Positions 1 through 64,000 of a DNA stretch of 64,000 bases are shown one piece after another. This DNA is from a virus, in IMG/VR virus record IMGVR_UViG_3300021963_008220, positions 62,001 to 126,000 of that record; one strand, 5' to 3'. How positions within the stretch are numbered: position 1 is the first letter of the stretch; every line of letters starts with the position of its first letter. The translations under genes and the position numbers were made by a program. The notes beneath the pieces were generated by a model, which worked only from the letters and a program-made list of their open reading frames with translations, ran no database searches and was not told where the DNA came from.

Positions 1-248
1 ATTGCAGGGGAATTGCGATCCCAAACGTGGATAGCTGCGTGTGAAGTTGCTAAGGTAACAGTTCCAGTGATTCCCTCGTTTCCTGGTTCATCAACGTAAA
101 TGGATGAGGGTCCGGCGACAACAACCATTCTCACTTTTTCGACTAGTCTTTTAAGCCAGTCATTTAAAAATTCTTCCTCTTTAGGAGGTAAGCTCACGTA
201 TCCTTTAACAATTAAATGTAGGTGGTTAGGCAAGAATGGTTCTTTCAT
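1..248 (-). CDS. S-adenosylmethionine decarboxylase (SpeD)-like protein, partial
   Basis: An open frame runs leftwards from an ATG at 248 off the window edge (82 codons visible). The visible protein starts MKEPFLPNHLHLIVKGYVS and has a stretch reading GITGTVTLATSHAAIHVWD. The S-H-x-x-I-H-x-W pattern resembles the SpeD/AdoMetDC active-site region (S-H-[IL]-x-x-H-T-W-P-E), where the serine becomes the pyruvoyl cofactor; that part is family knowledge. If correct, it would decarboxylate S-adenosylmethionine for polyamine synthesis. The TATATATT element at 269-276 lies 20 nt upstream of the ATG, the class-B promoter spacing. The C-terminus is missing, so function is tentative; the frame itself is convincing. 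Confidence 0.55.
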   Translation of the reverse strand, partial: MKEPFLPNHLHLIVKGYVSLPPKEEEFLNDWLKRLVEKVRMVVVAGPSSIYVDEPGNEGITGTVTLATSHAAIHVWDRNSPA

Positions 249-268
249 ATATTCTATTTTTTTTATCG

Positions 269-276
269 TATATATT
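269..276 (-). promoter_or_regulatory. Class-B late-type promoter element, variant AATATATA
   Basis: Reads AATATATA on the minus strand, 20 nt before the ATG at 248. It differs from the GATATATA form in the first base only. Spacing matches the 19-20 nt group found before genes at 2800, 3699, 8638 and 46243. Confidence 0.4.
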
Positions 277-279
277 AAA

Positions 280-1605
280 TTAGAACCAATTTTTAGGATT
301 CCATTTAGATTTACTAGCTTCATTAGCAGCTCTATTAAGTTCGTCCTGTGCAGCTCTTGCCTGTCTGTCTAGTTCTTCTTGTGCAGCTCTTGCTTGTCTG
401 TCTAGTTCTCTTTGTGCTGCTTCCGCAGCTTCTTGAGTTTCTCTAGCTTTTCTGTCAAATTCTCTCTGAGCAGCTTCTGCAGCTTCCTTAGCTTGTCTAT
501 CCAATTCTCTCTGAGCAGCTTCCGCAGCTTCTTGAGTTTCTCTAGCTTTTCTGTCAAATTCTCTCTGAGCAGCTTCTGCAGCTTCTTTAGCCTCTTGGGC
601 TTGTTTATCTAATTCTCTCTGAGCAGCTTCTGCTTGTTCTTTTGCAATTCTCTCAGCTTCACCATTTGCAATTGCATTACCTAAATCGATAGCTGGGTTT
701 AAATCAAGATTAACATCAATATCAGCATCAAGACCAACTAATAAAGCTGCCTCTCCGCTAATTCCGATACTAACTTCTCCATCATTATATGTTGCATGGC
801 CTTCACCTTCTGCACCAACTTGTAATCCTACACTAGCTCCTACTTCTCCACTTGCTTCTGCACCTCCGATAGGAGTATCTACACCAACGCTTCCCCCCGC
901 TTCGACACCTACGCTAGCTCCTGCCATTGCACCACCTGAAGCTGATACACCATGTTCTCCTACTGAAGCATCAGCATGAACACCAGCGTGAGCTTCTGCA
1001 TAAGCACCTGCGTGTCCTTCTGCATTTGCTTCCACTGCTACTTCTCCTATTGGGGTATCGATACCAGCTTTGCCGTTTGCTTCTCCGCTTGCTTCTACTT
1101 CCACTCTAGCTTCAACGCTTGCTCCGACTCCGATTTTAGCATCCGAACCATCCCATCCTGCTTCAGCGTGAGCTTCTGCACTTGCATCTGCACTTGCATG
1201 AGCTTCTGCATGAGCATCTACTTCTGCACCTATACTTACCCCGCCACCTAAATCTTGGTTAGCGTGTGCTTCCGCGTTTGCTTCGGCGTTAACTTCAGCA
1301 TGTACATTAGCTTCTGCCGATGCGGAAGCCATTGTTCCGTCGATACCTGCTTCTGCATGTGCGCTTGCACTTGCACTTGCATCGTAAGATGCGTTTGCAC
1401 TTGCACCTACTTCTTCATTTCCAGTTTGAGCAGAAACGCTATCATTAACTTCTACTGAAGCACTAGCACCTGCGCTAACCTCTTCTGTATTATTAACTGG
1501 TTTAGCAGCCTCCCATGATGCCCATGGGTTAACTGGTTTAGGAGTATTATCCATCTCATGATGAGCATTCCATGGATTGTGATGATTTTTGTTTTCTTTT
1601 GACAT
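280..1605 (-). CDS. Ala-rich low-complexity protein with C-terminal hendecad coiled-coil repeats
   Basis: 441 aa. Residues 1-35 are polar and contain two NPW motifs. Residues about 40-310 are a repeat field dominated by alternating Ala with Glu, His, Ser or Asn (for example AHAEAHASADASAEA), interspersed with a recurring DTPIG motif. Residues about 325-430 are 11-residue repeats of the type EAAEAAQRE(L/F)DR(Q/K)A, predicted to be a long helical coiled coil. The DNA under this part repeats with a 99-nt period. It ends KNWF and stops with TAA. No catalytic motif is visible. Its position next to fibre and lysis genes suggests a virion or fibre-associated structural role, but this is inference. 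Confidence 0.7.
   Translation of the reverse strand: MSKENKNHHNPWNAHHEMDNTPKPVNPWASWEAAKPVNNTEEVSAGASASVEVNDSVSAQTGNEEVGASANASYDASASASAHAEAGIDGTMASASAEANVHAEVNAEANAEAHANQDLGGGVSIGAEVDAHAEAHASADASAEAHAEAGWDGSDAKIGVGASVEARVEVEASGEANGKAGIDTPIGEVAVEANAEGHAGAYAEAHAGVHADASVGEHGVSASGGAMAGASVGVEAGGSVGVDTPIGGAEASGEVGASVGLQVGAEGEGHATYNDGEVSIGISGEAALLVGLDADIDVNLDLNPAIDLGNAIANGEAERIAKEQAEAAQRELDKQAQEAKEAAEAAQREFDRKARETQEAAEAAQRELDRQAKEAAEAAQREFDRKARETQEAAEAAQRELDRQARAAQEELDRQARAAQDELNRAANEASKSKWNPKNWF
421..618 (-). repeat. 99-nt tandem repeat inside the Ala-rich protein gene
   Basis: Two nearly identical copies start at 421 and 520 (period 99 nt, 33 codons, three hendecads). They encode the C-terminal coiled-coil repeats. 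Further, more diverged units flank them. The near-identity suggests recent duplication or ongoing unequal exchange. Confidence 0.8.
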
Positions 1606-1621
1606 GATTTATTTATTTATT

Positions 1622-1921
1622 TTATTTTGTTTTTAATTCTTCGATTGCATCCTCACAATACTTATCTCTCTGATCCTGTAGGTAGTTTATTCTGCCCAGC
1701 ATGATTGCTTTATCTTCCTTCACTGTCTGCTCTATGTAAGCTTTTTGTTCCTCGTATAGTTTTTGCCAATATGCTACTCGCTCTTCCATCATTTTACCTT
1801 GGTACCAAATTATACCAACCATAGCTATAATGGTGAATGATTGTTCTTTGAGTTTTGAAAGAAATGTATCAGCAAATCCATTCATTGGACTTTGTTGATT
1901 TTGCGGTTCTTTTTTTTCCAT
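1622..1921 (-). CDS. Small protein with one membrane segment and helical C-terminus
   Basis: 99 aa. A hydrophobic stretch at about residues 30-41 (FTIIAMVGIIWY) follows a basic segment, then a long charged, probably coiled-coil region rich in Glu, Lys and Gln. One membrane-spanning helix plus a charged tail between an endolysin and a fibre gene would fit a spanin- or holin-accessory-like role, but no family is recognised. Directly upstream of the 441-aa repeat protein gene on the same strand. Confidence 0.6.
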   Translation of the reverse strand: MEKKEPQNQQSPMNGFADTFLSKLKEQSFTIIAMVGIIWYQGKMMEERVAYWQKLYEEQKAYIEQTVKEDKAIMLGRINYLQDQRDKYCEDAIEELKTK

Positions 1922-1948
1922 GTTGTTAATTTATTTTTTTATACGAAT

Positions 1949-2800
1949 CTAGAATCCGTTAGTTGTATTATTGTAGAAAACCAAACCCGTTACATTTGTT
2001 GTTTTTGTTATAGTTGATGTTGAGAAACTAAATGTCATTACATCTCCACCGCTTAATTCCCCAAATTGTATTCTGATTGGATAATAGGTACCAGCAGTTA
2101 ATCCAATAGACCCAGATTTTTCTAAGGTTCCATGAAGACCTCCATTGTTAACTGTAGAGTTTCCTGTGGTAAAACCTGTCTGTGCATTTGAACCTATCCA
2201 CACATAGGACGCATCATCAGATGATGTGAAAAAAGTATATGTTTCGGAAGTTGTTGGCTTAAAATACCCTAACCATTGACAACTGAAATTCTCACCGTCA
2301 TCTTGAGCTGGTTCAAATATAGAAGTGGTTTGTACTGAAGTTGCAGGATTACCCCCGACTGACGCAGGGGTTGCAGTTGCAAAGAAACTAACGTTATCTG
2401 CAAAATAGCCAGTATAAGTCGTCTTATATAAACCAGCAATAAGTGGATCTGTATATGATGCCCAATACCCATTCGCGCTCAGCCAAGATAAAGCAGTTCC
2501 AGCATTAACAAATCCCTGATTAAATAGACCATTACACAACGAAAGAAAGCTTGCTTCCGTTTTTAATGCACTTCTCCAGAATCCTATTGTTGGCGCAGGT
2601 ACGACATACGAGTTTTGCCCAGCTGTTCTAGCTCCAGATGTGTGACATATAACATAACCAGGATCCTCATCCGGACCTTTCCACCACGTGAGTCCTGCAC
2701 CATAATCAGCAGCGGTTGCACCTGCTGCTATATAGCCAACCTGTGTTGTTCCGGTTACTCCTGTTCCTGAGTTGTATGCGAATGTTCTAACTGTTGCCAA
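1949..2800 (-). CDS. PA14/GLEYA-like domain protein, probable tail fibre or adhesin
   Basis: 283 aa. The C-terminal half (about residues 155-275) has the pattern of a PA14/GLEYA-type beta-barrel: a W-x-G-Y-F-K-P segment, TYTFFTSSDDASYVWIG, and a later YYPIRIQFGE. Such domains bind sugars. The N-terminal half is Gly/Ala/Thr-rich. A lectin-like domain next to the lysis genes suggests a fibre or other surface-binding virion protein. The gene ends in TAG with a second in-frame stop five codons later. A GATATATA element lies 19 nt before the ATG. Confidence 0.65.
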   Translation of the reverse strand: MATVRTFAYNSGTGVTGTTQVGYIAAGATAADYGAGLTWWKGPDEDPGYVICHTSGARTAGQNSYVVPAPTIGFWRSALKTEASFLSLCNGLFNQGFVNAGTALSWLSANGYWASYTDPLIAGLYKTTYTGYFADNVSFFATATPASVGGNPATSVQTTSIFEPAQDDGENFSCQWLGYFKPTTSETYTFFTSSDDASYVWIGSNAQTGFTTGNSTVNNGGLHGTLEKSGSIGLTAGTYYPIRIQFGELSGGDVMTFSFSTSTITKTTNVTGLVFYNNTTNGF

Positions 2801-2819
2801 TTTAGTGGGTTTTTAGAAC

Positions 2820-2827
2820 TATATATC
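2820..2827 (-). promoter_or_regulatory. Class-B late-type promoter GATATATA
   Basis: GATATATA on the minus strand, 19 nt upstream of the fibre gene ATG at 2800. Confidence 0.6.
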
Positions 2828-2836
2828 GCTCATAAA

Positions 2837-2860
2837 AAAGGCCTAGTAACCTAGGCCTTT
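2837..2860 (-). terminator. Rho-independent terminator after the endolysin gene
   Basis: Perfect 10-bp stem AAAGGCCTAG/CTAGGCCTTT with a 4-nt loop. Read on the minus strand it is followed by a T-run, so it ends the endolysin transcript just before the fibre promoter. Confidence 0.8.
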
Positions 2861-2880
2861 TGATTCAATTAGGAAACTTA

Positions 2881-3699
2881 TTATGCTAAAAGTGAATAGA
2901 ATTCTTTGAAGTGCTTAATTCTGTCTTCTAATCCGATAGTTCCCCCGTTTACTCTTTTCGTAACTGCGGTAACTGTAGCAACGTCTGCTCCTCTATCACA
3001 AATAGCCCAAAGGTTATTATTATTGAAGAAGAAAGCTGCCGACATTAAAGGGTATTTAGTAGCAACTAAATCAGGGTTTGCTAAGATGTCATCATCAACA
3101 AATTTATCGAAAGAAGAGTAGTTTGATTTACCCGTTAATTGGATATATCCTCTACCTCTGAATTTGAATCCTTCTCCCGATGCTTCGTCTCCGTTGCCCA
3201 TTCTAGAAGAATAAACTCTGTTAGCAATCTTCTGTGGATTTCTTGCATAAGATTCGTTTAGTGCTCCTGGGAAATATTTAGGGAAGATCTTTTTAAGACC
3301 ATCTGCAGAGTAATTCAAGTTTTCAGATACTGCTTTGAAGTTTCCTGACTCGTGTCCACACTGAGCTAAAAAGTGTGCTAATCTTAATGTGTTAGTGATG
3401 TTGAATTTAGCTGCTGTATCTGGGATTTGTGCAATAACTGAATCCGGGATGTGTCCTCTTAAAGCATCTAGTTTAAAAGCTGAAGGTGGAATAGCTACTG
3501 GTGCTGCTACTGGAGCAGAGCCAAACATCTTAGCCCAAGTACCATCTCCTACAACTCCATCTGCTGTTAGACCGTTGGCTGCTTGCCATGCTTTTACTTT
3601 TGCTTCTGTACCTGGTCCAAAAGCACCATCGGCTGTTAAGCCTAATTTTTCTTGGAGCTTTTTTACATCGTCTCCTTTAGATCCATTCTTTAGTAACAT
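2881..3699 (-). CDS. Endolysin: peptidoglycan-binding domain plus GH19 chitinase-like domain
   Basis: 272 aa from the ATG at 3699. Residues 1-55 form a PG_binding_1 repeat (GDDVKKLQEKLGL, DGVVGDGTWAKMFG). Residues about 75-272 match the glycoside hydrolase family 19 fold: LRLAHFLAQCGHESGNF carries the expected catalytic Glu, followed by GEGFKFRGRGYIQLTGKSNY. It should cleave cell-wall glycan in the periplasm at lysis. A longer frame extends upstream to 3759, but the GATATATA element at 3720-3727 lies inside that extension and 20 nt before the 3699 ATG, so I take 3699 as the start. No signal peptide, so a holin is needed (see 45983). Confidence 0.9.
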   Translation of the reverse strand: MLLKNGSKGDDVKKLQEKLGLTADGAFGPGTEAKVKAWQAANGLTADGVVGDGTWAKMFGSAPVAAPVAIPPSAFKLDALRGHIPDSVIAQIPDTAAKFNITNTLRLAHFLAQCGHESGNFKAVSENLNYSADGLKKIFPKYFPGALNESYARNPQKIANRVYSSRMGNGDEASGEGFKFRGRGYIQLTGKSNYSSFDKFVDDDILANPDLVATKYPLMSAAFFFNNNNLWAICDRGADVATVTAVTKRVNGGTIGLEDRIKHFKEFYSLLA

Positions 3700-3719
3700 A
3701 GTTTTTTTGGTTTTTGTTT

Positions 3720-3727
3720 TATATATC
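3720..3727 (-). promoter_or_regulatory. Class-B late-type promoter GATATATA
   Basis: GATATATA on the minus strand, 20 nt before the endolysin ATG at 3699. It decides the start codon. Confidence 0.65.
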
Positions 3728-3737
3728 CTAGTTTTCA

Positions 3738-3769
3738 TTTTTTTTGACCGGGAGCTCACTTTACTTTTG
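3738..3769 (+). promoter_or_regulatory. Class-A promoter (T-run GACCG, 11 nt, TACTTTTG)
   Basis: T8 followed by GACCG ending at 3750, an 11-nt spacer, then TACTTTTG at 3762-3769, matching the Bacteroidetes TAnnTTTG element. Drives the exonuclease gene at 3811. Confidence 0.7.
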
Positions 3770-3810
3770 GAACAAATTAGGGCGGGATCCCATATAAACT
3801 AATAAACACC

Positions 3811-4488
3811 ATGATCTATATTTCAATTGATGTCGAAACAACTGGCCTAGAGAAAGACCGTTACCAGATTCTTTCAATAGGTGCCATTCTCGAGGATACC
3901 ACTAAGAAGCTTAGCTTCGAAGAGATTCCTAAGTTTCACGCAGCTATCCTGCACAACGAGATCACTGGTTCGCCCTTTGCGATCAACATGAATAAGAAGA
4001 TTATTGAAGCAGTTGCCCATTATCAAAGTGCTCAGGATCAGGACGAGAAAAATGATCTTGTGCAAATGACGGGTATGCAATTCTATCAGGAGGATCAGGT
4101 TGTTGAGGCTTTCTACAGATGGCTTTATGATAATGATGCTGTCGAGAAGATGGGTATCGATCCAGGACAAATGGTTGTTAGAGGAGAAAACGGAAAGATT
4201 TACCCGATGCTTAATAAAAATGTAAAACCAGCTACAATTAACGTGGCAGGTAAAAACTTCGCTTCGTTTGACAAACACTTCTTAGAGAGATTACCTAGAT
4301 GGCAGCAGGTTATCAGAGTGAGACAGCGTATTATAGATCCTTCGGTCATATTTACAAACTGGAATGAAGATAAAGCAATGCCTTCCTTATTTGAATGCAA
4401 ACAGAGAGCTAAGATTGAAGGTGTAGTAACACACGATGCTTTAGAAGATGCGTGGGACGTTATACAACTGCTAAGAACACAATATTAA
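3811..4488 (+). CDS. DEDDh-family 3'-5' exonuclease
   Basis: 225 aa. Exo I motif SIDVETTGLEKD at residues 5-16, a central NVAGKNFASFDKHFLERL segment (Exo II type, D in SFD), and a C-terminal THDALEDAWDVI (H and D of Exo III, DEDDh type). The RNase T/DnaQ/oligoribonuclease family degrades DNA or RNA from 3' ends with two metal ions. A phage copy could trim tRNAs, degrade host nucleic acid or proofread; the sequence does not decide. First gene after a class-A promoter, with a tRNA-like gene directly behind it. Confidence 0.85.
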   Translation: MIYISIDVETTGLEKDRYQILSIGAILEDTTKKLSFEEIPKFHAAILHNEITGSPFAINMNKKIIEAVAHYQSAQDQDEKNDLVQMTGMQFYQEDQVVEAFYRWLYDNDAVEKMGIDPGQMVVRGENGKIYPMLNKNVKPATINVAGKNFASFDKHFLERLPRWQQVIRVRQRIIDPSVIFTNWNEDKAMPSLFECKQRAKIEGVVTHDALEDAWDVIQLLRTQY

Positions 4489-4495
4489 AAACATC

Positions 4496-4565
4496 AGCCG
4501 TGGGGCGTGTGGGATAACGCACCCGATCACAAGGGAGAGAGTAGGTTCGAGTCCTGTCACGGCTA
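4496..4565 (+). tRNA. tRNA-like gene with shortened anticodon arm (possible CAC anticodon)
   Basis: Seven-bp acceptor AGCCGTG/CACGGCT, D arm GCGT/ACGC with an 8-nt loop containing GGG, and T arm with TTCGAGT loop are all normal; discriminator A at 565, no encoded CCA. The anticodon arm is only 14 nt: a 3-bp CCC/GGG stem (522-524/533-535) and an 8-nt loop GATCACAA. If the U before CAC acts as U33, the anticodon would be CAC (Val). Variable loop is 5 nt. Starts 8 nt after the exonuclease stop, so probably cotranscribed with it. Confidence 0.6.
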
Positions 4566-4582
4566 CTAATAAATAACAGAAA

Positions 4583-4774
4583 ATGGAAAAGTTCAAAATA
4601 GAAGAGATCAGAGAAAAAATGGAATCCCGCAGGAAAGAGCTCAATCTGAAGTGGGAAGGATGGGAAGAGAACGAAAGAGAACGTCAAAGCGGGGGTATTT
4701 TAATAGTTGCAGCCATTCTAGCAACTATCATTACAATCTCAGGAATACTGATATACATTTTATCTGGTCTATAA
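4583..4774 (+). CDS. Small single-span membrane protein
   Basis: 63 aa. Residues 1-36 are strongly charged and helical (EEIREKMESRRKELNLKWEG), followed by one hydrophobic helix (ILIVAAILATIITISGILIYIL) up to the C-terminus. A tail-anchored topology is likely. No family recognised. Follows the tRNA-like gene in the same transcription unit. Confidence 0.65.
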   Translation: MEKFKIEEIREKMESRRKELNLKWEGWEENERERQSGGILIVAAILATIITISGILIYILSGL

Positions 4775-4787
4775 AAAACAAAACGAC

Positions 4788-4973
4788 ATGGGATTTTTAA
4801 CAAACATGATTAGCGCTACAATTAAGACAGCACTTACTCCAATAGCAGTAGTGAAAGATGTAGTTAATGTAGCTACGGGAGAAGATGCTGATGCTACAAA
4901 AAAATTACTAAGCAGTGCAGCTGAGGATGTATCTGATGCTGGAGACGATTTAGGAGACGGAGAATTACTTTAA
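4788..4973 (+). CDS. Small hypothetical protein
   Basis: 61 aa, starts MGFLTNMISATIKTALTPIA and becomes acidic toward the end (DVSDAGDDLGDGELL). Resembles small phage and bacterial proteins with an amphipathic N-terminal helix and a V-x-D-V-x-N-x-A-T-G-E segment, but I cannot name a function. Located 13 nt after the small membrane protein gene. Confidence 0.6.
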   Translation: MGFLTNMISATIKTALTPIAVVKDVVNVATGEDADATKKLLSSAAEDVSDAGDDLGDGELL

Positions 4974-4990
4974 GATTTTTTTCATATAAA

Positions 4991-5022
4991 TTTTTTTTAC
5001 CCGGGTTGTGGTCATATATTTG
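4991..5022 (+). promoter_or_regulatory. Class-A promoter (T8 ACCCG, 11 nt, TATATTTG)
   Basis: T8-ACCCG ending at 5003, 11 nt, TATATTTG at 5015-5022. Upstream of the exported protein gene at 5060. Confidence 0.75.
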
Positions 5023-5059
5023 AGATGTAATTAAAATACAAACCAAAATAAAAAAAGTT

Positions 5060-5608
5060 ATGAAAAAGTTAATCGCAATCGCAGCAATCGTTATCGCATC
5101 AGTAACCACTGCACAGGTAAAAGCTCAAACCCCAATAGAGAAAATTTGCAATTCTATAGATACTTTCATGAAAGCTCAGCATCCGGAGTATGCTAAGATT
5201 GAGAGATATAAAGTATCAGAAATCAAGCTAAATAAAGTGGTCACTAAATCAGAAGATGGTAAAATAGATACATTATTACATCCTGAGGCTGTCTTCGAAA
5301 AGGGAAAAGAACCACTTGGTGTTAATGTGGAGGGACCGTTCGTTACTTTAGAAGAATACTATAATTATAAATTTTCTTCTTATCTTATGCCTTACGTAGC
5401 CCCCGTAGACTATCATAATAATTCAGATAAACTGTATCTAAAGTTTGTGGGAGACATCGATAGCGAAAAGAATAAAGATTATGAATATGATTTATACAGC
5501 TTCTCAGTAATCGAAAAGGACGGAGCTAAATACTTTATTCTAATTCAAGATTATCAGGTTCGTCCGACATTGGAATCAGTTAGGAAAGAGATGTTAGAGC
5601 AGAACTAA
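5060..5608 (+). CDS. Exported protein of unknown function
   Basis: 182 aa. Signal peptide: MKK, then a hydrophobic core (LIAIAAIVIASVTTA) and an A-x-A type end before QTPIEK. The mature part has no recognised domain; it is mixed alpha/beta with many Tyr and Lys. Own class-A promoter and own terminator, so a single-gene unit. Likely acts in the host periplasm. Confidence 0.75.
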   Translation: MKKLIAIAAIVIASVTTAQVKAQTPIEKICNSIDTFMKAQHPEYAKIERYKVSEIKLNKVVTKSEDGKIDTLLHPEAVFEKGKEPLGVNVEGPFVTLEEYYNYKFSSYLMPYVAPVDYHNNSDKLYLKFVGDIDSEKNKDYEYDLYSFSVIEKDGAKYFILIQDYQVRPTLESVRKEMLEQN

Positions 5609-5622
5609 TAAATTCAACAAAC

Positions 5623-5660
5623 AAAAAAAAGATCAAAGTTTAAACTTTGATCTTTTTTTT
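5623..5660. terminator. Bidirectional terminator between convergent genes
   Basis: Inverted repeat AAAGATCAAAGTT/AACTTTGATCTTT flanked by A-run and T-run, between the exported protein gene (plus) and the OmpA-like gene (minus). Works in both directions. Confidence 0.85.
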
Positions 5661-5676
5661 GTATTATGTTTTTCTA

Positions 5677-6927
5677 TTATGATACCATTGAAGAGTTTAC
5701 TGTAATGTAAGCTACCTTGATAGTAACTTTCTGTGCTCTCTTCTTAACGGTGTTAATAAATGTAACAGTTTCGTCTTCTTTTCCTGTCTGCTTAACTAAG
5801 GATGTACCATCTACGTTCATAGTGATCTTTCTGAAAGTCTTTCTGGTTTTCTCGTCAGTTTCTGGAGATTTAGGTTGGATATCTCCTTCCTCGTCTGCAG
5901 TGATGGTGGTACCAGGGAAAGTAGGCTTAAGAAATTCAGCTACTGCTGCAGCTCTCAATTTGCAAAGTTCTTTATTTCTTTCTGGAGTACCTTCTTGAGA
6001 AGCTCCTCCTCTAATCGAAATTGATTTAGCTGTGGTTACGTTAGATAGTGCCTGCATAATTGAGTTTTTTCCCTCTTCCGTTAACTCTGCAGTGTTTACT
6101 TTGAAAAGAGGAAGGTCTTCCTGAACAACGATTGGCTTTAATTTTTCAGTAACAGTTGCTTTAGGACGAACGTAAGTTTCTACCTCCTTACTTTCATAAG
6201 CTTGTCCAGTGTTTTCTATTTTGGATGGATAATACAAAGCATATATTGCGTGTAGGTTTGTCTGAGGATTGGTAGCTGTTGAATCTTTCAGATTTTTGTT
6301 TTTCCAGGTTTCCTTGGTAACCGGATCTGCAAAATTAGGTGTAGATATCTGAGAATTTTTAACAGGGTCAGAAAATTTCCATTTCTTTAAATCCAGTGTT
6401 CCCTCTATAGTAACTGGCAAATACTGTCCAAGAAGACCAGATCCCTTTACAAAATCTCCATCCTCGTCTAGTTCGAATCTTTTCTTTTCCTTATTTACAT
6501 CTGGTATTTTTCCAACTGATTGGGGCTTTAAATTCTCCTTATTTGCTTTAGTTAAAAACTGGGCAAGACCTACTCTATCGCCCTTTTGGGTTTTAACCGC
6601 TCCCCCTCTTAAGTTGTCGTATTCGAATTGCTGTACATCTACATCCACAGAGTCTATCTGTGTTACGTCAGGGATACTTAGTTTTCCTAATACTACTCCT
6701 ATCTGACTTAAATCATCGGCAGTAAAATTAATACCCGCTTGAGATGCTAAGCTTTCTATTTCAGATAGTGCTTTTTTACCCGCAGCATCCATCCCGTTAC
6801 TTCCTAATGTGGTTTGTAGGTCAGAAAGATCTGTTAATTTTACCGCTTCGTAGATTGCGTCTCCGTAAACAAACTTGACGAAATCGCCAAAGTTTTCAAA
6901 TACTGGTCTGTTGTTTTCCATATTCAT
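5677..6927 (-). CDS. OmpA-like C-terminal domain protein, virion-associated candidate
   Basis: 416 aa. Residues about 280-395 resemble an OmpA-like peptidoglycan-binding domain: LPLFKVNTAELTEEGKNSI, SISIRGGASQEGTPERNKEL, then R-A-A-A-V-A-E-F-L. The family binds diaminopimelate of peptidoglycan. The N-terminus (FENFGDFVKFVYGDAIYEAV) weakly resembles the capsid-targeting-like peptide. No signal peptide. The domain in a class-B transcribed gene suggests a virion protein that touches the cell wall during infection; this is inference. Confidence 0.7.
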   Translation of the reverse strand: MNMENNRPVFENFGDFVKFVYGDAIYEAVKLTDLSDLQTTLGSNGMDAAGKKALSEIESLASQAGINFTADDLSQIGVVLGKLSIPDVTQIDSVDVDVQQFEYDNLRGGAVKTQKGDRVGLAQFLTKANKENLKPQSVGKIPDVNKEKKRFELDEDGDFVKGSGLLGQYLPVTIEGTLDLKKWKFSDPVKNSQISTPNFADPVTKETWKNKNLKDSTATNPQTNLHAIYALYYPSKIENTGQAYESKEVETYVRPKATVTEKLKPIVVQEDLPLFKVNTAELTEEGKNSIMQALSNVTTAKSISIRGGASQEGTPERNKELCKLRAAAVAEFLKPTFPGTTITADEEGDIQPKSPETDEKTRKTFRKITMNVDGTSLVKQTGKEDETVTFINTVKKRAQKVTIKVAYITVNSSMVS

Positions 6928-6953
6928 TTATTAGTTTTATGATTTGTTTTTGT

Positions 6954-6961
6954 TATATATC
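6954..6961 (-). promoter_or_regulatory. Class-B late-type promoter GATATATA
   Basis: GATATATA on the minus strand, 26 nt before the ATG at 6927 of the OmpA-like gene. Confidence 0.55.
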
Positions 6962-6966
6962 AGTTT

Positions 6967-8382
6967 TTATTCCGCAGTATTTGACGGATACCCCATTTCT
7001 CTGTGGAGTTTTTCGAATATCTCCTGCTGTTTTGATTCTTTTAAATACTTAGAAAGATCCCTAACTGTATCGAAATCCTTTCTATCTAAGGCAGCATCTA
7101 TCAATCTCTCGATCTCCCTTTTTGAAAGTTCCGAATAATCAACCTCTTCAGGCTCCGCTGGTGCTCTTCCTGGTGCTTCCTCAGATGGTTCGTAGTCATC
7201 GTCATTATCAATACCTGCTTGTCCAAGCTCATATTTGCCAATTTCTTCTGCAATCTCATCAATGAACTCCTGTACAACAGGCTTAGCCTTAGGATCCTCA
7301 TTAAGGATCATGTACATAAGGTTAAGGAAATCCTTAGCATCCATTGCCATCATCTTACCGAAAACGTGTTCTCTTAGATTAGGAATATCGTCATATTCAG
7401 GGAATTGCGTAATAAAGTCTCTAAGATCTGCGGCAATTTCTGGACCGTATCTAAGATCTTCGATCTCATCCGCTAATGAATCTGTGTTCATGATCACCGT
7501 TTCTGCTGTTTCTTCATCATCAGGAATACCTACTGCTGCGATAAGCTCATAAATACCCTTAACTGTCTCATGAAGTAACATAGCGAAATCGGTACCTAAA
7601 GCATTAATAGTAGGACCTGTTTGTGCGAATAGATCTTCAGTTTCTTCAGGAACCTCAGTATCGTCTTCCAATTCACCTAAGATCTTTTGTGCAAGCTCTT
7701 CTGAATCCTCTTCCTTGTCTGTGTTCCATTCAACTGTTACTGATCCACTGAATCCTGATTTATCTCTTGTCCACATCTCCAACTGAACTTCCATTGGGAT
7801 TTGCCAATCAAAGAATCCTGCTATATCCGTGATTTTATTAAGGAGATCCTTGTATTCTGTTCCTTGCTCTTGACCTAAGATTCTAATTAAACCGTCTCTA
7901 ACCTCAGGTAGATTTAAACAAAGCTTAGTGTTTTTAGCTTCACCCTGAGTGATGTTGTTTGCGATCTTTCTTTTTTGAATTTCTGAAATGATATCAGCGT
8001 CCTTAAGTTCTTTAAGCTGTGGCATTTCTGGAGGTTCTGGCTGAACATTCTCCATAGATTTCTTAATCTGATCGTCCTTTGGGAACTTAATATTTAAAGT
8101 AACCTCCTCTAAGATAGATCCGTAATAAGCTCTGATTGCGTCTTCTGCAAGTTTTTCTAGTTCTTTCTCTTTTCCTGCTTGGATTTGTCTTGCTCTAGAA
8201 ACCAATGACATGAATCTAGGGATATCAGCTCCGTGTCTTCTTTGAAGTGCATCTAATCTTTCTTTGGCTCTACCTTCAACTTTTGAAAGGTAATCTCCTT
8301 CGCTTCCGCCTTCCCCAGGTATCCCTGGATTATCTCTTAAAGAAGCCTCGTCTACTAATTGTGTGAATGACTTAAGATTCAT
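6967..8382 (-). CDS. Large acidic protein with capsid-targeting-like N-terminus
   Basis: 471 aa, rich in Glu and Asp, predicted mostly helical. The N-terminus MNLKSFTQLVDEASLRD contains F-T-Q-L-V-D-E followed by Ala, the pattern shared by many class-B genes here and similar to the T4 prohead-protease site. An acidic, Pro-containing stretch lies near residue 400. Starts within the last codons of the 88-aa gene at 8372 (11-bp overlap), so the two are one operon. No enzymatic motif recognised; internal head or core protein is possible. Confidence 0.7.
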   Translation of the reverse strand: MNLKSFTQLVDEASLRDNPGIPGEGGSEGDYLSKVEGRAKERLDALQRRHGADIPRFMSLVSRARQIQAGKEKELEKLAEDAIRAYYGSILEEVTLNIKFPKDDQIKKSMENVQPEPPEMPQLKELKDADIISEIQKRKIANNITQGEAKNTKLCLNLPEVRDGLIRILGQEQGTEYKDLLNKITDIAGFFDWQIPMEVQLEMWTRDKSGFSGSVTVEWNTDKEEDSEELAQKILGELEDDTEVPEETEDLFAQTGPTINALGTDFAMLLHETVKGIYELIAAVGIPDDEETAETVIMNTDSLADEIEDLRYGPEIAADLRDFITQFPEYDDIPNLREHVFGKMMAMDAKDFLNLMYMILNEDPKAKPVVQEFIDEIAEEIGKYELGQAGIDNDDDYEPSEEAPGRAPAEPEEVDYSELSKREIERLIDAALDRKDFDTVRDLSKYLKESKQQEIFEKLHREMGYPSNTAE

Positions 8383-8638
8383 ATCTGTCTTTTAATTTTG
8401 AAATGTCGAATTTTATAGGTGCTTTAGACTTCTTAAGCTCTCTCATAAATCTATCAACAACGTTAGCTGCTTTAGCTTTAGGAGCTGGATCAACAGCTGG
8501 TTTGTCCCTTCTGATTGGGCTTGGCCTTGAAGGAGTAGGTCTAGTTCCAGGATCAACCCCAGGCTTGGTAGTTGGCTGGCTAGGAGCAGTTTGGGGCTTA
8601 GCTGCCAAAAACTCGTCTATTTTGGTGAAAACTTTCAT
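8372..8638 (-). CDS. Short Pro-rich basic protein
   Basis: 88 aa. N-terminus MKVFTKIDEFLAAKPQ resembles the F-x-x-(I/F)-x-E-F leader of neighbouring proteins. Residues about 15-55 are Pro/Lys/Arg-rich and probably disordered, the remainder a basic helix (VDRFMRELKKSKAPIKFD). First gene of a minus-strand operon with the 471-aa protein, 19 nt from its GATATATA element. Function unknown; packaging into the head is possible. Confidence 0.6.
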   Translation of the reverse strand: MKVFTKIDEFLAAKPQTAPSQPTTKPGVDPGTRPTPSRPSPIRRDKPAVDPAPKAKAANVVDRFMRELKKSKAPIKFDISKLKDRYES

Positions 8639-8657
8639 AGTTGGTTTTTAATTTGAA

Positions 8658-8665
8658 TATATATC
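8658..8665 (-). promoter_or_regulatory. Class-B late-type promoter GATATATA (leftward of a divergent pair)
   Basis: GATATATA on the minus strand, 19 nt before the ATG at 8638. Only 3 nt from the rightward element at 8669. Confidence 0.6.
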
Positions 8666-8668
8666 ATC

Positions 8669-8676
8669 GATATAAA
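8669..8676 (+). promoter_or_regulatory. Class-B-like element GATATAAA (rightward of a divergent pair)
   Basis: GATATAAA, one base from GATATATA and close to the T4 late TATAAATA, 10 nt before the ATG at 8687. Confidence 0.45.
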
Positions 8677-8686
8677 TTTATACCTT

Positions 8687-10231
8687 ATGATGAAATATAG
8701 TTTCCCAACATTTTCTGAGAAGCAAGCCCTGATGGAAAACGTCCAGGCTGCTAAGGACTATCTTTTAAAGAGATATGCTTTAGCAAAGAAGATAAAAACC
8801 TCCGAGATCGACGAAGAAACCAAAAAAAAGATACTAGACGATCCTAAATTTAAGGAAATTAAGGACTTAACTGCAAAATTTCCGGGGTACACACCAATGT
8901 TCGTGAGATTTAGATTCGATCAAAAAGCTCACATGGAGGAACTAAAAGAGATTTTTGATAATCTAATGAAATATAGACAAACTCTAGGACAGGATTTGTC
9001 TATGAACATTAATGATTATGCTAAAATAGAGCCTACTGAAGATGATATCCGTCCAGGATATGAGGTTTTGGGAGACGACCTTAGAAACATTGAGAGAAAA
9101 AGAAAACTAAGAAAGTTTTACTCTGAACTAACAGGTAAAATGAGAAAGGTTTTTGCAAAAGCAACAGACAAACAAATTGACGACCTTACAGAAATCTCCA
9201 ACCAATTAGAACAGTTGAAAGACAAAGACGGAAAAAATGCTTGGAAAGAATTCACCAAAGGTCTAAAGAAATACGAAGACACCAGAACTTATCCTGAGTA
9301 TAAGGATGAAAAGGTGGCTTTCTCGGATATTATTAAAGATGCCTTAGAATTTGTAGAAGGATGGGACCAAGATGAATCTGGATTACTTAAGAAACTTAAG
9401 GATCTAGGTCCAATGGCTGGTATTCTTTATTCTAAAGACGGTTACATCGTGGAATCTGCAAGAACACCGGAAGCTCAAAGAGCAATATGCTCAGACACAA
9501 CATGGTGTATCAGAAATGATTCAACATTCTGGACATATGGTGGCGGCAGAGTACAGATTAATATCTATAACGGAAACGTTCCAGTTACCGATATCCATAG
9601 CTTAGTTGGAATCACAGTTAACCAAGACGGATCGATTCACACTGATGCAACAAGACCTAATAACAGATTAAAAGACAAAAACGGTAACAATTTCAGAACA
9701 TTAAAAGATGCGCTAGAAGGACTTGGTTATCCCAAGGATCTAGTTGATACCGTTATGTCTAAGTTCAAAATGGAGTGTGACATTAAGATCGCTCTTGAAA
9801 GATACTACAAAGACGGATCAGGTCTTACTGTTAGAAACATCATCGAATCACTTATCGCAACTTCAAAAGGTTTCTTAGCTGGTGCTATGCCACAGGAAGA
9901 CTGGGAAAAAATCTCTGGATTGGTCGCTCAGATCATCTTCGATGTTAAAGGTCTTAAGAAAAGTGACTTTATGAAAGAGTTTAAACAATACGGTATCTTT
10001 AGTGAAGCAACACTAAACGTATTCAACAGACTTATAGGCGACGATTACACCAAAGATGATATCGAGGAGATATTAAAAGCAACCGAAAAAGGAATCGAGG
10101 AGATTAAGTATGTTTTGGAACTCAATGCAGAAGGAAGCCTACCATTAAAATCCGCCCAAATTGAGAGCATGAAAAATGTGATTAAGGAGGAGGAAAACAT
10201 AGCCAAAAGAATTAAATCTAAATTAAAATGA
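8687..10231 (+). CDS. Paralogous protein 1 with WCI / YGGG-type motif
   Basis: 514 aa. Same architecture as the next gene (10228): helical N-terminal third containing KFPGYTPMFVRFRFDQ, a central conserved block with GILYSKDGYIVESARTPEAQ, then TTWCIRN, then GGGRVQINIYN, and a helical C-terminal third (LTVRNIIESLIATSKGF). The W-C-(T/I) plus Y-x-x-x-G block recalls a module seen in several large phage proteins, but I cannot name a function. N-terminus has F-S-E-K-Q-A-L-M-E-N. Stop overlaps the next start (ATGA). Confidence 0.7.
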   Translation: MMKYSFPTFSEKQALMENVQAAKDYLLKRYALAKKIKTSEIDEETKKKILDDPKFKEIKDLTAKFPGYTPMFVRFRFDQKAHMEELKEIFDNLMKYRQTLGQDLSMNINDYAKIEPTEDDIRPGYEVLGDDLRNIERKRKLRKFYSELTGKMRKVFAKATDKQIDDLTEISNQLEQLKDKDGKNAWKEFTKGLKKYEDTRTYPEYKDEKVAFSDIIKDALEFVEGWDQDESGLLKKLKDLGPMAGILYSKDGYIVESARTPEAQRAICSDTTWCIRNDSTFWTYGGGRVQINIYNGNVPVTDIHSLVGITVNQDGSIHTDATRPNNRLKDKNGNNFRTLKDALEGLGYPKDLVDTVMSKFKMECDIKIALERYYKDGSGLTVRNIIESLIATSKGFLAGAMPQEDWEKISGLVAQIIFDVKGLKKSDFMKEFKQYGIFSEATLNVFNRLIGDDYTKDDIEEILKATEKGIEEIKYVLELNAEGSLPLKSAQIESMKNVIKEEENIAKRIKSKLK

Positions 10232-11694
10232 GAATAGTACTAGAATCTTTCAGAGTTTGGCTAGATATTCAAAGAATTGACGAAAACATCTCTGCTACTA
10301 AAGGTTTTATGCAGAGTAGATATGCCGAGCAACTTAATAAGAGAGCAAATGAACTAACTCCGGAAGAGAGAGAAGAAGCATTAAGAGACGAGGGCTATTT
10401 AAAGATCGTTGATCTAACTAAGGGTTACCCCGGATATGCAATGCCATTCATTAAGTTCTATTTTGAACAAGGTGTAACATTAGAACAGCTAGGGGAAATC
10501 CTAAACATAGCAAGGAACGAAAAGCACATACTCCAGCAGTTAAGTAAACCAATAGATCAGTGGGCAAACACTGCAGAAGTGGATGGGCTTACTGGATTCG
10601 CTCAATTGACCAATGAGATTAGTGCTATAAGAAGAGCCAAAGAAGCTAAATGGTTTGTTGATGATATGCCTAGAGAATTAAGAGACAGGTATCGTTCAGC
10701 AAGTAAGGATAAACAGGAAGCATTGAATGATCTAGCTATCGAATTAAAAAAATTGGACGGTAGAATAGTAAAACGCTTAATTGCTAAAATTAAATCCCTG
10801 TCAACTTGGCCTATAGAGGACGTAACTTCTTATGTAGCCAGCTACGTTAAAGGCTACCAAAATTTAGGACTCCAGAAGAAAATGGAGGAATTAGAAAACA
10901 TCGCTCCGCAAGCTGGTATTCTTTATTCTGATAGTGGTTATCTGGTAATGAGTATGCGTACCGAGAAAGCACAAAAAGAATTATGCTCTGTTGGAGTTTG
11001 GTGTATTAACAAAGGAAGTTTTTACAACTATGCTGATAAGGGACTTCAGATTAACATTTTCAATTTTTCTTTAGAATCAACCGATCGAATGTATCTCGTC
11101 GGAACAACTATAACATTCGATGGAAAAGTTACCAATTGTCACGATATAAATAACACCTCGATTCTTAGATCTACCGATCCTAGAAAAAACTATGAAATGC
11201 TAGGATATCCGGAGGATTTGATAGAAGAAGTAATGAACAAATTCGACAGAGAATGCAACATTAAAAAGGCAGTCGATATGTTCTATAAAAGATCAAACGA
11301 TCTTACTGTTCAGAAAATAATCGAATCCCTGATAATATCATCTAAAGCTCTAATAGAAGGAACCATTACGGAAAAAGAATGGGAAAATATCTCCGGAATT
11401 GTTGCAGAAATAATTGCTGAACAGAAGAAGATAACCAAAAATGATTTCATGAAAGAATTCAAAGAAATGGGAATATTCAACCAGGCAGGTTTAAATGTTT
11501 TTGATGCTATCATCGGAAACGATTACACTAAATCGGACATAGAGGATATATTAGCAAGTACTGAATTTGTCATCGCAGAAATAGAAAATATTCTTAATAG
11601 TGGAGGTGGACGAAATCAAAAGGATCTCGAAAAGTTCCAAACCGTACTAAAAAACAAAGATGAAATAATAGAAAAAATCAAAGCTAAATTATAA
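10228..11694 (+). CDS. Paralogous protein 2 with WCI motif
   Basis: 488 aa, clearly related to the preceding protein along its length: KGYPGYAMPFIKFYFEQG, QAGILYSDSGYLVMSMRTEK, VGVWCINKGSFYNYADKGLQ and LTVQKIIESLIISSKALIEG align with their counterparts. The N-terminus MRIVLESFRVWLDIQRIDEN includes an I-D-E site like that in neighbouring candidates. The pair arose by duplication. Its start ATGA overlaps the stop of the first copy, so translation is coupled. Confidence 0.7.
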   Translation: MRIVLESFRVWLDIQRIDENISATKGFMQSRYAEQLNKRANELTPEEREEALRDEGYLKIVDLTKGYPGYAMPFIKFYFEQGVTLEQLGEILNIARNEKHILQQLSKPIDQWANTAEVDGLTGFAQLTNEISAIRRAKEAKWFVDDMPRELRDRYRSASKDKQEALNDLAIELKKLDGRIVKRLIAKIKSLSTWPIEDVTSYVASYVKGYQNLGLQKKMEELENIAPQAGILYSDSGYLVMSMRTEKAQKELCSVGVWCINKGSFYNYADKGLQINIFNFSLESTDRMYLVGTTITFDGKVTNCHDINNTSILRSTDPRKNYEMLGYPEDLIEEVMNKFDRECNIKKAVDMFYKRSNDLTVQKIIESLIISSKALIEGTITEKEWENISGIVAEIIAEQKKITKNDFMKEFKEMGIFNQAGLNVFDAIIGNDYTKSDIEDILASTEFVIAEIENILNSGGGRNQKDLEKFQTVLKNKDEIIEKIKAKL

Positions 11695-11695
11695 T

Positions 11696-12940
11696 ATGGA
11701 AAAAGTTTCAAAATACGACGAATTCATAGGAGAAGCTTATTGGAGCAAATCTTGGTTAAATCCTCCAGGAAGAGATCTAATAGATTCATTCGATGGCAAT
11801 CTTCCGTCAGCAAGAGACCTTAAAAGAGGACTTGGGGTAACTGTTCAAAGATTAGATGATCAAAAAATAAGACTCCATATAGCTGGAAGCTCAATGCCTA
11901 AAACTGCTATGTGGGTTAATGAGGACGGAAACTACTGTTCAGAACACTACTCAAGCAAACCTGGATTAGAAACTTACGGTTTTGCCAGCTTTGATACTCC
12001 ACAAGAACTATTCAGACACATCTGGCTTAGAATCGTTAAGAACGGTATACCAGCTTCACTCATAAGTAAGAGAGATGTTAACGAGAAGGTTAATTTTGAT
12101 GAGATGTATCCTGCAGGTGAAGAGCTTGATCTTGACGAAATCAGGGAAAGATTAAAACCACTGATGGGTGGGGATCAATTAGCACATCCTTCCAATTCGG
12201 AGCTTCTAGAACTTGCAACAATGCAAAGATTGATTGAGCTCGACTTCGTGGGAAAAATGGACAGATATTCAGGAAATAAGAGCGTTAGCTTAGTAAGAGA
12301 CATTTCCAAAGGCGGTAAAGTTAAATACTACTTCTACCTAAGAGCATTAGAAAGAGCTAAACAGCTTTATGGTGATCTAATTAAAGATCTAGTGGGTGGA
12401 GACGCTCACGGACAAATGATTCAGAAAACCGACTACGAAACATGGACTGTTACAAACACCCAAAGAATGCCGATCAACTCAGTTAACTTCAGAACAGGCG
12501 AAAACACACTAAGATGTAGATTGGAAGACGTTGAGATGTTTAACGCGATTTTCATTGCTATTGCAAAAAGAACTTTTAAAAGAGCTAAAGGTAGAAAGCT
12601 AGACGAGAAATTAGTTATACCCGGATGGAGAGCGTCAGCTGATGATAAACAAACAATGGAAGAGCTAAATGATCTTCTAGCAGACTATTTCCATGATGCA
12701 GCTGCAGAAGTGAGCCAAACAGTTTTCTTTGACAAAGAACACGACTCAACAGCAGTACACGAGAATGCTAAAGCAATTCTAATCAAGTACCTTTTAAAAG
12801 AAGGGTCAATGTCAGTTAAGAGCCTAATCACAGGAAACGATAAAATGACTCAGTATGTTGATATGGCAACTAAGATTGAAGACATCGACGGATTAACTAA
12901 GAGATTGATCAACGTTTCTAGAGCATTAAGATACGTATAA
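11696..12940 (+). CDS. Unknown protein with capsid-targeting-like N-terminus
   Basis: 414 aa. Starts MEKVSKYDEFIGEAYWSKS, with Y-D-E-F-I-G-E followed by Ala, one of the best matches here to a T4-type capsid-targeting peptide. The rest is mixed alpha/beta with an Arg-rich central region (NSVNFRTGENTLRCRLEDVE) and no recognised domain. Directly follows the paralogue pair (2-nt gap) and precedes the zinc-ribbon protein (2-nt gap): one operon from 8687 to 13937. Confidence 0.65.
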   Translation: MEKVSKYDEFIGEAYWSKSWLNPPGRDLIDSFDGNLPSARDLKRGLGVTVQRLDDQKIRLHIAGSSMPKTAMWVNEDGNYCSEHYSSKPGLETYGFASFDTPQELFRHIWLRIVKNGIPASLISKRDVNEKVNFDEMYPAGEELDLDEIRERLKPLMGGDQLAHPSNSELLELATMQRLIELDFVGKMDRYSGNKSVSLVRDISKGGKVKYYFYLRALERAKQLYGDLIKDLVGGDAHGQMIQKTDYETWTVTNTQRMPINSVNFRTGENTLRCRLEDVEMFNAIFIAIAKRTFKRAKGRKLDEKLVIPGWRASADDKQTMEELNDLLADYFHDAAAEVSQTVFFDKEHDSTAVHENAKAILIKYLLKEGSMSVKSLITGNDKMTQYVDMATKIEDIDGLTKRLINVSRALRYV

Positions 12941-12941
12941 T

Positions 12942-13937
12942 ATGAAAGAATTAAAACCGATATCTAATTTTCTATCAGAAAGAAGAAGACAAGACATCTG
13001 TTCGGGGTGTGGAAAAAGTATAGAGGATCAAGAAAAAGAGTGTCCAACATGTGGAGCATTTCCCCATAAAGCATATCACGAAAGAGCAGCAGCCAAAACT
13101 TTAGGTATTTCTAAATGGCTTCAGAATGCTCCCGTTATGCAACCAAATCAAAAATTAAGCGAAAATATAACAAAACCAGAAAATATGAACAACATAATTA
13201 AATTCGGTGAATTTGTAGAATCAAGAATTCACGAAAGCGAAACAGAATGGGATTTCCTAGACCAAGCTTGCTTAGAAGAAGGTTTAGACGAAATGATAGA
13301 TGAAATCTTAAACGAAGGATTACTTTCCAACCCTTCTGAATTGGCAGGAAAATTAACCTCTATAATGACATCTTCCACTAGCAAGGTATCCAAAGGTATG
13401 GGACAAGAATCGGTAGACCCTAAGTTAGAAGGAATATTAAAAGGATTGAGTAAAGGTATAGCAGAAACAATGTCAAAAGCTGGAGGCAATCCGGGTGAAT
13501 TCAGAAAGGCACTTGCAGGAAACAAAGAAATGAAGAAGATCTCCGACATTTTCACGAACTCTTTGAAAAAGTTAATCGATTCGGCTAAGTCAGATCCCAC
13601 TGTTTTATTCTCTAAACAATTCGGTCAAACTCTTGCAGGTCTATACATAGTTCGTAAAGTAGCTAAGGGAGCAATAGCTAAGCAAAATAAGGATTTTGCA
13701 GACTCATTTAACATGTCGTTATCTAAAGCTGTGAATATGAAATCCGCTACTCCAATGAACATGAAGCCTAAAAAATCATCTACTGCTAAACCTGGTGCTA
13801 AACCAGCTGAGACTAAAACTGCTGATGCAAAACCGGCTGAGACTAAACCGGAAGCAGCACCACAACCAGCTTCATCGACTTCTTCTACTAGCACAGAAAC
13901 AACTACAACTACCCCAGAGGATAAGAAGACAGCATAA
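12942..13937 (+). CDS. Zinc-ribbon protein with disordered Thr/Pro/Ala-rich tail
   Basis: 331 aa. N-terminus MKELKPISNFLSERRRQD has F-L-S-E at a capsid-targeting-like site. Residues about 21-40 form a zinc ribbon (CSGCGK and CPTCGAF). A second leader-like element, MNNIIKFGEFVESRIHES, lies at about residues 81-98 and could be an internal start or cleavage site. The middle is helical, the last 60 residues are Lys/Pro/Ala/Thr repeats. Last gene of the operon, followed by a terminator. Confidence 0.65.
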   Translation: MKELKPISNFLSERRRQDICSGCGKSIEDQEKECPTCGAFPHKAYHERAAAKTLGISKWLQNAPVMQPNQKLSENITKPENMNNIIKFGEFVESRIHESETEWDFLDQACLEEGLDEMIDEILNEGLLSNPSELAGKLTSIMTSSTSKVSKGMGQESVDPKLEGILKGLSKGIAETMSKAGGNPGEFRKALAGNKEMKKISDIFTNSLKKLIDSAKSDPTVLFSKQFGQTLAGLYIVRKVAKGAIAKQNKDFADSFNMSLSKAVNMKSATPMNMKPKKSSTAKPGAKPAETKTADAKPAETKPEAAPQPASSTSSTSTETTTTTPEDKKTA

Positions 13938-13955
13938 GAATCCTCTTATAATTTT

Positions 13956-13985
13956 AAAAATCCAGCTCAAAAGGCTGGATTTTTT
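13956..13985 (+). terminator. Rho-independent terminator of the 8687-13937 operon
   Basis: AAAATCCAGC, 7-nt loop, GCTGGATTTTTT. Confidence 0.85.
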
Positions 13986-13994
13986 GTGAAAATA

Positions 13995-14026
13995 TTTTTT
14001 TTATCCGCGCTACCATATTACTTTTG
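13995..14026 (+). promoter_or_regulatory. Class-A promoter (T8 ATCCG, 11 nt, TACTTTTG)
   Basis: CCG ends at 14007, 11-nt spacer, TACTTTTG at 14019-14026. Upstream of the gene at 14047. Confidence 0.75.
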
Positions 14027-14046
14027 CTTCAAAGAAGCTATGTATT

Positions 14047-14271
14047 ATGGACATAAAAATATGGGACGCTAGAAACCGTCAATGGCTTGAGCCGATGTCA
14101 ATTTATTTTGGCAAGGGAAACACAATCTGGAAAATCAATGCAGTTAAAGTAGGCGAGGATCCGCTTTCTGACGGATGGTATGACATCCAGGGCGAAGATC
14201 TGAAGAAGGTAGCTGTTATTGGAGACATTAAGCACAACGTCCACCTTGTGGAAAAAGAAAAGAAAAAATAG
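14047..14271 (+). CDS. Small hypothetical protein
   Basis: 74 aa, starts MDIKIWDARNRQWLEPMSIY, beta-rich with several Trp and a Lys-rich end. The pattern of a short SH3-like or YopX-like phage protein is possible (I-x-x-W-D-x-x-x-x-x-W-L), but I do not claim it. First gene after a class-A promoter; its TAG stop is 1 nt before the next ATG. Confidence 0.65.
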   Translation: MDIKIWDARNRQWLEPMSIYFGKGNTIWKINAVKVGEDPLSDGWYDIQGEDLKKVAVIGDIKHNVHLVEKEKKK

Positions 14272-14272
14272 A

Positions 14273-14875
14273 ATGAATAATTTTGATCTAATAAGAAAAA
14301 TGCTGAGCTTTCCTGACGAGAATGCTTTTTACTTCCTTCAGATACTTAAAAGAAGAAAGGATAATCCAGATCTCAGAAAGGATATGGTTCTGCTTTCTGA
14401 TTATTACATTTATAGTCTGGAGCAGTTTGATGACCTAAAGCAGAGAATTATAGATCAATGTGACACAGAGAATGCTAGGGCATACTTTAGACTTAATCGT
14501 AGGGACGCTAAGAAGGTCGCTATGCAAGTTTTAAAAAGAACGGTAGATCATATTATGTCTGAAAATTATCGTGCAGTTAAGAACGCCTTTGCGTCCTGTG
14601 CGGGTGAATATCATTCAGATCCAGATAAGAAGTGGATTGTCGATATAGACTGTGTTAGCATAGACACGTTTAATCACGCAGAAGTTTACAATGAAGTCAG
14701 AAATTTGATATTGGATCTACAATCAGAGGCAGGAAAAGAACCGATGCTAAATCTTATAAGAAGCAAAAGCGGTGTTCATATTGTGACACGACCATTTAAT
14801 CTAAATAAATTCAAATCCAGATTCCCCGATATTGATGTCCATAAGGACAACATGGTTATATTATACTGTAAATAA
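14273..14875 (+). CDS. Archaeo-eukaryotic primase (AEP)-like small protein
   Basis: 200 aa from the ATG at 14273; a frame open further upstream overlaps the preceding gene. KKWIVDIDCVS has the hhhDhD form of AEP motif I and SKSGVHIVTRPFN resembles motif II (S/T-x-x-G-x-H-h-h); a later DIDVHKDNMVIL could supply motif III. If correct, it would be a small catalytic subunit of a primase or related nucleotidyltransferase. It sits two genes before a Dda-like helicase, which fits replication. The short length and lack of a recognised accessory domain keep this tentative. Confidence 0.5.
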   Translation: MNNFDLIRKMLSFPDENAFYFLQILKRRKDNPDLRKDMVLLSDYYIYSLEQFDDLKQRIIDQCDTENARAYFRLNRRDAKKVAMQVLKRTVDHIMSENYRAVKNAFASCAGEYHSDPDKKWIVDIDCVSIDTFNHAEVYNEVRNLILDLQSEAGKEPMLNLIRSKSGVHIVTRPFNLNKFKSRFPDIDVHKDNMVILYCK

Positions 14876-14892
14876 TTATCCTTATGAACATT

Positions 14893-14900
14893 GATATATA
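14893..14900 (+). promoter_or_regulatory. Class-B late-type promoter GATATATA
   Basis: GATATATA, 19 nt before the homing endonuclease ATG at 14920. The inserted endonuclease therefore has its own late-type promoter inside a class-A operon. Confidence 0.6.
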
Positions 14901-14919
14901 ATAAAAAAAATACCAATCA

Positions 14920-15621
14920 ATGTATCATTATGTTTATAAATTGGAGCATTTGGAAACGTCAGAATTTTACATAGGAAGCAGAAGCTGTAAATGCCACCCA
15001 ACGATGGATAATTATAAGGGATCTATGCTGACATGGAAACCAGATAAGAGTATGCTAAAAAAAATTATTTTAGATGATAGTTTTAAAAACAGGGAGGAAG
15101 CAATCCTATTTGAGGCAGAGATGATTATTAAAAGTATAAATGATCCTCTTAATATGAATTTTTCAATTCCAGGAAAGTTCTTCCATACAGTAGGTATGGT
15201 AACTGTGATAGACAAAGATGAAAATATATTTTTAGTAAGCAAAAATGATAAAAGAATAGAGAGTGGAGAACTTGTATACTTATGGAAAGGTAAAACCCAC
15301 ACGGATAAAGCTAAAGAAAAAATGTCGGATTCCGCTAAAAATAGAAAAATCACCGAAGAGATGGAAAAATTCAGAAGAGATGAAATATCTAAAACTCTTA
15401 AGGGTATTCCTAAAAGTAAAGAGTTTTGTGAAAATATGTCGCAAACAAGAAAGGGTGGGAACAATCCATATTCTAAATATCTAAGAGACAATAACATAGA
15501 GCATCACTCAAAGGGTAAAATATATGAAAAAGCGTTATGCCCTCATTGTAACAGAATGATATCAACTACGATTATACACGTTGCACACTTGGACAATTGT
15601 AAATCTAGAAATAATATATGA
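14920..15621 (+). CDS. GIY-YIG homing endonuclease with NUMOD3 and zinc finger
   Basis: 233 aa. N-terminal GIY-YIG nuclease: YHYVYKLEHLETSEFYIGS, with the second half of the motif as F-Y-I-G-S-R. Residues about 120-190 carry NUMOD3-type DNA-binding repeats (GKTHTDKAKEKMSDSAKN, LKGIPKSKEFCENMSQTRKG). The C-terminus has CPHCN and HLDNC, a zinc-finger-like pair. Such enzymes cut cognate DNA lacking the insertion and spread by repair. It is freestanding, between the AEP-like gene and the helicase gene, and its stop overlaps the helicase start. Confidence 0.85.
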   Translation: MYHYVYKLEHLETSEFYIGSRSCKCHPTMDNYKGSMLTWKPDKSMLKKIILDDSFKNREEAILFEAEMIIKSINDPLNMNFSIPGKFFHTVGMVTVIDKDENIFLVSKNDKRIESGELVYLWKGKTHTDKAKEKMSDSAKNRKITEEMEKFRRDEISKTLKGIPKSKEFCENMSQTRKGGNNPYSKYLRDNNIEHHSKGKIYEKALCPHCNRMISTTIIHVAHLDNCKSRNNI

Positions 15622-17066
15622 CAGCAAAGAAAAAAAGAAAACCAATAATAGATTTAGAATCTCTTAACTCAGATCAGAAGACAGCTTTTGAGGATTTAAG
15701 AGATTTCATCTGTGATAAGGGAGATGATAGCGTCTATGTTTTAAAAGGTTGGGCGGGTACAGGAAAGACCTATTGTGTGAGCGTTCTTGTTAGATACGTT
15801 CTCGAGGTCATACACCCAACTCATAATTGGTATAAGATTGGAGTTACTGGGCCTACAAATAAATCCGTGAGAGTTATTAAGAAAACAAGCGGACTTAGAA
15901 ATTCAAGGGTTACATTTCAAACTATCCACAAACTTCTTGGTCTAACAGAAAGGATAACCAAAGACGGCCAACAGGAGTTCGTCAATCAAGGTGATTTCCA
16001 GCCAAAGATCAAGACTGTAAAGCTCCTGATCATCGATGAGGTTTCGATGTTGAACGACGATCTATTTCAGGCTATCCTAAAATACCGGGACAAGATAAAG
16101 GTTATCTGCATGGGAGATCCTGCTCAGATTCCTCCGGTGGGAAGACCTGATTGTATTCCGTTTAGGGAAGAACTTGCTGAAAGTTACAGAATCAAGACTC
16201 TAGATCTAAAACAGATCATGCGTCAGAAATCAGATAATGCTATTATCGAATCTTCTGTGGCTATACGTTCCGATTTAGGTAAGGCAAAAAATCCGGTTGA
16301 ACCTGTCACCAAACTAAATGCTAAAGGTGAGGGTATAGAATTTTTGAACCTGAACGATCCTGATATAAGAAAAGGATTCTCCGAAAGACTGAAAGGATAT
16401 TTCGTAACTGAGGATTTCAAAAAAGATTCGGAGTACGCCAAGATTATTGCATGGAGAAATAAAACAGTTGCAACCATGAATGACGTTATCCGCAGGGTTA
16501 TCTACGGAGACGAGGCTTTGGGTTCTAAGATATTAGTTGGCGAGAAGCTCATTGCTAATAGCCCGATTATTCAGGGGGAGAGCATAGTGCTAAATACCAA
16601 CGAAGAGTTCACAGTGGAAAGCTTCGAGATCAAAAACGACGATCTACGATATAAGATTTCAGATCACCCTGATGCAGATCCATTAGCAGTAACTCTCAAA
16701 TATTACAGTGCGACTGTTTCCTATCTTGACGACGAGGAAGATCTTATTAAAGTAAACATAGAAATCCTTCATGAGGATAGCGAGGATGAATTTAAAAAAT
16801 TAGCGAACATCTTTAAATTAAGGGCTATTGAAAAGAAGGGTAAAGATAAGAGCTGGATTATCTACTACAACTTCCTCCGAAAGTACGCTGATGTGAATTA
16901 CGGATATTGTATAACCGCACACAAAGCGCAGGGAAGCACCTATAACACCACGTTTGTGCTTGAAGACGATATTGACATGAATTGGGATATCGTCGAGAGA
17001 AACAGAATCAAGTACACAGCTTACACCAGATCTAGTAAAAAACTATACGTTCTAAAAAGATTCTAA
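15618..17066 (+). CDS. dda: Dda/RecD-like SF1B DNA helicase
   Basis: 482 aa. Walker A KGWAGTGKTYC at residues 44-51, Walker B LLIIDEVSML near residue 137, motif III GDPAQIPPVG, and C-terminal motifs GYCITAHKAQGSTYN and YTAYTRSSKKLYVLKRF. This is the arrangement of T4 Dda, a 5'-3' helicase that loads at forks and removes proteins. Full length. Start codon overlaps the homing endonuclease stop (ATGA), which could couple its translation to the inserted gene. Confidence 0.9.
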   Translation: MTAKKKRKPIIDLESLNSDQKTAFEDLRDFICDKGDDSVYVLKGWAGTGKTYCVSVLVRYVLEVIHPTHNWYKIGVTGPTNKSVRVIKKTSGLRNSRVTFQTIHKLLGLTERITKDGQQEFVNQGDFQPKIKTVKLLIIDEVSMLNDDLFQAILKYRDKIKVICMGDPAQIPPVGRPDCIPFREELAESYRIKTLDLKQIMRQKSDNAIIESSVAIRSDLGKAKNPVEPVTKLNAKGEGIEFLNLNDPDIRKGFSERLKGYFVTEDFKKDSEYAKIIAWRNKTVATMNDVIRRVIYGDEALGSKILVGEKLIANSPIIQGESIVLNTNEEFTVESFEIKNDDLRYKISDHPDADPLAVTLKYYSATVSYLDDEEDLIKVNIEILHEDSEDEFKKLANIFKLRAIEKKGKDKSWIIYYNFLRKYADVNYGYCITAHKAQGSTYNTTFVLEDDIDMNWDIVERNRIKYTAYTRSSKKLYVLKRF

Positions 17067-17072
17067 TAATTA

Positions 17073-17104
17073 TTTTTTTACCCCGAAAGATTTACTTATC
17101 ATTG
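17073..17104 (+). promoter_or_regulatory. Class-A promoter (T7 ACCCCG, 11 nt, TATCATTG)
   Basis: CCG ends at 17085, 11 nt, TATCATTG at 17097-17104 (one mismatch to TAnnTTTG). Heads the RNA-repair operon. Confidence 0.7.
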
Positions 17105-17128
17105 TGGTAAAATAATTAAAAGAGAATT

Positions 17129-17608
17129 ATGTTAGTAGACTTATCTAAGGGGGAAGAAGAGGTTCTTTCGGGAATAAGAAAGGATAGGAGATACAATGAG
17201 GGCAACTTCGAAATCAAGTACATCGAGCTTTCAGCGGAGATTCGTTCTGTTGTAGAGGCAGCAAAGATCTACATTCTTGACAACTATAAGAAGGTGAAAG
17301 ATTACAAAGATCTCCATCTCATGTTGAGATGTGCCAATCACGACGGAACTCAATACTTTGGACCAAAGAGCAAAAAACCTAAGAAAGATCAGGGGATAAT
17401 TAGCAAAACATTAGAGAATGCCATAAAGCGTCTTGACAAGCAGACAATCCAGATCAAGAAATTCGATGAAGCTGTTTATGATTGGACTGACGGAGACTTC
17501 TCTGTTGTTTTCAACGGAGTTAATTACAATTGGATTGACGGCAATTCGATAGTGGACATAGCATCTTATATAGAGAGAAAAATTGAGGAAGGTAATAAGG
17601 TTTTATAG
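17129..17608 (+). CDS. Unknown protein at the head of the RNA-repair operon
   Basis: 159 aa, basic, no recognised domain. Contains LHLMLRCANHDGTQYFGPKS and a terminal FSVVFNGVNYNWIDGNSIVD. Begins MLVDLSKGEEEVLSG. First gene behind a class-A promoter. Ends in TAG, overlapping the next gene. Confidence 0.65.
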   Translation: MLVDLSKGEEEVLSGIRKDRRYNEGNFEIKYIELSAEIRSVVEAAKIYILDNYKKVKDYKDLHLMLRCANHDGTQYFGPKSKKPKKDQGIISKTLENAIKRLDKQTIQIKKFDEAVYDWTDGDFSVVFNGVNYNWIDGNSIVDIASYIERKIEEGNKVL

Positions 17609-17933
17609 AGACGAGAACAAAAGATGGTACGCAGATCTACCTGAGTACATTGCACAAGGAGGAACTGTGGAAGAGTGCGAGATGGTTTCCGGTGCCGATG
17701 ATTGGCTAGACTACATCTCGGGAAACCGAGATGCCGTTGTTTTAACTTTATCTGATCAGAATTCGCTATCCGAGAAAATGCTTTTATATGAGAGCGACGA
17801 ATACGGTGCTACTTATATAGCACACACCTACAAGGAAGAAGACGTTAACCAAGTACTTTGGCTTTGTCCAGTTACTGTTTTTGTATTCGGTAACTATCCA
17901 AGCACAATTTACTATCACGTAATAAAGGAATGA
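17583..17933 (+). CDS. DUF6717-like protein (TTG start)
   Basis: 116 aa. Starts with TTG at 17583, overlapping the upstream gene by 26 nt. The N-terminal KVIRFYRDENKRWYADLPEY and following EMVSGADDWLD, AVVLTLSD are characteristic of the DUF6717 family as I remember it. Function unknown. Stop overlaps the RNA ligase ATG (ATGA), so probably translationally coupled to it. Confidence 0.6.
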   Translation: MRKVIRFYRDENKRWYADLPEYIAQGGTVEECEMVSGADDWLDYISGNRDAVVLTLSDQNSLSEKMLLYESDEYGATYIAHTYKEEDVNQVLWLCPVTVFVFGNYPSTIYYHVIKE

Positions 17934-19069
17934 AATACGATTTAAACATATTAAACGAATACATTGAGCGTGGACTTCTGATAAAGAATCCGCATCCAAC
18001 TTTGCCTCTGGATATCTATAACTATTCAAGAGATTGCCAGTTTAGTGAATCTTGGGATGAGATCACGTTAAATATGAGAGGTACTGTTCTGGATCGTGAA
18101 GGCAACATCGTGGCTAGGGTTTTTCCTAAGTTCTTTAACATGGAAGAACATAAGTCAGGAGAAATACCAAATGAGGATTTTGAGGTGTTTGAAAAGATGG
18201 ACGGATCCCTAGGAATTCTTTTTCACTACGAAGGGGAATGGCATTTAGCTACCCGTGGATCCTTTGCCTCAGACCAAGCAATAAAGGGTAAAGAGATTCT
18301 GAGCAGATACAGGTACGAAAAGTTGATCCCAGGATACACTTACCTTTTTGAAATCATCTATCCAGAAAACAGAATCGTTTGTGACTACGGGTACGAAGAT
18401 TTAGTTATGCTTGCTGTTATCGATAACAAGGACGGATACGAGCTTAGAATCCACGACAACGACATACATCTTGAAGGTATTAGATTCGCGAATCTCTACA
18501 ACAATCTAGGATTCAAGATTGTTAAGAAGTACGACGGGGTTCAAGATTATAAGCAACTGAAATCGATGATCAAGAACAATGCTGAAGGATTTGTAATCAA
18601 ATTCAAATCTGGATTCAGAATGAAGATCAAAGGGGAGGAGTACGTTAGGTTGCATAGGTTGCTAACCAACTTCTCAAACGTTGATATCTGGGAGCTGTTA
18701 AAAGACGGTAGAGATCTTGATGAATTTCTAGACAGAGTTCCTGATGAGTTTGACAAATGGGTTAAGAAAACTATTCGGGATTTACAATATCATAAATACG
18801 CAATCGAGGAGAGAGCAGGTAAGACCCACGATTATTTTAGATATGGTAAGTATAACGATCGTGAAACTGAACCTACTAAGAAAGAGTTTGCTGAGCATCT
18901 AGAATTTTGTAAGGTTGAACCAAGCATAAGATCTATATGTTTTGCAATATGGGACGGAAAGAACTACGATCACATCACCTGGAAGATAATAAAACCAAAA
19001 TATCAAAAACCATTTTGGAATAAAGAGGAAGAAATTCCAGCGGATTCAAAATGGCTTAAAAAAGATTAA
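17930..19069 (+). CDS. rnl1-like: T4 RNA ligase 1-like RNA ligase
   Basis: 379 aa. Nucleotidyltransferase motif I at residues 88-92 (EKMDGSLGI), the Lys89 expected to be adenylylated; TYLFEIIYPENRIV as motif IIIa-like; GFVIKFKSGFRMKIKGEEYV as motifs IV/V. T4 Rnl1 (374 aa) joins 5'-phosphate and 3'-OH RNA ends to repair anticodon-cleaved tRNA. The neighbouring phosphoesterase, P-loop kinase and cyclic-phosphate-processing receiver gene make the same job likely here. Central gene of the operon from 17129. Confidence 0.88.
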   Translation: MKYDLNILNEYIERGLLIKNPHPTLPLDIYNYSRDCQFSESWDEITLNMRGTVLDREGNIVARVFPKFFNMEEHKSGEIPNEDFEVFEKMDGSLGILFHYEGEWHLATRGSFASDQAIKGKEILSRYRYEKLIPGYTYLFEIIYPENRIVCDYGYEDLVMLAVIDNKDGYELRIHDNDIHLEGIRFANLYNNLGFKIVKKYDGVQDYKQLKSMIKNNAEGFVIKFKSGFRMKIKGEEYVRLHRLLTNFSNVDIWELLKDGRDLDEFLDRVPDEFDKWVKKTIRDLQYHKYAIEERAGKTHDYFRYGKYNDRETEPTKKEFAEHLEFCKVEPSIRSICFAIWDGKNYDHITWKIIKPKYQKPFWNKEEEIPADSKWLKKD

Positions 19070-19072
19070 GAA

Positions 19073-19714
19073 ATGAAAATTATATTAGAAAAAAATCAGA
19101 ACATATTTTTTACGAGTGACACTCATTACAATCACTCAAATATTTGCCGCGCCACTTCTAATTGGCCGGGAGGAAGAGGCACACGAGACTTTCACTCTTT
19201 GGGTGAAATGAACGATGCTATTGTAAGCGGTATTAACTCAGTTGTTGGACCGGACGATTACCTAGTTCATCTAGGTGATTGGAGCTTTGGTGGATTTGAA
19301 TCCATTGCGGAGTTCAGAAAGAAAATAGCTTGCAAGAACGTGATACTATTTTTAGGCAACCACGATCACCACATCCGAAATAACAAGGAGGGCGTACAAG
19401 GCCATTTCAAGCAAGTTTCAAGCTACGATATTATAGATATCCGTAGGCCAGAAGGCAAGGAGATGGGTAAATACCAATTCGTATGCTGTCATTTTCCGAT
19501 AGCAAGTTGGGATGGTATGAATAAGAACGTTCCGCATTTACATGGGCACGTTCATTTACCACCTAAATTAAAAATCCACGAAGGACAGGCAATGGATGTG
19601 GGAGTAGATGGAAACAATCTCGAGCCTTACAGCTTAAATGAGATACTAAAGATTATGAAGGGAAGGCCAGTTAGGCACCTGGTATTACCCCAAGATCATC
19701 ACTCGGAAGAATAA
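19073..19714 (+). CDS. Calcineurin-like metallophosphoesterase
   Basis: 213 aa. All motifs of the family are visible: FFTSDTHYNHSNI (D-x-H), VHLGDWSFG (GD), FLGNHDHH (GNHD), CCHFPIASWDG (H) and LHGHVHLPPK (GHxH). The two-metal centre hydrolyses phosphomono- or diesters. Three nt downstream of an RNA ligase and followed by a kinase, so removal of 2',3'-cyclic or 3' phosphates from broken RNA is a reasonable inference. Substrate not determinable from sequence. Confidence 0.85.
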   Translation: MKIILEKNQNIFFTSDTHYNHSNICRATSNWPGGRGTRDFHSLGEMNDAIVSGINSVVGPDDYLVHLGDWSFGGFESIAEFRKKIACKNVILFLGNHDHHIRNNKEGVQGHFKQVSSYDIIDIRRPEGKEMGKYQFVCCHFPIASWDGMNKNVPHLHGHVHLPPKLKIHEGQAMDVGVDGNNLEPYSLNEILKIMKGRPVRHLVLPQDHHSEE

Positions 19715-19724
19715 AAACAGAAAA

Positions 19725-19898
19725 ATGGTAACGCAAGAAATTTTAGACACATTCGTCTTCACCACAATCGGGGGAGAAAAATTTGGAGTTAATGATCCGA
19801 CAGCTCACGATGAGATTATTGGATATTACCCAACAAGACAAGAAGCTGAGAATGCTTTTAAGGAGTATATTGAAAAAGAAGGGATAATTTTCGAATAA
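19725..19898 (+). CDS. Small protein between phosphoesterase and kinase genes
   Basis: 57 aa, ATG at 19725, stop TAA overlapping the next ATG (TAATG). Sequence begins MVTQEILDTFVFTTIGGEKF and ends FKEYIEKEGIIFE. No family recognised. The tight overlap and A-rich leader support it as a real gene. Confidence 0.55.
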   Translation: MVTQEILDTFVFTTIGGEKFGVNDPTAHDEIIGYYPTRQEAENAFKEYIEKEGIIFE

Positions 19899-20347
19899 TG
19901 GAAAATGTAAGAAACGAAGAATACAGCACTTTGAATCCAACACTATTTCTTGTAAGAGGAATACCAGGATCAGGTAAGTCTACTTTCGCAAAGCACATCT
20001 GGAACGAGTATGCAGTTTGTGAGGCTGATAAGTTTTTTCACAACAAAGAGACTGGTGAATACAACTTTGACGCATCAAGATTGAAAGAAGCTCATGAATG
20101 GTGCAGAAACGAGGTTGAGACTAGAATGAAAGATCACCAGGTTAATCCTCAGTATTATCCAGAGATCGTGGTTTCAAATACATTCACACAAGAATGGGAA
20201 ATGCAGGCTTATATCGATCTTGCCAAAAAATACGGTTATCAAGTCACAACATTAATCGTAGAGAACCGACACGGTAACTCAAATGTCCACAACGTTCCCG
20301 AGGAAACGCTGGATCGTATGAGACAAAGATTCGATGTAAAACTTTAA
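19898..20347 (+). CDS. P-loop kinase, polynucleotide-kinase-like (AAA_33 type)
   Basis: 149 aa. Walker A within FLVRGIPGSGKSTFAKHIW (G-I-P-G-S-G-K-S at 21-28), then ADKFF and a C-terminal TLIVENRHGNSNVHNVPEET, as in the zeta-toxin/T4 Pnk-type kinase family (T4 Pnk has GCPGSGKS). Only the kinase domain is present; the HAD phosphatase half of T4 Pnk is absent and the phosphoesterase upstream could supply it. Expected to phosphorylate 5'-OH RNA ends. Start overlaps the preceding stop. Confidence 0.8.
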   Translation: MENVRNEEYSTLNPTLFLVRGIPGSGKSTFAKHIWNEYAVCEADKFFHNKETGEYNFDASRLKEAHEWCRNEVETRMKDHQVNPQYYPEIVVSNTFTQEWEMQAYIDLAKKYGYQVTTLIVENRHGNSNVHNVPEETLDRMRQRFDVKL

Positions 20348-20350
20348 GAA

Positions 20351-21115
20351 ATGGAGGAGAACGAAAAAGTGATACCCATGACACTATCCCAAGCAAGGGA
20401 GAAGTTCGGGAAGGCAAGAAAGGCATTTGAAATCATGATTGATGATACGCCATACGTGGTTTATGATATCGATGGTTATGAGCATCAGAATGGAAAATGG
20501 AATGGTACGCCTGCCACATGGTGGCTTGATTTCTCCTCTCCCGCAGTTAAAGGAGAGATCACTCCGGAGAGGAATTTGGTTCCTTACGTCGATATAGGTG
20601 TTAATAGAATTTGCTGGGAAGTTAGATTCAAGCAAAGTAATTACGCAAAACATAAGTGGGACGAGTGGGACATAAGAAGCTCCGGCCAATGTCAGATTTA
20701 TGCAAACGGTAAACTTATATACAGTTTTGGATCACGTGACGTTGCCTATGCCTTAAGCAAAGCACAATATCTGATGGTTAACCTGATGGAGCATCCGTAT
20801 AACTTTCTAAATCCAGAGGGGGAAAGAGGGAGGAAGATATGGTATTATGGTCTTCCTGCCACAGTAGAACCCTCGCATTGTCACGGCGAGATAAGGGTTG
20901 CACCTGACTACACCCAAATGGAGCAGGAAAGATGGTGGAAGGAATATAGTATAAGGAAAAAACCTATTGATCTCCCCAAAGAAGGTGAAGAATGGGAAAC
21001 CGAAAGACAGGACAGAGAGATGGAAGAGGAGCGTTTTAGAGAGACCAAAGATTATGGCTTCATTAATCACGGTGATGCACTCTGGGACGGCATGATAAAC
21101 TGGTTTAGAAGATAA
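20351..21115 (+). CDS. Unknown protein in the RNA-repair operon
   Basis: 254 aa, Trp/Tyr-rich with a charged C-terminal helix (EWETERQDREMEEERFRET). Contains VYDIDGYEHQNGKWNG and WEVRFKQSNYAKHKWDEWD. No recognised fold. Lies between the kinase and the receiver-like gene with gaps of 3 and 1 nt, so it is part of the same operon. Confidence 0.7.
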   Translation: MEENEKVIPMTLSQAREKFGKARKAFEIMIDDTPYVVYDIDGYEHQNGKWNGTPATWWLDFSSPAVKGEITPERNLVPYVDIGVNRICWEVRFKQSNYAKHKWDEWDIRSSGQCQIYANGKLIYSFGSRDVAYALSKAQYLMVNLMEHPYNFLNPEGERGRKIWYYGLPATVEPSHCHGEIRVAPDYTQMEQERWWKEYSIRKKPIDLPKEGEEWETERQDREMEEERFRETKDYGFINHGDALWDGMINWFRR

Positions 21116-21116
21116 A

Positions 21117-21560
21117 ATGAAAAAAATGAAAACATATAATTTATTCTTGGACGACTACAGACTTCCTGTTGATTGCTCAAGGTACATGCCCAATCCGGGA
21201 TTATATAATCTTAATCAATGGGTTATAGCTAGAAACTACGACGAGTTTGTTAGCTTCATCGAGAAGAATGGTTTACCTGACATGATCTCTTTTGATCACG
21301 ATCTAGCAGACGAGCACTACTCAAATGACATGTATGCAGGTAACGAGGTTTACGATAAGAACTACGAGAAGTTCACAGAGAAAACCGGTTATGATTGCGC
21401 TAAGTGGTTGGTTGACTACTGTATGGATAAAGATCAAGATCTTCCCGAATACATAGTTCATTCAATGAATCCAGCAGGCGGGAAAAATATCTGGCAATAT
21501 TTAGAGAATTATCGAAAATTCAGGGAAGAAGAAGAGTATAAAAAGTATCACGGAGGATAA
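21117..21560 (+). CDS. Cyclic-phosphate-processing receiver-domain protein (cpRec-like)
   Basis: 147 aa. Receiver-like strand LFLDDYRLP with paired Asp, GLPDMISFDHDLAD, then GYDCAKWLVDYCMDKD and a final YIVHSMNPAGGKNIW. This is the pattern of the receiver-derived family that has been predicted (comparative genomics of RNA-repair systems) to act on RNA cyclic phosphate ends. Its presence four genes after an RNA ligase supports that idea. Not a two-component regulator: no partner kinase or output domain. Confidence 0.65.
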   Translation: MKKMKTYNLFLDDYRLPVDCSRYMPNPGLYNLNQWVIARNYDEFVSFIEKNGLPDMISFDHDLADEHYSNDMYAGNEVYDKNYEKFTEKTGYDCAKWLVDYCMDKDQDLPEYIVHSMNPAGGKNIWQYLENYRKFREEEEYKKYHGG

Positions 21561-21563
21561 ATA

Positions 21564-21776
21564 ATGGCGGAACCAAGGAAAACAGTGATCCATGAGGAGC
21601 TCAACGAGAAACAACAGAAAATGTACGATGAATGGTTATCCCACATCAAAGCAATCTACGGTGAGTATGGATTATTCACTTGGAAGATATCGCCAACCGG
21701 TATCGGAAGTGGAATCGTGGTTTATAGCCACCAAACAAAAACTGAATTAGATTTAACCGATGTCGATAGCTGGTAA
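21564..21776 (+). CDS. Small hypothetical protein
   Basis: 70 aa, starts MAEPRKTVIHEELNEKQQKM. Charged N-terminal helix, then a short beta segment (FTWKISPTGIGSGIVVYS). Overlaps the next gene by 17 nt. Not recognised. Confidence 0.6.
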   Translation: MAEPRKTVIHEELNEKQQKMYDEWLSHIKAIYGEYGLFTWKISPTGIGSGIVVYSHQTKTELDLTDVDSW

Positions 21777-22083
21777 AGATTTATGTGATTGTGGTAAAGT
21801 AGCAGTTTGGTGCTATATGCCAGGTTACTCTGACGGTAATCCGGATCATTGTGACGAATGCGTTCCTAGGGGATGCGATTGTAACCACAATTACGTCGAT
21901 CCTAATTCATACCATCCGGCACTTAATGAGCCTTACTTACCTGAAGGCGAGGAAGGAAAAGACTGGATGTGGATAGAGAAAGACGTTATGTGGACTACTC
22001 TAGATGACAAAGGAAGAGAATATCCATGCTGCGAGTACATGTACTCAGAAAACGGCTGGGACAAAGAAGAACATGAAGAATAA
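21760..22083 (+). CDS. Cysteine-rich small protein
   Basis: 107 aa with clustered Cys (CDCGKVAVWCYMPG, HCDECVPRGCDCNHN), probably a metal-binding module, followed by an acidic Trp-rich tail. Similar Cys-rich small proteins are common in T4-like phages. Function unknown. Overlaps genes on both sides. Confidence 0.6.
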   Translation: MSIAGKDLCDCGKVAVWCYMPGYSDGNPDHCDECVPRGCDCNHNYVDPNSYHPALNEPYLPEGEEGKDWMWIEKDVMWTTLDDKGREYPCCEYMYSENGWDKEEHEE

Positions 22084-22306
22084 AATATATTTTTACGTAG
22101 GCATCATCTCATCAGATGAGAGGGATTTGAAAGAATTCATTAACAACATGATCGAAGACAGCGATCAAAAGTATTTTGTTGAAGTCATTGATCAATATGA
22201 CGATCCGTATGGATATTACACTTACCAGCTAAGAGGGTCTTGGGATGCTTATAAATGTTTCCTAGACAGACCTTTTGTTAGATCATTAACCCACCATGAA
22301 GAATAA
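22073..22306 (+). CDS. Small hypothetical protein
   Basis: 77 aa from the ATG at 22073 (MKNKIYFYVGIISSDERDLK). A start further upstream is possible but lies inside the Cys-rich gene. Compact alpha/beta, rich in Tyr and Asp. Not recognised. Confidence 0.6.
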   Translation: MKNKIYFYVGIISSDERDLKEFINNMIEDSDQKYFVEVIDQYDDPYGYYTYQLRGSWDAYKCFLDRPFVRSLTHHEE

Positions 22307-22571
22307 CCCACCAGAAATTTTTATTTGCGAGTGCCACTCCACCGAGCATCAGATGGTCTTTTTATATGGAGAAGACGATGATTTCCCTATGTTGTATGCC
22401 CACGTGCACCTCAATAAAAAATCCTTTTTCCAGAGACTCAAATATGCGGTTCAATATCTATTAGGTAGACAATCAAGATTTGGTGCTTTTGAAGAATTTA
22501 TATTTAATCCGGATGATGCAGAGAGACTGCAGAAAGCGGTAGATTACCTAAAACAATCCAATGAAGTTTGA
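22296..22571 (+). CDS. Small hypothetical protein
   Basis: 91 aa, starts MKNNPPEIFICECHSTEHQM. This opening (ICECHSxEH) followed by hydrophobic strands and KKSFFQRLKYAVQYLLG is seen in small phage proteins of unknown function. Overlaps both neighbours (10-11 nt). Confidence 0.65.
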   Translation: MKNNPPEIFICECHSTEHQMVFLYGEDDDFPMLYAHVHLNKKSFFQRLKYAVQYLLGRQSRFGAFEEFIFNPDDAERLQKAVDYLKQSNEV

Positions 22572-23622
22572 CTTTGATGACATACTTATCCAGCCAGCTG
22601 AGATAAGCCAAATAGAATCCAGAAAACAGGTAAATGTTTTCTGTGAGGATAATTACCTTCCTCTATTTACCGCTCCGATGGATACAGTGGTCAGCGATGA
22701 TAATTATAGCTTCTTCCAGAATTCAGGTATAAGAGTCATAAGGCCAAGAAAAGCACCATCATTTGGTGTTAAGCTTGACAGTGACTTCAACGACTTTTTA
22801 TCTTTTGGAAAGGATGAGTTTAAACAAATATTTTTGGATAGTGGAAAAATATCAGTAGCCGAAAAATATTACATTCTCATAGACATTGCAAATGGACACA
22901 TGCAAAGTTTGCTAGACATGACTGCAGAGGCTAAATCTCTTTACGGTAACGATCTTATCTTAATGGTCGGCAATGTTGCAAATCCGGAAACTTATAAGCT
23001 TTTTTCCGATGCAGGTGCAGACTACGTTAGAATAGGTATAGGTAACGGAGGTGGATGTTTAACCACAGTACAAACAGGGGTTGGATATCCTATGGCATCT
23101 TTGGTGCATGAGTGCTATCAAATAAGCTGTGAATTAGCATCGCCGGCTAAAATCGTTGCCGACGGGGGATTTAAAAGTTACGCAGACATCATTAAGGCGC
23201 TCGCTTTGGGCGCAGATTATGTTATGCTTGGTTCAATATTGAATAAAGCTTTGGAGAGCGCAGGCGACACCTATTTAGCTAATACGAAGGGGGAAGGCTG
23301 GACCGAACCTGGTGAGAAGATCAATCAATATGCTATGGAGACTGAGAAGCTATTCAAATACGGAACTAAGATGTTTAAGAAGTTCAGAGGTATGAGCACC
23401 AAAGAGGCTCAGAAGTCTATGGGTAAGACTGAGTTAAAGACAAGCGAGGGTGTTAGTCGAATGCAACCGGTTGAATATACATTAGTAGGATGGAGAGATA
23501 ATTTTGTAAGCTATCTTAGCTCTGCAATGAGTTACAGTAATGCCTCCTCGCTGAAAGAATTTATAGGAAATGCTAAATGGAACATCATTTCACAGAACTC
23601 TCTAAACAGATTTAAGAAGTGA
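22561..23622 (+). CDS. GMP reductase / IMP dehydrogenase-like TIM-barrel enzyme
   Basis: 353 aa. IMPDH/GMPR features: FDDILIQPAE at the N-terminus, LFTAPMDTVVS, a substrate loop GIGNGGGCLTT with the catalytic Cys, QTGVGYP (GMPR-like rather than IMPDH AGVG), IVADGGFKSYADIIKALALG and GADYVMLGS. No CBS domains, as in GMP reductase. Compared with the usual GPGS-x-C-TTR loop, this one reads GNGGGCLTT, so specificity may differ. Likely affects host purine pools. Overlaps neighbours, same operon as the RNA-repair genes. Confidence 0.8.
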   Translation: MKFDFDDILIQPAEISQIESRKQVNVFCEDNYLPLFTAPMDTVVSDDNYSFFQNSGIRVIRPRKAPSFGVKLDSDFNDFLSFGKDEFKQIFLDSGKISVAEKYYILIDIANGHMQSLLDMTAEAKSLYGNDLILMVGNVANPETYKLFSDAGADYVRIGIGNGGGCLTTVQTGVGYPMASLVHECYQISCELASPAKIVADGGFKSYADIIKALALGADYVMLGSILNKALESAGDTYLANTKGEGWTEPGEKINQYAMETEKLFKYGTKMFKKFRGMSTKEAQKSMGKTELKTSEGVSRMQPVEYTLVGWRDNFVSYLSSAMSYSNASSLKEFIGNAKWNIISQNSLNRFKK

Positions 23623-24344
23623 GACCAAGAATAAAGATCTGTCACTTACTACTGGATCCAAACCAGCCACAGGATATTCCCTCCGATAAATGGAATTCTG
23701 TTATGGCTAAACAGAGAGCTTCTGTTTCCGCGTTTGAAAAAATATCAAGTAACTTTGCTTGCTATTCCCAAATGTATTCAGTTGTTAATAGAACTGAATT
23801 ACCTTCTGAAAACTGTGCTCAACCAGAAATAATAGACCGATCAAAAGATTTCATCAACAACCCACCAGTACTTTCTTATGGTCACTACGGTGCTTATGTT
23901 GCCCACAGATCAGCTGTGGAAGATTTCGGAAACTACGATGCTTTGATCGTTGTTGAAAGCGACGTTGTGTATGACCTAAGTCCAGAAGAATTCACTCAGA
24001 AGATATACGATGCTTATGAATTTGGATTAGCCAGATCTGGTGCTATGTTTACTTTCGGTGCTGTTAGCTATGGTACAGCATCAAGAGCTTCGGTTAGTGA
24101 CACTGCAATCTATATGGGTGACTACAAACAGATAGATCATTTCCTGTGTGCTCACTGTTATATGATATTTGAATCAGAAAAAGAAAGCATTCAGAGCAAA
24201 TTAGCCAATAGTGGATGGCATGCATGGGATATTTGGCTCTATTGGAATTACGATACTCGAGTTCCTATATTTTCTACTTTAGAGCCAATTGTTCATGAGC
24301 CGGAGGGTTATTCTGTTATAGATTACCAGAAAAAAATATTATAA
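23619..24344 (+). CDS. Glycosyltransferase-like protein (GTG start)
   Basis: 241 aa starting at GTG 23619, overlapping the preceding TGA. N-terminal strand, then YDALIVVESDVVYDLSPEEF, which looks like the acidic (DxD/EDD-like) metal site of GT-A-type transferases, and GWHAWDIWLYWNYDTRVPIF. GT25- or GT2-like fold is possible. Could modify phage DNA bases, capsid or host glycans; nothing in the sequence decides. Ends one base into the next ATG. Confidence 0.5.
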   Translation: MRPRIKICHLLLDPNQPQDIPSDKWNSVMAKQRASVSAFEKISSNFACYSQMYSVVNRTELPSENCAQPEIIDRSKDFINNPPVLSYGHYGAYVAHRSAVEDFGNYDALIVVESDVVYDLSPEEFTQKIYDAYEFGLARSGAMFTFGAVSYGTASRASVSDTAIYMGDYKQIDHFLCAHCYMIFESEKESIQSKLANSGWHAWDIWLYWNYDTRVPIFSTLEPIVHEPEGYSVIDYQKKIL

Positions 24345-24613
24345 TGGCTCTATACAATCCAAAACCAAAACCGATCTTTGTAATTAGAATGCCTAGACAG
24401 TCTTCGTCAGAAGCAATGACGATCATGGCAGAGAACGTTGGGAAAAATATGGCTGACTACCATGTTCTGGTTGTTAAAGATATGTGGAGCAGTGAATCCA
24501 ATGTTAGATTTGAGGTGTTCAACTCAGACTCCTTTCAGCAGATAGAATTCGAAAAGCTACAAAAAAGGTTGCTAACTTTAGCAACCGATACAATGAAATA
24601 CGAGAAATTTTAG
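24344..24613 (+). CDS. Small hypothetical protein
   Basis: 89 aa, begins MALYNPKPKPIFVIRMPRQS. Basic, mixed alpha/beta; NVGKNMADYHVLVVKDMW in the middle. Ends TAG immediately followed by TGA. Its 3' end meets the convergent DUF5824-like gene (4-bp overlap). Confidence 0.65.
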   Translation: MALYNPKPKPIFVIRMPRQSSSEAMTIMAENVGKNMADYHVLVVKDMWSSESNVRFEVFNSDSFQQIEFEKLQKRLLTLATDTMKYEKF

Positions 24614-25188
24614 TGATCTTTTAAATTAGCCTTAGCTCTCTTATAAAGAGCTTTATCACCCATCTTTGTAGTTTTACCGCCAGTAAGAAAAGAATTTACT
24701 CTAGCCATTGCCCATTGTTGAGGAGTAGTTCCTGGGATATGTCCAACTTTCCAAGCAGCATATCCTCTAGACCAAACTTGCTTTAGTATGCCTAAAGGAA
24801 ATCCTGTTTTATCTGATTTCTTTTTTAAAGCTTTGTAAACAGGACTGTTCTTACCCATTTTAGAAGCCTCTTCTAACATTTCAGCTGTTATGCTTTCGTC
24901 CTCTAAAACTATCTCTTCGAAGATGTTCTCTGGCTCTTCATAAGAATCGTAGCTAATCACGTTGTTTGCCTCGTATTCTTCGCCCTCTCCAAACATCTCT
25001 TTATACTTCTTGGTGTATTTGCTAGTTTTAGTCGGAACTGGTTTACCCTTTCCTGCTTTGCCACTTTTATAATCAGCATCCCAAGGTCCGTATGCTGAAC
25101 TGTCATCATCGGCCTTATCTCCATGCTTTTTAATCTCCCTTTTCATAATATTGGGATTTGTAGTTAGATATTTCTTAGGATATTTCAT
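24610..25188 (-). CDS. DUF5824-like phage protein
   Basis: 192 aa. The C-terminal part (ALKKKSDKTGFPLGILKQVW, GYAAWKVGHIPGTTPQQWAM, ARVNSFLTGG) is a block conserved in many large phage structural-region proteins (DUF5824 as I recall). N-terminal half is basic and Gly/Lys-rich. The GATATATA element ends only 4 nt before the ATG at 25188, suggesting a leaderless mRNA; an internal ATG at 25146 is the alternative start. Function unknown, probably late. Confidence 0.75.
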   Translation of the reverse strand: MKYPKKYLTTNPNIMKREIKKHGDKADDDSSAYGPWDADYKSGKAGKGKPVPTKTSKYTKKYKEMFGEGEEYEANNVISYDSYEEPENIFEEIVLEDESITAEMLEEASKMGKNSPVYKALKKKSDKTGFPLGILKQVWSRGYAAWKVGHIPGTTPQQWAMARVNSFLTGGKTTKMGDKALYKRAKANLKDH

Positions 25189-25192
25189 GCAT

Positions 25193-25200
25193 TATATATC
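25193..25200 (-). promoter_or_regulatory. Class-B late-type promoter GATATATA, short spacing
   Basis: GATATATA on the minus strand, 4 nt before the ATG at 25188. Confidence 0.55.
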
Positions 25201-25218
25201 AAAAAAACAGCAGTAAAA

Positions 25219-25250
25219 TTTTTTTATACCGATCATATATCATACTTTTG
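25219..25250 (+). promoter_or_regulatory. Class-A promoter (T7 ATACCG, 11 nt, TACTTTTG)
   Basis: CCG ends at 25231, 11 nt, TACTTTTG at 25243-25250. Upstream of the gene at 25265. Confidence 0.75.
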
Positions 25251-25264
25251 AGAAAAACAAGAAT

Positions 25265-26119
25265 ATGAGTCATTTCACAGTTATGGTTATCGGGGAGAAT
25301 CCAGAAGAGCAACTAGCTCCCTACCAAGAAAACAACATGGGCGACTGTCCGGAAGAATACATGGAATTTGTGGACGAGACCGAATCTCTCAAACAAAGTT
25401 GGGAAGATCTAACGGAAGACGAGAAATCCGAATTCAAATCATTCGAGGATTTCGCAGAGAATGAGGGATACAAAGAGAATGAAGGTAAATTCGGCTACTG
25501 GGAAAATCCCAATGCCAAATGGGACTGGTATGTTCTAGGAGGAAGATGGTCAGGATTTCTTAAGCTTAAAGAAGGGGCTGATGGAGAAGTCGGGAGTGCA
25601 GGGTTATTCAGTTCTCCTGCGGAGGAAGGAACAGCAGACTCTGCGTTCAAGAAAGACATAGACTTCTTTAACATGAGAAAGGATGCAGCCGAGAAAGCTG
25701 GAGAACTTTGGGACAAGGTGAAGAAGATCGTAAAAGGATGCCCAGAACCATTAGAATGGAAGCACGTAAGGGAAAACATGTTTCCTGGAGATATTGATGG
25801 TGCTAGGGAATATTACAGAAATCAGGAAGCTGTTCTAAAATTAGACGAATGGAACAAGGAGAATAGTCATGAGTTATTCGGTATTAATCTTGAAGATTTC
25901 AACTGCACCAGAGAAGATTACTGCATCGATGCAGCAAATGGTTCATTCGTAACATTTGCAGTTCTCAAAGATGGCAAATGGTATGAACGAGGTGAAATGG
26001 GCTGGTGGGCAAGCATAAGCAACGAAAAGTACAGGGACGAGTGGAATTCGGAGGTTGCCAAGATGATCGACGAATTACCAGATGACACACAAATCTCAAT
26101 CTACGATTGTCACATTTAA
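25265..26119 (+). CDS. Conserved phage protein of unknown function
   Basis: 284 aa, starts MSHFTVMVIGENPEEQLAPY, a recognisable opening of a widespread phage and bacterial protein of unknown role. Contains NPNAKWDWYVLGGRWSGFL, also typical, and an acidic helical middle. First gene after a class-A promoter. Overlaps nothing; the next ATG is 1 nt downstream. Confidence 0.75.
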   Translation: MSHFTVMVIGENPEEQLAPYQENNMGDCPEEYMEFVDETESLKQSWEDLTEDEKSEFKSFEDFAENEGYKENEGKFGYWENPNAKWDWYVLGGRWSGFLKLKEGADGEVGSAGLFSSPAEEGTADSAFKKDIDFFNMRKDAAEKAGELWDKVKKIVKGCPEPLEWKHVRENMFPGDIDGAREYYRNQEAVLKLDEWNKENSHELFGINLEDFNCTREDYCIDAANGSFVTFAVLKDGKWYERGEMGWWASISNEKYRDEWNSEVAKMIDELPDDTQISIYDCHI

Positions 26120-26120
26120 T

Positions 26121-26579
26121 ATGATCAAGAACAACGAAAATACATCACTATGCTCCGGCTGTGGTCAATGCTGCAAAAGGCTACCTGGAATAGTTTCTCC
26201 TTCGGATTTGGAAGAGGTAACTGTCGATTCACTTATCTCTCTTTTTAAAGCCGGATACCAGTTCGATTACTGGGAGGGAGATCTTACAGGTAAATCTGAG
26301 CATTCGGACATGACGTTCTACTATCTAAGACCTCAGACTAAAAAATCAGCAGGTAGAATAGTAGATGGATCTTGGGGAGGTGAATGTGTTTTCTTGACAG
26401 AATCAGGTTGTTCTAAGTCTTTCGAGGAAAGACCCGCTCAATGCAGAGCTTTGATTCCAGTGGAAAATCACGGATGCCATGTTCCGATCCCTTATGAGAA
26501 GAAAACAATGATTCAAGAATGGATACCGTATAATGGAATAATTTCTCAAACCATCGATAAAATATACGAAGAACAATAA
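26121..26579 (+). CDS. YkgJ-family cysteine-cluster protein
   Basis: 152 aa from the ATG at 26121. N-terminal CSGCGQCCKRLPG is the CxxCxxCC cluster of the family; later Cys at ECVFLTESGCS and PAQCRALIP complete a likely metal site. Members are thought to bind zinc or an iron-sulfur cluster; the reaction is not known. Start chosen over an upstream in-frame ATG inside the previous gene. Confidence 0.75.
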   Translation: MIKNNENTSLCSGCGQCCKRLPGIVSPSDLEEVTVDSLISLFKAGYQFDYWEGDLTGKSEHSDMTFYYLRPQTKKSAGRIVDGSWGGECVFLTESGCSKSFEERPAQCRALIPVENHGCHVPIPYEKKTMIQEWIPYNGIISQTIDKIYEEQ

Positions 26580-26580
26580 A

Positions 26581-26790
26581 ATGGAAACCGATTTAAGAAC
26601 TTACAAGAACTCTACCAGAAGAGCATCCGAAGTAATAACAGTTGAAGATTTTAACATCGCAGTTAGTAACAAAGAGCTAACTAAGTGGGATGGTCACGGA
26701 TACTGGGTAAAAGATGGATTGGAATCAGAAGACATGGTTTTCTCTGATCCCCAGCTAGATGCAACCCACGTTTCATGGTACAACAAATAA
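26581..26790 (+). CDS. Small hypothetical protein
   Basis: 69 aa, starts METDLRTYKNSTRRASEVIT. Acidic, Trp-containing (KWDGHGYWVKDGLES). Not recognised. One nt after the YkgJ-like gene. Confidence 0.6.
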   Translation: METDLRTYKNSTRRASEVITVEDFNIAVSNKELTKWDGHGYWVKDGLESEDMVFSDPQLDATHVSWYNK

Positions 26791-26800
26791 AATAGGAAAT

Positions 26801-27418
26801 ATGCCAACAGGATACACAGCAGGAGTGGTTGACGGAACCACCAAAACATTCAAAGATTTTGCAAAGATTTGCATGAGAGCTTTCGGGGCAGCGATTCATA
26901 TGAGAGACGAACCTCTGAGCAAGAAATATGAACACAGGGTTCCAGACGATTTCTATTACGAAAGAATTGAGGAAGCAAAGAAAAATCTTGCAGAACTCGA
27001 TACGCTACCTGACGAGCACTTCATTAAAGAGGAGCACGAGAAAATAAAGGATGATATCAGATACTACTCCGAAAAAATGAGAAAGGTTAAAGAAGCTAGA
27101 GAGAGATTAGATTCCTTGCTGGAAGAAACATCTGAGTGGGAACCACCAACCACAGATCATGTGGAATTTAAGAATTTTATGATTCAACAACTCACCGAAA
27201 CAATAAAATATGATGGTGACGTTGAATATTATGAAGGAGAAATTGAGCGTCTTTATAAAAAATTAGATACCCCTATTGATCTGGACTCTGTTAAGAAAGA
27301 TCTCAGAGAATCTTACGAAGCTAATCTAAATAGGAGTCAAAAAAGTCTTGATGAAGAAATCGAAAGATGTAAAAAATCCCACGATTGGGCGGATCAATTA
27401 TTAAAATCAATAGAATAA
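26801..27418 (+). CDS. Coiled-coil phage protein
   Basis: 205 aa from the ATG at 26801 (MPTGYTAGVVDGTTKTFKDF). The opening is shared by many phage proteins of unknown function. From residue 60 on, long charged helices dominate (KDDIRYYSEKMRKVKEARER). No catalytic motif. Two nt before the RNA ligase gene. Confidence 0.7.
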   Translation: MPTGYTAGVVDGTTKTFKDFAKICMRAFGAAIHMRDEPLSKKYEHRVPDDFYYERIEEAKKNLAELDTLPDEHFIKEEHEKIKDDIRYYSEKMRKVKEARERLDSLLEETSEWEPPTTDHVEFKNFMIQQLTETIKYDGDVEYYEGEIERLYKKLDTPIDLDSVKKDLRESYEANLNRSQKSLDEEIERCKKSHDWADQLLKSIE

Positions 27419-27420
27419 GA

Positions 27421-28509
27421 ATGGAAAGGAAATTAGCATCCATACAAAGAATCGGAAACATACTTCCCATCGAGGGAGCAGACGCAATAGAAATCGTAAC
27501 TGTTAACTCTTGGAAGGTTGTTTCTAAGAAGGGAGAATTTAATGAAGGGGATCTTTGTGTTTATTTCGAAATTGATTCGTTCTTACCTGTGAGAGAAGAA
27601 TTCGAATTTCTTAGAAAATCATCTTATAAAAAGATGGGTGATGTCGAAGGATTCAGATTAAAGACAATCAAATTAAGAGGCCAGGTTTCTCAAGGACTTT
27701 GTCTTCCACTCAATATATTGGAAGGTCCAGATGAATTCGTAATCGGTGTCAGCAAGCAGCCTTGGGGAGATCAGCTTCAGATTGGACCTTATGATGACGC
27801 TTTTGTTATCGAGGAAGGTGCTGATGTAACAGAATACCTAGGTGTTCTTAAGTACGAGCCACCAGTTCCAGCAGAACTTGCAGGAAAGGTTAAAGGTCTA
27901 TTCCCAGGTTTCATTAGAAAAACGGACGAGGAGAGAATCCAGAACATGACTAAGGAATACGACAGCATGCTTGATAAGCACTATTACGTAACAGAAAAAC
28001 TCGACGGAAGTTCAGCTACATATTATTTCAAGGATGGTGTATTTGGCGTGTGTTCAAGAAATTTGGAGCTATTAGAAACAGAGGGAAATACTTTCTGGAA
28101 GGTTGCTAGAGAATTGCTTATCGAAGAGAAATTAAGAAACATAGGGGAGAATTACTCTATCCAAGGTGAGCTTATCGGAGAAGGCGTTCAGGGTAACCCC
28201 TACAAAATTAAAGGTCAAACTGTATTGATCTTTAACATTTTCAACATCGACAAGCAAGAGTATCTTAGTCTTGATGACATGGTTCATTTTCTACACAAAA
28301 TAAATGTAGACGATAAGCCTTTGGAGCTTGTGCCTGTCGTTAATTACGATTACAAATTACCTCCAACAATCGAGGAGATCATCAGATATGCTGACGGTAA
28401 ATCAAGATTGAATGAGGGAACAGATAGAGAGGGTATAGTTATCAGAAATAGAGACAAGAGTATTTCTTTTAAAGCTATATCAAATACGTTTTTATTAAAA
28501 GAGAAGTAA
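27421..28509 (+). CDS. RNA ligase of the DRB0094 / DraRnl type
   Basis: 362 aa from the ATG at 27421. An N-terminal module (RKLASIQRIGNILPIEGADA) precedes the nucleotidyltransferase domain: motif I VTEKLDGSSATYYF, GVCSRNLELLE (motif III), YSIQGELIGEGVQGNPYK (IIIa) and EGIVIRNRDKSISFKAIS (IV/V). This order matches the Deinococcus RNA ligase family, which seals nicked RNA with 3'-OH and 5'-phosphate, including nicks templated by DNA. It is a second, different RNA ligase within 10 kb of the Rnl1-like one. Confidence 0.88.
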   Translation: MERKLASIQRIGNILPIEGADAIEIVTVNSWKVVSKKGEFNEGDLCVYFEIDSFLPVREEFEFLRKSSYKKMGDVEGFRLKTIKLRGQVSQGLCLPLNILEGPDEFVIGVSKQPWGDQLQIGPYDDAFVIEEGADVTEYLGVLKYEPPVPAELAGKVKGLFPGFIRKTDEERIQNMTKEYDSMLDKHYYVTEKLDGSSATYYFKDGVFGVCSRNLELLETEGNTFWKVARELLIEEKLRNIGENYSIQGELIGEGVQGNPYKIKGQTVLIFNIFNIDKQEYLSLDDMVHFLHKINVDDKPLELVPVVNYDYKLPPTIEEIIRYADGKSRLNEGTDREGIVIRNRDKSISFKAISNTFLLKEK

Positions 28510-28510
28510 C

Positions 28511-28645
28511 ATGAAAGGAATTAGTGAGGTTTTTACAACAACGGAGATTACATTATTCTTCGGAGGATTATTTTTAGGTATTTCAATTGGAATGTTTATT
28601 GGATACAAGTGTGCAAAATACTTAGTGGAGAAAGAAGATGAATAA
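28511..28645 (+). CDS. Small single-span membrane protein
   Basis: 44 aa, MKGISEVFTTTEITLF then a glycine-rich membrane helix (GGLFLGISIGMFIGY) and a charged tail KYLVEKEDE. Starts 1 nt after the RNA ligase stop and overlaps the next gene by 8 nt. Too small for family assignment. Confidence 0.6.
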   Translation: MKGISEVFTTTEITLFFGGLFLGISIGMFIGYKCAKYLVEKEDE

Positions 28646-29198
28646 GAACCTAAAAGATATAAGCGATTGGTTCGAAAGTGAGGAAGGTAAAGCTTCATTG
28701 GAGAAGTACGCGGAAAAACTCAGAAACGATATGAACCATAAAATGGTTTGGATTGATAGGTTTAAGAAGTGGGCTGAACCCGATATGGATGCAGCAATCG
28801 AAAAACTTTGTGCATGGTATGAATCTGACAAGTATCGGGACAGGGAGTATAAGAGAGGATACGAGCCAAGAGAACGACTTCTGTGGTTAGCATTCAACTA
28901 TGCGGAGGAGCATTGCAAAGAGTGTGACGACGAAGAGTATTTGAATGACTTCACAGGTCAAGCATACTACATCGGATCATACGTTATCCAGGTGATGCAC
29001 GGACAAGGTTCAGTATTAAGAGTCGATAAACTTAAAGGACCAATCAAACCGAGCAGAAAGGAAAGAATCGCATTAATGATCGAGAGCCGAATAAAATCAG
29101 AGTACACTAAGCATTCAAAGAGTTTACCTGATGATTGGGCTAAGATCGCATCTCACAAAATCTTAGCCTCTTTGGAGGATCTGGAAAACAGTATATGA
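28638..29198 (+). CDS. Helical protein of unknown function
   Basis: 186 aa, acidic, many Trp and Glu. Contains ERLLWLAFNYAEEHCKECDD and IGSYVIQVMHGQGSVLRVDK. No recognised family. Overlaps the start of galE by 4 nt (ATGA). Confidence 0.65.
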   Translation: MNKNLKDISDWFESEEGKASLEKYAEKLRNDMNHKMVWIDRFKKWAEPDMDAAIEKLCAWYESDKYRDREYKRGYEPRERLLWLAFNYAEEHCKECDDEEYLNDFTGQAYYIGSYVIQVMHGQGSVLRVDKLKGPIKPSRKERIALMIESRIKSEYTKHSKSLPDDWAKIASHKILASLEDLENSI

Positions 29199-30229
29199 AA
29201 ATAATAATCACAGGAGGAGCCGGATACATCGGTTCACATACGGCGGTTGAAGCTATCAGAGCAGGACACGAGGTAATTATAATCGATGACCTTTCCAATT
29301 CTTCGAGAGATTCTATTAATAACATATATAAGGCTTCCGGAAAGATACCTTTATTCTATGAGGCATCGATGTTAAAGAATCCATTAGACATCTACGACCA
29401 GATTGGTGAGCACGCAAGACATGCAGATGCACTTATACATTTTGCAGCTTTCAAATCTTCACCAGAATCAAAAGAGAATCCGCTTTCTTATTACAGAAAC
29501 AATGTTGATTCTCTGATGACTGCGATCAGGCTTTGCGAAATCTTCAGCATAAAGAATTTCATCTTTTCTAGCTCTGCGACAGTTTACGGACATCCTAACT
29601 ATTTACCGATCAATGAAGTCCATCCGATATTAAAGGGATCTACTCCTTACGGTTGTTCAAAGATTATGGGAGAATGGATACTGGAAGACTGCACAGCAGT
29701 AAAAAATCTAAAATCTGTAGCTCTAAGATATTTTAATCCAGCAGGAGCAGATCACACATATCTGTTAGGGGAAAGTCCAAAAGGAAAGCCAGGTAATTTG
29801 GTACCGATCATCACACAGGCAGCTGCTGGGGTTTATGAACAGCCAATCAAAGTTACAGGGGTTGATTACCCAACACCAGATGGATCTGCTATTAGAGATT
29901 ACATCCACGTAACAGATCTAGCCCAAGCACATTTGGCCGCACTGGAGTGGCTAGATAAGCAGGAAATTCACACCTTTGAGACATTCAATATAGGAACAGG
30001 TAAAGGCACATCTGTTTATGAAATGATAGAAACTTTCGTCATGGACGTTGAGCCAGATCTTATTGTCTGTGAAAAAGCAGATAGAAGACCTGGGGATCCA
30101 GCTGAAGTTTGGTGTGATCCTTCGAAAGCTAAAGAAATTCTAGGATGGGAGGCTAAGCTAACCACCCTTGACATTCTTAAAAGTGCATGGGAATGGGAGA
30201 AGAGAGTTGGGGGTGGCTGGGATATATAA
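29195..30229 (+). CDS. galE: UDP-glucose 4-epimerase
   Basis: 344 aa. Extended SDR features: TGGAGYIGSHTAVEA (NAD-binding), SSSATVYG, catalytic Y-x-x-x-K in PYGCSKIMGEW, ALRYFNPAGA and a C-terminal RRPGDPAEVWCDPSKAKEIL. Length is typical (about 338-345). Interconverts UDP-glucose and UDP-galactose. In a phage it may feed the nearby glycosyltransferase-like protein or alter host surface sugars. The last codons overlap a GATATATA element used by the following gene. Confidence 0.93.
   Translation: MKIIITGGAGYIGSHTAVEAIRAGHEVIIIDDLSNSSRDSINNIYKASGKIPLFYEASMLKNPLDIYDQIGEHARHADALIHFAAFKSSPESKENPLSYYRNNVDSLMTAIRLCEIFSIKNFIFSSSATVYGHPNYLPINEVHPILKGSTPYGCSKIMGEWILEDCTAVKNLKSVALRYFNPAGADHTYLLGESPKGKPGNLVPIITQAAAGVYEQPIKVTGVDYPTPDGSAIRDYIHVTDLAQAHLAALEWLDKQEIHTFETFNIGTGKGTSVYEMIETFVMDVEPDLIVCEKADRRPGDPAEVWCDPSKAKEILGWEAKLTTLDILKSAWEWEKRVGGGWDI
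30221..30228 (+). promoter_or_regulatory. Class-B late-type promoter GATATATA, short spacing
   Basis: GATATATA embedded in the last codons of galE, 4 nt before the ATG at 30233. Confidence 0.6.
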
Positions 30230-30232
30230 TCC

Positions 30233-30874
30233 ATGCAAAATCTTAAACTGTACGAAGAATTTAGCCACCCAAAGGAGGAGGATCTAGCTCTGGAGATTGC
30301 TGAATTTTTCGATGCGGTAGATATCTTCAAAAGGAGAAGGTATGGTCAAAAATTCAAAGCAAAGCTTGGAAAAAATTACACCCCTGAAAAAATCATAAGT
30401 CTAATCGGATCTTTAAAAGAAAAGAATTACGAGATTGAGTTATATCCTAATATGGACGAAAGAGCTTTAAGAGCTCTTATATCAGCTAGTAATATAGACT
30501 ATTCAAATCCAATAGAAAATCTAGAATATGGCTTAACCATTATAATAGTATCCAACTTCATGAGATACAAATCCTGTATTAATATACACAACGGGATAGT
30601 TTCTTATGACGTTCTGAATAAATCAAGCATGCAAGAAATTGCTCTTAATGAGTTTAATGAGAATAACATCGAAATGTTATTCTGGAATGGTAAGAATATG
30701 GTTAATGGAAAATTCGAACAGACCGAGATATTCCGCGAAGACGGGATGACAACTCTGATCTTCGAAAGTTACGAAACTTCTGACGGCGAAGAATATGTTA
30801 TGTCTGTTAGCGCTACCGGAAGTTTTAATGCTGGATACGATCTGGAGGATATTGAGGACATAGATTTCCTTTAG
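30233..30874 (+). CDS. Unknown protein, weak capsid-targeting-like N-terminus
   Basis: 213 aa, starts MQNLKLYEEFSHPKEEDLAL: the Y-E-E-F part fits the leader family, with E-E-D downstream. Acidic alpha/beta protein, no recognised domain. Ends in TAG. Its last 50 nt overlap the 3' end of the convergent exported protein gene. Confidence 0.65.
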   Translation: MQNLKLYEEFSHPKEEDLALEIAEFFDAVDIFKRRRYGQKFKAKLGKNYTPEKIISLIGSLKEKNYEIELYPNMDERALRALISASNIDYSNPIENLEYGLTIIIVSNFMRYKSCINIHNGIVSYDVLNKSSMQEIALNEFNENNIEMLFWNGKNMVNGKFEQTEIFREDGMTTLIFESYETSDGEEYVMSVSATGSFNAGYDLEDIEDIDFL

Positions 30875-31328
30875 CCTTCATTATAACTATCTGATTCTCT
30901 GCGTGTTTTATTAGATATTCATTAACACCAGGTACTTTCAATAAATAAGCCCTTTCATAAGCATAACAAAGTGCTTCCTCATCATTACCGTCCATCTCTA
31001 CCCCATCCATTAATAATTTTAGATGAAGCGACTCATGTACAATGACCGCACAAATGTCATCTATATCATTAGATCTCATATCTTTAGATGAGATGATGAT
31101 AGTTCCTTTTTTTCCGTATCCGCCATAGCAGCTAGAAAAGTTTCCGCCCCAGAATGAAATTGTGTCACAAACTTCCAGAATGTGACTATAATAAGCAGAG
31201 TCGACCATTTTTATTTTATTTAAGGCTGAATCAACTTTAAGATCCCAGAAATCTCCAGCCTTGTCTACTTTGATTTGAGCAGAAGAAACTAAAGGGATAA
31301 ATAGTAGGAAACAAATTAAGTAACGCAT
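30825..31328 (-). CDS. Exported zinc-metallopeptidase-like protein
   Basis: 167 aa. Signal peptide MRYLICFLLFIPLVSSAQ. The sequence VIVHESLHLKLLMDG has an H-E-S-L-H (HExxH) motif, with EEALCYAYERAY downstream offering possible third-ligand acidic residues. Expected in the periplasm or outer membrane of the host. Convergent with and overlapping the 30233 gene by 50 nt. CATATATA lies 4 nt before its ATG. Confidence 0.65.
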   Translation of the reverse strand: MRYLICFLLFIPLVSSAQIKVDKAGDFWDLKVDSALNKIKMVDSAYYSHILEVCDTISFWGGNFSSCYGGYGKKGTIIISSKDMRSNDIDDICAVIVHESLHLKLLMDGVEMDGNDEEALCYAYERAYLLKVPGVNEYLIKHAENQIVIMKAKGNLCPQYPPDRIQH

Positions 31329-31332
31329 CTTT

Positions 31333-31340
31333 TATATATG
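31333..31340 (-). promoter_or_regulatory. Class-B-like element CATATATA, short spacing
   Basis: CATATATA on the minus strand, one base from GATATATA, 4 nt before the ATG at 31328. Confidence 0.4.
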
Positions 31341-31835
31341 GAAAGAAAAAACAATAAACCGAAGAGAAACCAAGTAAAACCGAAAATAGAGCAAAAAAAT
31401 GACCAAGAGGTCAGTGATTTAGAGGTAGCTAAAAAGATGCTAAAGATCTACCAAAGTGCAGCAGATAGAAAATTAGAATTTAATTTATCATTTGAATCAG
31501 TTAAAAAACTACTAAGCTACCAAACCTGCTATTACACCAATAAAAAATTCGAGGAGGAAGGCAACTATTCCAGAAGCTTTGATCGGGTTGACTCGGCTAA
31601 AGGCTATGTAGAAGGAAATGTCGTTGCTTGCACAGTTGATATAAACGGTAAGAAGAGCAACCTATCATTTGAGGAAATAGAGTGCATTTATAAGAAAATA
31701 TCTCCATTTAAAGAGAAATCAGCAAAACCAGCAAAAATAGAGGAGTCTTCCGAGGTTACTGAGGTAACCATTATCCCACAAGAAGAGGTCTCCGAGGGAT
31801 ATATAGAGAATGCAGAATCACCTACTGAAATATAA
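31338..31835 (+). CDS. HNH-nuclease-like protein, possibly degenerate
   Basis: 165 aa. Basic Lys-rich N-terminus; middle QTCYYTNKKF then SRSFDRVDSAKGYVEGNVVA and ING-KKS recall the C-Y-T-G ... S-x-D-R-x-D-x-x-x-G-Y-x-x-G-N-V-V ... N-x-x-K pattern of phage HNH proteins. The usual catalytic His before the N-V-V strand is not evident. Tail is acidic. May be a nuclease or a derived binding protein. Overlaps the 31810 gene. Confidence 0.55.
   Translation: MERKNNKPKRNQVKPKIEQKNDQEVSDLEVAKKMLKIYQSAADRKLEFNLSFESVKKLLSYQTCYYTNKKFEEEGNYSRSFDRVDSAKGYVEGNVVACTVDINGKKSNLSFEEIECIYKKISPFKEKSAKPAKIEESSEVTEVTIIPQEEVSEGYIENAESPTEI
31798..31805 (+). promoter_or_regulatory. Class-B late-type promoter GATATATA, short spacing
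   Basis: GATATATA inside the end of the HNH-like gene, 4 nt before the ATG at 31810. Confidence 0.6.
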
Positions 31836-32607
31836 GAATTGGCTGGCAGAGTCAGAAACTCCGGAGACTTATAACTTAACTCAGGAGGACATCGACTATA
31901 TTCAGAATAACTGTAAAGTATTAAGTGTTCTTAAAAAATCAGGATTATCGGAAGGAATATTCAAACACTTAAATAGTCGCGATTATTTCTATGCGAAGAT
32001 ATCCACAAAAGATCTTGAGAAATATATTAAGCTTCTAGAGAAGACAGAGATAGAGTTTGTTCCAAGCTACTTTGAAGAGACAAACAATATCATAATACAT
32101 TTTACCAGAGATCGCAAGCTGGAAATAGGAAAGCACACCTCAGACATATTAGACTCCGGATCATTATCCCACAGAGGAAATACTAGGGAATTTAAAGTAA
32201 AATGGAGTGCTGATAGCAGAGATCAGGTTCTAGAGGTAGTAAATCAATCTATCGAAGAGATCATAAAGGAAATCAAGAAGGTTAGAGTCATGATCCAGGT
32301 GGGTAAAAAAAATATTCCGGATTCTCTAAAACCAACGATTAAAAAGAGAATATTGGAAAATTATAGAAGTGTGGTTGACTCTTTCTTTTATGAAGGAAAA
32401 TTACCCGAATTGGAGGAAACAAATATTGGATGGGTCATAGCGGAAATCTACTCATCAGATAAAACTATACTAAATACAATTTCTGATATAGAGGACAGGG
32501 AAACCCTTGATTCCATCCTAAGATCGCTAGAAAAGATGGAGGAAACGGATATCGTTAAGATCGTGAAAGCATACGTTAGATCATCCAGAATATTAAAGCA
32601 TCTCTAA
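31810..32607 (+). CDS. Unknown protein with capsid-targeting-like N-terminus
   Basis: 265 aa. N-terminus MQNHLLKYKNWLAESETPE: Y-K-N-W-L-A-E followed by Ser is a strong match to the leader pattern. The rest is charged and mostly helical, no recognised domain. Starts inside the previous gene but has its own GATATATA 4 nt upstream. Stop shares a base with the next ATG. Confidence 0.65.
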   Translation: MQNHLLKYKNWLAESETPETYNLTQEDIDYIQNNCKVLSVLKKSGLSEGIFKHLNSRDYFYAKISTKDLEKYIKLLEKTEIEFVPSYFEETNNIIIHFTRDRKLEIGKHTSDILDSGSLSHRGNTREFKVKWSADSRDQVLEVVNQSIEEIIKEIKKVRVMIQVGKKNIPDSLKPTIKKRILENYRSVVDSFFYEGKLPELEETNIGWVIAEIYSSDKTILNTISDIEDRETLDSILRSLEKMEETDIVKIVKAYVRSSRILKHL

Positions 32608-32984
32608 TGAGGAACATTAAACTATATGAGCTTTGGGATAAGAAGGAAGATGATGGGGTGGAGATGCTGGTTAAAATTCTAGATGATCTAAAACCCACAA
32701 TAATATCTCACTTCAATGCAAGAACGATGGATGTGGATTTCGTTGAGGTTTCTGATCCCCAGCAATTTGTTCTTGAGTATTGGCCTAAATCATTCGACAA
32801 CAGAATACCACAAAGAATCTCATACTACATAGACGATATTGCGGAAACCCTTTCAGAAGAAATTGGGACTAAAATAGATTGGCAGTTCTCACCTAATGGT
32901 AACGTTCAAAGATTGGAATTCAACCTTGAGAATGAAATTGATCCTAAATACTTCAGCGCCAAAGACCGCATGAGGTTCTCTTAA
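32607..32984 (+). CDS. Unknown small protein, weak capsid-targeting-like N-terminus
   Basis: 125 aa, starts MRNIKLYELWDKKEDDGVEM. The I-K-L-Y-E-L-W opening matches the leader family but the L/I-x-E site is not clear. Acidic, no domain recognised. Cotranscribed with the 31810 gene (TAATG overlap). Confidence 0.6.
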   Translation: MRNIKLYELWDKKEDDGVEMLVKILDDLKPTIISHFNARTMDVDFVEVSDPQQFVLEYWPKSFDNRIPQRISYYIDDIAETLSEEIGTKIDWQFSPNGNVQRLEFNLENEIDPKYFSAKDRMRFS

Positions 32985-33007
32985 TCTCAAACAAATCCTC
33001 CGATTTA

Positions 33008-33039
33008 TTTTTTTACCTCGGAATCATTCCTTATTTTTG
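33008..33039 (+). promoter_or_regulatory. Class-A promoter (T7 ACCTCG, 11 nt, TATTTTTG)
   Basis: TCG ends at 33020, 11 nt, TATTTTTG at 33032-33039. Heads the operon from 33055. Confidence 0.7.
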
Positions 33040-33054
33040 TCTAAAATATAAGGT

Positions 33055-33420
33055 ATGAGATTCCTATTATCAATTTTTCTTATCACAATCATTGGCTGCA
33101 CCAAGGCAGCAACAACCCACAATGTAAGGGTTATAACATTTGCAGTAGATCAGTCTGGAGACTACGTAAAGCCATCCAACACTGCAATGTATTTAAACAA
33201 GACACAATGCGTTTGTTTTAGCGACTCCGTGTATGGCTACAACACAAATCCAACATTTACTCTCGAAAACGTAAATGACGGAGACGAACTACACATCATT
33301 TCCTTCGTTAACGCTGGAGAAGAGATTCAATATAAGACTGTAGTTGTCTACGTCGACAATAAAATGATATTGAACATTTCCAATTCTCAGAACATAAACC
33401 AAAAAATTAAGTTAAGATGA
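33055..33420 (+). CDS. Small lipoprotein
   Basis: 121 aa. Lipoprotein signal: MRFLLSIFLITIIGC with Cys15 after I-I-G. The mature part is beta-rich (VRVITFAVDQSGDYV ... FTLENVNDGDELHIISFVN) and may form an Ig-like sandwich. Expected outer- or inner-membrane anchored. Stop overlaps the HD gene ATG (ATGA). Confidence 0.75.
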   Translation: MRFLLSIFLITIIGCTKAATTHNVRVITFAVDQSGDYVKPSNTAMYLNKTQCVCFSDSVYGYNTNPTFTLENVNDGDELHIISFVNAGEEIQYKTVVVYVDNKMILNISNSQNINQKIKLR

Positions 33421-34010
33421 ACATGCAACAATGGTGCGTAGATCAGCACGCTAAAACAAATCATTGGTACGATACCTATCTGCCATACGAATTCCATCTA
33501 AGAATGGTCGCAAATGTCGCAAAAGATTTTCAACATCTTCTTGACAATGAAGTAGATTATTACACGGGAAAACAAGAAATTGACAAAGGCCAAGATCTAA
33601 CCTTAACCTTACGAACTGCTTGTTTACGAGCTGCTTGGGGTCACGATTTAATTGAAGACACTCGCAATTCTTATAACGATGTTAAGGAAATACTTGGACA
33701 AGAAGCTGCAGATATTATCTATGCTGTTTCAAACGAGAAAGGAAAGAATCGTAAAGAAAGAGCAAACGACAAATACTACGAGGGAATCCGTAACACTCCA
33801 GGTGCGGTCTTTGTAAAGATGTGTGATCGTATTGCCAACGTCCAGTACTCAAAGATGACCAAGAGTCGTATGTTTGAGATGTATAAGAAAGAAAATACAG
33901 AGTTCACAAGATCATTGGGTTTCATAGGTGGTGATTCTATTACAGTTGAGTACCCAGGTCACGAATATTACAAAATGTACAAATATCTTATTAACCTTTT
34001 TGAAAAATAA
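33417..34010 (+). CDS. HD-domain protein, (p)ppGpp hydrolase-like
   Basis: 197 aa. Motifs of the SpoT/Mesh1 hydrolase fold: an early His in YEFHLRMVANV, HD in AAWGHDLIEDT, a helix with EAADIIYAVSNEKGKNRKER and AVFVKMCDRIANVQYSKM for the second metal-site Asp. Mesh1-type enzymes remove pyrophosphate from ppGpp (or phosphate from NADPH in animals). A phage copy could lower the stringent alarmone during infection. Length about 180-200 aa fits a standalone hydrolase. Confidence 0.75.
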   Translation: MNMQQWCVDQHAKTNHWYDTYLPYEFHLRMVANVAKDFQHLLDNEVDYYTGKQEIDKGQDLTLTLRTACLRAAWGHDLIEDTRNSYNDVKEILGQEAADIIYAVSNEKGKNRKERANDKYYEGIRNTPGAVFVKMCDRIANVQYSKMTKSRMFEMYKKENTEFTRSLGFIGGDSITVEYPGHEYYKMYKYLINLFEK

Positions 34011-34012
34011 TT

Positions 34013-34489
34013 ATGAGCCAACCGTGGTTAAGAGCTAGCATTAAAATAACAAAGCCTATCGTTCTAATAGATATGGATGGGGTTATCTGTGACTTTGACA
34101 AAAGAGCAAAGGAATTAGAAGCACAGGGTATAAAGGGACATAGCCTATTTAAGCACCCGACTGCATACAAAGATCTCGAGCCTATTGAAGGTGCAATAAG
34201 TGCATGGGATGCTTTGCAGGACAAGTACGAGACCTACATTTTAAGTACACCACCTTGGAGCAATCCTGATGCATGGGCAGAGAAAAGAGTTTGGGTAGAA
34301 ACACATTTAGGTAAATCTGCCAATAAGAAGCTTATCCTTTGCCATCACAAGGGATTGGTTAAGGGTGATTTTCTTATCGACGACAGAATTGCCAATGGTG
34401 TAGCTGATTTCGAGGGAGAACATATTCATTTCGGAACCGATCAATTTCCGGGATGGAAATCGGTATTGACTTACTTAGGTATAAAATAA
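34013..34489 (+). CDS. HAD-family 5'(3')-deoxyribonucleotidase-like phosphatase
   Basis: 158 aa. HAD motif I VLIDMDGVICDFD, motif II TYILSTPPW, a Lys in NKKLILCHHKGLVKGD and motif IV FLIDDRIANGV. Pattern of NT5C-type nucleotidases that dephosphorylate dNMPs. Short but complete. Located in a class-A operon with the HD-domain hydrolase, suggesting nucleotide-pool control. Confidence 0.82.
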   Translation: MSQPWLRASIKITKPIVLIDMDGVICDFDKRAKELEAQGIKGHSLFKHPTAYKDLEPIEGAISAWDALQDKYETYILSTPPWSNPDAWAEKRVWVETHLGKSANKKLILCHHKGLVKGDFLIDDRIANGVADFEGEHIHFGTDQFPGWKSVLTYLGIK

Positions 34490-34490
34490 A

Positions 34491-35225
34491 ATGAGTGATC
34501 GATCCATCCATTGTCCAGTCTGCAAATCCAAACTAGAGGTAACCCACAGAGACCGTTACGAAGATATGAGCGAACACGTATCAAATCCAAACGGAACACC
34601 TTCTATGAAAGACGGTTACCAGTGCACTAACGTAGACTGGTGCGAAGCTTCGTATCTGAACTTCACATGGATAAAAGACGGAGATTGCTACACTAATCCT
34701 CCGGAGGGTGTTAGCTGGTCTGAAGCCAATCGACGTTTGGAGAAAGCGAGCGCCTCTGGTATGATGTTCGCTCTCAATTCATGGAACCATTATTACAATC
34801 TAGGAAAGAAAAAGATAGAAGAAAGGAAAATGTCATTTCGTATAGGAAAATATAAGATCGACATAAAGCCTAAAGAGAAGGGCTACAAATATCCTGAGCA
34901 TAAGCAATATATGCCAAGCACATTTCGATGGGGATATGAGATATGGAAAGAGTCAGAGAATAGCAATGGCTTTTATACTTCGGTCATTCCGACACACAGA
35001 ATGGTACTTCACTGCATCGGATCTTTCAAAAGATCATATAAATCTGCTATTTATAATCCAGAGAAAAATAAGAGCTCTATAAAGGATTGCATGGATAGAA
35101 TAAATTGTACTCATTGGGGAACTAAGGACGATCGTACATTTGCTAAGATATCTTCATTTCTGATAAGGGTAATGTATCCTAGAAAATGTAAAAAAATTAA
35201 AGCAATTTCAATAAATTTAAAATAA
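34491..35225 (+). CDS. Zinc-ribbon-containing phage protein
   Basis: 244 aa. N-terminal CPVCKSKLEV and a second Cys pair (CTNVDWCEASY) make a likely zinc ribbon. The remainder is basic, Tyr/Trp-rich (KYKIDIKPKEKGYKYPEHKQ). No enzyme motif recognised. In the operon from 33055. Confidence 0.65.
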   Translation: MSDRSIHCPVCKSKLEVTHRDRYEDMSEHVSNPNGTPSMKDGYQCTNVDWCEASYLNFTWIKDGDCYTNPPEGVSWSEANRRLEKASASGMMFALNSWNHYYNLGKKKIEERKMSFRIGKYKIDIKPKEKGYKYPEHKQYMPSTFRWGYEIWKESENSNGFYTSVIPTHRMVLHCIGSFKRSYKSAIYNPEKNKSSIKDCMDRINCTHWGTKDDRTFAKISSFLIRVMYPRKCKKIKAISINLK

Positions 35226-35227
35226 TT

Positions 35228-35596
35228 ATGGGACCAAAAGGAAACGTCTGGATAAAGACAACATTCGAGGCCACTAAGATTTGGCCAAATCCCCAGTTCA
35301 ATTTTTTGACAGGTGAGGAAATCAATCTGGAAAAAGAATACAAAGAGGCATTGGCCGGAAAGATGGTCACTGTTATGGACATTGCTAATGATGACAGTGG
35401 TTATTTAGTTCTGGGAAAGACCAAGGACGGCGGGGATTTTCTTTGGATGATCGAAAAGGAAGATACGAGAGGATTTATTCCGATCATCAAAAAGAATGGC
35501 ATTCTAATGCCAGCTGATTTGAGTCCGATTGAAGAGTTTAAATACATGGCGGAACATTACTCCAGAATGAGTGAAAACTTTAAAACAGAAGAATGA
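35228..35596 (+). CDS. Small hypothetical protein
   Basis: 122 aa, starts MGPKGNVWIKTTFEATKIWP. Beta-rich N-terminal half (MVTVMDIANDDSGYLVLGKT), helical end. Not recognised. Two nt after the preceding stop. Confidence 0.65.
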   Translation: MGPKGNVWIKTTFEATKIWPNPQFNFLTGEEINLEKEYKEALAGKMVTVMDIANDDSGYLVLGKTKDGGDFLWMIEKEDTRGFIPIIKKNGILMPADLSPIEEFKYMAEHYSRMSENFKTEE

Positions 35597-35602
35597 TACC
35601 GG

Positions 35603-36181
35603 ATGAAACTAATATTCTTAGATATAGACGGAGTTCTTAATTGCGAGAACGCTTACCGAAGAGGTGAGTGCCAATACCAGGAATGGATTTGGGAAGACGG
35701 TCGCAAGGATCACTATCAGCGATTTTGTAAACGCAGCAAAGATCTGCTAAATCAACTCATTGATGCAACTGAAGCGAAAATCGTTATCTCATCTAGTTGG
35801 AGAACAAGTGGTATTGAATTTATGAAGAAAGTTTGGGAGCTTGAAGATATGCACGGTGAAATAATAGGGATCACCCCGTCAATGAGAACTTCGGGAATAA
35901 GTATTCCACGAGGAATGGAAATTCATTACTACTTAGAGCATGACTTGGGGTTCCGTCATATCAACTGGTCAGCTGACGAGCAACAAAAACTAATGGACAA
36001 GTCGGGCGTAGAAAACTACATTATCATTGATGATGACAGTGACATGCTATACGGGCAGCGTAATCACTTCGTCCACGTTCTACCTTCACCCAGAAACAAA
36101 GAAGGATTTAACCAGAAGTATTACAAAGAAGCTTTATCTAAATTAAGTAAAACAGTAACGGATCTAAATTATAAAAAATGA
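35603..36181 (+). CDS. HAD-domain protein
   Basis: 192 aa. KLIFLDIDGVLNCENAYRRG (motif I), AKIVISSSWRTSG (motif II) and NYIIIDDDSDML (motif IV). This subgroup of HAD proteins with the F-L-D-I-D-G-V-L-N opening occurs in phages and near RNA-repair genes. Substrate unknown; could be a polynucleotide 3'-phosphatase. Stop overlaps the Thg1-like ATG, so coupled expression is likely. Confidence 0.75.
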   Translation: MKLIFLDIDGVLNCENAYRRGECQYQEWIWEDGRKDHYQRFCKRSKDLLNQLIDATEAKIVISSSWRTSGIEFMKKVWELEDMHGEIIGITPSMRTSGISIPRGMEIHYYLEHDLGFRHINWSADEQQKLMDKSGVENYIIIDDDSDMLYGQRNHFVHVLPSPRNKEGFNQKYYKEALSKLSKTVTDLNYKK

Positions 36182-37026
36182 AAGACGCACTAGGCGATAG
36201 AATGAAAGATTTCTACGAAGACAGGACAAGAACAAAACTTCCGAGAAGAAGTTACACAATAATCAGAATCGACGGAAAGGCTTTCCATACTTACACAAGA
36301 GGTTTAGAAAGACCTTTTGATATGTGGCTCATGGAAGACATGGACGCAACTGCAGCTTACCTCTGTAAGAATATTCAGGGTGCTAAATTTGCATACGTTC
36401 AGTCAGATGAGATCTCAATTCTAATTACAGATTTTGATGATCTAGGAACACACGCTTGGTTTGATAACAATCTACAAAAGATGGCTTCAGTTTCTGCTTC
36501 AATGGCAACTGCCAGATTCAACCAACTTAGATTAATTAGAGAAGCTAAGAACGGGGGAGACTTAGTTAAATCACAGATCTCACAATTTCCGATGGCTATG
36601 TTTGACGCCAGGGTATTTCAAATTCCATTTGCAGCTGAGGTTGAAAACTATTTCATCTGGAGACAGCAAGACGCTACAAGAAACTCTATCAGTTCAGCTG
36701 CACAAAGTGTTTATAGCTCTAAAGAATTACACGGGGTTAAGAGTGACGGTATGCAGGAAATGCTCTTCCAAAAGGGGATCAACTGGAACGATTACAGTCC
36801 AAGAGAGAAAAGAGGATCTGTTATCAGAAAGGTAGAGAAACAATTTGTGAGGAGAGAAACAATGGCAGAGGTAACCGATACTACAGTAGTCATTCCTGAA
36901 TCTGCTACCTATAAAAGAAATGTTTGGGAAGCAGATCCAGAAACACCAATCTTTACACAGAACAGGGAATATCTAAGATCTCTCTTTCCTAATTACGAAC
37001 AACAAAAAGAGGAAGAAAATGTTTAG
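36178..37026 (+). CDS. thg1-like: tRNA(His) guanylyltransferase / Thg1-like 3'-5' polymerase
   Basis: 282 aa. Canonical motifs: YTIIRIDGKAFHTYTRGL (first metal Asp), AKFAYVQSDEISILITDF (second metal Asp), then KMASVSASMATARFN and a C-terminal YSPREKRGSVIRK-type basic segment. Bacterial Thg1-like proteins add nucleotides to 5' ends in the 3'-5' direction and can repair 5'-truncated tRNAs; family knowledge. Here it follows a HAD phosphatase and complements the two RNA ligases. Ends TAG, overlapping the next gene. Confidence 0.9.
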   Translation: MKDALGDRMKDFYEDRTRTKLPRRSYTIIRIDGKAFHTYTRGLERPFDMWLMEDMDATAAYLCKNIQGAKFAYVQSDEISILITDFDDLGTHAWFDNNLQKMASVSASMATARFNQLRLIREAKNGGDLVKSQISQFPMAMFDARVFQIPFAAEVENYFIWRQQDATRNSISSAAQSVYSSKELHGVKSDGMQEMLFQKGINWNDYSPREKRGSVIRKVEKQFVRRETMAEVTDTTVVIPESATYKRNVWEADPETPIFTQNREYLRSLFPNYEQQKEEENV

Positions 37027-37276
37027 AGCAAAGTATGTAATAGTTGGAGGAAGCGCAATTGTTTTCTCAGCAGCGATCCAGCATAGCGAAATGGTTGGGT
37101 ACAATCAAAAATGTGATGGAGCAGGCTTTGTTACGTTCTTCACCAAGGTGGATTCGTATGGGGATACTATCATCGCTGCCGATGCTTACGGAGAATCTGT
37201 TTCACTGGGTATAAAATCCAGAGGAGAAGAAGACTCTATAATTATCACAAGACAAATCTCAAATCCATTCGGATAA
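37019..37276 (+). CDS. Conserved small phage protein
   Basis: 85 aa, MFRAKYVIVGGSAIVFSAAI, followed by GAGFVTFFTKVD. This opening is common in T4-like phages; function unknown. Starts 8 nt before the Thg1-like stop and ends at the next ATG. Confidence 0.7.
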   Translation: MFRAKYVIVGGSAIVFSAAIQHSEMVGYNQKCDGAGFVTFFTKVDSYGDTIIAADAYGESVSLGIKSRGEEDSIIITRQISNPFG

Positions 37277-37731
37277 TGCTTAAGATAAAGGATGCAAAAT
37301 CGATAATTAGAGAAGTACCTATACTTGAGATAGGTGTTCCTAATAGTGTAGGAAACATTTATACCGAAAAATCAGTTACATCCATATTTAAGATTCTCGA
37401 AGAGAGAGAATACTTCTGCGGAGAATTAGTTGACTCGATGGAGCAATCTGGCGAGTACACTACCAGACTAGAAGAGGCTTCACATACAGTTCCCCACATG
37501 TTTATAGATGATAATTTTCTTGTTGCTGTTGTCAAATTCAGAATGACAAAAAACGGAAAGATCGCTTTAAAAATGTTCGAAGAGGGAATGGTAACAATTA
37601 GGCCCACTTTAAGGGGAAAGATTGACGAAGAAACAAAGGAGATTATTGTTAACGATGTTTTAGGCCTAGATCTCCTTCCTATTAACGACAAACTGCTGCA
37701 GAAAGAAATATCTTGGATTAACGTGAAATAA
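37276..37731 (+). CDS. Unknown protein
   Basis: 151 aa, MLKIKDAKSIIREVPILEIG, mixed alpha/beta with a conserved-looking VRPTLRGK-type stretch (VTIRPTLRGKIDEET). Last gene of the 33055 operon; a class-A promoter follows directly. Confidence 0.65.
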   Translation: MLKIKDAKSIIREVPILEIGVPNSVGNIYTEKSVTSIFKILEEREYFCGELVDSMEQSGEYTTRLEEASHTVPHMFIDDNFLVAVVKFRMTKNGKIALKMFEEGMVTIRPTLRGKIDEETKEIIVNDVLGLDLLPINDKLLQKEISWINVK

Positions 37732-37732
37732 A

Positions 37733-37764
37733 TTTTTTATTTTCGCATATCCCTCTTACTTTTA
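37733..37764 (+). promoter_or_regulatory. Class-A promoter, weaker copy (T-run TTCG, 11 nt, TACTTTTA)
   Basis: CG ends at 37745, 11 nt, TACTTTTA at 37757-37764 (last base deviates). Upstream of the gene at 37779. Confidence 0.5.
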
Positions 37765-37778
37765 CAAAAAATAATTCG

Positions 37779-38546
37779 ATGACAAAAGAAGAACTATTCA
37801 ATAAAGGTCTACCAAAATGGCCAGCACTAGTGGTAAAGGGTAAACCTGTTACCGAAGATCAGGCTAAAGAAATCATTATCAGAACAGATAGTTTCTACTT
37901 TGGATGCAATGACAGAGCATGGGAAGCAGAGATCAACTCAATGGTCTATGGTGATGGTGCTGGTAATGCTAGAAATGTCAATGATCTTGATGACTATCTC
38001 AGAAAAAAACACAATATCGATGAGAAGAACTGGACAGCATATTATGAAGCAAAAGATTCATACTCTAAAAAATATGGTGTATTAGAAGATCTTAATCTAC
38101 TTCATAATAGTAGAATTGCTTCTTCTTGGATCGGCGGACCTCACGGTTGGTGTGCTTGGAACGGTAGAATTGGTTGTTCGAATTACAACATCGGTAAATG
38201 GCCTTCGGTAGAGTGTGTTTACAACGAATGGGTTATTATAGCGGAAGCTTTTCCTTTCCTGGAACTTAAGTGTCAGCTTATGGATAGTGAGGCAGGGGAG
38301 AACGAAGAACCTAAACCTGTAGTTGAATATGAAATCAAAAACGGTAAGGTTAAGATCTACGAACCAAAAGATATTCTAGATTACCCTGTATTCGGAAGTG
38401 AAGATATGATCAGAAGATTCGCGGATCCACATGCAGAAAGAGGATGCAGTTCAAAAACCCTTAAGGAAGCTTTTGAGTTCGTAGAGAAAAAAATGGAAAT
38501 TGACAAACAAATCGAAAAGAAAGAAATATGGAAAGAGGTAAAATAA
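37779..38546 (+). CDS. Conserved phage protein of unknown function
   Basis: 255 aa, MTKEELFNKGLPKWPALVVK, then SFYFGCNDRAWEAEINSMVY and IASSWIGGPHGWCAWNGRIG. A long conserved phage family to my recollection, no known activity. TAATG overlap with the next gene. Confidence 0.7.
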   Translation: MTKEELFNKGLPKWPALVVKGKPVTEDQAKEIIIRTDSFYFGCNDRAWEAEINSMVYGDGAGNARNVNDLDDYLRKKHNIDEKNWTAYYEAKDSYSKKYGVLEDLNLLHNSRIASSWIGGPHGWCAWNGRIGCSNYNIGKWPSVECVYNEWVIIAEAFPFLELKCQLMDSEAGENEEPKPVVEYEIKNGKVKIYEPKDILDYPVFGSEDMIRRFADPHAERGCSSKTLKEAFEFVEKKMEIDKQIEKKEIWKEVK

Positions 38547-38791
38547 TGGAAGATAGCTTAACCTACGAAGAGATCAGAGAACTCACCAATCCTATAATGG
38601 AGATGTGTGAGATCTATCAAAGAAGATCTCATAAGTTGGAAATGCTAGTTATCGATTACATCAAATGTAGTTGGTGGAATTTTCGTGCTAAGGTGAATTT
38701 AGAGAAAGAGATACTGAAAGCAATAACGGAAGCCAATCAAGATTCTAGATTGGATGGGATATTCGAAAAATTCGGACAAAAAATAAAGTAA
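38546..38791 (+). CDS. Small helical protein
   Basis: 81 aa from the ATG at 38546, which shares a base with the previous stop; an in-frame ATG at 38528 is the alternative. Helical, MEDSLTYEEIRELTNPIMEM. Not recognised. Confidence 0.55.
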   Translation: MEDSLTYEEIRELTNPIMEMCEIYQRRSHKLEMLVIDYIKCSWWNFRAKVNLEKEILKAITEANQDSRLDGIFEKFGQKIK

Positions 38792-38817
38792 CTGGAGTAA
38801 TCTACAAAAAGGATTAA

Positions 38818-39108
38818 GTGAACTGGAAAGACGAGAAAATGATGGACGGTGCAATAGTATTTATTTACTATTGCAATAAACTTCGGGAAGGTAAATTTCT
38901 TGAGGGTGGACCTGTCATAACTCTATCCGCTTTTGATAGAGCAGTAGATCTGGTAGATTCGGGATTTAAAATAGGTGATGATTTTTGCATCGAATGTTGT
39001 ATAGCACTTGAGATGGACGTCAGAATAGGCGAGTTGGTTATGAGCATGCAAGAATTAGGATTACCTGAGATGTTAAGAATATCAAAAGAAATTGAAGATA
39101 ATAAATAA
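38818..39108 (+). CDS. Small hypothetical protein (GTG start)
   Basis: 96 aa with GTG at 38818, preceded by AAAGGA; ATGs at 38839 and 38842 are alternatives. Contains FCIECCIALEMDVRIGELVM. Helical. Not recognised. Confidence 0.5.
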   Translation: MNWKDEKMMDGAIVFIYYCNKLREGKFLEGGPVITLSAFDRAVDLVDSGFKIGDDFCIECCIALEMDVRIGELVMSMQELGLPEMLRISKEIEDNK

Positions 39109-39112
39109 AAAT

Positions 39113-39132
39113 CTCGTTGACACAGGTACGAG
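39113..39132 (+). other. Short hairpin in the leader of the SPFH gene
   Basis: CTCGT/ACGAG 5-bp stem in the A-rich leader between 39108 and 39179. No T-run, so not a normal terminator. No clear promoter of either class is visible upstream of the SPFH gene. Confidence 0.3.
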
Positions 39133-39178
39133 AAAAAGAAAATCCTGTAAAAAAACAATAATCTAAAAAAAAAGAAAA

Positions 39179-41059
39179 ATGGCAGACAAAATGCAAATGT
39201 TACTTTCCTATTCGTGGATGGTTATCCCAATCTTAGGAATTCTATTCTACAAATTCACTTTACGATTCTTCTTCGGAATGGTAATCATTCCAGAAGACAA
39301 GATCGGTTTAGTAACCAAAAAATTTGTTCTCTTCGGAGCAAACAAATCTCTACCTGACGGAAAAATCATCGCTCTAAACGGAGAGCCTGGTTTCCAAGCA
39401 GATACTCTAGCCCCTGGTTTATATTGGGGATATTGGGTTTGGCAGTATTCAATTGGACAAGCTGAACTAACTATAATTCCTAAAGGTAAAATTGGTTTAC
39501 TCTCGGCTAAAGACGGTAAGCAATTGCCAACCGGTGCGATCTTAGCACGTCACGTAGAATGCGACAACTATCAAGATACTAGAGCATTCTTAACAAACGG
39601 AGGTCAAAGAGGTAAGCAAGTTGGATATCTTAATAACGGGGTTTATCGTATTAATCCTTACTTATTCGATTTAGCAATCTCTGACATCACCTACATTGAA
39701 GATGGTATGGTCGGCGTGGTAACCTCATTGGACGGTATTCCGTTAGACCAAGGTAACATCGCAGGTAATGCTATCGAGGGTCACAATAATTATCAGGACT
39801 TCGACAAATTTTTAGCTAACGGAGGGCAACGTGGTCTTCAAATCCAAGTCATTCAAGCTGGTAACTACTCATTAAACCCTTGGGCGGTTGAGATTGAGAA
39901 AGTTGAAATGACTAAAATTCCAATCGGTCACGTAGGTGTAATCATCTCTTTCGTAGGTAAGGAAGGACAAGACGTAACTGGAGACGGATTCAAACACGGA
40001 AATATCGTAAAGAAAGGAGAAAAAGGTGTTTGTATCACTCCGCTGGATCCAGGTAAATACGCAATCAATCCTTATACTCATAAGATTGAGGTTGTACCAA
40101 CAACAAACCTTGTATTGAACTGGGCAAATGCTCGCACAGAATCACACAACCTTGATAAAGGACTAAGCACGATCACTGTACGTTCTAAAGACGGTTTCCC
40201 ATTCAACTTAGACGTATCACAAATCATTCACATTCCTGCACCAGAGGCACCTAAAGTAATTGCCCGATTTGGTTCAATGCAGAATCTTGTATCGCAAGTT
40301 CTTGAGCCTACTATCGGTAACTACTTCCGTAACTCTGCTCAGGATTCAGATGTTATCTCGTTCTTGTCTACACGTCAAAAACGTCAGGATGCTGCAAAAG
40401 AATCTATCTCTAAAGTTCTTGAGATGTACAACGTTCACGCAGTTGACACATTGATTGGAGACATCACTCCTCCTGAGTCTTTAATGAAAACATTAACCGA
40501 TCGTAAGATCGCTCAAGAGGAAGAGGTTACATTTGAAACCCAACGTAAAGCTCAAGACCAACGTAAGACTTTAGAGTCTGCTAAGGCGCTGGCTGATATG
40601 CAAGGTCAAATGGTATCTGCACAACAATCGGTAGAGATTTCACAACGTGAAGCTGAGGCGGCAGTTAAGAGATCGGAAGGTGAGGCTAAGGCTATGGAAC
40701 TTAAAGCTGGAGCTCAGGCAAAAGCTAAGAAGTTAATGGCTGAGGCAGATGCTGCTCAGATCAAATTAACAGGGGACGCAGAAGCATCTAAGATTGCTGC
40801 TATCGGTAAATCCACAGCAGAAGCTTACGAGCAACAGGTTAAAGCAATGGGAGCTGATAACTTCGGTAAATTAAAAGTTACTGAGATGATTGGTACAAAC
40901 GGAATCAAAATCATTCCTGAAGTACTTATCTCAGGTAACGACGGAGGAAATGGTCCAATCAGCGGATTACTTGGTATGGAATTACTGAAACAAATTCAAG
41001 AGAAGTCTGATACAAAGGACGTAAAAACAAATATAAAAGATGCAGGAGATCAAAAATAG
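39179..41059 (+). CDS. SPFH/Band-7 (flotillin-like) membrane protein
   Basis: 626 aa. One N-terminal membrane helix (about residues 10-35), then an SPFH domain with two repeated segments (ECDNYQDTRAFLTNGGQRGK and GHNNYQDFDKFLANGGQRGL), the core LSTITVRSKDGFPFNLDVSQ, and a long Ala/Glu/Lys coiled coil at about 440-570 (EAEAAVKRSEGEAKAMELKA) typical of flotillins. Such proteins assemble into cage-like membrane microdomains. In a phage it may scaffold a membrane-bound complex or protect the envelope. Ends in TAG, overlapping the next gene by 20 nt. Confidence 0.85.
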   Translation: MADKMQMLLSYSWMVIPILGILFYKFTLRFFFGMVIIPEDKIGLVTKKFVLFGANKSLPDGKIIALNGEPGFQADTLAPGLYWGYWVWQYSIGQAELTIIPKGKIGLLSAKDGKQLPTGAILARHVECDNYQDTRAFLTNGGQRGKQVGYLNNGVYRINPYLFDLAISDITYIEDGMVGVVTSLDGIPLDQGNIAGNAIEGHNNYQDFDKFLANGGQRGLQIQVIQAGNYSLNPWAVEIEKVEMTKIPIGHVGVIISFVGKEGQDVTGDGFKHGNIVKKGEKGVCITPLDPGKYAINPYTHKIEVVPTTNLVLNWANARTESHNLDKGLSTITVRSKDGFPFNLDVSQIIHIPAPEAPKVIARFGSMQNLVSQVLEPTIGNYFRNSAQDSDVISFLSTRQKRQDAAKESISKVLEMYNVHAVDTLIGDITPPESLMKTLTDRKIAQEEEVTFETQRKAQDQRKTLESAKALADMQGQMVSAQQSVEISQREAEAAVKRSEGEAKAMELKAGAQAKAKKLMAEADAAQIKLTGDAEASKIAAIGKSTAEAYEQQVKAMGADNFGKLKVTEMIGTNGIKIIPEVLISGNDGGNGPISGLLGMELLKQIQEKSDTKDVKTNIKDAGDQK

Positions 41060-41930
41060 GATCTGTTGGAATAAGACAGATAAAGGTTCAGGTGAGATAT
41101 TCTATTTAGCAATGGAGTACACCGGAAAGGATCGGGACGGAAATGATACTGTTTCGATGAAGACTCTGAGAAAATTCTTTGAGTTAGAAACTTACATGAT
41201 TAAATCAAAGGTTTCTAAAGAGCAGATAGCAGATCTGGAAAAGCTACATTCGGTAGATCCCAAAGCTATGCTAATCTCTACTATGGAAGAGGAGGATAAA
41301 AGAGGTCAGGATAAGCTTATCTATAACATGATTAAGTATGCCGGAACTGTTAACGAAAAGATTGGATGGTCAACCATAGTTTTTAAAGCTAACGAATGGT
41401 TTGGATATCAGCCTAAGTTCAGGGTAAAAGAGGACTCGGACATATTCAGAAAGATAGTTTCCGTTTCTAATTTAATCCATAGGACAACGAGAAGATCAGA
41501 TGCTGATTTTATTATAGTAGGACCTGCTATGGGAGCTAGAATAATGAATCTACCGCAATTCGTTTACAACGACCCAAATCAGCCAGATCTAGATCGTAGT
41601 ACAGGACTTATACATAAAGTTGGTAATCTCGGAAACAAATTCTCTGTAATAATCAATCCAATACTACATTGGAATGACGAGTCTATAGTTATAGGATCTA
41701 ATACCTTTGAAGGACAGGAAGGAGTTTATCAGTATGAGATGGAACCAGAGGTAATTGAGACCGAGGGGATAAGTCCAACGAATTTTATGTCTGAGGTCAT
41801 TCTCCACTACAAAAAAAGAATGGCTTTGGTAGCAACAGAAAATGCCCACTTAAAATACTATACTCTTAATACAACTACTAAAAGGCATAACATAGTAACT
41901 CATCTTATAGATAAGATCTTTAAGAAATAA
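41040..41930 (+). CDS. Protein with T4 gp23-like C-terminal half
   Basis: 296 aa. From residue 140 on: RTTRRSDADFIIVGPAMGAR, a VGNLGNKFSVIINP strand and IVIGSNTFEGQEGVYQYEME resemble the order and motifs of the C-terminal part of T4-type major capsid protein gp23 (R-R-G-x-x-N-F-I/V, V-G-x-L-x-x-x-F-K-V-Y-x-D-P). The normal gp23 is about 520 aa, so this is shorter and its N-terminal part is unrelated. Could be a minor capsid or vertex protein. Inferred from remembered motifs. Confidence 0.5.
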   Translation: MQEIKNRICWNKTDKGSGEIFYLAMEYTGKDRDGNDTVSMKTLRKFFELETYMIKSKVSKEQIADLEKLHSVDPKAMLISTMEEEDKRGQDKLIYNMIKYAGTVNEKIGWSTIVFKANEWFGYQPKFRVKEDSDIFRKIVSVSNLIHRTTRRSDADFIIVGPAMGARIMNLPQFVYNDPNQPDLDRSTGLIHKVGNLGNKFSVIINPILHWNDESIVIGSNTFEGQEGVYQYEMEPEVIETEGISPTNFMSEVILHYKKRMALVATENAHLKYYTLNTTTKRHNIVTHLIDKIFKK

Positions 41931-41933
41931 ATT

Positions 41934-41976
41934 AAAATGGGAGAACATAAAAAGTTTTCCCATTTTTGTTTTTTTC
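41934..41976 (+). terminator. Rho-independent terminator after the gp23-like gene
   Basis: AAAATGGGA ... TCCCATTTT stem (41934-41966) followed by T-run GTTTTTTT. The T-run is shared with a class-A promoter. Confidence 0.8.
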
Positions 41977-42000
41977 TTCCGGAGTTATTTATTAATATTG
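41969..42000 (+). promoter_or_regulatory. Class-A promoter (T-run TTCCG, 11 nt, TAATATTG)
   Basis: CCG ends at 41981, 11 nt, TAATATTG at 41993-42000. The T-run of the terminator doubles as the upstream part of this promoter. Confidence 0.6.
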
Positions 42001-42014
42001 TAGAAATTACCTAT

Positions 42015-42362
42015 ATGAAAGTAATAATAGCAGGTAGCAGAGGATTCTCAGATTTCCAACTTCTTTACGCAAAGTGTGAGGAAGTACTGGCAAATGTCAG
42101 CGAAGCTGAGATTGTAAGCGGAACTGCTAGAGGAGCGGACAAGTTAGGTGAGCACTACGCCAGTTTAAAAGGCCATAGCGTGCGTCAATTCCCTGCTGAC
42201 TGGGATAAACATGGTAAAGCAGCAGGATACATTAGAAACAAAGAAATGGCCGATTACGCAGATTGTCTAATAGCATTCTGGGACGGCGAATCAAGAGGTA
42301 CAAAACATATGATAGATCTTGCAACGGAAAGAGGTCTATCGGTTCACATAATAAACTATTAA
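42015..42362 (+). CDS. DUF2493 / SLOG-family nucleotide-binding protein
   Basis: 115 aa from the ATG at 42015; the longer frame to 41937 runs through a terminator and is rejected. KVIIAGSRGFSDFQLL, EIVSGTARGADKLGEHYA and DCLIAFWDGESRGTKHMI are the classic G-S-R-x-F, S-G-x-A-x-G-A-D and W-D-G-x-S-x-G-T signatures of the SLOG superfamily, thought to bind nucleotide-derived ligands. Ligand here unknown. First gene after a class-A promoter. Confidence 0.85.
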   Translation: MKVIIAGSRGFSDFQLLYAKCEEVLANVSEAEIVSGTARGADKLGEHYASLKGHSVRQFPADWDKHGKAAGYIRNKEMADYADCLIAFWDGESRGTKHMIDLATERGLSVHIINY

Positions 42363-42365
42363 AAA

Positions 42366-42587
42366 ATGAGTCATTTCATAGAACTTAAAAACGCATTCGG
42401 ATCGGATAGAACAGTGGAGATTAACTCCATGTTCATAGAAAGCATGTGCCCGATGCAAAGAGGAGATAATTTTTTCACCCAAGTAACCACTTTCAGTGGT
42501 TCTAGATTTGAGGTCACTGAAACTCCTAAGGAAATCAAAAAATTGATGGAGACTAAAAAAATCAACTACTTCAATCAACAACCATGA
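42366..42587 (+). CDS. Small hypothetical protein
   Basis: 73 aa, MSHFIELKNAFGSDRTVEIN. Beta-rich start, helical end. Not recognised. TGA overlaps the next ATG. Confidence 0.6.
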   Translation: MSHFIELKNAFGSDRTVEINSMFIESMCPMQRGDNFFTQVTTFSGSRFEVTETPKEIKKLMETKKINYFNQQP

Positions 42588-42823
42588 GCAGATACACAAT
42601 CAGAAAAGAAAACAAACAACTAACGTACGGTCATGACCATGCGTTAGGATATTTCTACGACATCACAGATCTAAACGAGCCAGAGGATTCACGAAATTAT
42701 CTCATTGAAGAGAAAAGCTATTTTCTAAATGGACTAACCAGAAATGAATTTGCTTCGATCCTAAAAGAATGGGGAGCAAGAGAAACCCACATGATGGCAT
42801 TAGCACTCGATCAACCATTTTAA
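42584..42823 (+). CDS. Small hypothetical protein
   Basis: 79 aa, MSRYTIRKENKQLTYGHDHA, followed by GYFYDITDLNEPEDSRNYLI. This opening is seen in small phage proteins of unknown function. Confidence 0.6.
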   Translation: MSRYTIRKENKQLTYGHDHALGYFYDITDLNEPEDSRNYLIEEKSYFLNGLTRNEFASILKEWGARETHMMALALDQPF

Positions 42824-42835
42824 AATACAACAGAC

Positions 42836-43321
42836 ATGGGACTAGATATTTCAGCTTACAGCAAAATCACCAAGACAACTAATCTCGACGAAGCAACTAT
42901 TTTCGTTTACCGTGGAGAATATTACAACGACCAGGCTAAAGACATCGAGCAAGGAACTTACGTAGAATGTAGCGAATCTGAGAATATTGGATTTAGAGCA
43001 GGATCGTATTCGGGTTACAGCGTTTTTAGAAATCACTTAAGCGAAATGATACTAGGAGCAGATGCAAGAACAGTTTGGGCTGAAGAGGAGAAATATGTAG
43101 GAAAGCCTTTCTATGAGCTGATTAATTTCTCAGATTGTGAAGGTAACTTTGGTCCACAAGTTTCCGCTAAGCTCCATAAGGACTTTGTAGATCACAGAGA
43201 AGTTTTCCACGAAAAGATTAAAAATAAAAATCTGTATGAAGGCTATTATGAAAGTGTTTATGATAACTTCATGAAGGGATTTGAATTAGCTTCACGAGGA
43301 GGAATTCTTTCTTTCCATTAA
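42836..43321 (+). CDS. Conserved phage protein (MGLDISAYSKI type)
   Basis: 161 aa. The opening MGLDISAYSKITKTTNLDEA and the later FRAGSYSGYSVFRNHLSEM match a phage and bacterial family of unknown function. Acidic. Last gene of the 42015 unit. Confidence 0.7.
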   Translation: MGLDISAYSKITKTTNLDEATIFVYRGEYYNDQAKDIEQGTYVECSESENIGFRAGSYSGYSVFRNHLSEMILGADARTVWAEEEKYVGKPFYELINFSDCEGNFGPQVSAKLHKDFVDHREVFHEKIKNKNLYEGYYESVYDNFMKGFELASRGGILSFH

Positions 43322-43360
43322 ACCGAAACGAATTATAAATTTCAGCATAAAATATAATCA

Positions 43361-43669
43361 ATGAAGAACACAATCTTTTTTACCGTAATTTTTTTATGCC
43401 TTTTAGCAACTTCCTGCGTATCAGAAACAGGAAAGGCAATAGATAAGGCTGTCGACGGGGATGTTATAGTTTCAGGTAACGACACTTTTGACATAAAGGT
43501 TGACACTCATACAGTGATTAGCTCAGAGAGATTACCACCAAGAAATGTTATGGAAGAGGCATCTCCGGTTTGGCTAAACACTACAGATCTGGACAGCACA
43601 TTCAAATCAAGAACCTACATACCTATCGGATCTACACAGGTATATAAAACAGCTAAAAGAAGAAAATAG
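43361..43669 (+). CDS. Small lipoprotein
   Basis: 102 aa. Signal with lipobox: FFTVIFLCLLATSC, Cys19. Mature part is Thr/Asp-rich and short. It ends in TAG followed by ATT and then the ATG of the next gene in the same frame, so amber readthrough would fuse the two proteins. A degenerate class-A-like element (TAAATTTC at 43336) lies upstream. Confidence 0.65.
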   Translation: MKNTIFFTVIFLCLLATSCVSETGKAIDKAVDGDVIVSGNDTFDIKVDTHTVISSERLPPRNVMEEASPVWLNTTDLDSTFKSRTYIPIGSTQVYKTAKRRK

Positions 43670-43672
43670 ATT

Positions 43673-43930
43673 ATGGATTTTAAATTTGTAACAGTCTCTC
43701 TTGAAACAATTCTAGGCGAAAACGATGAGTTCGACAAATCTTTTTTTGCCTATCTTGAAGAATATTCTATATCACATAAAATCATAGACGAATCTGCAAC
43801 CGAATGGCCTACGGTAGAATACACAGGCGGTCCTATATCAATAACAAACATGTTAAAGGAAAGGTTTGGAATGTCACAGGAAGAGATTGACGAATTATAC
43901 CCAGAAATCAACAACACACAAAATGTATAA
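43673..43930 (+). CDS. Small acidic protein
   Basis: 85 aa, MDFKFVTVSLETILGENDEF. In the same frame as the upstream lipoprotein gene, separated by TAG-ATT. Not recognised. Overlaps the next gene by 8 nt. Confidence 0.6.
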   Translation: MDFKFVTVSLETILGENDEFDKSFFAYLEEYSISHKIIDESATEWPTVEYTGGPISITNMLKERFGMSQEEIDELYPEINNTQNV

Positions 43931-44117
43931 ATCTAAGAAAGAAAAACCGATAGTATTAGAAGTTGATCAGATTTACCAGATCGACGGAAAGAAATATCTA
44001 GTTGATGAGACAACATTCAACAAAACGTACGTATGGATGCTAGATGAAAAAGGTGAACCCTACGGCAGAAGACGTATAATAGGTGGATTAAAGAGCAAAG
44101 AAATAATTAAGCTCTGA
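43923..44117 (+). CDS. Small hypothetical protein
   Basis: 64 aa from the ATG at 43923 (MYKSKKEKPIVLEVDQIYQI). Beta-rich (VWMLDEKGEPYGRRRIIGGL), SH3-like possible. The alternative upstream start lies inside the preceding gene. Confidence 0.55.
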   Translation: MYKSKKEKPIVLEVDQIYQIDGKKYLVDETTFNKTYVWMLDEKGEPYGRRRIIGGLKSKEIIKL

Positions 44118-44118
44118 T

Positions 44119-44928
44119 CTATCTAAGCTTGTCCATCTGGGCCTGTAGCTCGTCAGGCTGAGCAAGTTTACCTGTGGCTGTAGAGTGGGCGCCAGCTAAT
44201 ATACGAGCCATAAATCCTGCAGGTTTTGCTTTAAGATTTCCCAGTTCTTCTTCGTATCCGCTAACAACCTGATCCGAAGGAGAAGAATTTAGGGGAGATA
44301 AAGGTATTTTAGATTTATCGATAGCGGCAGCAAATTCTCTTTCGAACTCAGGAGTTCTATCATTTTTGAAATAATCTATAAATCCAACTAGCTCAGCGCT
44401 ATCAATTTTTCTTCTATTAACACCTACCCTATCACCCTCTCCAGATTTCTGGTCATTGGTATTACCCTCGACAGTTACAAATTCTCTTCTGGCAACATCT
44501 ACGCTTAATACTATACCGGTGTGACCCAATCCTTTACCTTTTCGAGTCATTATAAATATTTGTCCAGGTTTTATTAAACTTGGATTTGCTTTCGCATTTT
44601 TTATATCTATTTTTGCGGTACGGTCTGAAGAATCCCACATGTTCATAACACCACCAGTCTTAGGAAGTGGGTTAGCTATGTGAAGCCTTTTTGTTGCTTG
44701 ATCGAATATGTAATAAACGAAAGCTGCACACCAGGGTAGGCCTGGTTTAAGACCAACTGAAGAAAGATATTGATTTACCATTCTTCCAGTGTTGGAACCT
44801 TTAGGCTCTTCTTTTATATCTTTATTTCCTGCTATTACTCCAGCAAAAACGTCACCTGCTTGGCCTGGATCTGTGAGATCTATTTGTGCTTCCTTTATGA
44901 AGTCTTCGAATAATTTAATTCTTTTCAT
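44119..44928 (-). CDS. CHAP/NlpC-P60-like peptidoglycan hydrolase with capsid-targeting-like leader
   Basis: 269 aa. N-terminus MKRIKLFEDFIKEAQIDL closely resembles the T4 internal-protein leader (FxxFIxEA). The domain at about 45-195 has the catalytic Cys in GLPWCAAFVYYIF, His in GKGLGHTGIVLSV and an acidic/Asn residue in FVTVEGNTNDQ, as in CHAP/NlpC-P60 amidases. A wall hydrolase that is packaged could open the cell wall during entry. Ends in TAG. Confidence 0.75.
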   Translation of the reverse strand: MKRIKLFEDFIKEAQIDLTDPGQAGDVFAGVIAGNKDIKEEPKGSNTGRMVNQYLSSVGLKPGLPWCAAFVYYIFDQATKRLHIANPLPKTGGVMNMWDSSDRTAKIDIKNAKANPSLIKPGQIFIMTRKGKGLGHTGIVLSVDVARREFVTVEGNTNDQKSGEGDRVGVNRRKIDSAELVGFIDYFKNDRTPEFEREFAAAIDKSKIPLSPLNSSPSDQVVSGYEEELGNLKAKPAGFMARILAGAHSTATGKLAQPDELQAQMDKLR

Positions 44929-44936
44929 GGCGTTTT

Positions 44937-45506
44937 TTATGAGAAATCTATTCTACTGGCTACAGTTTTATAGAGTTCTGTTATTATTCTTTCTAATATC
45001 TCTTCTTTATCTATCTCAGCATCAGAAACATCCAATGAATCTTCAAACAACTTTCCAGTAACAGTGAGTTCTGTTGAATATCTATCTTCATTCACCTCTA
45101 AAGTGGTATCAACACTATTGATATTGATCTTGATGTTTTCTGCAAAAACGTCAAATCTATTATGGGAAGAATCTATTGCTCTTTCTACTTCCTCTTTAGA
45201 AAATCTGGGTCCTTTAGATTCCGGATCTTGCTCCAAATTTCTTACTAACAATCTAGAGAATCCTGAAACATCAAAATTAAATTCAACGTGATCCAAGGAA
45301 GATTCTATGTCCAGAGATCCATATTTTAATGTCCACTCCAGTGTTACCTTTACATTGTCTTCGTCTACAGAATAATAATCAGATAGATCGTCTTCAACAG
45401 CTCGAAATGCGTTTTCCACATCATCCTTAGTGTATCCTTTGAGGTTAACCGCAGTTTCCTCATTAAGTCTACTCCTAAAATTATTAAATGATGTTACGCT
45501 TCCCAT
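44937..45506 (-). CDS. Unknown protein with capsid-targeting-like N-terminus
   Basis: 189 aa. MGSVTSFNNFRSRLNEETAV: F-N-N-F then R-L-N-E followed by Glu. The rest is acidic alpha/beta with many charged residues and no recognised domain. Middle gene of a minus-strand block. Confidence 0.6.
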   Translation of the reverse strand: MGSVTSFNNFRSRLNEETAVNLKGYTKDDVENAFRAVEDDLSDYYSVDEDNVKVTLEWTLKYGSLDIESSLDHVEFNFDVSGFSRLLVRNLEQDPESKGPRFSKEEVERAIDSSHNRFDVFAENIKININSVDTTLEVNEDRYSTELTVTGKLFEDSLDVSDAEIDKEEILERIITELYKTVASRIDFS

Positions 45507-45511
45507 ACTAA

Positions 45512-45979
45512 TTATGCTCCTTGGTTATCGGAGAAAAATCCGCTAAGTTTAGTTAAGAAAGAAGATTTAGAAGTATCAGGCTTTAATTCGTTTGCTTCCA
45601 CATCTTTATCTGTTAAACTACCAAGTAATCCAGGAATAGATTGAACCATCATCTTAGCAATGTTTGATGATTGCGACTTCATAGATTGAATAAATGTGGG
45701 ATTTAATCCAGGTACGCTCGCCAATATTCCTTCTATTTTCTTCTGTAGGTAAGATGCTGCTGAATTGGGGTCAGTGTCTGACATTCTAGTTATTCTCTCG
45801 GCTTCACCTGATGCTAATACTGACTGAGCCATAAGACCTGCTATAAGCTTCATAGCATCGTCAGATACCCCTGACATGCTAAAATCTATTGTACCGAAAA
45901 CTGGGGGAGCTACTTCTTCTCCTGCTGGTGCCGCTCCTGGCTGTGGGTTAAATAAGTTAAATTCTAATAAATGTTCCAT
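45512..45979 (-). CDS. Unknown protein, weak capsid-targeting-like N-terminus
   Basis: 155 aa. MEHLLEFNLFNPQPGAAPAG: E-F-N-L-F fits the first part of the leader. Pro/Ala linker then helical Ser/Met-rich region (FIQSMKSQSSNIAKMMVQSI). Own GATATATA 4 nt before the ATG. Confidence 0.6.
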   Translation of the reverse strand: MEHLLEFNLFNPQPGAAPAGEEVAPPVFGTIDFSMSGVSDDAMKLIAGLMAQSVLASGEAERITRMSDTDPNSAASYLQKKIEGILASVPGLNPTFIQSMKSQSSNIAKMMVQSIPGLLGSLTDKDVEANELKPDTSKSSFLTKLSGFFSDNQGA

Positions 45980-45982
45980 GTT

Positions 45983-46243
45983 TTATATATCTGTTTTTTT
46001 AGTGTCCTCAGATTTTCCGGTCTTTTTAGCCGAGAATATCTTTTCGATAACGGTTAACCCTAATCCTCCTCCAGCAATTAGCGCTAAAGAATCGTACATA
46101 AATTCAGGTGTAACGAAGTCTTTAGCTTTGAAAGTAGCCACCCATGTTATAGCTATAATGTTAAAAAGGGTAAATAGGGCAGCAAATCTTTTGCTTGATG
46201 TGTCGCTTTGTCCTGAAAGAAGATCCATAAAGAATTTTTTCAT
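45983..46243 (-). CDS. Holin-like protein with two membrane segments
   Basis: 86 aa from the ATG at 46243 (MKKFFMDLLSGQSDTSSKRF); a frame extending further upstream crosses the promoter and is rejected. Two hydrophobic helices (FAALFTLFNIIAITWVATF and SLALIAGGGLGLTVIEKIF) separated by a short loop, with a basic tail. This layout matches small phage holins of Bacteroidetes. It would release the GH19 endolysin. GATATATA lies 20 nt upstream. Confidence 0.7.
   Translation of the reverse strand: MKKFFMDLLSGQSDTSSKRFAALFTLFNIIAITWVATFKAKDFVTPEFMYDSLALIAGGGLGLTVIEKIFSAKKTGKSEDTKKTDI
45984..45991 (-). promoter_or_regulatory. Class-B late-type promoter GATATATA, short spacing
   Basis: GATATATA on the minus strand overlapping the holin gene end, 4 nt before the ATG at 45979. 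Confidence 0.6.
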
Positions 46244-46263
46244 AGTTGTTTTGGTTTTTCTTC

Positions 46264-46271
46264 TATATATC
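46264..46271 (-). promoter_or_regulatory. Class-B late-type promoter GATATATA
   Basis: GATATATA on the minus strand, 20 nt before the holin-like ATG at 46243. Part of a divergent pair with 46298. Confidence 0.65.
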
Positions 46272-46297
46272 CTAGGGGGTTTGGGTAAAGAAGGGTG

Positions 46298-46305
46298 GAT
46301 ATATA
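46298..46305 (+). promoter_or_regulatory. Class-B late-type promoter GATATATA, short spacing
   Basis: GATATATA, 4 nt before the ATG at 46310. Confidence 0.6.
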
Positions 46306-46309
46306 AAGC

Positions 46310-46744
46310 ATGAATCACATTTTAGAATACGAAATGCTCACGGAAGCATTAGACTGGAGGCAAAATGGGTGGGTTCTCATCAAGGGGGTTCCTCAAAATG
46401 ATGGCAAATGCTACATTTTTGCTGCACAGATAAAGGAAATTCAGAACTTAGCCAGAACTAAAGTTGACGGAACACCTGGCATACCTGTTTGGATGTGCAC
46501 TCTGTACCCTAAATTCTACGGTATAGGTCTAAGATCCGGTAAATTAGCTGCAAAAGAACTTTCTGCAGTTTCCGACGTTTATATGCAAAAATGGATCGGG
46601 TTAAACAATTACAGAGTTGGTTTAAATCACCACAAAACGATAGGATGGAGGGAAACTATTAAAGACACCTCTTTAGCAAATGTGTTATCAAACCAGGAAT
46701 GGATAGCCAAAACAGATTGGGCTAAGTTTCCTGAATTACAATAA
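46310..46744 (+). CDS. Unknown protein with capsid-targeting-like N-terminus
   Basis: 144 aa. MNHILEYEMLTEALDWRQNG: Y-E-M-L-T-E followed by Ala. Body is compact alpha/beta (IPVWMCTLYPKFYGIGLRSG), no domain recognised. Convergent with the kinase-like gene, stops adjacent. Confidence 0.65.
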   Translation: MNHILEYEMLTEALDWRQNGWVLIKGVPQNDGKCYIFAAQIKEIQNLARTKVDGTPGIPVWMCTLYPKFYGIGLRSGKLAAKELSAVSDVYMQKWIGLNNYRVGLNHHKTIGWRETIKDTSLANVLSNQEWIAKTDWAKFPELQ

Positions 46745-47329
46745 TTACTTTTTAGGCTTAGTGAGGTCTGCAAGGATCCAACGATCTCTATCTTCTAAAG
46801 GGATTTCGGAAAGATCAGTATAAGGAATTCTTTCCAGCTCCAGATAATTCTTTATTATCCCGTCCAATTTCATAATCTCCTCTTTGTTGTGGTATCTTAT
46901 ACCATCGTTCTGATCATCTTCCTCGAGGAAGGGTGGAACGTAGTAGATCTTATGCCACTGGTTTAGAGACTTAAGTATTTCCTTCTGAAGATGATTTATT
47001 GTTGCGATATCCTTCAGACTTAGATTGTGACTGAATAAAGATCTGAAGTAAAAGTAGTTTAGGATAGAACTAGAATCACAGATGATGAATTCTTTAGACC
47101 CAACATACATTCTTTCTCTTCCCAGTTGCTGGTAGAATATTATGATCTGATCAGTAGGAGTATTAGGTATTCCCCACTCTGCAATGTAGTCTGTTGCTGC
47201 TTCACCAACAAATATAGAGTTTCTCTTTGATATCTTTAAGCTGTGATGAACTGAGGCTGCTAAAGTGCTTTTGCCTGATGATGGTGCTCCTATTATCGAA
47301 ACTAAACGTGACTCCTGATTCTCCTTCAT
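46745..47329 (-). CDS. P-loop ATPase/kinase, NadR-kinase-like (AAA_28 type)
   Basis: 194 aa. Walker A in VSIIGAPSSGKSTLAASVHH; FVGEAATDYIAEWG and EFIICDSSSILNYFYFRSLF follow the order of the NadR-type nucleotide kinase family. C-terminal IPLEDRDRWILADL. Could phosphorylate a nucleoside or nicotinamide riboside; substrate not determinable. No class-A or class-B element is evident upstream. Confidence 0.7.
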   Translation of the reverse strand: MKENQESRLVSIIGAPSSGKSTLAASVHHSLKISKRNSIFVGEAATDYIAEWGIPNTPTDQIIIFYQQLGRERMYVGSKEFIICDSSSILNYFYFRSLFSHNLSLKDIATINHLQKEILKSLNQWHKIYYVPPFLEEDDQNDGIRYHNKEEIMKLDGIIKNYLELERIPYTDLSEIPLEDRDRWILADLTKPKK

Positions 47330-47394
47330 ATCATTGATTTATATTTGTTGTATCCAAAATTCTATAAAATGATCCAATAAAAGGTGGAAATTTA

Positions 47395-47426
47395 TTTTTT
47401 TGTATCGGGATTATTACTTAGGTTTG
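47395..47426 (+). promoter_or_regulatory. Class-A promoter (T-run TATCG, 11 nt, TAGGTTTG)
   Basis: TCG ends at 47407, 11 nt, TAGGTTTG at 47419-47426. Upstream of the LemA-like gene. Confidence 0.7.
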
Positions 47427-47451
47427 CGTCTATAAAATATAAAAAGAAAAA

Positions 47452-48006
47452 ATGGAAACAGGAAAAATCATTAAGTACTCGATTATTGCATTAGTTGCAA
47501 TCGTGTTTGTTGGAATATTCTCCAGCGTAATCTCTACCTCGAATGAAGAAGTAGATTTAAGAAATCGATTCAAACAAAAAATGGATGAGCGTACAGCTTT
47601 CTATGACAAGATGTGGAAGACGATTTCTCAAAAATCTCAAATCGCAATCAAGAACGATAGCTCATTCACTAACAACATTAATATCATCATGGCAGGGCGT
47701 AAGGATGCACAGGGGGTATTCATGAAGTGGGTTCAGGAGAGCAATCCTAATGCTAACTACGAAGCAGTTTCAGCTTTATATGCGGACTTAAGTCGTGCAG
47801 TAGAAGGCCAACGGGACGGATTCTTCATGGAAGAAAAAATGATACAAGGAATCGTTTTAGAGCACGATAATATAATGTCAAAGTTCCCTTCAGGATTTAT
47901 TCTATCAATGTTCGGAAGGAGCAAATTGGTTTACAAGCCAATCACCTCAGATAGAACTGACGGTGTTATCCAATCAGGTAAAGATAACGACGTAAACGTA
48001 TTTTAA
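47452..48006 (+). CDS. LemA-like membrane protein
   Basis: 184 aa. N-terminal membrane helix (YSIIALVAIVFVGIFSSVI) then helical bundle starting VDLRNRFKQKMDERTAFYDK, in the position where LemA proteins have N-x-L-V-x-R-x-x; later GFILSMFGRSKLVYKPI is also LemA-like. LemA-family proteins have one membrane helix with the bundle outside; their biochemical role is unclear. Single-gene unit with its own class-A promoter and terminator. Confidence 0.65.
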   Translation: METGKIIKYSIIALVAIVFVGIFSSVISTSNEEVDLRNRFKQKMDERTAFYDKMWKTISQKSQIAIKNDSSFTNNINIIMAGRKDAQGVFMKWVQESNPNANYEAVSALYADLSRAVEGQRDGFFMEEKMIQGIVLEHDNIMSKFPSGFILSMFGRSKLVYKPITSDRTDGVIQSGKDNDVNVF

Positions 48007-48021
48007 TTACACACAAAAATC

Positions 48022-48053
48022 GGGATCGATCCTAACGGGTTGATCCCTTTTTT
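48022..48053 (+). terminator. Rho-independent terminator after the LemA-like gene
   Basis: GGGATC ... GATCCC stem with T6 tail. Confidence 0.75.
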
Positions 48054-48068
48054 ATAAAAGAAAGAAAC

Positions 48069-49289
48069 ATGTCAATTTGGTTTTGTCTATTGATCCCCAT
48101 TGTAGCAGCATTAGTAATGCTCAAATGGTTCCCTAAGTATATGGCCTGGTGGGAGGGCGTCATTCCTTTAATTGTGTGTTTCGTTTTCATCGGTATATTT
48201 AAGTTCACCGTAGAAAAGGTAAGAGTAAATGATACAGAATATCACGGAGCTCTTATTGTAGAAGCAAGGTATTACGAGTATTGGGAAACGTATGTCCATA
48301 GGACCTGTACAAGAACAGTAAGCTGCGGTAAAAACTGCACAACAACAATATCGTATGACTGTTCGTATTGCGACGAAAATCCAGAACACTGGACGGTAGT
48401 AAACTCTCTAGGGAACGAATATGAAATATCTAAAGAGTTCTATGACTTTCTAGTAAAGAAATGGAAGGACACACCAGAATTCGTCGAGCTAAACAGAGAT
48501 ATCGACGACGGTGGATTTGGTTGCGGTAAAGATGGAGACATGTACAGGGTAAACTGGAATAAAGACCCAATGACAGCAGAAGCAACCACAACCGATCACT
48601 GGTACGAAAACAGGGTTCAAGCTGCACACACAGCATTCGATTATCCGGAAGTTACCGAAGATGATGTTAAGAGCTATGGGTTATTCGATTACCCTGAACT
48701 AAAAGATCATCAACAAGAAACCGTATTAGGATTAGACAAAGTTAAATGGATGTCCAGACGCGAGTCAGATACAATGAAGCAATGGGCTAAATTTTTAAAC
48801 GGGCATCTAGGAGTAAAGAAACATGCAAGGATCTATTTTCTATTCTTCACAGATAAGCCATCCTTATCGGCTAACATGCAGGAGGCTTATTGGGACGGAG
48901 GGAATGACAATGAACTTGTAGTCTGTGTGGGATTAAGTAGCAAGACAAAGGAACTCCAATGGGTTCGTCCTTTTACTTGGTCGCCAGAAAGACGAATCAT
49001 TCCAGACGTAAGAGAAATGATTATGGACCACAAGAAATTCAAACCTGACTATATCGCAGAATCTGTTTGGACAAATGTGGAAAAAGAATATAAAAGGAAG
49101 GACTTTAAAGAATTTTCTTACATCACAGTAGAACCTCCAACTTGGGCTAAATGGACAACGTTCTTTATAACGTTAATCATAACAGGATTGGTGTGCTGGT
49201 GGGCGATCGCAAATGAAATTGATTCTGAATATGATCCAATAAAAGAATATTTTGTAAATAGAAGAAATAGAAATAACCATGGATATTAA
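48069..49289 (+). CDS. Large multi-span membrane protein with Cys cluster
   Basis: 406 aa. Two N-terminal membrane helices (WFCLLIPIVAALVMLKWF and VIPLIVCFVFIGIFKFTV) and one near residue 370 (FFITLIITGLVCWWAIA). The region between has a Cys cluster at about residues 79-100 (CTRTVSCGKNCTTTISYDC, C-S-Y-C) that may bind metal or form disulfides. No family recognised. Follows the LemA-like gene and overlaps the next gene by 11 nt. Confidence 0.7.
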   Translation: MSIWFCLLIPIVAALVMLKWFPKYMAWWEGVIPLIVCFVFIGIFKFTVEKVRVNDTEYHGALIVEARYYEYWETYVHRTCTRTVSCGKNCTTTISYDCSYCDENPEHWTVVNSLGNEYEISKEFYDFLVKKWKDTPEFVELNRDIDDGGFGCGKDGDMYRVNWNKDPMTAEATTTDHWYENRVQAAHTAFDYPEVTEDDVKSYGLFDYPELKDHQQETVLGLDKVKWMSRRESDTMKQWAKFLNGHLGVKKHARIYFLFFTDKPSLSANMQEAYWDGGNDNELVVCVGLSSKTKELQWVRPFTWSPERRIIPDVREMIMDHKKFKPDYIAESVWTNVEKEYKRKDFKEFSYITVEPPTWAKWTTFFITLIITGLVCWWAIANEIDSEYDPIKEYFVNRRNRNNHGY

Positions 49290-49701
49290 AAAATCAAGCC
49301 ACCTAAATCGTCATTCAGATACGATAGTAGTTGAAAGAATATCGTTGACTGAATTTATAATGTCAGGATACTCTGATTTTTATCGGACTTCTCATACCGA
49401 TGACAATAAGCTTATAATGTTTGATCCTCCAGGAGGACCTTACACCACAGCCAAACACGGAAATCAACCAGGAGCTGATATGGGTTACTATGAGGAAGAA
49501 TGGAAAGGTCTTGTAGTGGAAACAATGAATTTTGTGGAGGATGGAATTAAATTAACCTGTTTCTATGAAACAAAAGTGGACTGGATTGACATAAAAGACA
49601 AGGGGGAATTTGACGAGGATCATGCTTTAAGCGAAGTTCTAAATGACATGATCAAAGATATAGACGTCGATGAACTATTAGATAACAAAGAAAATCAATA
49701 A
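49279..49701 (+). CDS. Unknown acidic protein
   Basis: 140 aa, MDIKKSSHLNRHSDTIVVER, beta-rich middle (KLTCFYETKVDWIDIKDKG) and acidic helical end. Not recognised. Sits between the membrane protein and ClpP genes. Confidence 0.65.
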   Translation: MDIKKSSHLNRHSDTIVVERISLTEFIMSGYSDFYRTSHTDDNKLIMFDPPGGPYTTAKHGNQPGADMGYYEEEWKGLVVETMNFVEDGIKLTCFYETKVDWIDIKDKGEFDEDHALSEVLNDMIKDIDVDELLDNKENQ

Positions 49702-49713
49702 CAAGTAAATAAT

Positions 49714-50397
49714 ATGAACTACAGATCAGAATTTGAAAAGTACGCTAGAAGCGAACACGGAATCTCCTCACTGAGATTGGATTACTTCGATAAAAGAATC
49801 CAATCGTCAATGACGCCTTATATCTTAGAGGAAAGAGAAATGAGAGTTACTCAGATGGATATCTTCTCACGTTTAATGAGAGATCGCATTCTTTGGGTTG
49901 CTGGAGGAGTTGATGATGACATGTCGACTGTGGTTCAGGCTCAGCTGATGTTTTTAGATTCTGTTGACGACAGAGACATCACTATGCACATCGATTCACC
50001 AGGTGGATCTGTTAAGTCCGGTCTATCTATGATTGATGTTATGGAATACATCGCATGTGACATCAGAACAGTAAATACCGGAATGGCAGCATCAATGGGA
50101 TCTGTTTTATTGGGAGCAGGTACTAAAGGTAAAAGAAGCTCTTTGAGATTCAGTAAGGTGATGCTTCACCAATCAAGCGGAGGATTTAGAGGAAATATCC
50201 AGGATGCAAAGATTGATATGCAAGAGTGGGAAGAGGTTAACAAGATTCTTTTCGATCTTCTTGGAAGTTACTGCGGTAAGAAACCAGAGCAGGTCATGAA
50301 AGATGCAACTAGAGATTTCTGGTTAAGTGCAGAAGAGGCAGTAAAATACGGAATCATTGATGAAGTAGTTCTCAAGAAGGAGAAAAAAAGAAAATAA
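49714..50397 (+). CDS. clpP: ClpP-like serine protease
   Basis: 227 aa. ClpP fold: VQAQLMFLDSVDDRDITMHI, DSPGGSVKSGLSMID, catalytic Ser127 in NTGMAASMGSVLLG, His152 in KVMLHQSSGGFRG and Asp in the region of KDATRDFWLSAEEAVKYGII. All triad positions are present. Could act as a phage protease with host Clp ATPases, or as a diverged maturation protease. Its stop touches the smpB start (TAATG), so the two are cotranslated. Confidence 0.9.
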   Translation: MNYRSEFEKYARSEHGISSLRLDYFDKRIQSSMTPYILEEREMRVTQMDIFSRLMRDRILWVAGGVDDDMSTVVQAQLMFLDSVDDRDITMHIDSPGGSVKSGLSMIDVMEYIACDIRTVNTGMAASMGSVLLGAGTKGKRSSLRFSKVMLHQSSGGFRGNIQDAKIDMQEWEEVNKILFDLLGSYCGKKPEQVMKDATRDFWLSAEEAVKYGIIDEVVLKKEKKRK

Positions 50398-50822
50398 TGC
50401 AATCCATAGTTAACCGTAAGGCCAGATTTGAATACACGTTTATTGACACCTACACTGCGGGGATATGCCTAATTGGCTCCGAAGTTAAGGCTATCAAAGA
50501 CGGCAGGGCTTCTATGGTTGACACATATTGCATTTTTAATAAAGAAGAACTTTGGGTTAAGGGACTAGGGATAACTCCTGGTCCTGGCTCATTTCAGCAC
50601 GAAGCACTCAGGGACAAGAAACTTCTACTGAGAAAGAAAGAGCTAAAAAAGCTGAGATCGTCTTTGGATAAAGGTCTTACGATAATACCTGTTAAGATAT
50701 TCGTAAACGAAAAGAATAGGTTAAAGATGGAAATAGCTTTAGCTAGAGGTAAGAAGCTTTATGACAAAAGGGAATCTATTAAGGAAAGGGATATAGAGAG
50801 GGACATGAGAAGGAACGATTAA
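50397..50822 (+). CDS. smpB: SsrA-binding protein SmpB
   Basis: 141 aa. NRKARFEYTFIDTYTAGICL, GSEVKAIKDGRASMVDTYC and the C-terminal RGKKLYDKRESIKERD match SmpB (usual 140-160 aa). SmpB brings alanyl-tmRNA to stalled ribosomes; ssrA-tagged proteins go to ClpXP, and here clpP is the gene directly upstream. I see no canonical tmRNA in the window, so it would use the host tmRNA or one encoded elsewhere. Convergent 4-bp overlap with the next minus gene. Confidence 0.92.
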   Translation: MQSIVNRKARFEYTFIDTYTAGICLIGSEVKAIKDGRASMVDTYCIFNKEELWVKGLGITPGPGSFQHEALRDKKLLLRKKELKKLRSSLDKGLTIIPVKIFVNEKNRLKMEIALARGKKLYDKRESIKERDIERDMRRND

Positions 50823-51394
50823 GTCCATCTCATAATATCGGTTGCTCTATTATAAAGGCTAACCAATTTATTTAGATCCTGTTCAGTCTTACCAATTTTC
50901 TTCAAGAATGACTCTTTGGATTTTAAATCCAGATCTTTATAGATACCCATAAAGATTTCGACATCTTCTTTATAGATAGATTCCAGATAATTTTCTATAT
51001 TAGGGATTTTAGATAGGTCAAACGGTATGCCTTGTTTATTATATCTTTTTCTAGCCCAGTTAACAAGATATGCAAATCGGGCATTCCAATCTGCCAAAGA
51101 TACGATATTTGAATTAAAATTCTTTAATATGTGAGGTGCACCCTTTCCAAACATGCCTTTAATAGTTTTTCTAACCGGACCGTTACCATAGATAGTTATA
51201 CATTCAGATGGATCACTCATATAAAGAACATCATTATAGATTCTCATATTACCATGTCTCCATATTGTAGATGAAGTGCTATCATAAAATCCAAGCTTTT
51301 CTAACAACTTAAATAGTGGCAACCTTTTAACATCATCAATCGTATAATTATACGAAGAAGACTCAAATAAGGCAAAAGTTTGGAGATTTTTCAT
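50819..51394 (-). CDS. Unknown protein with capsid-targeting-like N-terminus
   Basis: 191 aa from the ATG at 51394 (MKNLQTFALFESSSYNYTID); a GTG one codon earlier is possible. F-A-L-F-E followed by Ser is the leader pattern. The body is helical and basic (FAYLVNWARKRYNKQGIPFD). GATATATA 6 nt upstream. Confidence 0.65.
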   Translation of the reverse strand: MKNLQTFALFESSSYNYTIDDVKRLPLFKLLEKLGFYDSTSSTIWRHGNMRIYNDVLYMSDPSECITIYGNGPVRKTIKGMFGKGAPHILKNFNSNIVSLADWNARFAYLVNWARKRYNKQGIPFDLSKIPNIENYLESIYKEDVEIFMGIYKDLDLKSKESFLKKIGKTEQDLNKLVSLYNRATDIMRWT

Positions 51395-51400
51395 CACAGT

Positions 51401-51408
51401 TATATATC
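51401..51408 (-). promoter_or_regulatory. Class-B late-type promoter GATATATA, short spacing
   Basis: GATATATA on the minus strand, 6 nt before the ATG at 51394. Confidence 0.6.
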
Positions 51409-51422
51409 ATTAAAATAATAGA

Positions 51423-51590
51423 ATGGAATACTTTGACCTCATATGCAATATAATAGTAGCAATACTAGGAATTTTTGGCTTATCACTATTCCTGTTTGTT
51501 ATCATAAGAGATAATTTTTTTAAAAACAACAATGAAAGCAAAAGTAATAACATCGAAGACGGTTCAGGAAGCGATGAATACCTATGGTGA
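51423..51590 (+). CDS. Small single-span membrane protein
   Basis: 55 aa, MEYFDLICNIIVAIL then a continuous membrane helix (GIFGLSLFLFVIIRD) and an Asn/Ser-rich tail. Overlaps the 51532 gene. Small-protein call from hydrophobicity and A-rich leader only. Confidence 0.45.
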   Translation: MEYFDLICNIIVAILGIFGLSLFLFVIIRDNFFKNNNESKSNNIEDGSGSDEYLW

Positions 51591-51714
51591 AGAATCGGTA
51601 AAAACCATCTTCGATCTCATCCAAAACAAGTCTCCGAGAGCGGTAATGGACGATTTAGAGGATGAAAATTTGAAAAAATGCCTTCTTTTTTTACTAAATA
51701 ACGATATCGATTGA
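51532..51714 (+). CDS. Small helical protein
   Basis: 60 aa, MKAKVITSKTVQEAMNTYGE, acidic helical end (LKKCLLFLLNNDID). Not recognised. Overlaps the membrane-protein gene. Confidence 0.5.
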   Translation: MKAKVITSKTVQEAMNTYGEESVKTIFDLIQNKSPRAVMDDLEDENLKKCLLFLLNNDID

Positions 51715-51811
51715 CAAAAAAGATGAAACATTATTAATTTGACCTGGTATAACGAACGTAACCCTATCGAGGTTGATCATAGATCTTTTTAGGTGTTTGT
51801 TTTGGTTCACG
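51715..51811. other. Intergenic stretch without recognised feature
   Basis: About 100 nt between the small ORF and a terminator hairpin. No ORF, no class-A or class-B element. Could be a 3' untranslated region or a small RNA ending at the terminator at 51812. Confidence 0.3.
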
Positions 51812-51843
51812 CCTCCAGGATTGGTTTCCTGGAGGTTTTTTTT
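51812..51843 (+). terminator. Rho-independent terminator
   Basis: CCTCCAGG ... CCTGGAGG stem with T8 tail, immediately followed by a GATATATA element. Confidence 0.85.
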
Positions 51844-51851
51844 GATATATA
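51844..51851 (+). promoter_or_regulatory. Class-B late-type promoter GATATATA
   Basis: GATATATA, 22 nt before the ATG at 51874, directly after a terminator T-run. Confidence 0.6.
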
Positions 51852-51873
51852 GTAAACAAATAATTCAATATAA

Positions 51874-52251
51874 ATGAGACATCTAAAAGAATTCGGAAAA
51901 TTAAATGAAGGCATGGCTAGAAACACCATGGTGGATTTTGAAGGCGAGGAATTTAATCTCAAAGGATTTAACTTCATAGTGGATTTTCAAGCTGAGGGTA
52001 CAACCTATTTTGAGGCTCCAGAAAAGGAGGAAGGACACGGATTTCATGATGTAGGGGGTGGAGTTATCGTAGAGGACATAGGAATAACCATAAATAATCT
52101 CGAAGTTGATGTACTAGATACCTACATACCAGTTAAAGATCCATCAGTAATGGGTGTAATAGAAAGATATCTAGCAAACGAAGATTTCGTTTATGATGCT
52201 TTATCAGAAGCTCATGACGGAGAAGAAGAACCGGACTATCCCGAAGAATAA
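51874..52251 (+). CDS. Unknown protein with capsid-targeting-like N-terminus
   Basis: 125 aa. MRHLKEFGKLNEGMARNTMV: F-G-K-L-N-E followed by Gly. Beta-rich, very acidic at the end (HDGEEEPDYPEE). No domain recognised. Followed by a terminator. Confidence 0.65.
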   Translation: MRHLKEFGKLNEGMARNTMVDFEGEEFNLKGFNFIVDFQAEGTTYFEAPEKEEGHGFHDVGGGVIVEDIGITINNLEVDVLDTYIPVKDPSVMGVIERYLANEDFVYDALSEAHDGEEEPDYPEE

Positions 52252-52278
52252 GGTGTAACCAAATCAAACACCGAGATA

Positions 52279-52310
52279 GGGATTAGCTTTAGTTAGCTGA
52301 TCCCTTTTCT
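52279..52310. terminator. Terminator hairpin, overlapping the end of a convergent gene
   Basis: GGGATTAGCT/AGCTGATCCC (one mismatch) followed by CTTTTC T-run on plus. The stop of the minus gene at 52289 lies inside the stem. Confidence 0.65.
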
Positions 52311-52495
52311 TTTTCAATTTTTGCAAGCAAGAAATACAGAACAAAGAAGGAGGCAGAAGCCATATAGAATAAGATGTCTGTGATTAAATACGAACCCGTC
52401 CACTTGGTAACGATCGCAAAGAGTGCGTCGAATCCCAAGGGATTGAAAAACGTCGCCAGTATGAGTGCTATTGTTTTTAGTCTCTTTAATTTCAT
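52289..52495 (-). CDS. Small membrane protein with two spans
   Basis: 68 aa, MKLKRLKTIALILATFFNPL then a second hydrophobic stretch (DILFYMASASFFVLYFLLA) and a charged tail. Two-span topology similar to small holins or membrane regulators. An overlapping frame on the same strand has no such coherent profile and is rejected. Confidence 0.55.
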   Translation of the reverse strand: MKLKRLKTIALILATFFNPLGFDALFAIVTKWTGSYLITDILFYMASASFFVLYFLLAKIEKEKGSAN

Positions 52496-52628
52496 TAGTC
52501 GTTTTACTGCTGGGATCGTCCATAGTGGAAAATATTTTCACGTTTTAGCTCCTTAGTGGAAAAAATTCGCGGGATTCGAGTTATCCAATCCTATATATTG
52601 GAAAAGTTTATCTTTTTTTGGAGAAAAA

Positions 52629-52660
52629 TTTTTTTAAACCGAAACGGTTTGTTAAATTTG
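52629..52660 (+). promoter_or_regulatory. Class-A promoter (T7 AAACCG, 11 nt, TAAATTTG) for the tRNA unit
   Basis: CCG ends at 52641, 11 nt, TAAATTTG at 52653-52660, 18 nt before the tRNA-Met gene. Confidence 0.7.
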
Positions 52661-52678
52661 AGTATAATTAATAACAAA

Positions 52679-52753
52679 GGTCCCTTAGCTCAGTTGGTCA
52701 GTAGCGGCGGCCTCATAAGCCGAAGGTCACAGGTTCAAGTCCTGTAGGGACCA
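52679..52753 (+). tRNA. tRNA with CAT anticodon (Met, or Ile2)
   Basis: Acceptor GGTCCCT/AGGGACC, D arm with AGTTGG loop, anticodon arm CGGC-CTCATAA-GCCG (one G-A mismatch at the stem base), T arm ACAGG-TTCAAGT-CCTGT, discriminator A. Anticodon CAT. No encoded CCA. The most regular tRNA in the window. Confidence 0.9.
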
Positions 52754-52756
52754 CAA

Positions 52757-52835
52757 AGTGTTGTCACCTTGAGAAAGTGATGTTATATAGTGGCTTTGAC
52801 TGAGTGCCAACAACACTAAGGGGTTCTCTCCCTTA
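52757..52835 (+). ncRNA. Structured RNA between tRNA genes
   Basis: An 8-bp stem AGTGTTGT (52757-52764) / ACAACACT (52810-52817) encloses two hairpins (CAC/GTG at 65-67/77-79 and TGGC/GCCA at 91-94/806-809), followed by a TAAGGG/CCCTTA hairpin (817-835) with loop GTTCTCT that looks like a T arm. It resembles a tRNA with parts out of order, but I cannot fold it into a cloverleaf. Probably processed from the tRNA transcript. Confidence 0.4.
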
Positions 52836-52837
52836 AT

Positions 52838-52914
52838 ACTCGGGTATCTCCTCATGCTTATACCATGTAGAAAGAGTAATTGGTTACATAAGGGTTCAAG
52901 TCCCTTCCCGAGTA
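52838..52914 (+). tRNA. tRNA-like gene without D arm (possible TAT anticodon)
   Basis: Acceptor ACTCGGG/CCCGAGT and T arm AAGGG-TTCAAGT-CCCTT are perfect. Between them a CATG-CTTATAC-CATG hairpin has a 7-nt loop with U33 and anticodon TAT (Ile, AUA codon). Only 8 nt (TATCTCCT) separate acceptor and this hairpin, so no D arm. A 22-nt variable region contains GTAA-TTGG-TTAC. A D-armless bacterial-type tRNA would be unusual; a pseudogene is possible. Confidence 0.5.
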
Positions 52915-52937
52915 CAAAAACAAATTAAAAAAATAAT

Positions 52938-53255
52938 ATGCCAGAGTTTAGCACAGATGTGGACATAGATCCAAGTGAATTCGTAAGCGAATGCGGTAGA
53001 GCAGAAAAAATTGAATTGATCGATCTAGTAGTCGAGGAATGTGCAGACGACACAGGGCTTAAGAAAGAGCTGATCAAGAGCATCAGAGAATACTTCCCGC
53101 AAAGTGCTCGGGAAATAATAGATCCAGCTACATCTTCTAAGAATACATTCATGCACGATGAGTTTTTAGGCAGTTTAAATAAGCTTAGCGAAGCTTATTA
53201 CCGTTTATCTAATGAAGATATTGAAAAGATAAACGAGCTCGCTAAACGCTTTTAA
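52938..53255 (+). CDS. Small acidic protein after the tRNA unit
   Basis: 105 aa, MPEFSTDVDIDPSEFVSECG, helical and acidic. Not recognised. Follows the tRNA-like gene in the same orientation. Confidence 0.65.
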   Translation: MPEFSTDVDIDPSEFVSECGRAEKIELIDLVVEECADDTGLKKELIKSIREYFPQSAREIIDPATSSKNTFMHDEFLGSLNKLSEAYYRLSNEDIEKINELAKRF

Positions 53256-53268
53256 ACGAGCTTTATCC

Positions 53269-53276
53269 GATATATA
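53269..53276 (+). promoter_or_regulatory. Class-B late-type promoter GATATATA, short spacing
   Basis: GATATATA, 5 nt before the ATG at 53282. Confidence 0.6.
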
Positions 53277-53281
53277 GGATT

Positions 53282-53962
53282 ATGAATGTCCTTAACTACA
53301 ATCAATTCTCAAATCTCTCCGAATCGGACGGAGGGAAATCTTATACATTTGACGAACTATCACCCGAGGCTAAAAAAAATGCCATAGAGAAGAACCGTGA
53401 TTATGACATCGAATCTTACGATTGGTGGGAACCTATCATCGAAGGATTTACTGGGGATCTGGAGGAGATCGGCATGATCAATGTGGACTGCCAGTTTTCT
53501 GGATTCTATTCACAGGGTGACGGCGCATCTTTCACCGGAAGGGTATCGGACAATAGAAAATTTCTTAAATCTGTAGGGGTTACACCAGAGCTGGTTGGAC
53601 TTGGTAGCAAAATTTCAAGCAAATTTGAAAATGTACTAAACGAGATCTCGGATAACCTATACATCACAATACAGAGAGAAAGCAATAGACACTACCACAG
53701 CAAAACCGTTTCAGCTTTAGTTGAAGTTGACGGGGAAGATGAGATTGAGCTTGATCTTGGTCTGGGTATGATAATAGAGATAGATCTTAACGACGTTTGC
53801 GAAAAAATAGAGCCCGTAATTACAGATTGGGCTCAGAAAAAAAGTGACGATCTATACACAAAACTAGAGAGTCATTATGAGGAATTAATGTCAGACGAAA
53901 ATATAGAATCCAATTTGAGATCAGGTGGTCATGAATTTGATGAAGAAGGAAACATGATATAA
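53282..53962 (+). CDS. Phage protein with FSGFxSQGDGA motif and capsid-targeting-like N-terminus
   Basis: 226 aa. MNVLNYNQFSNLSESDGGKS: Y-N-Q-F-S-N-L-S-E followed by Ser. The body has FDELSPEAKKNAIEKNRDYD and CQFSGFYSQGDGASFTGRVS, a conserved phage motif of unknown function usually encoded without such a leader. Its presence here suggests the leader has been added to a common phage domain. Confidence 0.7.
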   Translation: MNVLNYNQFSNLSESDGGKSYTFDELSPEAKKNAIEKNRDYDIESYDWWEPIIEGFTGDLEEIGMINVDCQFSGFYSQGDGASFTGRVSDNRKFLKSVGVTPELVGLGSKISSKFENVLNEISDNLYITIQRESNRHYHSKTVSALVEVDGEDEIELDLGLGMIIEIDLNDVCEKIEPVITDWAQKKSDDLYTKLESHYEELMSDENIESNLRSGGHEFDEEGNMI

Positions 53963-54011
53963 AAGAAGAAACAAAAAGATAATTCTAAGTATAAACCTAA
54001 AATCCACCCAC

Positions 54012-54197
54012 ATGGCAAGACAAAAGAAAAAACCCGAAGTCGAATTAAACGACGACATTAATTGGGATTATGATTCTTATCAGGGGAGATCTAGAAGACA
54101 AGTTGTCAATAACGAAAACGTTGCCTACTATGTAATATTAGCTACGGTAGGATTCGGTATTGGGATTCTTTTCTATTGGATCGTTTCTAGTATTTAA
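54012..54197 (+). CDS. Small single-span membrane protein
   Basis: 61 aa. Basic N-terminus MARQKKKPEVELNDDINWDY and one C-terminal membrane helix (YYVILATVGFGIGILFYWIV). Tail-anchored topology. Followed by a terminator. Confidence 0.6.
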   Translation: MARQKKKPEVELNDDINWDYDSYQGRSRRQVVNNENVAYYVILATVGFGIGILFYWIVSSI

Positions 54198-54213
54198 TCT
54201 TCTCCAATTAATT

Positions 54214-54239
54214 AAAAGCACTCATTGAGTGCTTTTTTT
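54214..54239 (+). terminator. Rho-independent terminator
   Basis: GCACTCA/TGAGTGC hairpin with 1-nt loop (stem extended by flanking A-T pairs) and T7 tail. Confidence 0.8.
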
Positions 54240-54249
54240 GTGGGTTTTA

Positions 54250-54281
54250 TTTTTTTATCCCGTGAATTTAGATTATCTTTG
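54250..54281 (+). promoter_or_regulatory. Class-A promoter (T7 ATCCCG, 11 nt, TATCTTTG)
   Basis: CCG ends at 54262, 11 nt, TATCTTTG at 54274-54281. Heads the operon with the AAA ATPase. Confidence 0.8.
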
Positions 54282-54298
54282 GTAAAATTAAACACAAA

Positions 54299-54715
54299 AT
54301 GGTAGAAGAAACTTTTGACATAAACGAGATCATAGGTATAAAACTGACCGAAGAAAGTGAAGTAGGGCGCTACAAATGGGTAGATGCCATACCAGAAAAG
54401 AGAATATTTTTCGGACTGATTAAAACCCAATCAGCAGTTCCCGCAGGATTCTTGGATCTGCACTCATGGGAAGGTGAAATATACACTGTGGAAGAGCTAG
54501 AAGAATATGGCTACAAAGTTTACATCATGGACGAAAGAATCATTAGCAAACTTTTACCCCAAGAACCTATGGTTTTTCGCAAACCCCACGTAAAAATTTA
54601 TCTATCTCACGAACTTACCGTAGCGAAAGTATTCGAAACCAATAGGGAAGCTCGGTCTTGGGTAGACCAATTGAAATTAAAATCTGGAAAAACATTTGAA
54701 ACAGTAGTCCGCTAA
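54299..54715 (+). CDS. Unknown protein upstream of an AAA ATPase
   Basis: 138 aa, MVEETFDINEIIGIKLTEES. Alpha/beta with KVYIMDERIISKLLPQEPMV and a basic C-terminal helix. Not recognised. Nine nt before the ATPase gene, so probably a partner in the same unit. Confidence 0.65.
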   Translation: MVEETFDINEIIGIKLTEESEVGRYKWVDAIPEKRIFFGLIKTQSAVPAGFLDLHSWEGEIYTVEELEEYGYKVYIMDERIISKLLPQEPMVFRKPHVKIYLSHELTVAKVFETNREARSWVDQLKLKSGKTFETVVR

Positions 54716-54724
54716 AAAAACAAC

Positions 54725-55774
54725 ATGGAAAAGAAAAATATTTGGAATCAGGACGGTAACACATTTACCCTCGGAGAAACAACTAAGCACATCAAAACTC
54801 TCCCAGCAGGAGTGTATGTGTTGAATAAAAGCATGTTCGGATTTTATCTCGATAGGATAGAAGGGAAGTTCGAGTTTGGCCACAAACTATACGGCTTGGA
54901 AACAGCTCTTATTGATCGTGTTATCAAAACATGGAACTCGACCAATAAGAATTTGGGTGTGCTTCTAAACGGTCTCAAAGGAACCGGTAAGACGGTAACT
55001 GCTAAAGTGATCTGCAACAAACTAAATCTACCGGTTATTCTGATCAATGAAAATCCAGAAGGAGGAGGGATTCCCGATTTCCTAAACGAAATCGAACAAG
55101 ATGTGATCGTGATGATGGACGAGTACGAAAAAGTATTTGGCGAGGATGCAGAACTTTTGACTGTGATGGATGGAGTATTAACATCGACTTCCAGAAAGCT
55201 ATTCATGCTTACCACAAACAACACCTACATCAACGAAAACCTTTTACAAAGACCTAGCAGGATCCGATACCAAAAAACTTTCAAAGATCTTTCGCCAGAG
55301 GTCATTGAAGAGATTGTGGACGATCTTCTTAAGTACAAGAAGCACAAGGGAGAGCTAATCTCTTCAATATCTAATCTTGAGGTGATCACAATCGATGTTG
55401 TCAAATCTATTATCGAGGAGATCAACATTCATAACGAGCCACCTTCAGTTTTCATGGACGTCTTTAACGTTAAAAAGATCACTGGGAAGTACACAGTGAC
55501 CAAATTAACCGAAATGAAAGGCGGAGAGATTATAGAAGAGATCTTACACAAAGGTGTTAGGATCTATCCTAGAGAATTCGACGAGGATTACGTTGGAAGA
55601 TACTTCGAAATAGACGGGGATTATATAGGACAGATAACAAAGGTTCTGGACACGGATGTGATCGCAATCAAACCGAACAAAAGGGGAGCTAAAGAAATTA
55701 TACTAAAGATTTCAGACTACAACTCCATCCACAAGAATTTCAAGTACAAAAATTTCGAACATCTCGTTTTCTAA
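54725..55774 (+). CDS. AAA+ ATPase
   Basis: 349 aa. Walker A in GVLLNGLKGTGKTVTAKVIC, Walker B VIVMMDEYEKVFG, sensor 1 FMLTTNNTYINENLLQRPSR with an Arg that could be the finger, and a C-terminal domain from about residue 250 without a recognised fold. Classic AAA clade (BCS1/FtsH/ClpX-like core), remodelling partner unknown. Class-A promoter driven, so not a late gene. Confidence 0.82.
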   Translation: MEKKNIWNQDGNTFTLGETTKHIKTLPAGVYVLNKSMFGFYLDRIEGKFEFGHKLYGLETALIDRVIKTWNSTNKNLGVLLNGLKGTGKTVTAKVICNKLNLPVILINENPEGGGIPDFLNEIEQDVIVMMDEYEKVFGEDAELLTVMDGVLTSTSRKLFMLTTNNTYINENLLQRPSRIRYQKTFKDLSPEVIEEIVDDLLKYKKHKGELISSISNLEVITIDVVKSIIEEINIHNEPPSVFMDVFNVKKITGKYTVTKLTEMKGGEIIEEILHKGVRIYPREFDEDYVGRYFEIDGDYIGQITKVLDTDVIAIKPNKRGAKEIILKISDYNSIHKNFKYKNFEHLVF

Positions 55775-55783
55775 ATTATTAAT

Positions 55784-56065
55784 ATGTCTAGACTATTCAA
55801 CTACTCAGGAGATATTCAGGTCATCGGAGATGTTATCTCCGTTACGGATAACTCAGGGGACAATCATGTTATATCACAAATCTCTTCAAGAGATAGGATG
55901 AACGATATTGAGAATGAAATCAGCCAAATGCACCTTCTTCTCAATAAACTATGTCCTGGCACCTACGGAGCTATCGGATTAGGTCCAACTGTAGCGGAGA
56001 GGTTTGAAGAGTTTCTGAAAACAGGTCCTGAGTGGGTAAGCGTGAAAAAGGAAGAAAATAAATAG
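55784..56065 (+). CDS. Small hypothetical protein
   Basis: 93 aa, MSRLFNYSGDIQVIGDVISV. Beta-rich start, helical end. Not recognised. Ends in TAG just before a class-A promoter. Confidence 0.6.
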   Translation: MSRLFNYSGDIQVIGDVISVTDNSGDNHVISQISSRDRMNDIENEISQMHLLLNKLCPGTYGAIGLGPTVAERFEEFLKTGPEWVSVKKEENK

Positions 56066-56072
56066 ATTTACA

Positions 56073-56104
56073 TTTTTTTAATACGAAATCAATGATTATA
56101 TTTG
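56073..56104 (+). promoter_or_regulatory. Class-A promoter (T7 AATACG, 11 nt, TATATTTG) for the second tRNA unit
   Basis: ACG ends at 56085, 11 nt, TATATTTG at 56097-56104, 15 nt before the tRNA-like gene at 56120. Confidence 0.7.
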
Positions 56105-56119
56105 TAATGTAAATCAAAT

Positions 56120-56199
56120 GGTCCTAGAGCTTAAACCGGCGTGGAAGTCGAGTCTGCCTCTAAAACAGATAGCATCGGGTTCAAATCCTGCTAGGATCA
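56120..56199 (+). tRNA. Putative amber-suppressor tRNA (CTA anticodon)
   Basis: Acceptor GGTCCTA/TAGGATC (one G-U; one further pair inside and one outside are possible), D arm CTT/AAG with a 12-nt loop containing CGG and a bulged G, T arm CGGG-TTCAAAT-CCTG, discriminator A. The anticodon arm TCTGC-CTCTAAA-ACAGA has a C-A pair next to a 7-nt loop C-U-CUA-A-A, identical to the loop of known UAG-reading tRNAs such as tRNA-Pyl. A 9-nt loop reading with TCT (Arg) is the alternative. Confidence 0.55.
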
Positions 56200-56222
56200 C
56201 GAAAAAGTTCTTTGAAAAATAT

Positions 56223-56293
56223 AGTCAGGTGGCGGAATTGGTAGACGCTAGTTATTTATACGAAAGTTACAGGTTCGAATCCTGTCCTGACTA
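56223..56293 (+). tRNA. tRNA-like gene, Leu-type 5' half, no clear anticodon stem
   Basis: Acceptor AGTCAGG/CCTGACT, a D arm typical of class II (Leu) tRNAs (GGCGGAATTGGTAGACGC), and T arm ACAGG-TTCGAAT-CCTGT are intact. Only 20 nt lie between D and T stems (23 in a class I tRNA, more in a Leu tRNA) and no anticodon stem can be formed. Either a degraded tRNA or a functional RNA with a missing arm. Confidence 0.5.
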
Positions 56294-62297: not shown

Positions 62298-63380
62298 TTA
62301 GTTGAACCATCCACCTTGTAGACCCCTAGCCAGCTTGGAGAGATCTCTAATTCCAGTTCTTTTCAGTACGCCCTCTTTAGTATCAGGGTAAGCATCAAGT
62401 ATGGTTATTTTAAGTGGATTGCTTTTAAAGTATGAATCAAGGATCTCGTTGCTCAATATTGTTGTGACCAAAGACCTCGCTTTATCATCATACCCCGGCT
62501 TAGCATCGTGATTGGGTAATATGTTATATCCTCCGCCTACTTTGTAATATGTTTTGACACTACCTAATTCCAATACTTTAAGACATGTCTCAACATCAAA
62601 AGGTTTAATGTCAAAAAATCTTGTCATTAAATATTCAGCGCCGAAAGATAAATTCAGATCCTTTAAACTTTCCAATTCTGCGGTGCCTATATTAATCCCA
62701 CCTTTAATACCTGCGGGGAATCCTTTTGTTGACTTTATACCTCCCCACACACTAATTTTTTTAACACTCGAAGGTGCAAAATCCTCTATGGAATAAATAT
62801 CCCTCCCTATCACATCAATGCTAAATTCTCCCTTTATTTTACCAAACTTGAATCCGATAGGATTATTGTCATTGTTGTAAATGTCTAGTTTAACCGCACC
62901 TTCGACGTCAACTGAATTTGTATTGGGATTCCATTTCCAAGGGGCTTTAGTTGATTTGTTTATTAGGAGTATATCTTCTTTTGTCAAAGTTCCAGTTGCT
63001 TCTGGATTCATCCTCTTCATTTCCTTTGACCATCTATCCTTTAAATAATTAAAAAGATCCTCAAGGGTAAATGCGGTCTTATATTGCTTAATAAATCCAG
63101 AGCTTACACCCTTGTCCCTGATGTAACCCGACGATTGTAAAACAACTCCGCTTGGATACATGTATGGAACTTCTCTATTAACCACCATGATGGTACCATT
63201 TTTAGCCTGGATAGGTGTGGTAACGTCTTCGAATCCCATTTCCTCGAGTTCTTTCCATAAATCCATCTCTTTCCAGTTTGTAGGCCATTTTGGATTTCCC
63301 TCCGCTTTAAATTCTTCAGACAGAAGAATTCTCCTGTCAGAGGAATTTTGATATAGATCGTACTCAAGTATTCTTCTCAT
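62298..63380 (-). CDS. Unknown protein, weak capsid-targeting-like N-terminus
   Basis: 360 aa, MRRILEYDLYQNSSDRRILL: E-Y-D-L-Y fits the first part of the leader. Leucine-rich-repeat-like spacing in the middle (SIEDFAPSSVKKISVWGGIK) and beta strands, no domain recognised. Start codon overlaps the end of the oxidoreductase gene by 1 nt. Confidence 0.65.
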   Translation of the reverse strand: MRRILEYDLYQNSSDRRILLSEEFKAEGNPKWPTNWKEMDLWKELEEMGFEDVTTPIQAKNGTIMVVNREVPYMYPSGVVLQSSGYIRDKGVSSGFIKQYKTAFTLEDLFNYLKDRWSKEMKRMNPEATGTLTKEDILLINKSTKAPWKWNPNTNSVDVEGAVKLDIYNNDNNPIGFKFGKIKGEFSIDVIGRDIYSIEDFAPSSVKKISVWGGIKSTKGFPAGIKGGINIGTAELESLKDLNLSFGAEYLMTRFFDIKPFDVETCLKVLELGSVKTYYKVGGGYNILPNHDAKPGYDDKARSLVTTILSNEILDSYFKSNPLKITILDAYPDTKEGVLKRTGIRDLSKLARGLQGGWFN

Positions 63381-64000
63381 TATAAATTGTTTCTGAATTC
63401 TTTAAATGTTCTGAAAGATTCTGATTCATTTGGCTTCTCGTCGGTGCTTAATTCTGTACCTTTCTCTTTCTCCCAATGGAATAGTGGTGTGTTCCAAGCA
63501 ATCTCGAAAGTATCCACTGCGTCTCTATATGATTCAGGGGATTCTTCGTTAGCGTCTCTTGTGTACTGCCAGCCCATGAAAAGCTCTTCAGGTACTTGGA
63601 ATCCAAAGAATTCCAAAACCTTTCTTTGTGTGGTTAAGCTCTGATCAACCTGCCAGTTTTGACCTATCACAACCAAACCCGCCATTATATTCTCAACTGT
63701 GCTTTTCTCACCGAGTGTTGTGTGCATGTTTTCTATCCAGTCAAGTCTTTCTATGACCTTCTGGTAAATTGCATTAACGCTTCCCCATCTTTGTGATCCG
63801 AAGAATATGACTGCCTGGCTATCATAGATTGCGTTTGCTATCTTATAGAGTTCATCATCTTCGAAGTCATGTGAAGCCCAGCATCTAAGATGCCCGTGTG
63901 GGTTCTTTACATCGTCTTTAACAGCAGATTCTTTAACGCCGCAGTTATTACCATGTACCTCACTAACACATCCTAAACAATTATGTATATTCAGTTTAGC
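63380..64000 (-). CDS. Flavodoxin-fold NAD(P)H-dependent oxidoreductase, partial
   Basis: At least 206 residues, open to the right edge. Visible features: a Cys pair (NIHNCLGCVSE), DDELYKIANAIYDSQAVIFF, GSQRWGSVNAIYQKVIERLD and AGLVVIGQNWQ. This is the FMN-binding order of NADPH-dependent FMN reductase/flavodoxin-like proteins (I-x-x-A-x-x-I-x-x-A-x-x-I-I-F-x-x-P-x-W ... K-x-x-x-D-R). The acidic C-terminal tail (FRTFKEFRNNL) follows. The N-terminus lies outside the window. Confidence 0.7.
   Translation of the reverse strand, partial: AKLNIHNCLGCVSEVHGNNCGVKESAVKDDVKNPHGHLRCWASHDFEDDELYKIANAIYDSQAVIFFGSQRWGSVNAIYQKVIERLDWIENMHTTLGEKSTVENIMAGLVVIGQNWQVDQSLTTQRKVLEFFGFQVPEELFMGWQYTRDANEESPESYRDAVDTFEIAWNTPLFHWEKEKGTELSTDEKPNESESFRTFKEFRNNL

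Follow-up and report, generated by a model that had tools for sequence, protein, structure and literature searches.

A predicted phage module for healing and sealing RNA ends, with a separate gene for each activity

Phages withstand tRNA-cutting enzymes of their hosts by repairing RNA. A run of plus-strand genes in an IMG/VR phage record raises the question of whether an RNA ligase, a metallophosphoesterase (MPE), a polynucleotide kinase and a cyclic-phosphate-processing receiver-like (cREC) protein, each with its own gene, together heal and reseal broken RNA. We analyzed a window of 64,000 nucleotides, bases 62001-126000 of the 134,030-base record, and examined the same gene families in other phages. 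Our analysis suggests that the locus probably encodes a phage module that heals and seals RNA ends and assigns each activity to its own gene, an organization in which every repair step is separately testable.

Promoter and enzyme content of the locus

The class-A promoter motif, TTTTT-N5-CG-N11-TANNNTTG, occurs 13 times in the window with up to one mismatch allowed, compared with 0.8 copies expected. All 13 copies lie on the plus strand, and this number was reached in none of 100 shuffles. One copy ends 24 bases upstream of the start codon at 17129, confirming that a single class-A promoter stands ahead of the enzyme genes. A generic sigma-70 scan of the window returned no promoters above chance. 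The final part of the motif is similar to the flavobacterial sigma-A -7 box, TAnnTTTG (PMC9723704), which points to a Bacteroidota host. Relatives of the ligase in bacterial genomes are also mostly from Bacteroidota, and the phage host is probably a member of this phylum, the level to which it is known. The next plus-strand class-A copy is found at 25220; the transcription unit therefore probably extends to about 24344, beyond a GMP-reductase-like gene, and not merely to 21560 as had been proposed.

The original prediction described the stretch from 17129 to 21560 as seven genes, four for named enzymes and three for unknown proteins. All four enzyme genes are there, their reading frames are unbroken, and their products score above the curated thresholds of their families. 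Up to and including cREC, however, there are eight open reading frames, as the proteins without assigned function number four and the DUF6717 gene had been overlooked (Table 1). Also missed were three genes further downstream, encoding a DRB0094-type ligase, a Swiss-Army-Knife (SAK) HAD phosphatase and a Thg1-like protein.

Table 1. Features of the putative RNA repair locus and its surroundings (window coordinates)
Feature	Position	Strand	Length (aa)	Family matches and remarks
phrog_14949 protein, probable accessory gene	14219..14875	+		hmmsearch 2e-77; own class-A promoter at 13996
Class-A phage promoter	17074..17104	+		TTTTT-N5-CG-N11-TANNNTTG; Bacteroidetes-type -7 box TAnnTTTG
Protein without assigned function, first gene of unit	17129..17608	+	159	no family at useful E-value
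DUF6717 protein	17583..17933	+	116	PF20475 1.8e-31
Rnl1-type RNA ligase	17930..19069	+	379	PF09511 2.6e-16; phrog_562 1e-64
Calcineurin-like MPE	19073..19714	+	213	PF00149 7e-7; phrog_547 3e-42
Small protein without family match	19725..19898	+	57	omega about 0.1; also conserved among close relatives
Stand-alone P-loop polynucleotide kinase, without HAD domain	19898..20347	+	149	PF13671 1e-13; phrog_2071 3e-46; phrog_505
Protein without fold assignment	20351..21115	+	254	flanked by the kinase and cREC genes in several relatives
cREC protein	21117..21560	+	147	PF20274 1.4e-22
Small protein, recurrent beside module	21564..21776	+	70	homologues in 40 loci
Second RNA ligase, DRB0094 type (OB fold + Rnl2-like ligase)	27385..28509	+		PF21189, PF09414
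SAK HAD phosphatase	35603..36181	+		PF18143 7e-22
Thg1-like 3'-5' nucleotidyltransferase	36178..37026	+		PF04446 3e-28; phrog_4717 2e-87

The ligase exceeds the Pfam RNA_lig_T4_1 cut-off (60.6 bits against 28.3) and matches the solved structure of T4 Rnl1 (2c5u, 7e-12). Among aligned relatives K89, G92, E141, E219, G220, K232 and K234 are invariant and D91 is nearly so, and the nucleotidyltransferase residues (the KxDG lysine, E, EG and KxK) are all present. Its score of 67 bits lies below the NCBIfam equivalog cut-off for T4 RnlA (TIGR02308, 242 bits). Judged from these matches, the protein is a member of the T4 Rnl1 family, but not T4 RnlA itself.

The MPE passes the PF00149 cut-off (30.2 bits against 21.5), and its metal ligands D16, H18, D69, N96, H97, H140, H159 and H161 are invariant across 25 aligned members. 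The closest solved relative in a profile comparison is aq_1665 (2e-14), which is an uncharacterized protein and not a Pnkp phosphatase. Matches to the MPE occur in 676 phage records. Members of phrog_547 mostly carry the bare annotation "phosphoesterase".

In profile comparisons the kinase matches two solved polynucleotide kinases, that of bacterial Pnkp (4gp7, 1.6e-5) and T4 Pnk (1ly1, 7e-5). Its P-loop is invariant in aligned relatives, in which D44, R124 and R144 are conserved. The protein is thus kin to the P-loop polynucleotide kinases, with an RNA 5'-OH as its predicted substrate. The expectation that it lacks the HAD half of T4 Pnk, and that phosphatase and kinase reside in separate genes, held on inspection: T4 Pnkp joins a kinase and a HAD phosphatase in one protein, whereas here the kinase stands alone, and the HAD_PNKP domain (PF25109) was not found anywhere in the 134-kb record. 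Nor does the locus follow bacterial Pnkp, in which kinase, MPE and ligase form one polypeptide; these are three genes here, and the score against TIGR04075 is 20 bits compared with a cut-off of 750.

The cREC protein scores 80.6 bits against PF20274 (cut-off 27), and D12, D13, D60, H61, D62, H115, S116 and N118 are invariant among aligned members. Relatives of cREC were recovered with an alignment as query, but not with the single sequence. A plain sequence search of the PDB returned chance-like matches only (CD86). The structure model (pLDDT 87.5, pTM 0.82) contains four strands, with the conserved DD, DHD and HSxN motifs at their ends. Receivers have a fifth, lysine-bearing strand, which was not seen in the model. 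Superposition on receiver domains gave a best Z-score of 8.2 (2.3 Å over 89 residues), so that the modeled fold is likely receiver-like, with a middling Z-score of a kind that can come from a common arrangement of elements.

The dN/dS values for the ligase, MPE, kinase and cREC genes are 0.04-0.08 against nearest relatives, where computable. All four enzymes are under strongly purifying selection and their catalytic residues are intact.

Linkage across phages and alternation of phosphatases

Loci were collected from viral contigs via the ligase, MPE and kinase, anchors were reduced to distinct sequences at 75% identity, and the neighborhood was defined as the sequence within 10 kb of the anchor. 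Around 24 distinct ligases, the MPE was near 22, the kinase near 20 and cREC near 10. With 25 distinct kinases as anchors, an RNA ligase was nearby in 20 cases, an intact MPE in 14 and a DRB0094-type ligase in 12. An unguided ranking of neighbors in 51 loci returned the kinase (44 loci), the ligase (38), the MPE (36), cREC (16) and the DRB0094-type ligase (13) as the top five; the families ranked below them were found in 10 and 8 loci. Gene order within the module is highly variable, the genes that flank it in the window (helicase, GMP reductase) are rarely common to other loci, and no fusions among the ligase, MPE, kinase and cREC families were found in 228 loci. Kinases that lack an Rnl1 ligase are often paired with a DRB0094-type ligase, while the window phage carries both. 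Rnl1 and DRB0094 ligases exchange beside the kinase lineage.

The module also occurs in isolated phages. The MPE, ligase and kinase genes adjoin in Aeromonas phages PAc and phiA009; Vibrio phage Ceto has the ligase, a small gene, the kinase and the MPE; and in Pseudomonas phage EM the ligase adjoins the kinase, with the MPE 1.2 kb away. Ceto, PAc and phiA009 have laboratory hosts, which opens the claim to testing. Many of the module genes in these isolates are annotated as hypothetical or as ATPase.

In four kinase lineages without a good MPE, a stand-alone protein that passes the Pfam HAD_PNKP threshold adjoins the kinase. Across 55 distinct kinases, counted with a kinase profile built from P-loop proteins only, an intact MPE was nearby in 35, HAD_PNKP in 4, both in none and neither in 16, the MPE share being inflated by the inclusion of loci fetched via the MPE and ligase. 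The mutual exclusivity gave a Fisher p value of 0.014 with the kinship of the kinases ignored. When whole records were compared, 13 matched the MPE strongly and in none of these did HAD_PNKP exceed its cut-off, whereas it did so in 4 of the 12 others. Two loci, L177 and L178, have kinases that are 65% identical; the MPE lies upstream of the L177 kinase, and HAD_PNKP occupies the upstream position in L178. The kinase tree sets a minimum of one exchange, the HAD_PNKP cases being few and possibly of single origin. A switch of phosphatase superfamily is already known between bacterial Pnkp and Pnkp1 (PMC4411300). Because the MPE and HAD_PNKP were never found together beside a kinase in this sample, the MPE likely takes the place of the Pnkp HAD phosphatase, with two unrelated phosphatases alternating in one role. 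This exchange is the best evidence for the MPE as the putative 3'-end phosphatase of the module, and it suggests a function for the phrog_547 phosphoesterase family.

Proposed mechanism and the place of cREC

RNA end repair by the ligase, kinase and MPE is a well-supported prediction: several different anchors recover the recurrent linkage, the active sites are conserved, selection is purifying, and the MPE alternates with HAD_PNKP. The case is weaker for cREC, which the original prediction had included among the healing enzymes. We propose that the damage would come from metal-independent endoribonucleases of the host or of rivals, whose cuts in RNA, probably tRNA above all, would produce ends with a 2',3'-cyclic phosphate and a 5'-OH. 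The MPE, with cREC aiding or acting first, would open the cyclic phosphate and strip it off, so that a 2',3'-diol is left, the kinase would add a phosphate to the 5'-OH, and the Rnl1-type ligase would join the 3'-OH to the 5'-phosphate. In such a scheme the stand-alone MPE would stand in for the HAD phosphatase of T4 Pnkp, and the DRB0094-type ligase, SAK HAD, Thg1 and the 14219 protein may widen the range of damage that is repaired. We infer that the substrates include tRNA cut in the anticodon and that the purpose is counter-defense, as we do the cREC reaction and the order of the steps.

A prediction published in 2021 already covered cREC and linked it to RNA ligases (PMC7824862), and the protein is experimentally uncharacterized (PMC9503650). 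Its placement in the repair set is borne out in part: it often accompanies the ligase in ligase-anchored loci, at the frequency given above, but most cRECs occur elsewhere. Of 59 distinct cRECs, 15 have an RNA ligase within 10 kb and 44 have no ligase of either family, which rules out cREC as a strict partner of the module. Yet the commonest neighbor families of cREC, itself aside, are both RNA ligase types and the kinase, and cREC is therefore an optional partner of the RNA ligase/kinase module. A protein with predicted activity only thereby gains a defined set of partners.

The 44 cRECs without a ligase are also what would be expected if cREC worked outside RNA repair, clearing a soluble cyclic signal of host defense (an ADP-ribose cyclic phosphate or a cyclic nucleotide) and merely sharing a counter-defense region with the other genes. 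In Erwinia phage Hallingskeid cREC lies near Nudix, Sir2 and Nampt genes, and the proposers of cREC name both RNA cyclic ends and a soluble cyclic signal as candidate substrates (PMC7824862, PMC9503650). This reading is possible, with the balance tilted against it by the two RNA ligase types and kinase that head the list of cREC neighbors, and by the search for SIR2, KptA, 2H and Macro families, none of which was found in the 134-kb record, itself possibly incomplete.

Alternatively, the MPE could combine the 2',3'-cyclic phosphodiesterase and phosphatase activities, while cREC would bind cyclic ends as a sensor or regulator. Bacterial Pnkp, as in Clostridium thermocellum, heals 2',3'-cyclic phosphate ends with a single MPE domain, and many loci contain the MPE, kinase and ligase with no cREC within 10 kb. 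We nevertheless consider this division of labor less likely, given that cREC has invariant, catalytic-looking residues, namely the acidic ones of receiver type and the HSxN motif. That the kinase, MPE and ligase act on DNA or mixed ends, or that the ligase attaches tail fibers as T4 gp63 does, is improbable: T4 Pnk acts on DNA too and the annotation of phrog_562 reads "RNA ligase and tail fibre attachment catalyst", but the kinase lineage pairs with Rnl1 or DRB0094, both RNA ligase families, and the phosphatase exchanges with HAD_PNKP.

Under the preferred reading of a split RNA repair module, we tentatively suggest a third RNA-healing architecture in phages. It would combine an MPE of uncharacterized family and a T4-type HAD, swapped beside one kinase lineage, with a receiver-fold protein that has no phosphorelay role and might represent a new class of RNA 2',3'-cyclic phosphatase acting before the MPE.

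Relation to known systems and accessory genes

The module shares with the tRNA repair system of T4 Pnkp and Rnl1 an Rnl1-type ligase and a P-loop 5'-kinase akin to T4 Pnk. It differs in having one gene for the kinase and another for the phosphatase, which is an MPE and not a HAD protein, in the addition of cREC, and in a second ligase of the DRB0094 type. Bacterial Pnkp-Hen1 contains the same three enzyme classes, and the kinase matches that of bacterial Pnkp; here, in contrast, there are three genes, the ligase belongs to the Rnl1 branch, and the MPE matches aq_1665 and not the Pnkp phosphatase. A phage group with a kinase-MPE-ligase fusion of the bacterial Pnkp kind does exist (phrog_8238). 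The Pnkp1-Rnl-Hen1 system of Capnocytophaga (PMC4411300), likewise from Bacteroidota, also splits healing and sealing between proteins, but its Pnkp1 is a T4-like phosphatase-kinase fusion and its Rnl belongs to the Pnkp ligase branch.

The closest precedent is the neighborhood of sirtuin, T4-like ligase, cREC, nucleotide kinase and occasional calcineurin-like MPE described in 2022, as in phages V5 and Mydo (PMC9503650). The ligase, cREC, kinase and MPE of that set are together here, whereas no RNA-repair-type sirtuin (SIR2), KptA or 2H was found in the possibly incomplete record, the MPE is regular and not occasional, and MPE and HAD exchange. NAD-dependent clean-up of ends by sirtuin, KptA, 2H or Macro proteins was considered for this phage and rejected, as no such family was found in the record. 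The operon as a whole is less novel than was implied, as cREC had been predicted in 2021 and the sirtuin-linked neighborhood in 2022 (PMC7824862, PMC9503650). What is new is that a split version without a sirtuin exists and is broadly distributed, and that MPE exchanges with HAD and Rnl1 with DRB0094.

Several other genes accompany the enzymes. The DRB0094-type ligase exceeds the TIGR02306 cut-off (197.6 bits against 151). The 14219 protein has a primase-polymerase-like DxD...GxH pattern in which D142, D144, G185 and H187 are conserved, and members of its family occur in the 10-kb neighborhoods of 5 of 24 ligases and 6 of 25 kinases; the gene is a probable accessory to the module, outside the unit. 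Homologues of the 17129 protein occur in 20 loci and near 4 of 25 distinct ligases. For the 20351 protein, a low-confidence model built from five sequences (pLDDT 71) gave a best Z-score of 4.2, with dsRBD-like folds among several weak matches that are too poor to use. The 21564 protein is up to 95% identical over 66 residues between loci in which the adjoining ligases are only 56-59% identical.

Conserved proteins beside RNA-repair genes

The putative RNA-repair module is accompanied by a 70-aa protein without assigned function, whose conservation can far exceed that of the neighbouring ligase (95% vs 59%). The phrog_14949 family, for which no Pfam match was found, retains a DxD...GxH pattern similar to that of primase-polymerases. 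In phages this family is found repeatedly next to RNA-repair genes, and in a Dyadobacter operon one member occurs together with a ligase and Pnk-HAD.

A degenerate phosphoesterase-like protein

A group of phages encodes a calcineurin-like metallophosphoesterase (MPE)-like protein of ~172 aa in which almost all of the metal ligands have been lost together. Its gene lies 2–3 kb upstream of the stand-alone P-loop kinase, or 9 kb in viral locus L166, where an intact MPE is also present.

Other functions encoded by the phage

The phage itself encodes SmpB (PF01668, 1e-46), its gene adjoined by that of a ClpP-like protease, and a tmRNA (Rfam RF00023, 55.5 bits) with the tag EVEYAYAA. Together these constitute a near-complete trans-translation set. 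Two Swiss-Army-Knife HAD phosphatase genes are present, one of which overlaps the gene for the Thg1-like 3'-5' nucleotidyltransferase. A phage-encoded sigma-70-like factor could be the reader of the class-A promoters, a phage-wide motif. The genome also carries genes for a tyrosinase-like protein (PF00264, 2e-28) and a 626-aa SPFH/Band 7 (flotillin-like) protein. Four large genes lying next to one another (514, 488, 414, and 331 aa) returned no matches in Pfam or PHROGs.

Locations of the features described (window positions unless stated; L numbers, loci from viral contigs)
Feature	Location	Remarks
70-aa protein	21564-21776	With module in 40 loci
phrog_14949 protein	14219-14875	Conserved DxD...GxH
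Four large genes	8687-13937	
~172-aa MPE-like protein	L173, L174, L175, L181, L183, L185, L186, L198, L166:828-1352	Metal ligands mostly lost
SmpB, ClpP-like protease, tmRNA	49714-50822; L083:13070-13511 (= record 32570-33011)	PF01668, RF00023
Swiss-Army-Knife HAD genes	35603-37026 (with Thg1); record 58719-59318	
Sigma-70-like factor	58569-59105	PF04542, PF08281
Tyrosinase-like protein	59224-60660 (-)	PF00264
SPFH/Band 7 protein	39179-41059

What the first reader, a model, noticed from the sequence alone, without database searches (positions are those of the whole stretch)
49714..50822. clpP-smpB gene pair: phage control of trans-translation and proteolysis
ClpP with intact triad and SmpB are adjacent with a TAATG overlap. 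SmpB rescues ribosomes and tags nascent chains that ClpXP degrades, so the pair links rescue and protease. A phage copy could keep ribosomes available during mRNA cleavage or redirect tagging.
Basis: partly seen in the sequence, partly recalled or inferred. Interest (0 to 1): 0.7.

Follow-up and report, generated by a model that had tools for sequence, protein, structure and literature searches.

The report
Phage ribosome-rescue kit with private tag
This giant-phage fragment really carries neighbouring genes for a ribosome-rescue protein (SmpB) and a ClpP-family protease, and the same phage also encodes the partner RNA (tmRNA) with an unusually long, phage-specific tag, so such phages may run their own version of the cell's system for freeing stuck ribosomes and marking the broken proteins.

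Summary
In detail: clpP (49714-50397) and smpB (50397-50822) overlap by one base, TAATG. The missing partner exists: the same 134-kb virus record encodes a full-length tmRNA outside the window (G000:C1:32570-33011; 55.5 bits, cut-off 47). It keeps the G3-U70 alanine identity pair. Trans-translation genes in huge phages are already published.

New here is the tag. Placed by the bacterial frame rule, these tmRNAs encode 21-34-residue tags (window phage GKKSVWDVINAFGTPVNEVEYAYAA). The Bacteroidota tmRNAs examined encode 7-10 (..YALAA/..YAMAA). 121 phage loci gave 51 distinct tags, with an overall excess of synonymous changes. ARAGORN found 3 of 36 phage tmRNAs and shortened this one to EVEYAYAA.

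Large relatives also carry a ClpC-like unfoldase, usually without an N-domain, beside tmRNA and/or smpB in one lineage. Against a simple ClpXP link, this ClpP type keeps its triad but has lost the conserved ClpX/ClpA-docking tyrosine (His in 80 of 80). The fragment itself shows no unfoldase. An S77 prohead protease in relatives argues against ClpP being the head protease.

Verdict: phage trans-translation is well supported; a private tag-to-Clp route is plausible but unproven. New variant of a known kind.

The parts
49714..50397 (+). clpP: ClpP-family (S14) peptidase, 227 aa, with a leader of about 33 aa before the ClpP core
   Evidence: Pfam CLP_protease 5.2e-57; PDB ClpP matches from residue 24-34 on, best 7.3e-48
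49987..49989 (+). codon of His92, at the position of the docking-cleft tyrosine of standard ClpP (DITMHIDSPGG against ..LYINSPGG)
   Evidence: alignment to solved ClpPs; His in 80 of 80 related phage ClpPs; that this tyrosine docks unfoldases is recalled
50092..50094 (+). codon of catalytic Ser127 (GMAASM)
   Evidence: Ser in 80 of 80
50167..50169 (+). codon of catalytic His152
   Evidence: His in 80 of 80
50314..50316 (+). codon of catalytic Asp201
   Evidence: Asp in 80 of 80
50395..50399 (+). TAATG overlap of clpP stop and smpB start
   Evidence: sequence
50397..50822 (+). smpB: tmRNA-binding protein, 141 aa. Its tmRNA lies in the same record but outside the window (G000:C1:32570-33011, + strand; locus L001:1501-1942)
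   Evidence: Pfam SmpB 1.4e-46; PDB SmpB 2.1e-34; tmRNA
50763..50819 (+). SmpB C-terminal tail DKRESIKERDIERDMRRND (in bacteria the part that enters the decoding centre)
   Evidence: alignment; role recalled

Best explanation
The pair belongs to a phage-encoded trans-translation pathway. SHOWN BY SEQUENCE: the phage carries SmpB with its C-tail, a tmRNA with the alanine-charging pair and a pseudoknot 1 plus frame-setting context as in bacteria, and a ClpP-family peptidase. INFERRED: during infection, when mRNAs are cut by phage or host nucleases, host AlaRS charges the phage tmRNA, phage SmpB brings it to stalled ribosomes, and the ribosome adds a phage-specific tag (window phage: Ala + GKKSVWDVINAFGTPVNEVEYAYAA) instead of the host's short tag, freeing the ribosome. 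INFERRED, WEAKER: the long tag is a degron read by a phage-controlled Clp machine (in large relatives a ClpC-like unfoldase, with a phage ClpP) rather than, or besides, host ClpXP; co-transcription of clpP with smpB would match tagging to degradation capacity.
For: tmRNA in the same genome, over cut-off in 4 of 9 SmpB records, and a full-length match in 12 of 12 contigs of at least 200 kb among the 46 given to (11 over cut-off). Pseudoknot-1 stem covaries (U-A/A-U) in 29 of 29 distinct sequences. Resume context with A at -4 in 121 of 121 phage loci and UAAAY|GGC as in host tmRNAs. Long tag: open for 21-34 codons in 59 of 59 distinct sequences, the other frames open over the same span in 0 and 3 of 59; synonymous excess overall (138 of 316 changes; expected about 0.21-0.26 by group). 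G3-U70 in 28 of 29. Of 25 tmRNA-selected records of at least 150 kb: SmpB 20, ClpP 22, Clp AAA+ 16, all three 12. ClpC within a few kb of tmRNA and/or smpB in one lineage. clpP-smpB pairing kept at 51% SmpB identity.
Against: This ClpP type has lost the docking tyrosine (80 of 80), so it may not bind the usual unfoldases. No unfoldase is in the 134-kb fragment itself, nor in 9 of 25 large tmRNA records. The codon test is not significant for the window phage's own tag family (p 0.15) or for one other group (p 0.22). In that own family a second in-frame UANNN context exists where ARAGORN starts. The ClpP-SmpB pairing holds in only 10 of 80 SmpB loci. Lak phages have short, 10-residue tags. No activity has been measured.
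Confidence: 0.55

Rival explanations
1. Rescue without destruction: phage SmpB-tmRNA frees ribosomes, but the altered tag escapes host ClpXP or routes the products elsewhere; clpP is an unrelated neighbour.
For: Tags end mostly in VAA, NVA, VVA, IAA, YAA and the like; only 1 of 117 ends in LAA and 5 in MAA. Docking tyrosine lost in this ClpP. Unfoldase not found in 9 of 25 large records. Pairing with clpP is lineage-specific.
Against: Nearly all tags still end in a small or hydrophobic residue plus Ala, as degrons do; AYAA ends occur on 11 and AVAA on 38 of 596 tags in ARAGORN's table. ClpC sits near tmRNA/smpB in one lineage.
Confidence: 0.25
2. ClpP is a head-maturation or other morphogenetic protease, and smpB is next to it by chance of gene order.
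For: Best PHROG matches of ClpP are head maturation proteases (phrog_94, 2.2e-35). A 'virion structural protein' (phrog_1383) lies 1.7 kb upstream. ClpP is far more conserved (75-100% in the best 80) than SmpB.
Against: A separate S77 (T4 gp21-like) prohead protease matches over cut-off in 11 of 13 virus records and 2 of 6 named phage records tested. Upstream structural neighbour retained in 4 of 80 ClpP loci only. ClpP matches cellular ClpP with the N-terminal segment colinear. clpP-smpB linkage survives 51% SmpB divergence.
Confidence: 0.2
3. The tag is short and ordinary (EVEYAYAA, as ARAGORN calls it); the upstream open frame is RNA structure.
For: ARAGORN call; a second UANNN|GAG context lies in frame in the VWD family; codon test p 0.15 in that family.
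Against: The upstream GGC site has the bacterial spacing (11-12 nt after pseudoknot 1 in 21 of 29; E. coli 11 nt, PMC2481249) and the GGC codon used by host tmRNAs. Other tag families are equally long. Conserved residues vary at third positions (Pro15, Ala24, Ala25, Asp7).
Confidence: 0.1

Closest known systems
Bacterial tmRNA-SmpB trans-translation (Bacteroidota type)
   Same: SmpB fold and tail, tRNA-like end with G3-U70, pseudoknot 1, UAAAY|GGC resume context
   Different: tag 21-34 residues, with lineage-specific sequence, instead of 7-10 in the 26 host tmRNAs read
tmRNA and SmpB of huge phages (Al-Shayeb et al. 2020, PMC7162821; passages seen)
   Same: same gene set in the same kind of phage; the paper already names tmRNA and SmpB
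   Different: the passages seen do not mention the tag or Clp proteins (terms ClpP, Clp protease: 0 occurrences); tmRNAs there were found with ARAGORN, which found only 3 of 36 here
Mycobacteriophage Bxz1 and Bacillus phage G tmRNA tags (ARAGORN's table)
   Same: phage-encoded tags unlike the usual ones; Bxz1's is 25 residues long
   Different: unrelated sequences; no Clp partner examined here
Mollicute long ssrA tags read by Lon (Mesoplasma florum; PMC9382460, passages seen)
   Same: long tag paired with a protease other than ClpXP
   Different: cellular; reader is Lon; sequences unrelated
Bacterial ClpC unfoldase
   Same: two AAA domains, UVR motif, D2-small domain; PDB ClpC 3.6e-227; [IVM]GF loop in 14 of 17 phage proteins
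   Different: no N-terminal adaptor domain in the G007 protein and most others of that length; found in relatives, not in the window record

Membership tests
tmRNA-SmpB trans-translation system | SmpB domain | tested here: met
   Pfam 1.4e-46, PDB 2.1e-34
tmRNA-SmpB trans-translation system | basic SmpB C-terminal tail (DKRxxIKxRD) | tested here: met
   met by sequence only
tmRNA-SmpB trans-translation system | tmRNA gene in the same genome | tested here: met
   RF00023, 55.5 bits against cut-off 47
tmRNA-SmpB trans-translation system | G3-U70 pair for alanine charging | tested here: met
   window phage and 28 of 29 distinct phage tmRNAs; the meaning of the pair is recalled
tmRNA-SmpB trans-translation system | resume codon and tag frame | tested here: met
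   A at -4 in 121 of 121 and open tag frame
tmRNA-SmpB trans-translation system | ribosome rescue activity | not testable with these tools
   needs an experiment
Standard AAA+-partnered ClpP | Ser-His-Asp triad | tested here: met
   80 of 80
Standard AAA+-partnered ClpP | docking-cleft tyrosine (E. coli Tyr62 position, recalled) | tested here: not met
   His in 80 of 80; a second, Tyr-bearing ClpP type exists in other huge phages. Hence filed as ClpP-family (S14), not as a standard ClpXP-type ClpP
Standard AAA+-partnered ClpP | 14-mer assembly with an unfoldase | not testable with these tools
   needs biochemistry
Phage head-maturation protease | sits in the capsid/portal gene block and is the only candidate | tested here: not met
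   neighbours are SmpB, an AAA_28 protein, unknowns and one 'virion structural protein'; S77 prohead protease elsewhere in relatives, none found in G000 itself

The most novel reading that the evidence does not exclude
Huge phages of Bacteroidota run an orthogonal tag-and-destroy channel. Their own tmRNA-SmpB writes a private 21-34-residue degron, and a phage ClpC-like unfoldase without an N-domain, working with a re-engineered ClpP whose docking site has diverged, reads it. Truncated proteins of the infected cell are thus handled under phage control instead of by host ClpXP and its adaptors.
Probability: 0.3. Interest if true: 0.82.

Novelty: new variant of a known kind. Interest (0 to 1): 0.62.

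Why it matters
It would turn a listed curiosity (phage tmRNA and SmpB) into a testable pathway: a virus that changes the peptide mark written on stalled proteins. It supplies 51 distinct tag sequences in several families for study as new degrons, shows that a common tmRNA finder misses or shortens them, and pairs naturally with the RNA-repair genes (two RNA ligases, a tRNA-His guanylyltransferase) in the same window, suggesting a general answer to RNA-cleaving antiphage defence.

Tried and rejected
Rejected: (1) 'no tmRNA, so SmpB acts alone': tmRNA found. (2) ARAGORN's tag EVEYAYAA taken at face value: the bacterial frame rule and spacing point 17 codons upstream. (3) clpP-smpB as a universal module: 10 of 80 and 9 of 80 only. 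(4) phage-collection SmpB hits of Staphylococcus, Listeria, Escherichia and Klebsiella as independent phage smpB genes: several lie at the very ends of their records and may be host flanks of prophages (not followed up). (5) A tmRNA in the two 634-642-kb phages LR745206 and LR756502: no full-length match over cut-off; unresolved. The 735-kb phage LR756501 has only a weak 21.1-bit match (L033) with a tag-like frame; its acceptor ends did not fit.

Weak points of my own tests. The resume codon was chosen by a script that scored A at -3/-2 and a G codon, so A at -4 is only partly independent. In frame 0 the absence of stops is by construction; the contrast with the other frames over the same span is the test. 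Substitutions were counted on minimum spanning trees with a one-step syn/nonsyn rule and uncorrected p values: VWD family p 0.15, GLR-22 p 0.22, GLR-21 2e-9, GES 7e-5, EDA-25 7e-5, EDA-23 4e-4. The 117 tags leave out 4 loci (L355, L365, L366, L386) that the script misread; one search adds them (23 aa). 3 of 124 loci ended too soon to read. One search got 46 of the 80 SmpB loci (mostly long contigs; the 217,893-bp contig of L048 was left out, and turned up with a tmRNA). Some large contigs are near copies (G012, G013, G014). Host tags come from 30 of 80 loci, picked for SmpB likeness; 27 had tmRNA, 26 a readable short tag: 21 by ARAGORN and 5 by hand. Docking motifs were printed for 13 of 18 ClpP stretches; of the other five, four (G025, G028, G033, G092) belong to a diverged ClpP group and G045 looks window-like at its triad, but its docking site was not printed. 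No structure prediction was run.

Literature searches that found no paper on phage tmRNA tags or phage ClpP with SmpB: (open-access library only).

Full report
OBSERVATION. Pfam gives CLP_protease 5.2e-57 and SmpB 1.4e-46. The window is bases 62001-126000 of a 134,030-base virus record, so the genome is probably incomplete.

THE PARTNER RNA. Rfam's tmRNA model matches the same record at 32570-33011, outside the window, with 55.5 bits (cut-off 47), about 79 kb from smpB. Related SmpB contigs have it too: 4 of 9 records (the other five are under 30 kb), and all 12 contigs of 200 kb or more among the 46 given to, 11 of them over the cut-off (28 of 46 overall). Three Lak phages and the 636-kb phage LR756504 also pass; three other huge phages do not. 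The acceptor stem carries G3-U70 in 28 of 29 distinct tmRNAs.

THE TAG. ARAGORN reads EVEYAYAA, but it finds only 3 of 36 phage tmRNAs at all. In E. coli an A four bases before the resume codon sets the frame, and 11 nt separate pseudoknot 1 from the coding part (PMC2481249, passages seen). In Bacteroidota tmRNAs the context is mostly UAAAY|GGC followed by a nine-residue tag (21 of 27 loci by ARAGORN; 5 more of 7-10 residues by hand; one cut off). In phage tmRNAs the same UAAAY|GGC context is followed by a much longer frame: window phage GKKSVWDVINAFGTPVNEVEYAYAA; its relative G007 GKKSVWDAINSFGTPVTEVEYAYAA. Two patterns from the pseudoknot-1 region, not the tag, brought 48 and 76 loci. 121 of 124 could be read: 59 distinct DNA tags, 51 distinct peptides, 21-34 residues. 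They fall into families (VWD..INxFGxPV, GNVLxKMxxxGLIR, GESYIDADGNI..FEDAM.F..). Over the same span the two other frames are open in 0 and 3 of 59. Changes fall 101/55/160 on codon positions 1/2/3; 138 of 316 are synonymous, against an expected 0.21-0.26 by group; four groups are significant, while the window phage's VWD family (p 0.15) and the 22-residue GLR group (p 0.22) are not. Pseudoknot-1 stem bases covary in 29 of 29. Lak phages have 10-residue tags. Long tags are not unheard of: in ARAGORN's table of 596 distinct tags most of those of 20 or more residues are from Mollicutes, Chlamydiae and other cells, and mycobacteriophage Bxz1 has one of 25.

THE PROTEASE SIDE. The window ClpP keeps Ser127, His152 and Asp201 in 80 of 80 relatives, but the docking tyrosine of standard ClpPs is His92 in 80 of 80. 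Other huge phages have a second, Tyr-bearing ClpP (W01-W03, W05, W06, G047, G085). Clp unfoldase C-domains are in 14 of 19 phage records; in G007, the closest large relative (ClpP 91%, SmpB 90%), it is a 691-residue ClpC-like protein with no N-domain. The [IVM]GF loop that binds ClpP (role recalled) is present in 14 of 17 phage ClpC-type proteins, SGF in 2, and absent in the 735-kb phage, which also has no ClpP match. In G018, G025, G026, G029, G030 and G033 the unfoldase gene lies about 2-7 kb from both tmRNA and smpB; in G028 and G040 it lies about 3 kb from the tmRNA only. Neither G000 nor its fragmentary relative G006 shows one. Of 25 tmRNA-selected records of at least 150 kb, 20 have SmpB, 22 ClpP, 16 the unfoldase and 12 all three.

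IS CLPP A HEAD PROTEASE? PHROGs name it so by likeness, and a virion structural protein lies 1.7 kb upstream. But a separate S77 prohead protease passes Pfam's cut-off in 13 of 19 records (not in G000 or G006, both fragments), and the upstream structural gene is kept in only 4 of 80 ClpP loci.

HOW IT PROBABLY WORKS. Rescue of ribosomes by phage SmpB and tmRNA: likely (about 0.8). A long phage-specific tag: likely (about 0.85 for the group, somewhat less for the window phage by itself). Reading of that tag by a phage Clp machine: about 0.35-0.4. Whether clpP-smpB pairing serves this is suggestive: it survives divergence of SmpB to 51% and insertion of a 283-aa gene between them, but most phages lack it. 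The same window encodes two RNA ligases, a phosphoesterase and a tRNA-His guanylyltransferase, so RNA damage during infection may be the common theme (inference).

KNOWN AND NEW. Huge-phage tmRNA and SmpB are in print (PMC7162821, passages seen); phages with ssrA are listed in PMC4131195 (passages), and 402 of 18,146 phage genomes are counted in PMC9004378 (passages). ClpX and tmRNA in a Sinorhizobium jumbo phage are in PMC11242549 (passages). I found nothing on extended phage tags or on ClpP/ClpC as their readers. The closest SmpB relatives in cells are from Bacteroidota almost throughout, which suggests such hosts.

Noticed in passing
L010:2951-3356 (-), IMGVR_UViG_3300020497_000005: A GOLLD RNA (RF02032, 320.6 bits) lies right beside smpB and the tmRNA in this related phage contig.
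   Followed up: no
L315:301-2508 (-), Prevotella phage Lak-A2: The ClpX-like gene is 735 aa against 418 aa in Lak-B5, with an intein-like insertion in the middle.
   Followed up: no
L118:4679-5530, contig IMGVR_UViG_3300027770_000025: A 283-aa ORF resembling a nucleotide-sugar dehydrogenase (by eye) is inserted between clpP and smpB.
   Followed up: partly
window 17930-19069, 27385-28509, 36178-37026: Two RNA ligases and a tRNA-His guanylyltransferase by PHROG match: an RNA-repair set in the same window.
   Followed up: no
L110/L117, contig IMGVR_UViG_3300032334_002267: ClpP is 93% identical to the window's but the adjacent SmpB only 51%; SmpB may have been replaced in place or evolve much faster.
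   Followed up: partly
G025, G028, G033, G092 (L483, L484, L488, L490): In phages with the GLR tag family the same ClpP group has a diverged His region (THM or THF instead of LHQ) and, where read, Gln at the docking site.
   Followed up: partly
window 56223-56293 (+): Rfam reports a second tRNA (43.2 bits) that ARAGORN does not.
   Followed up: no
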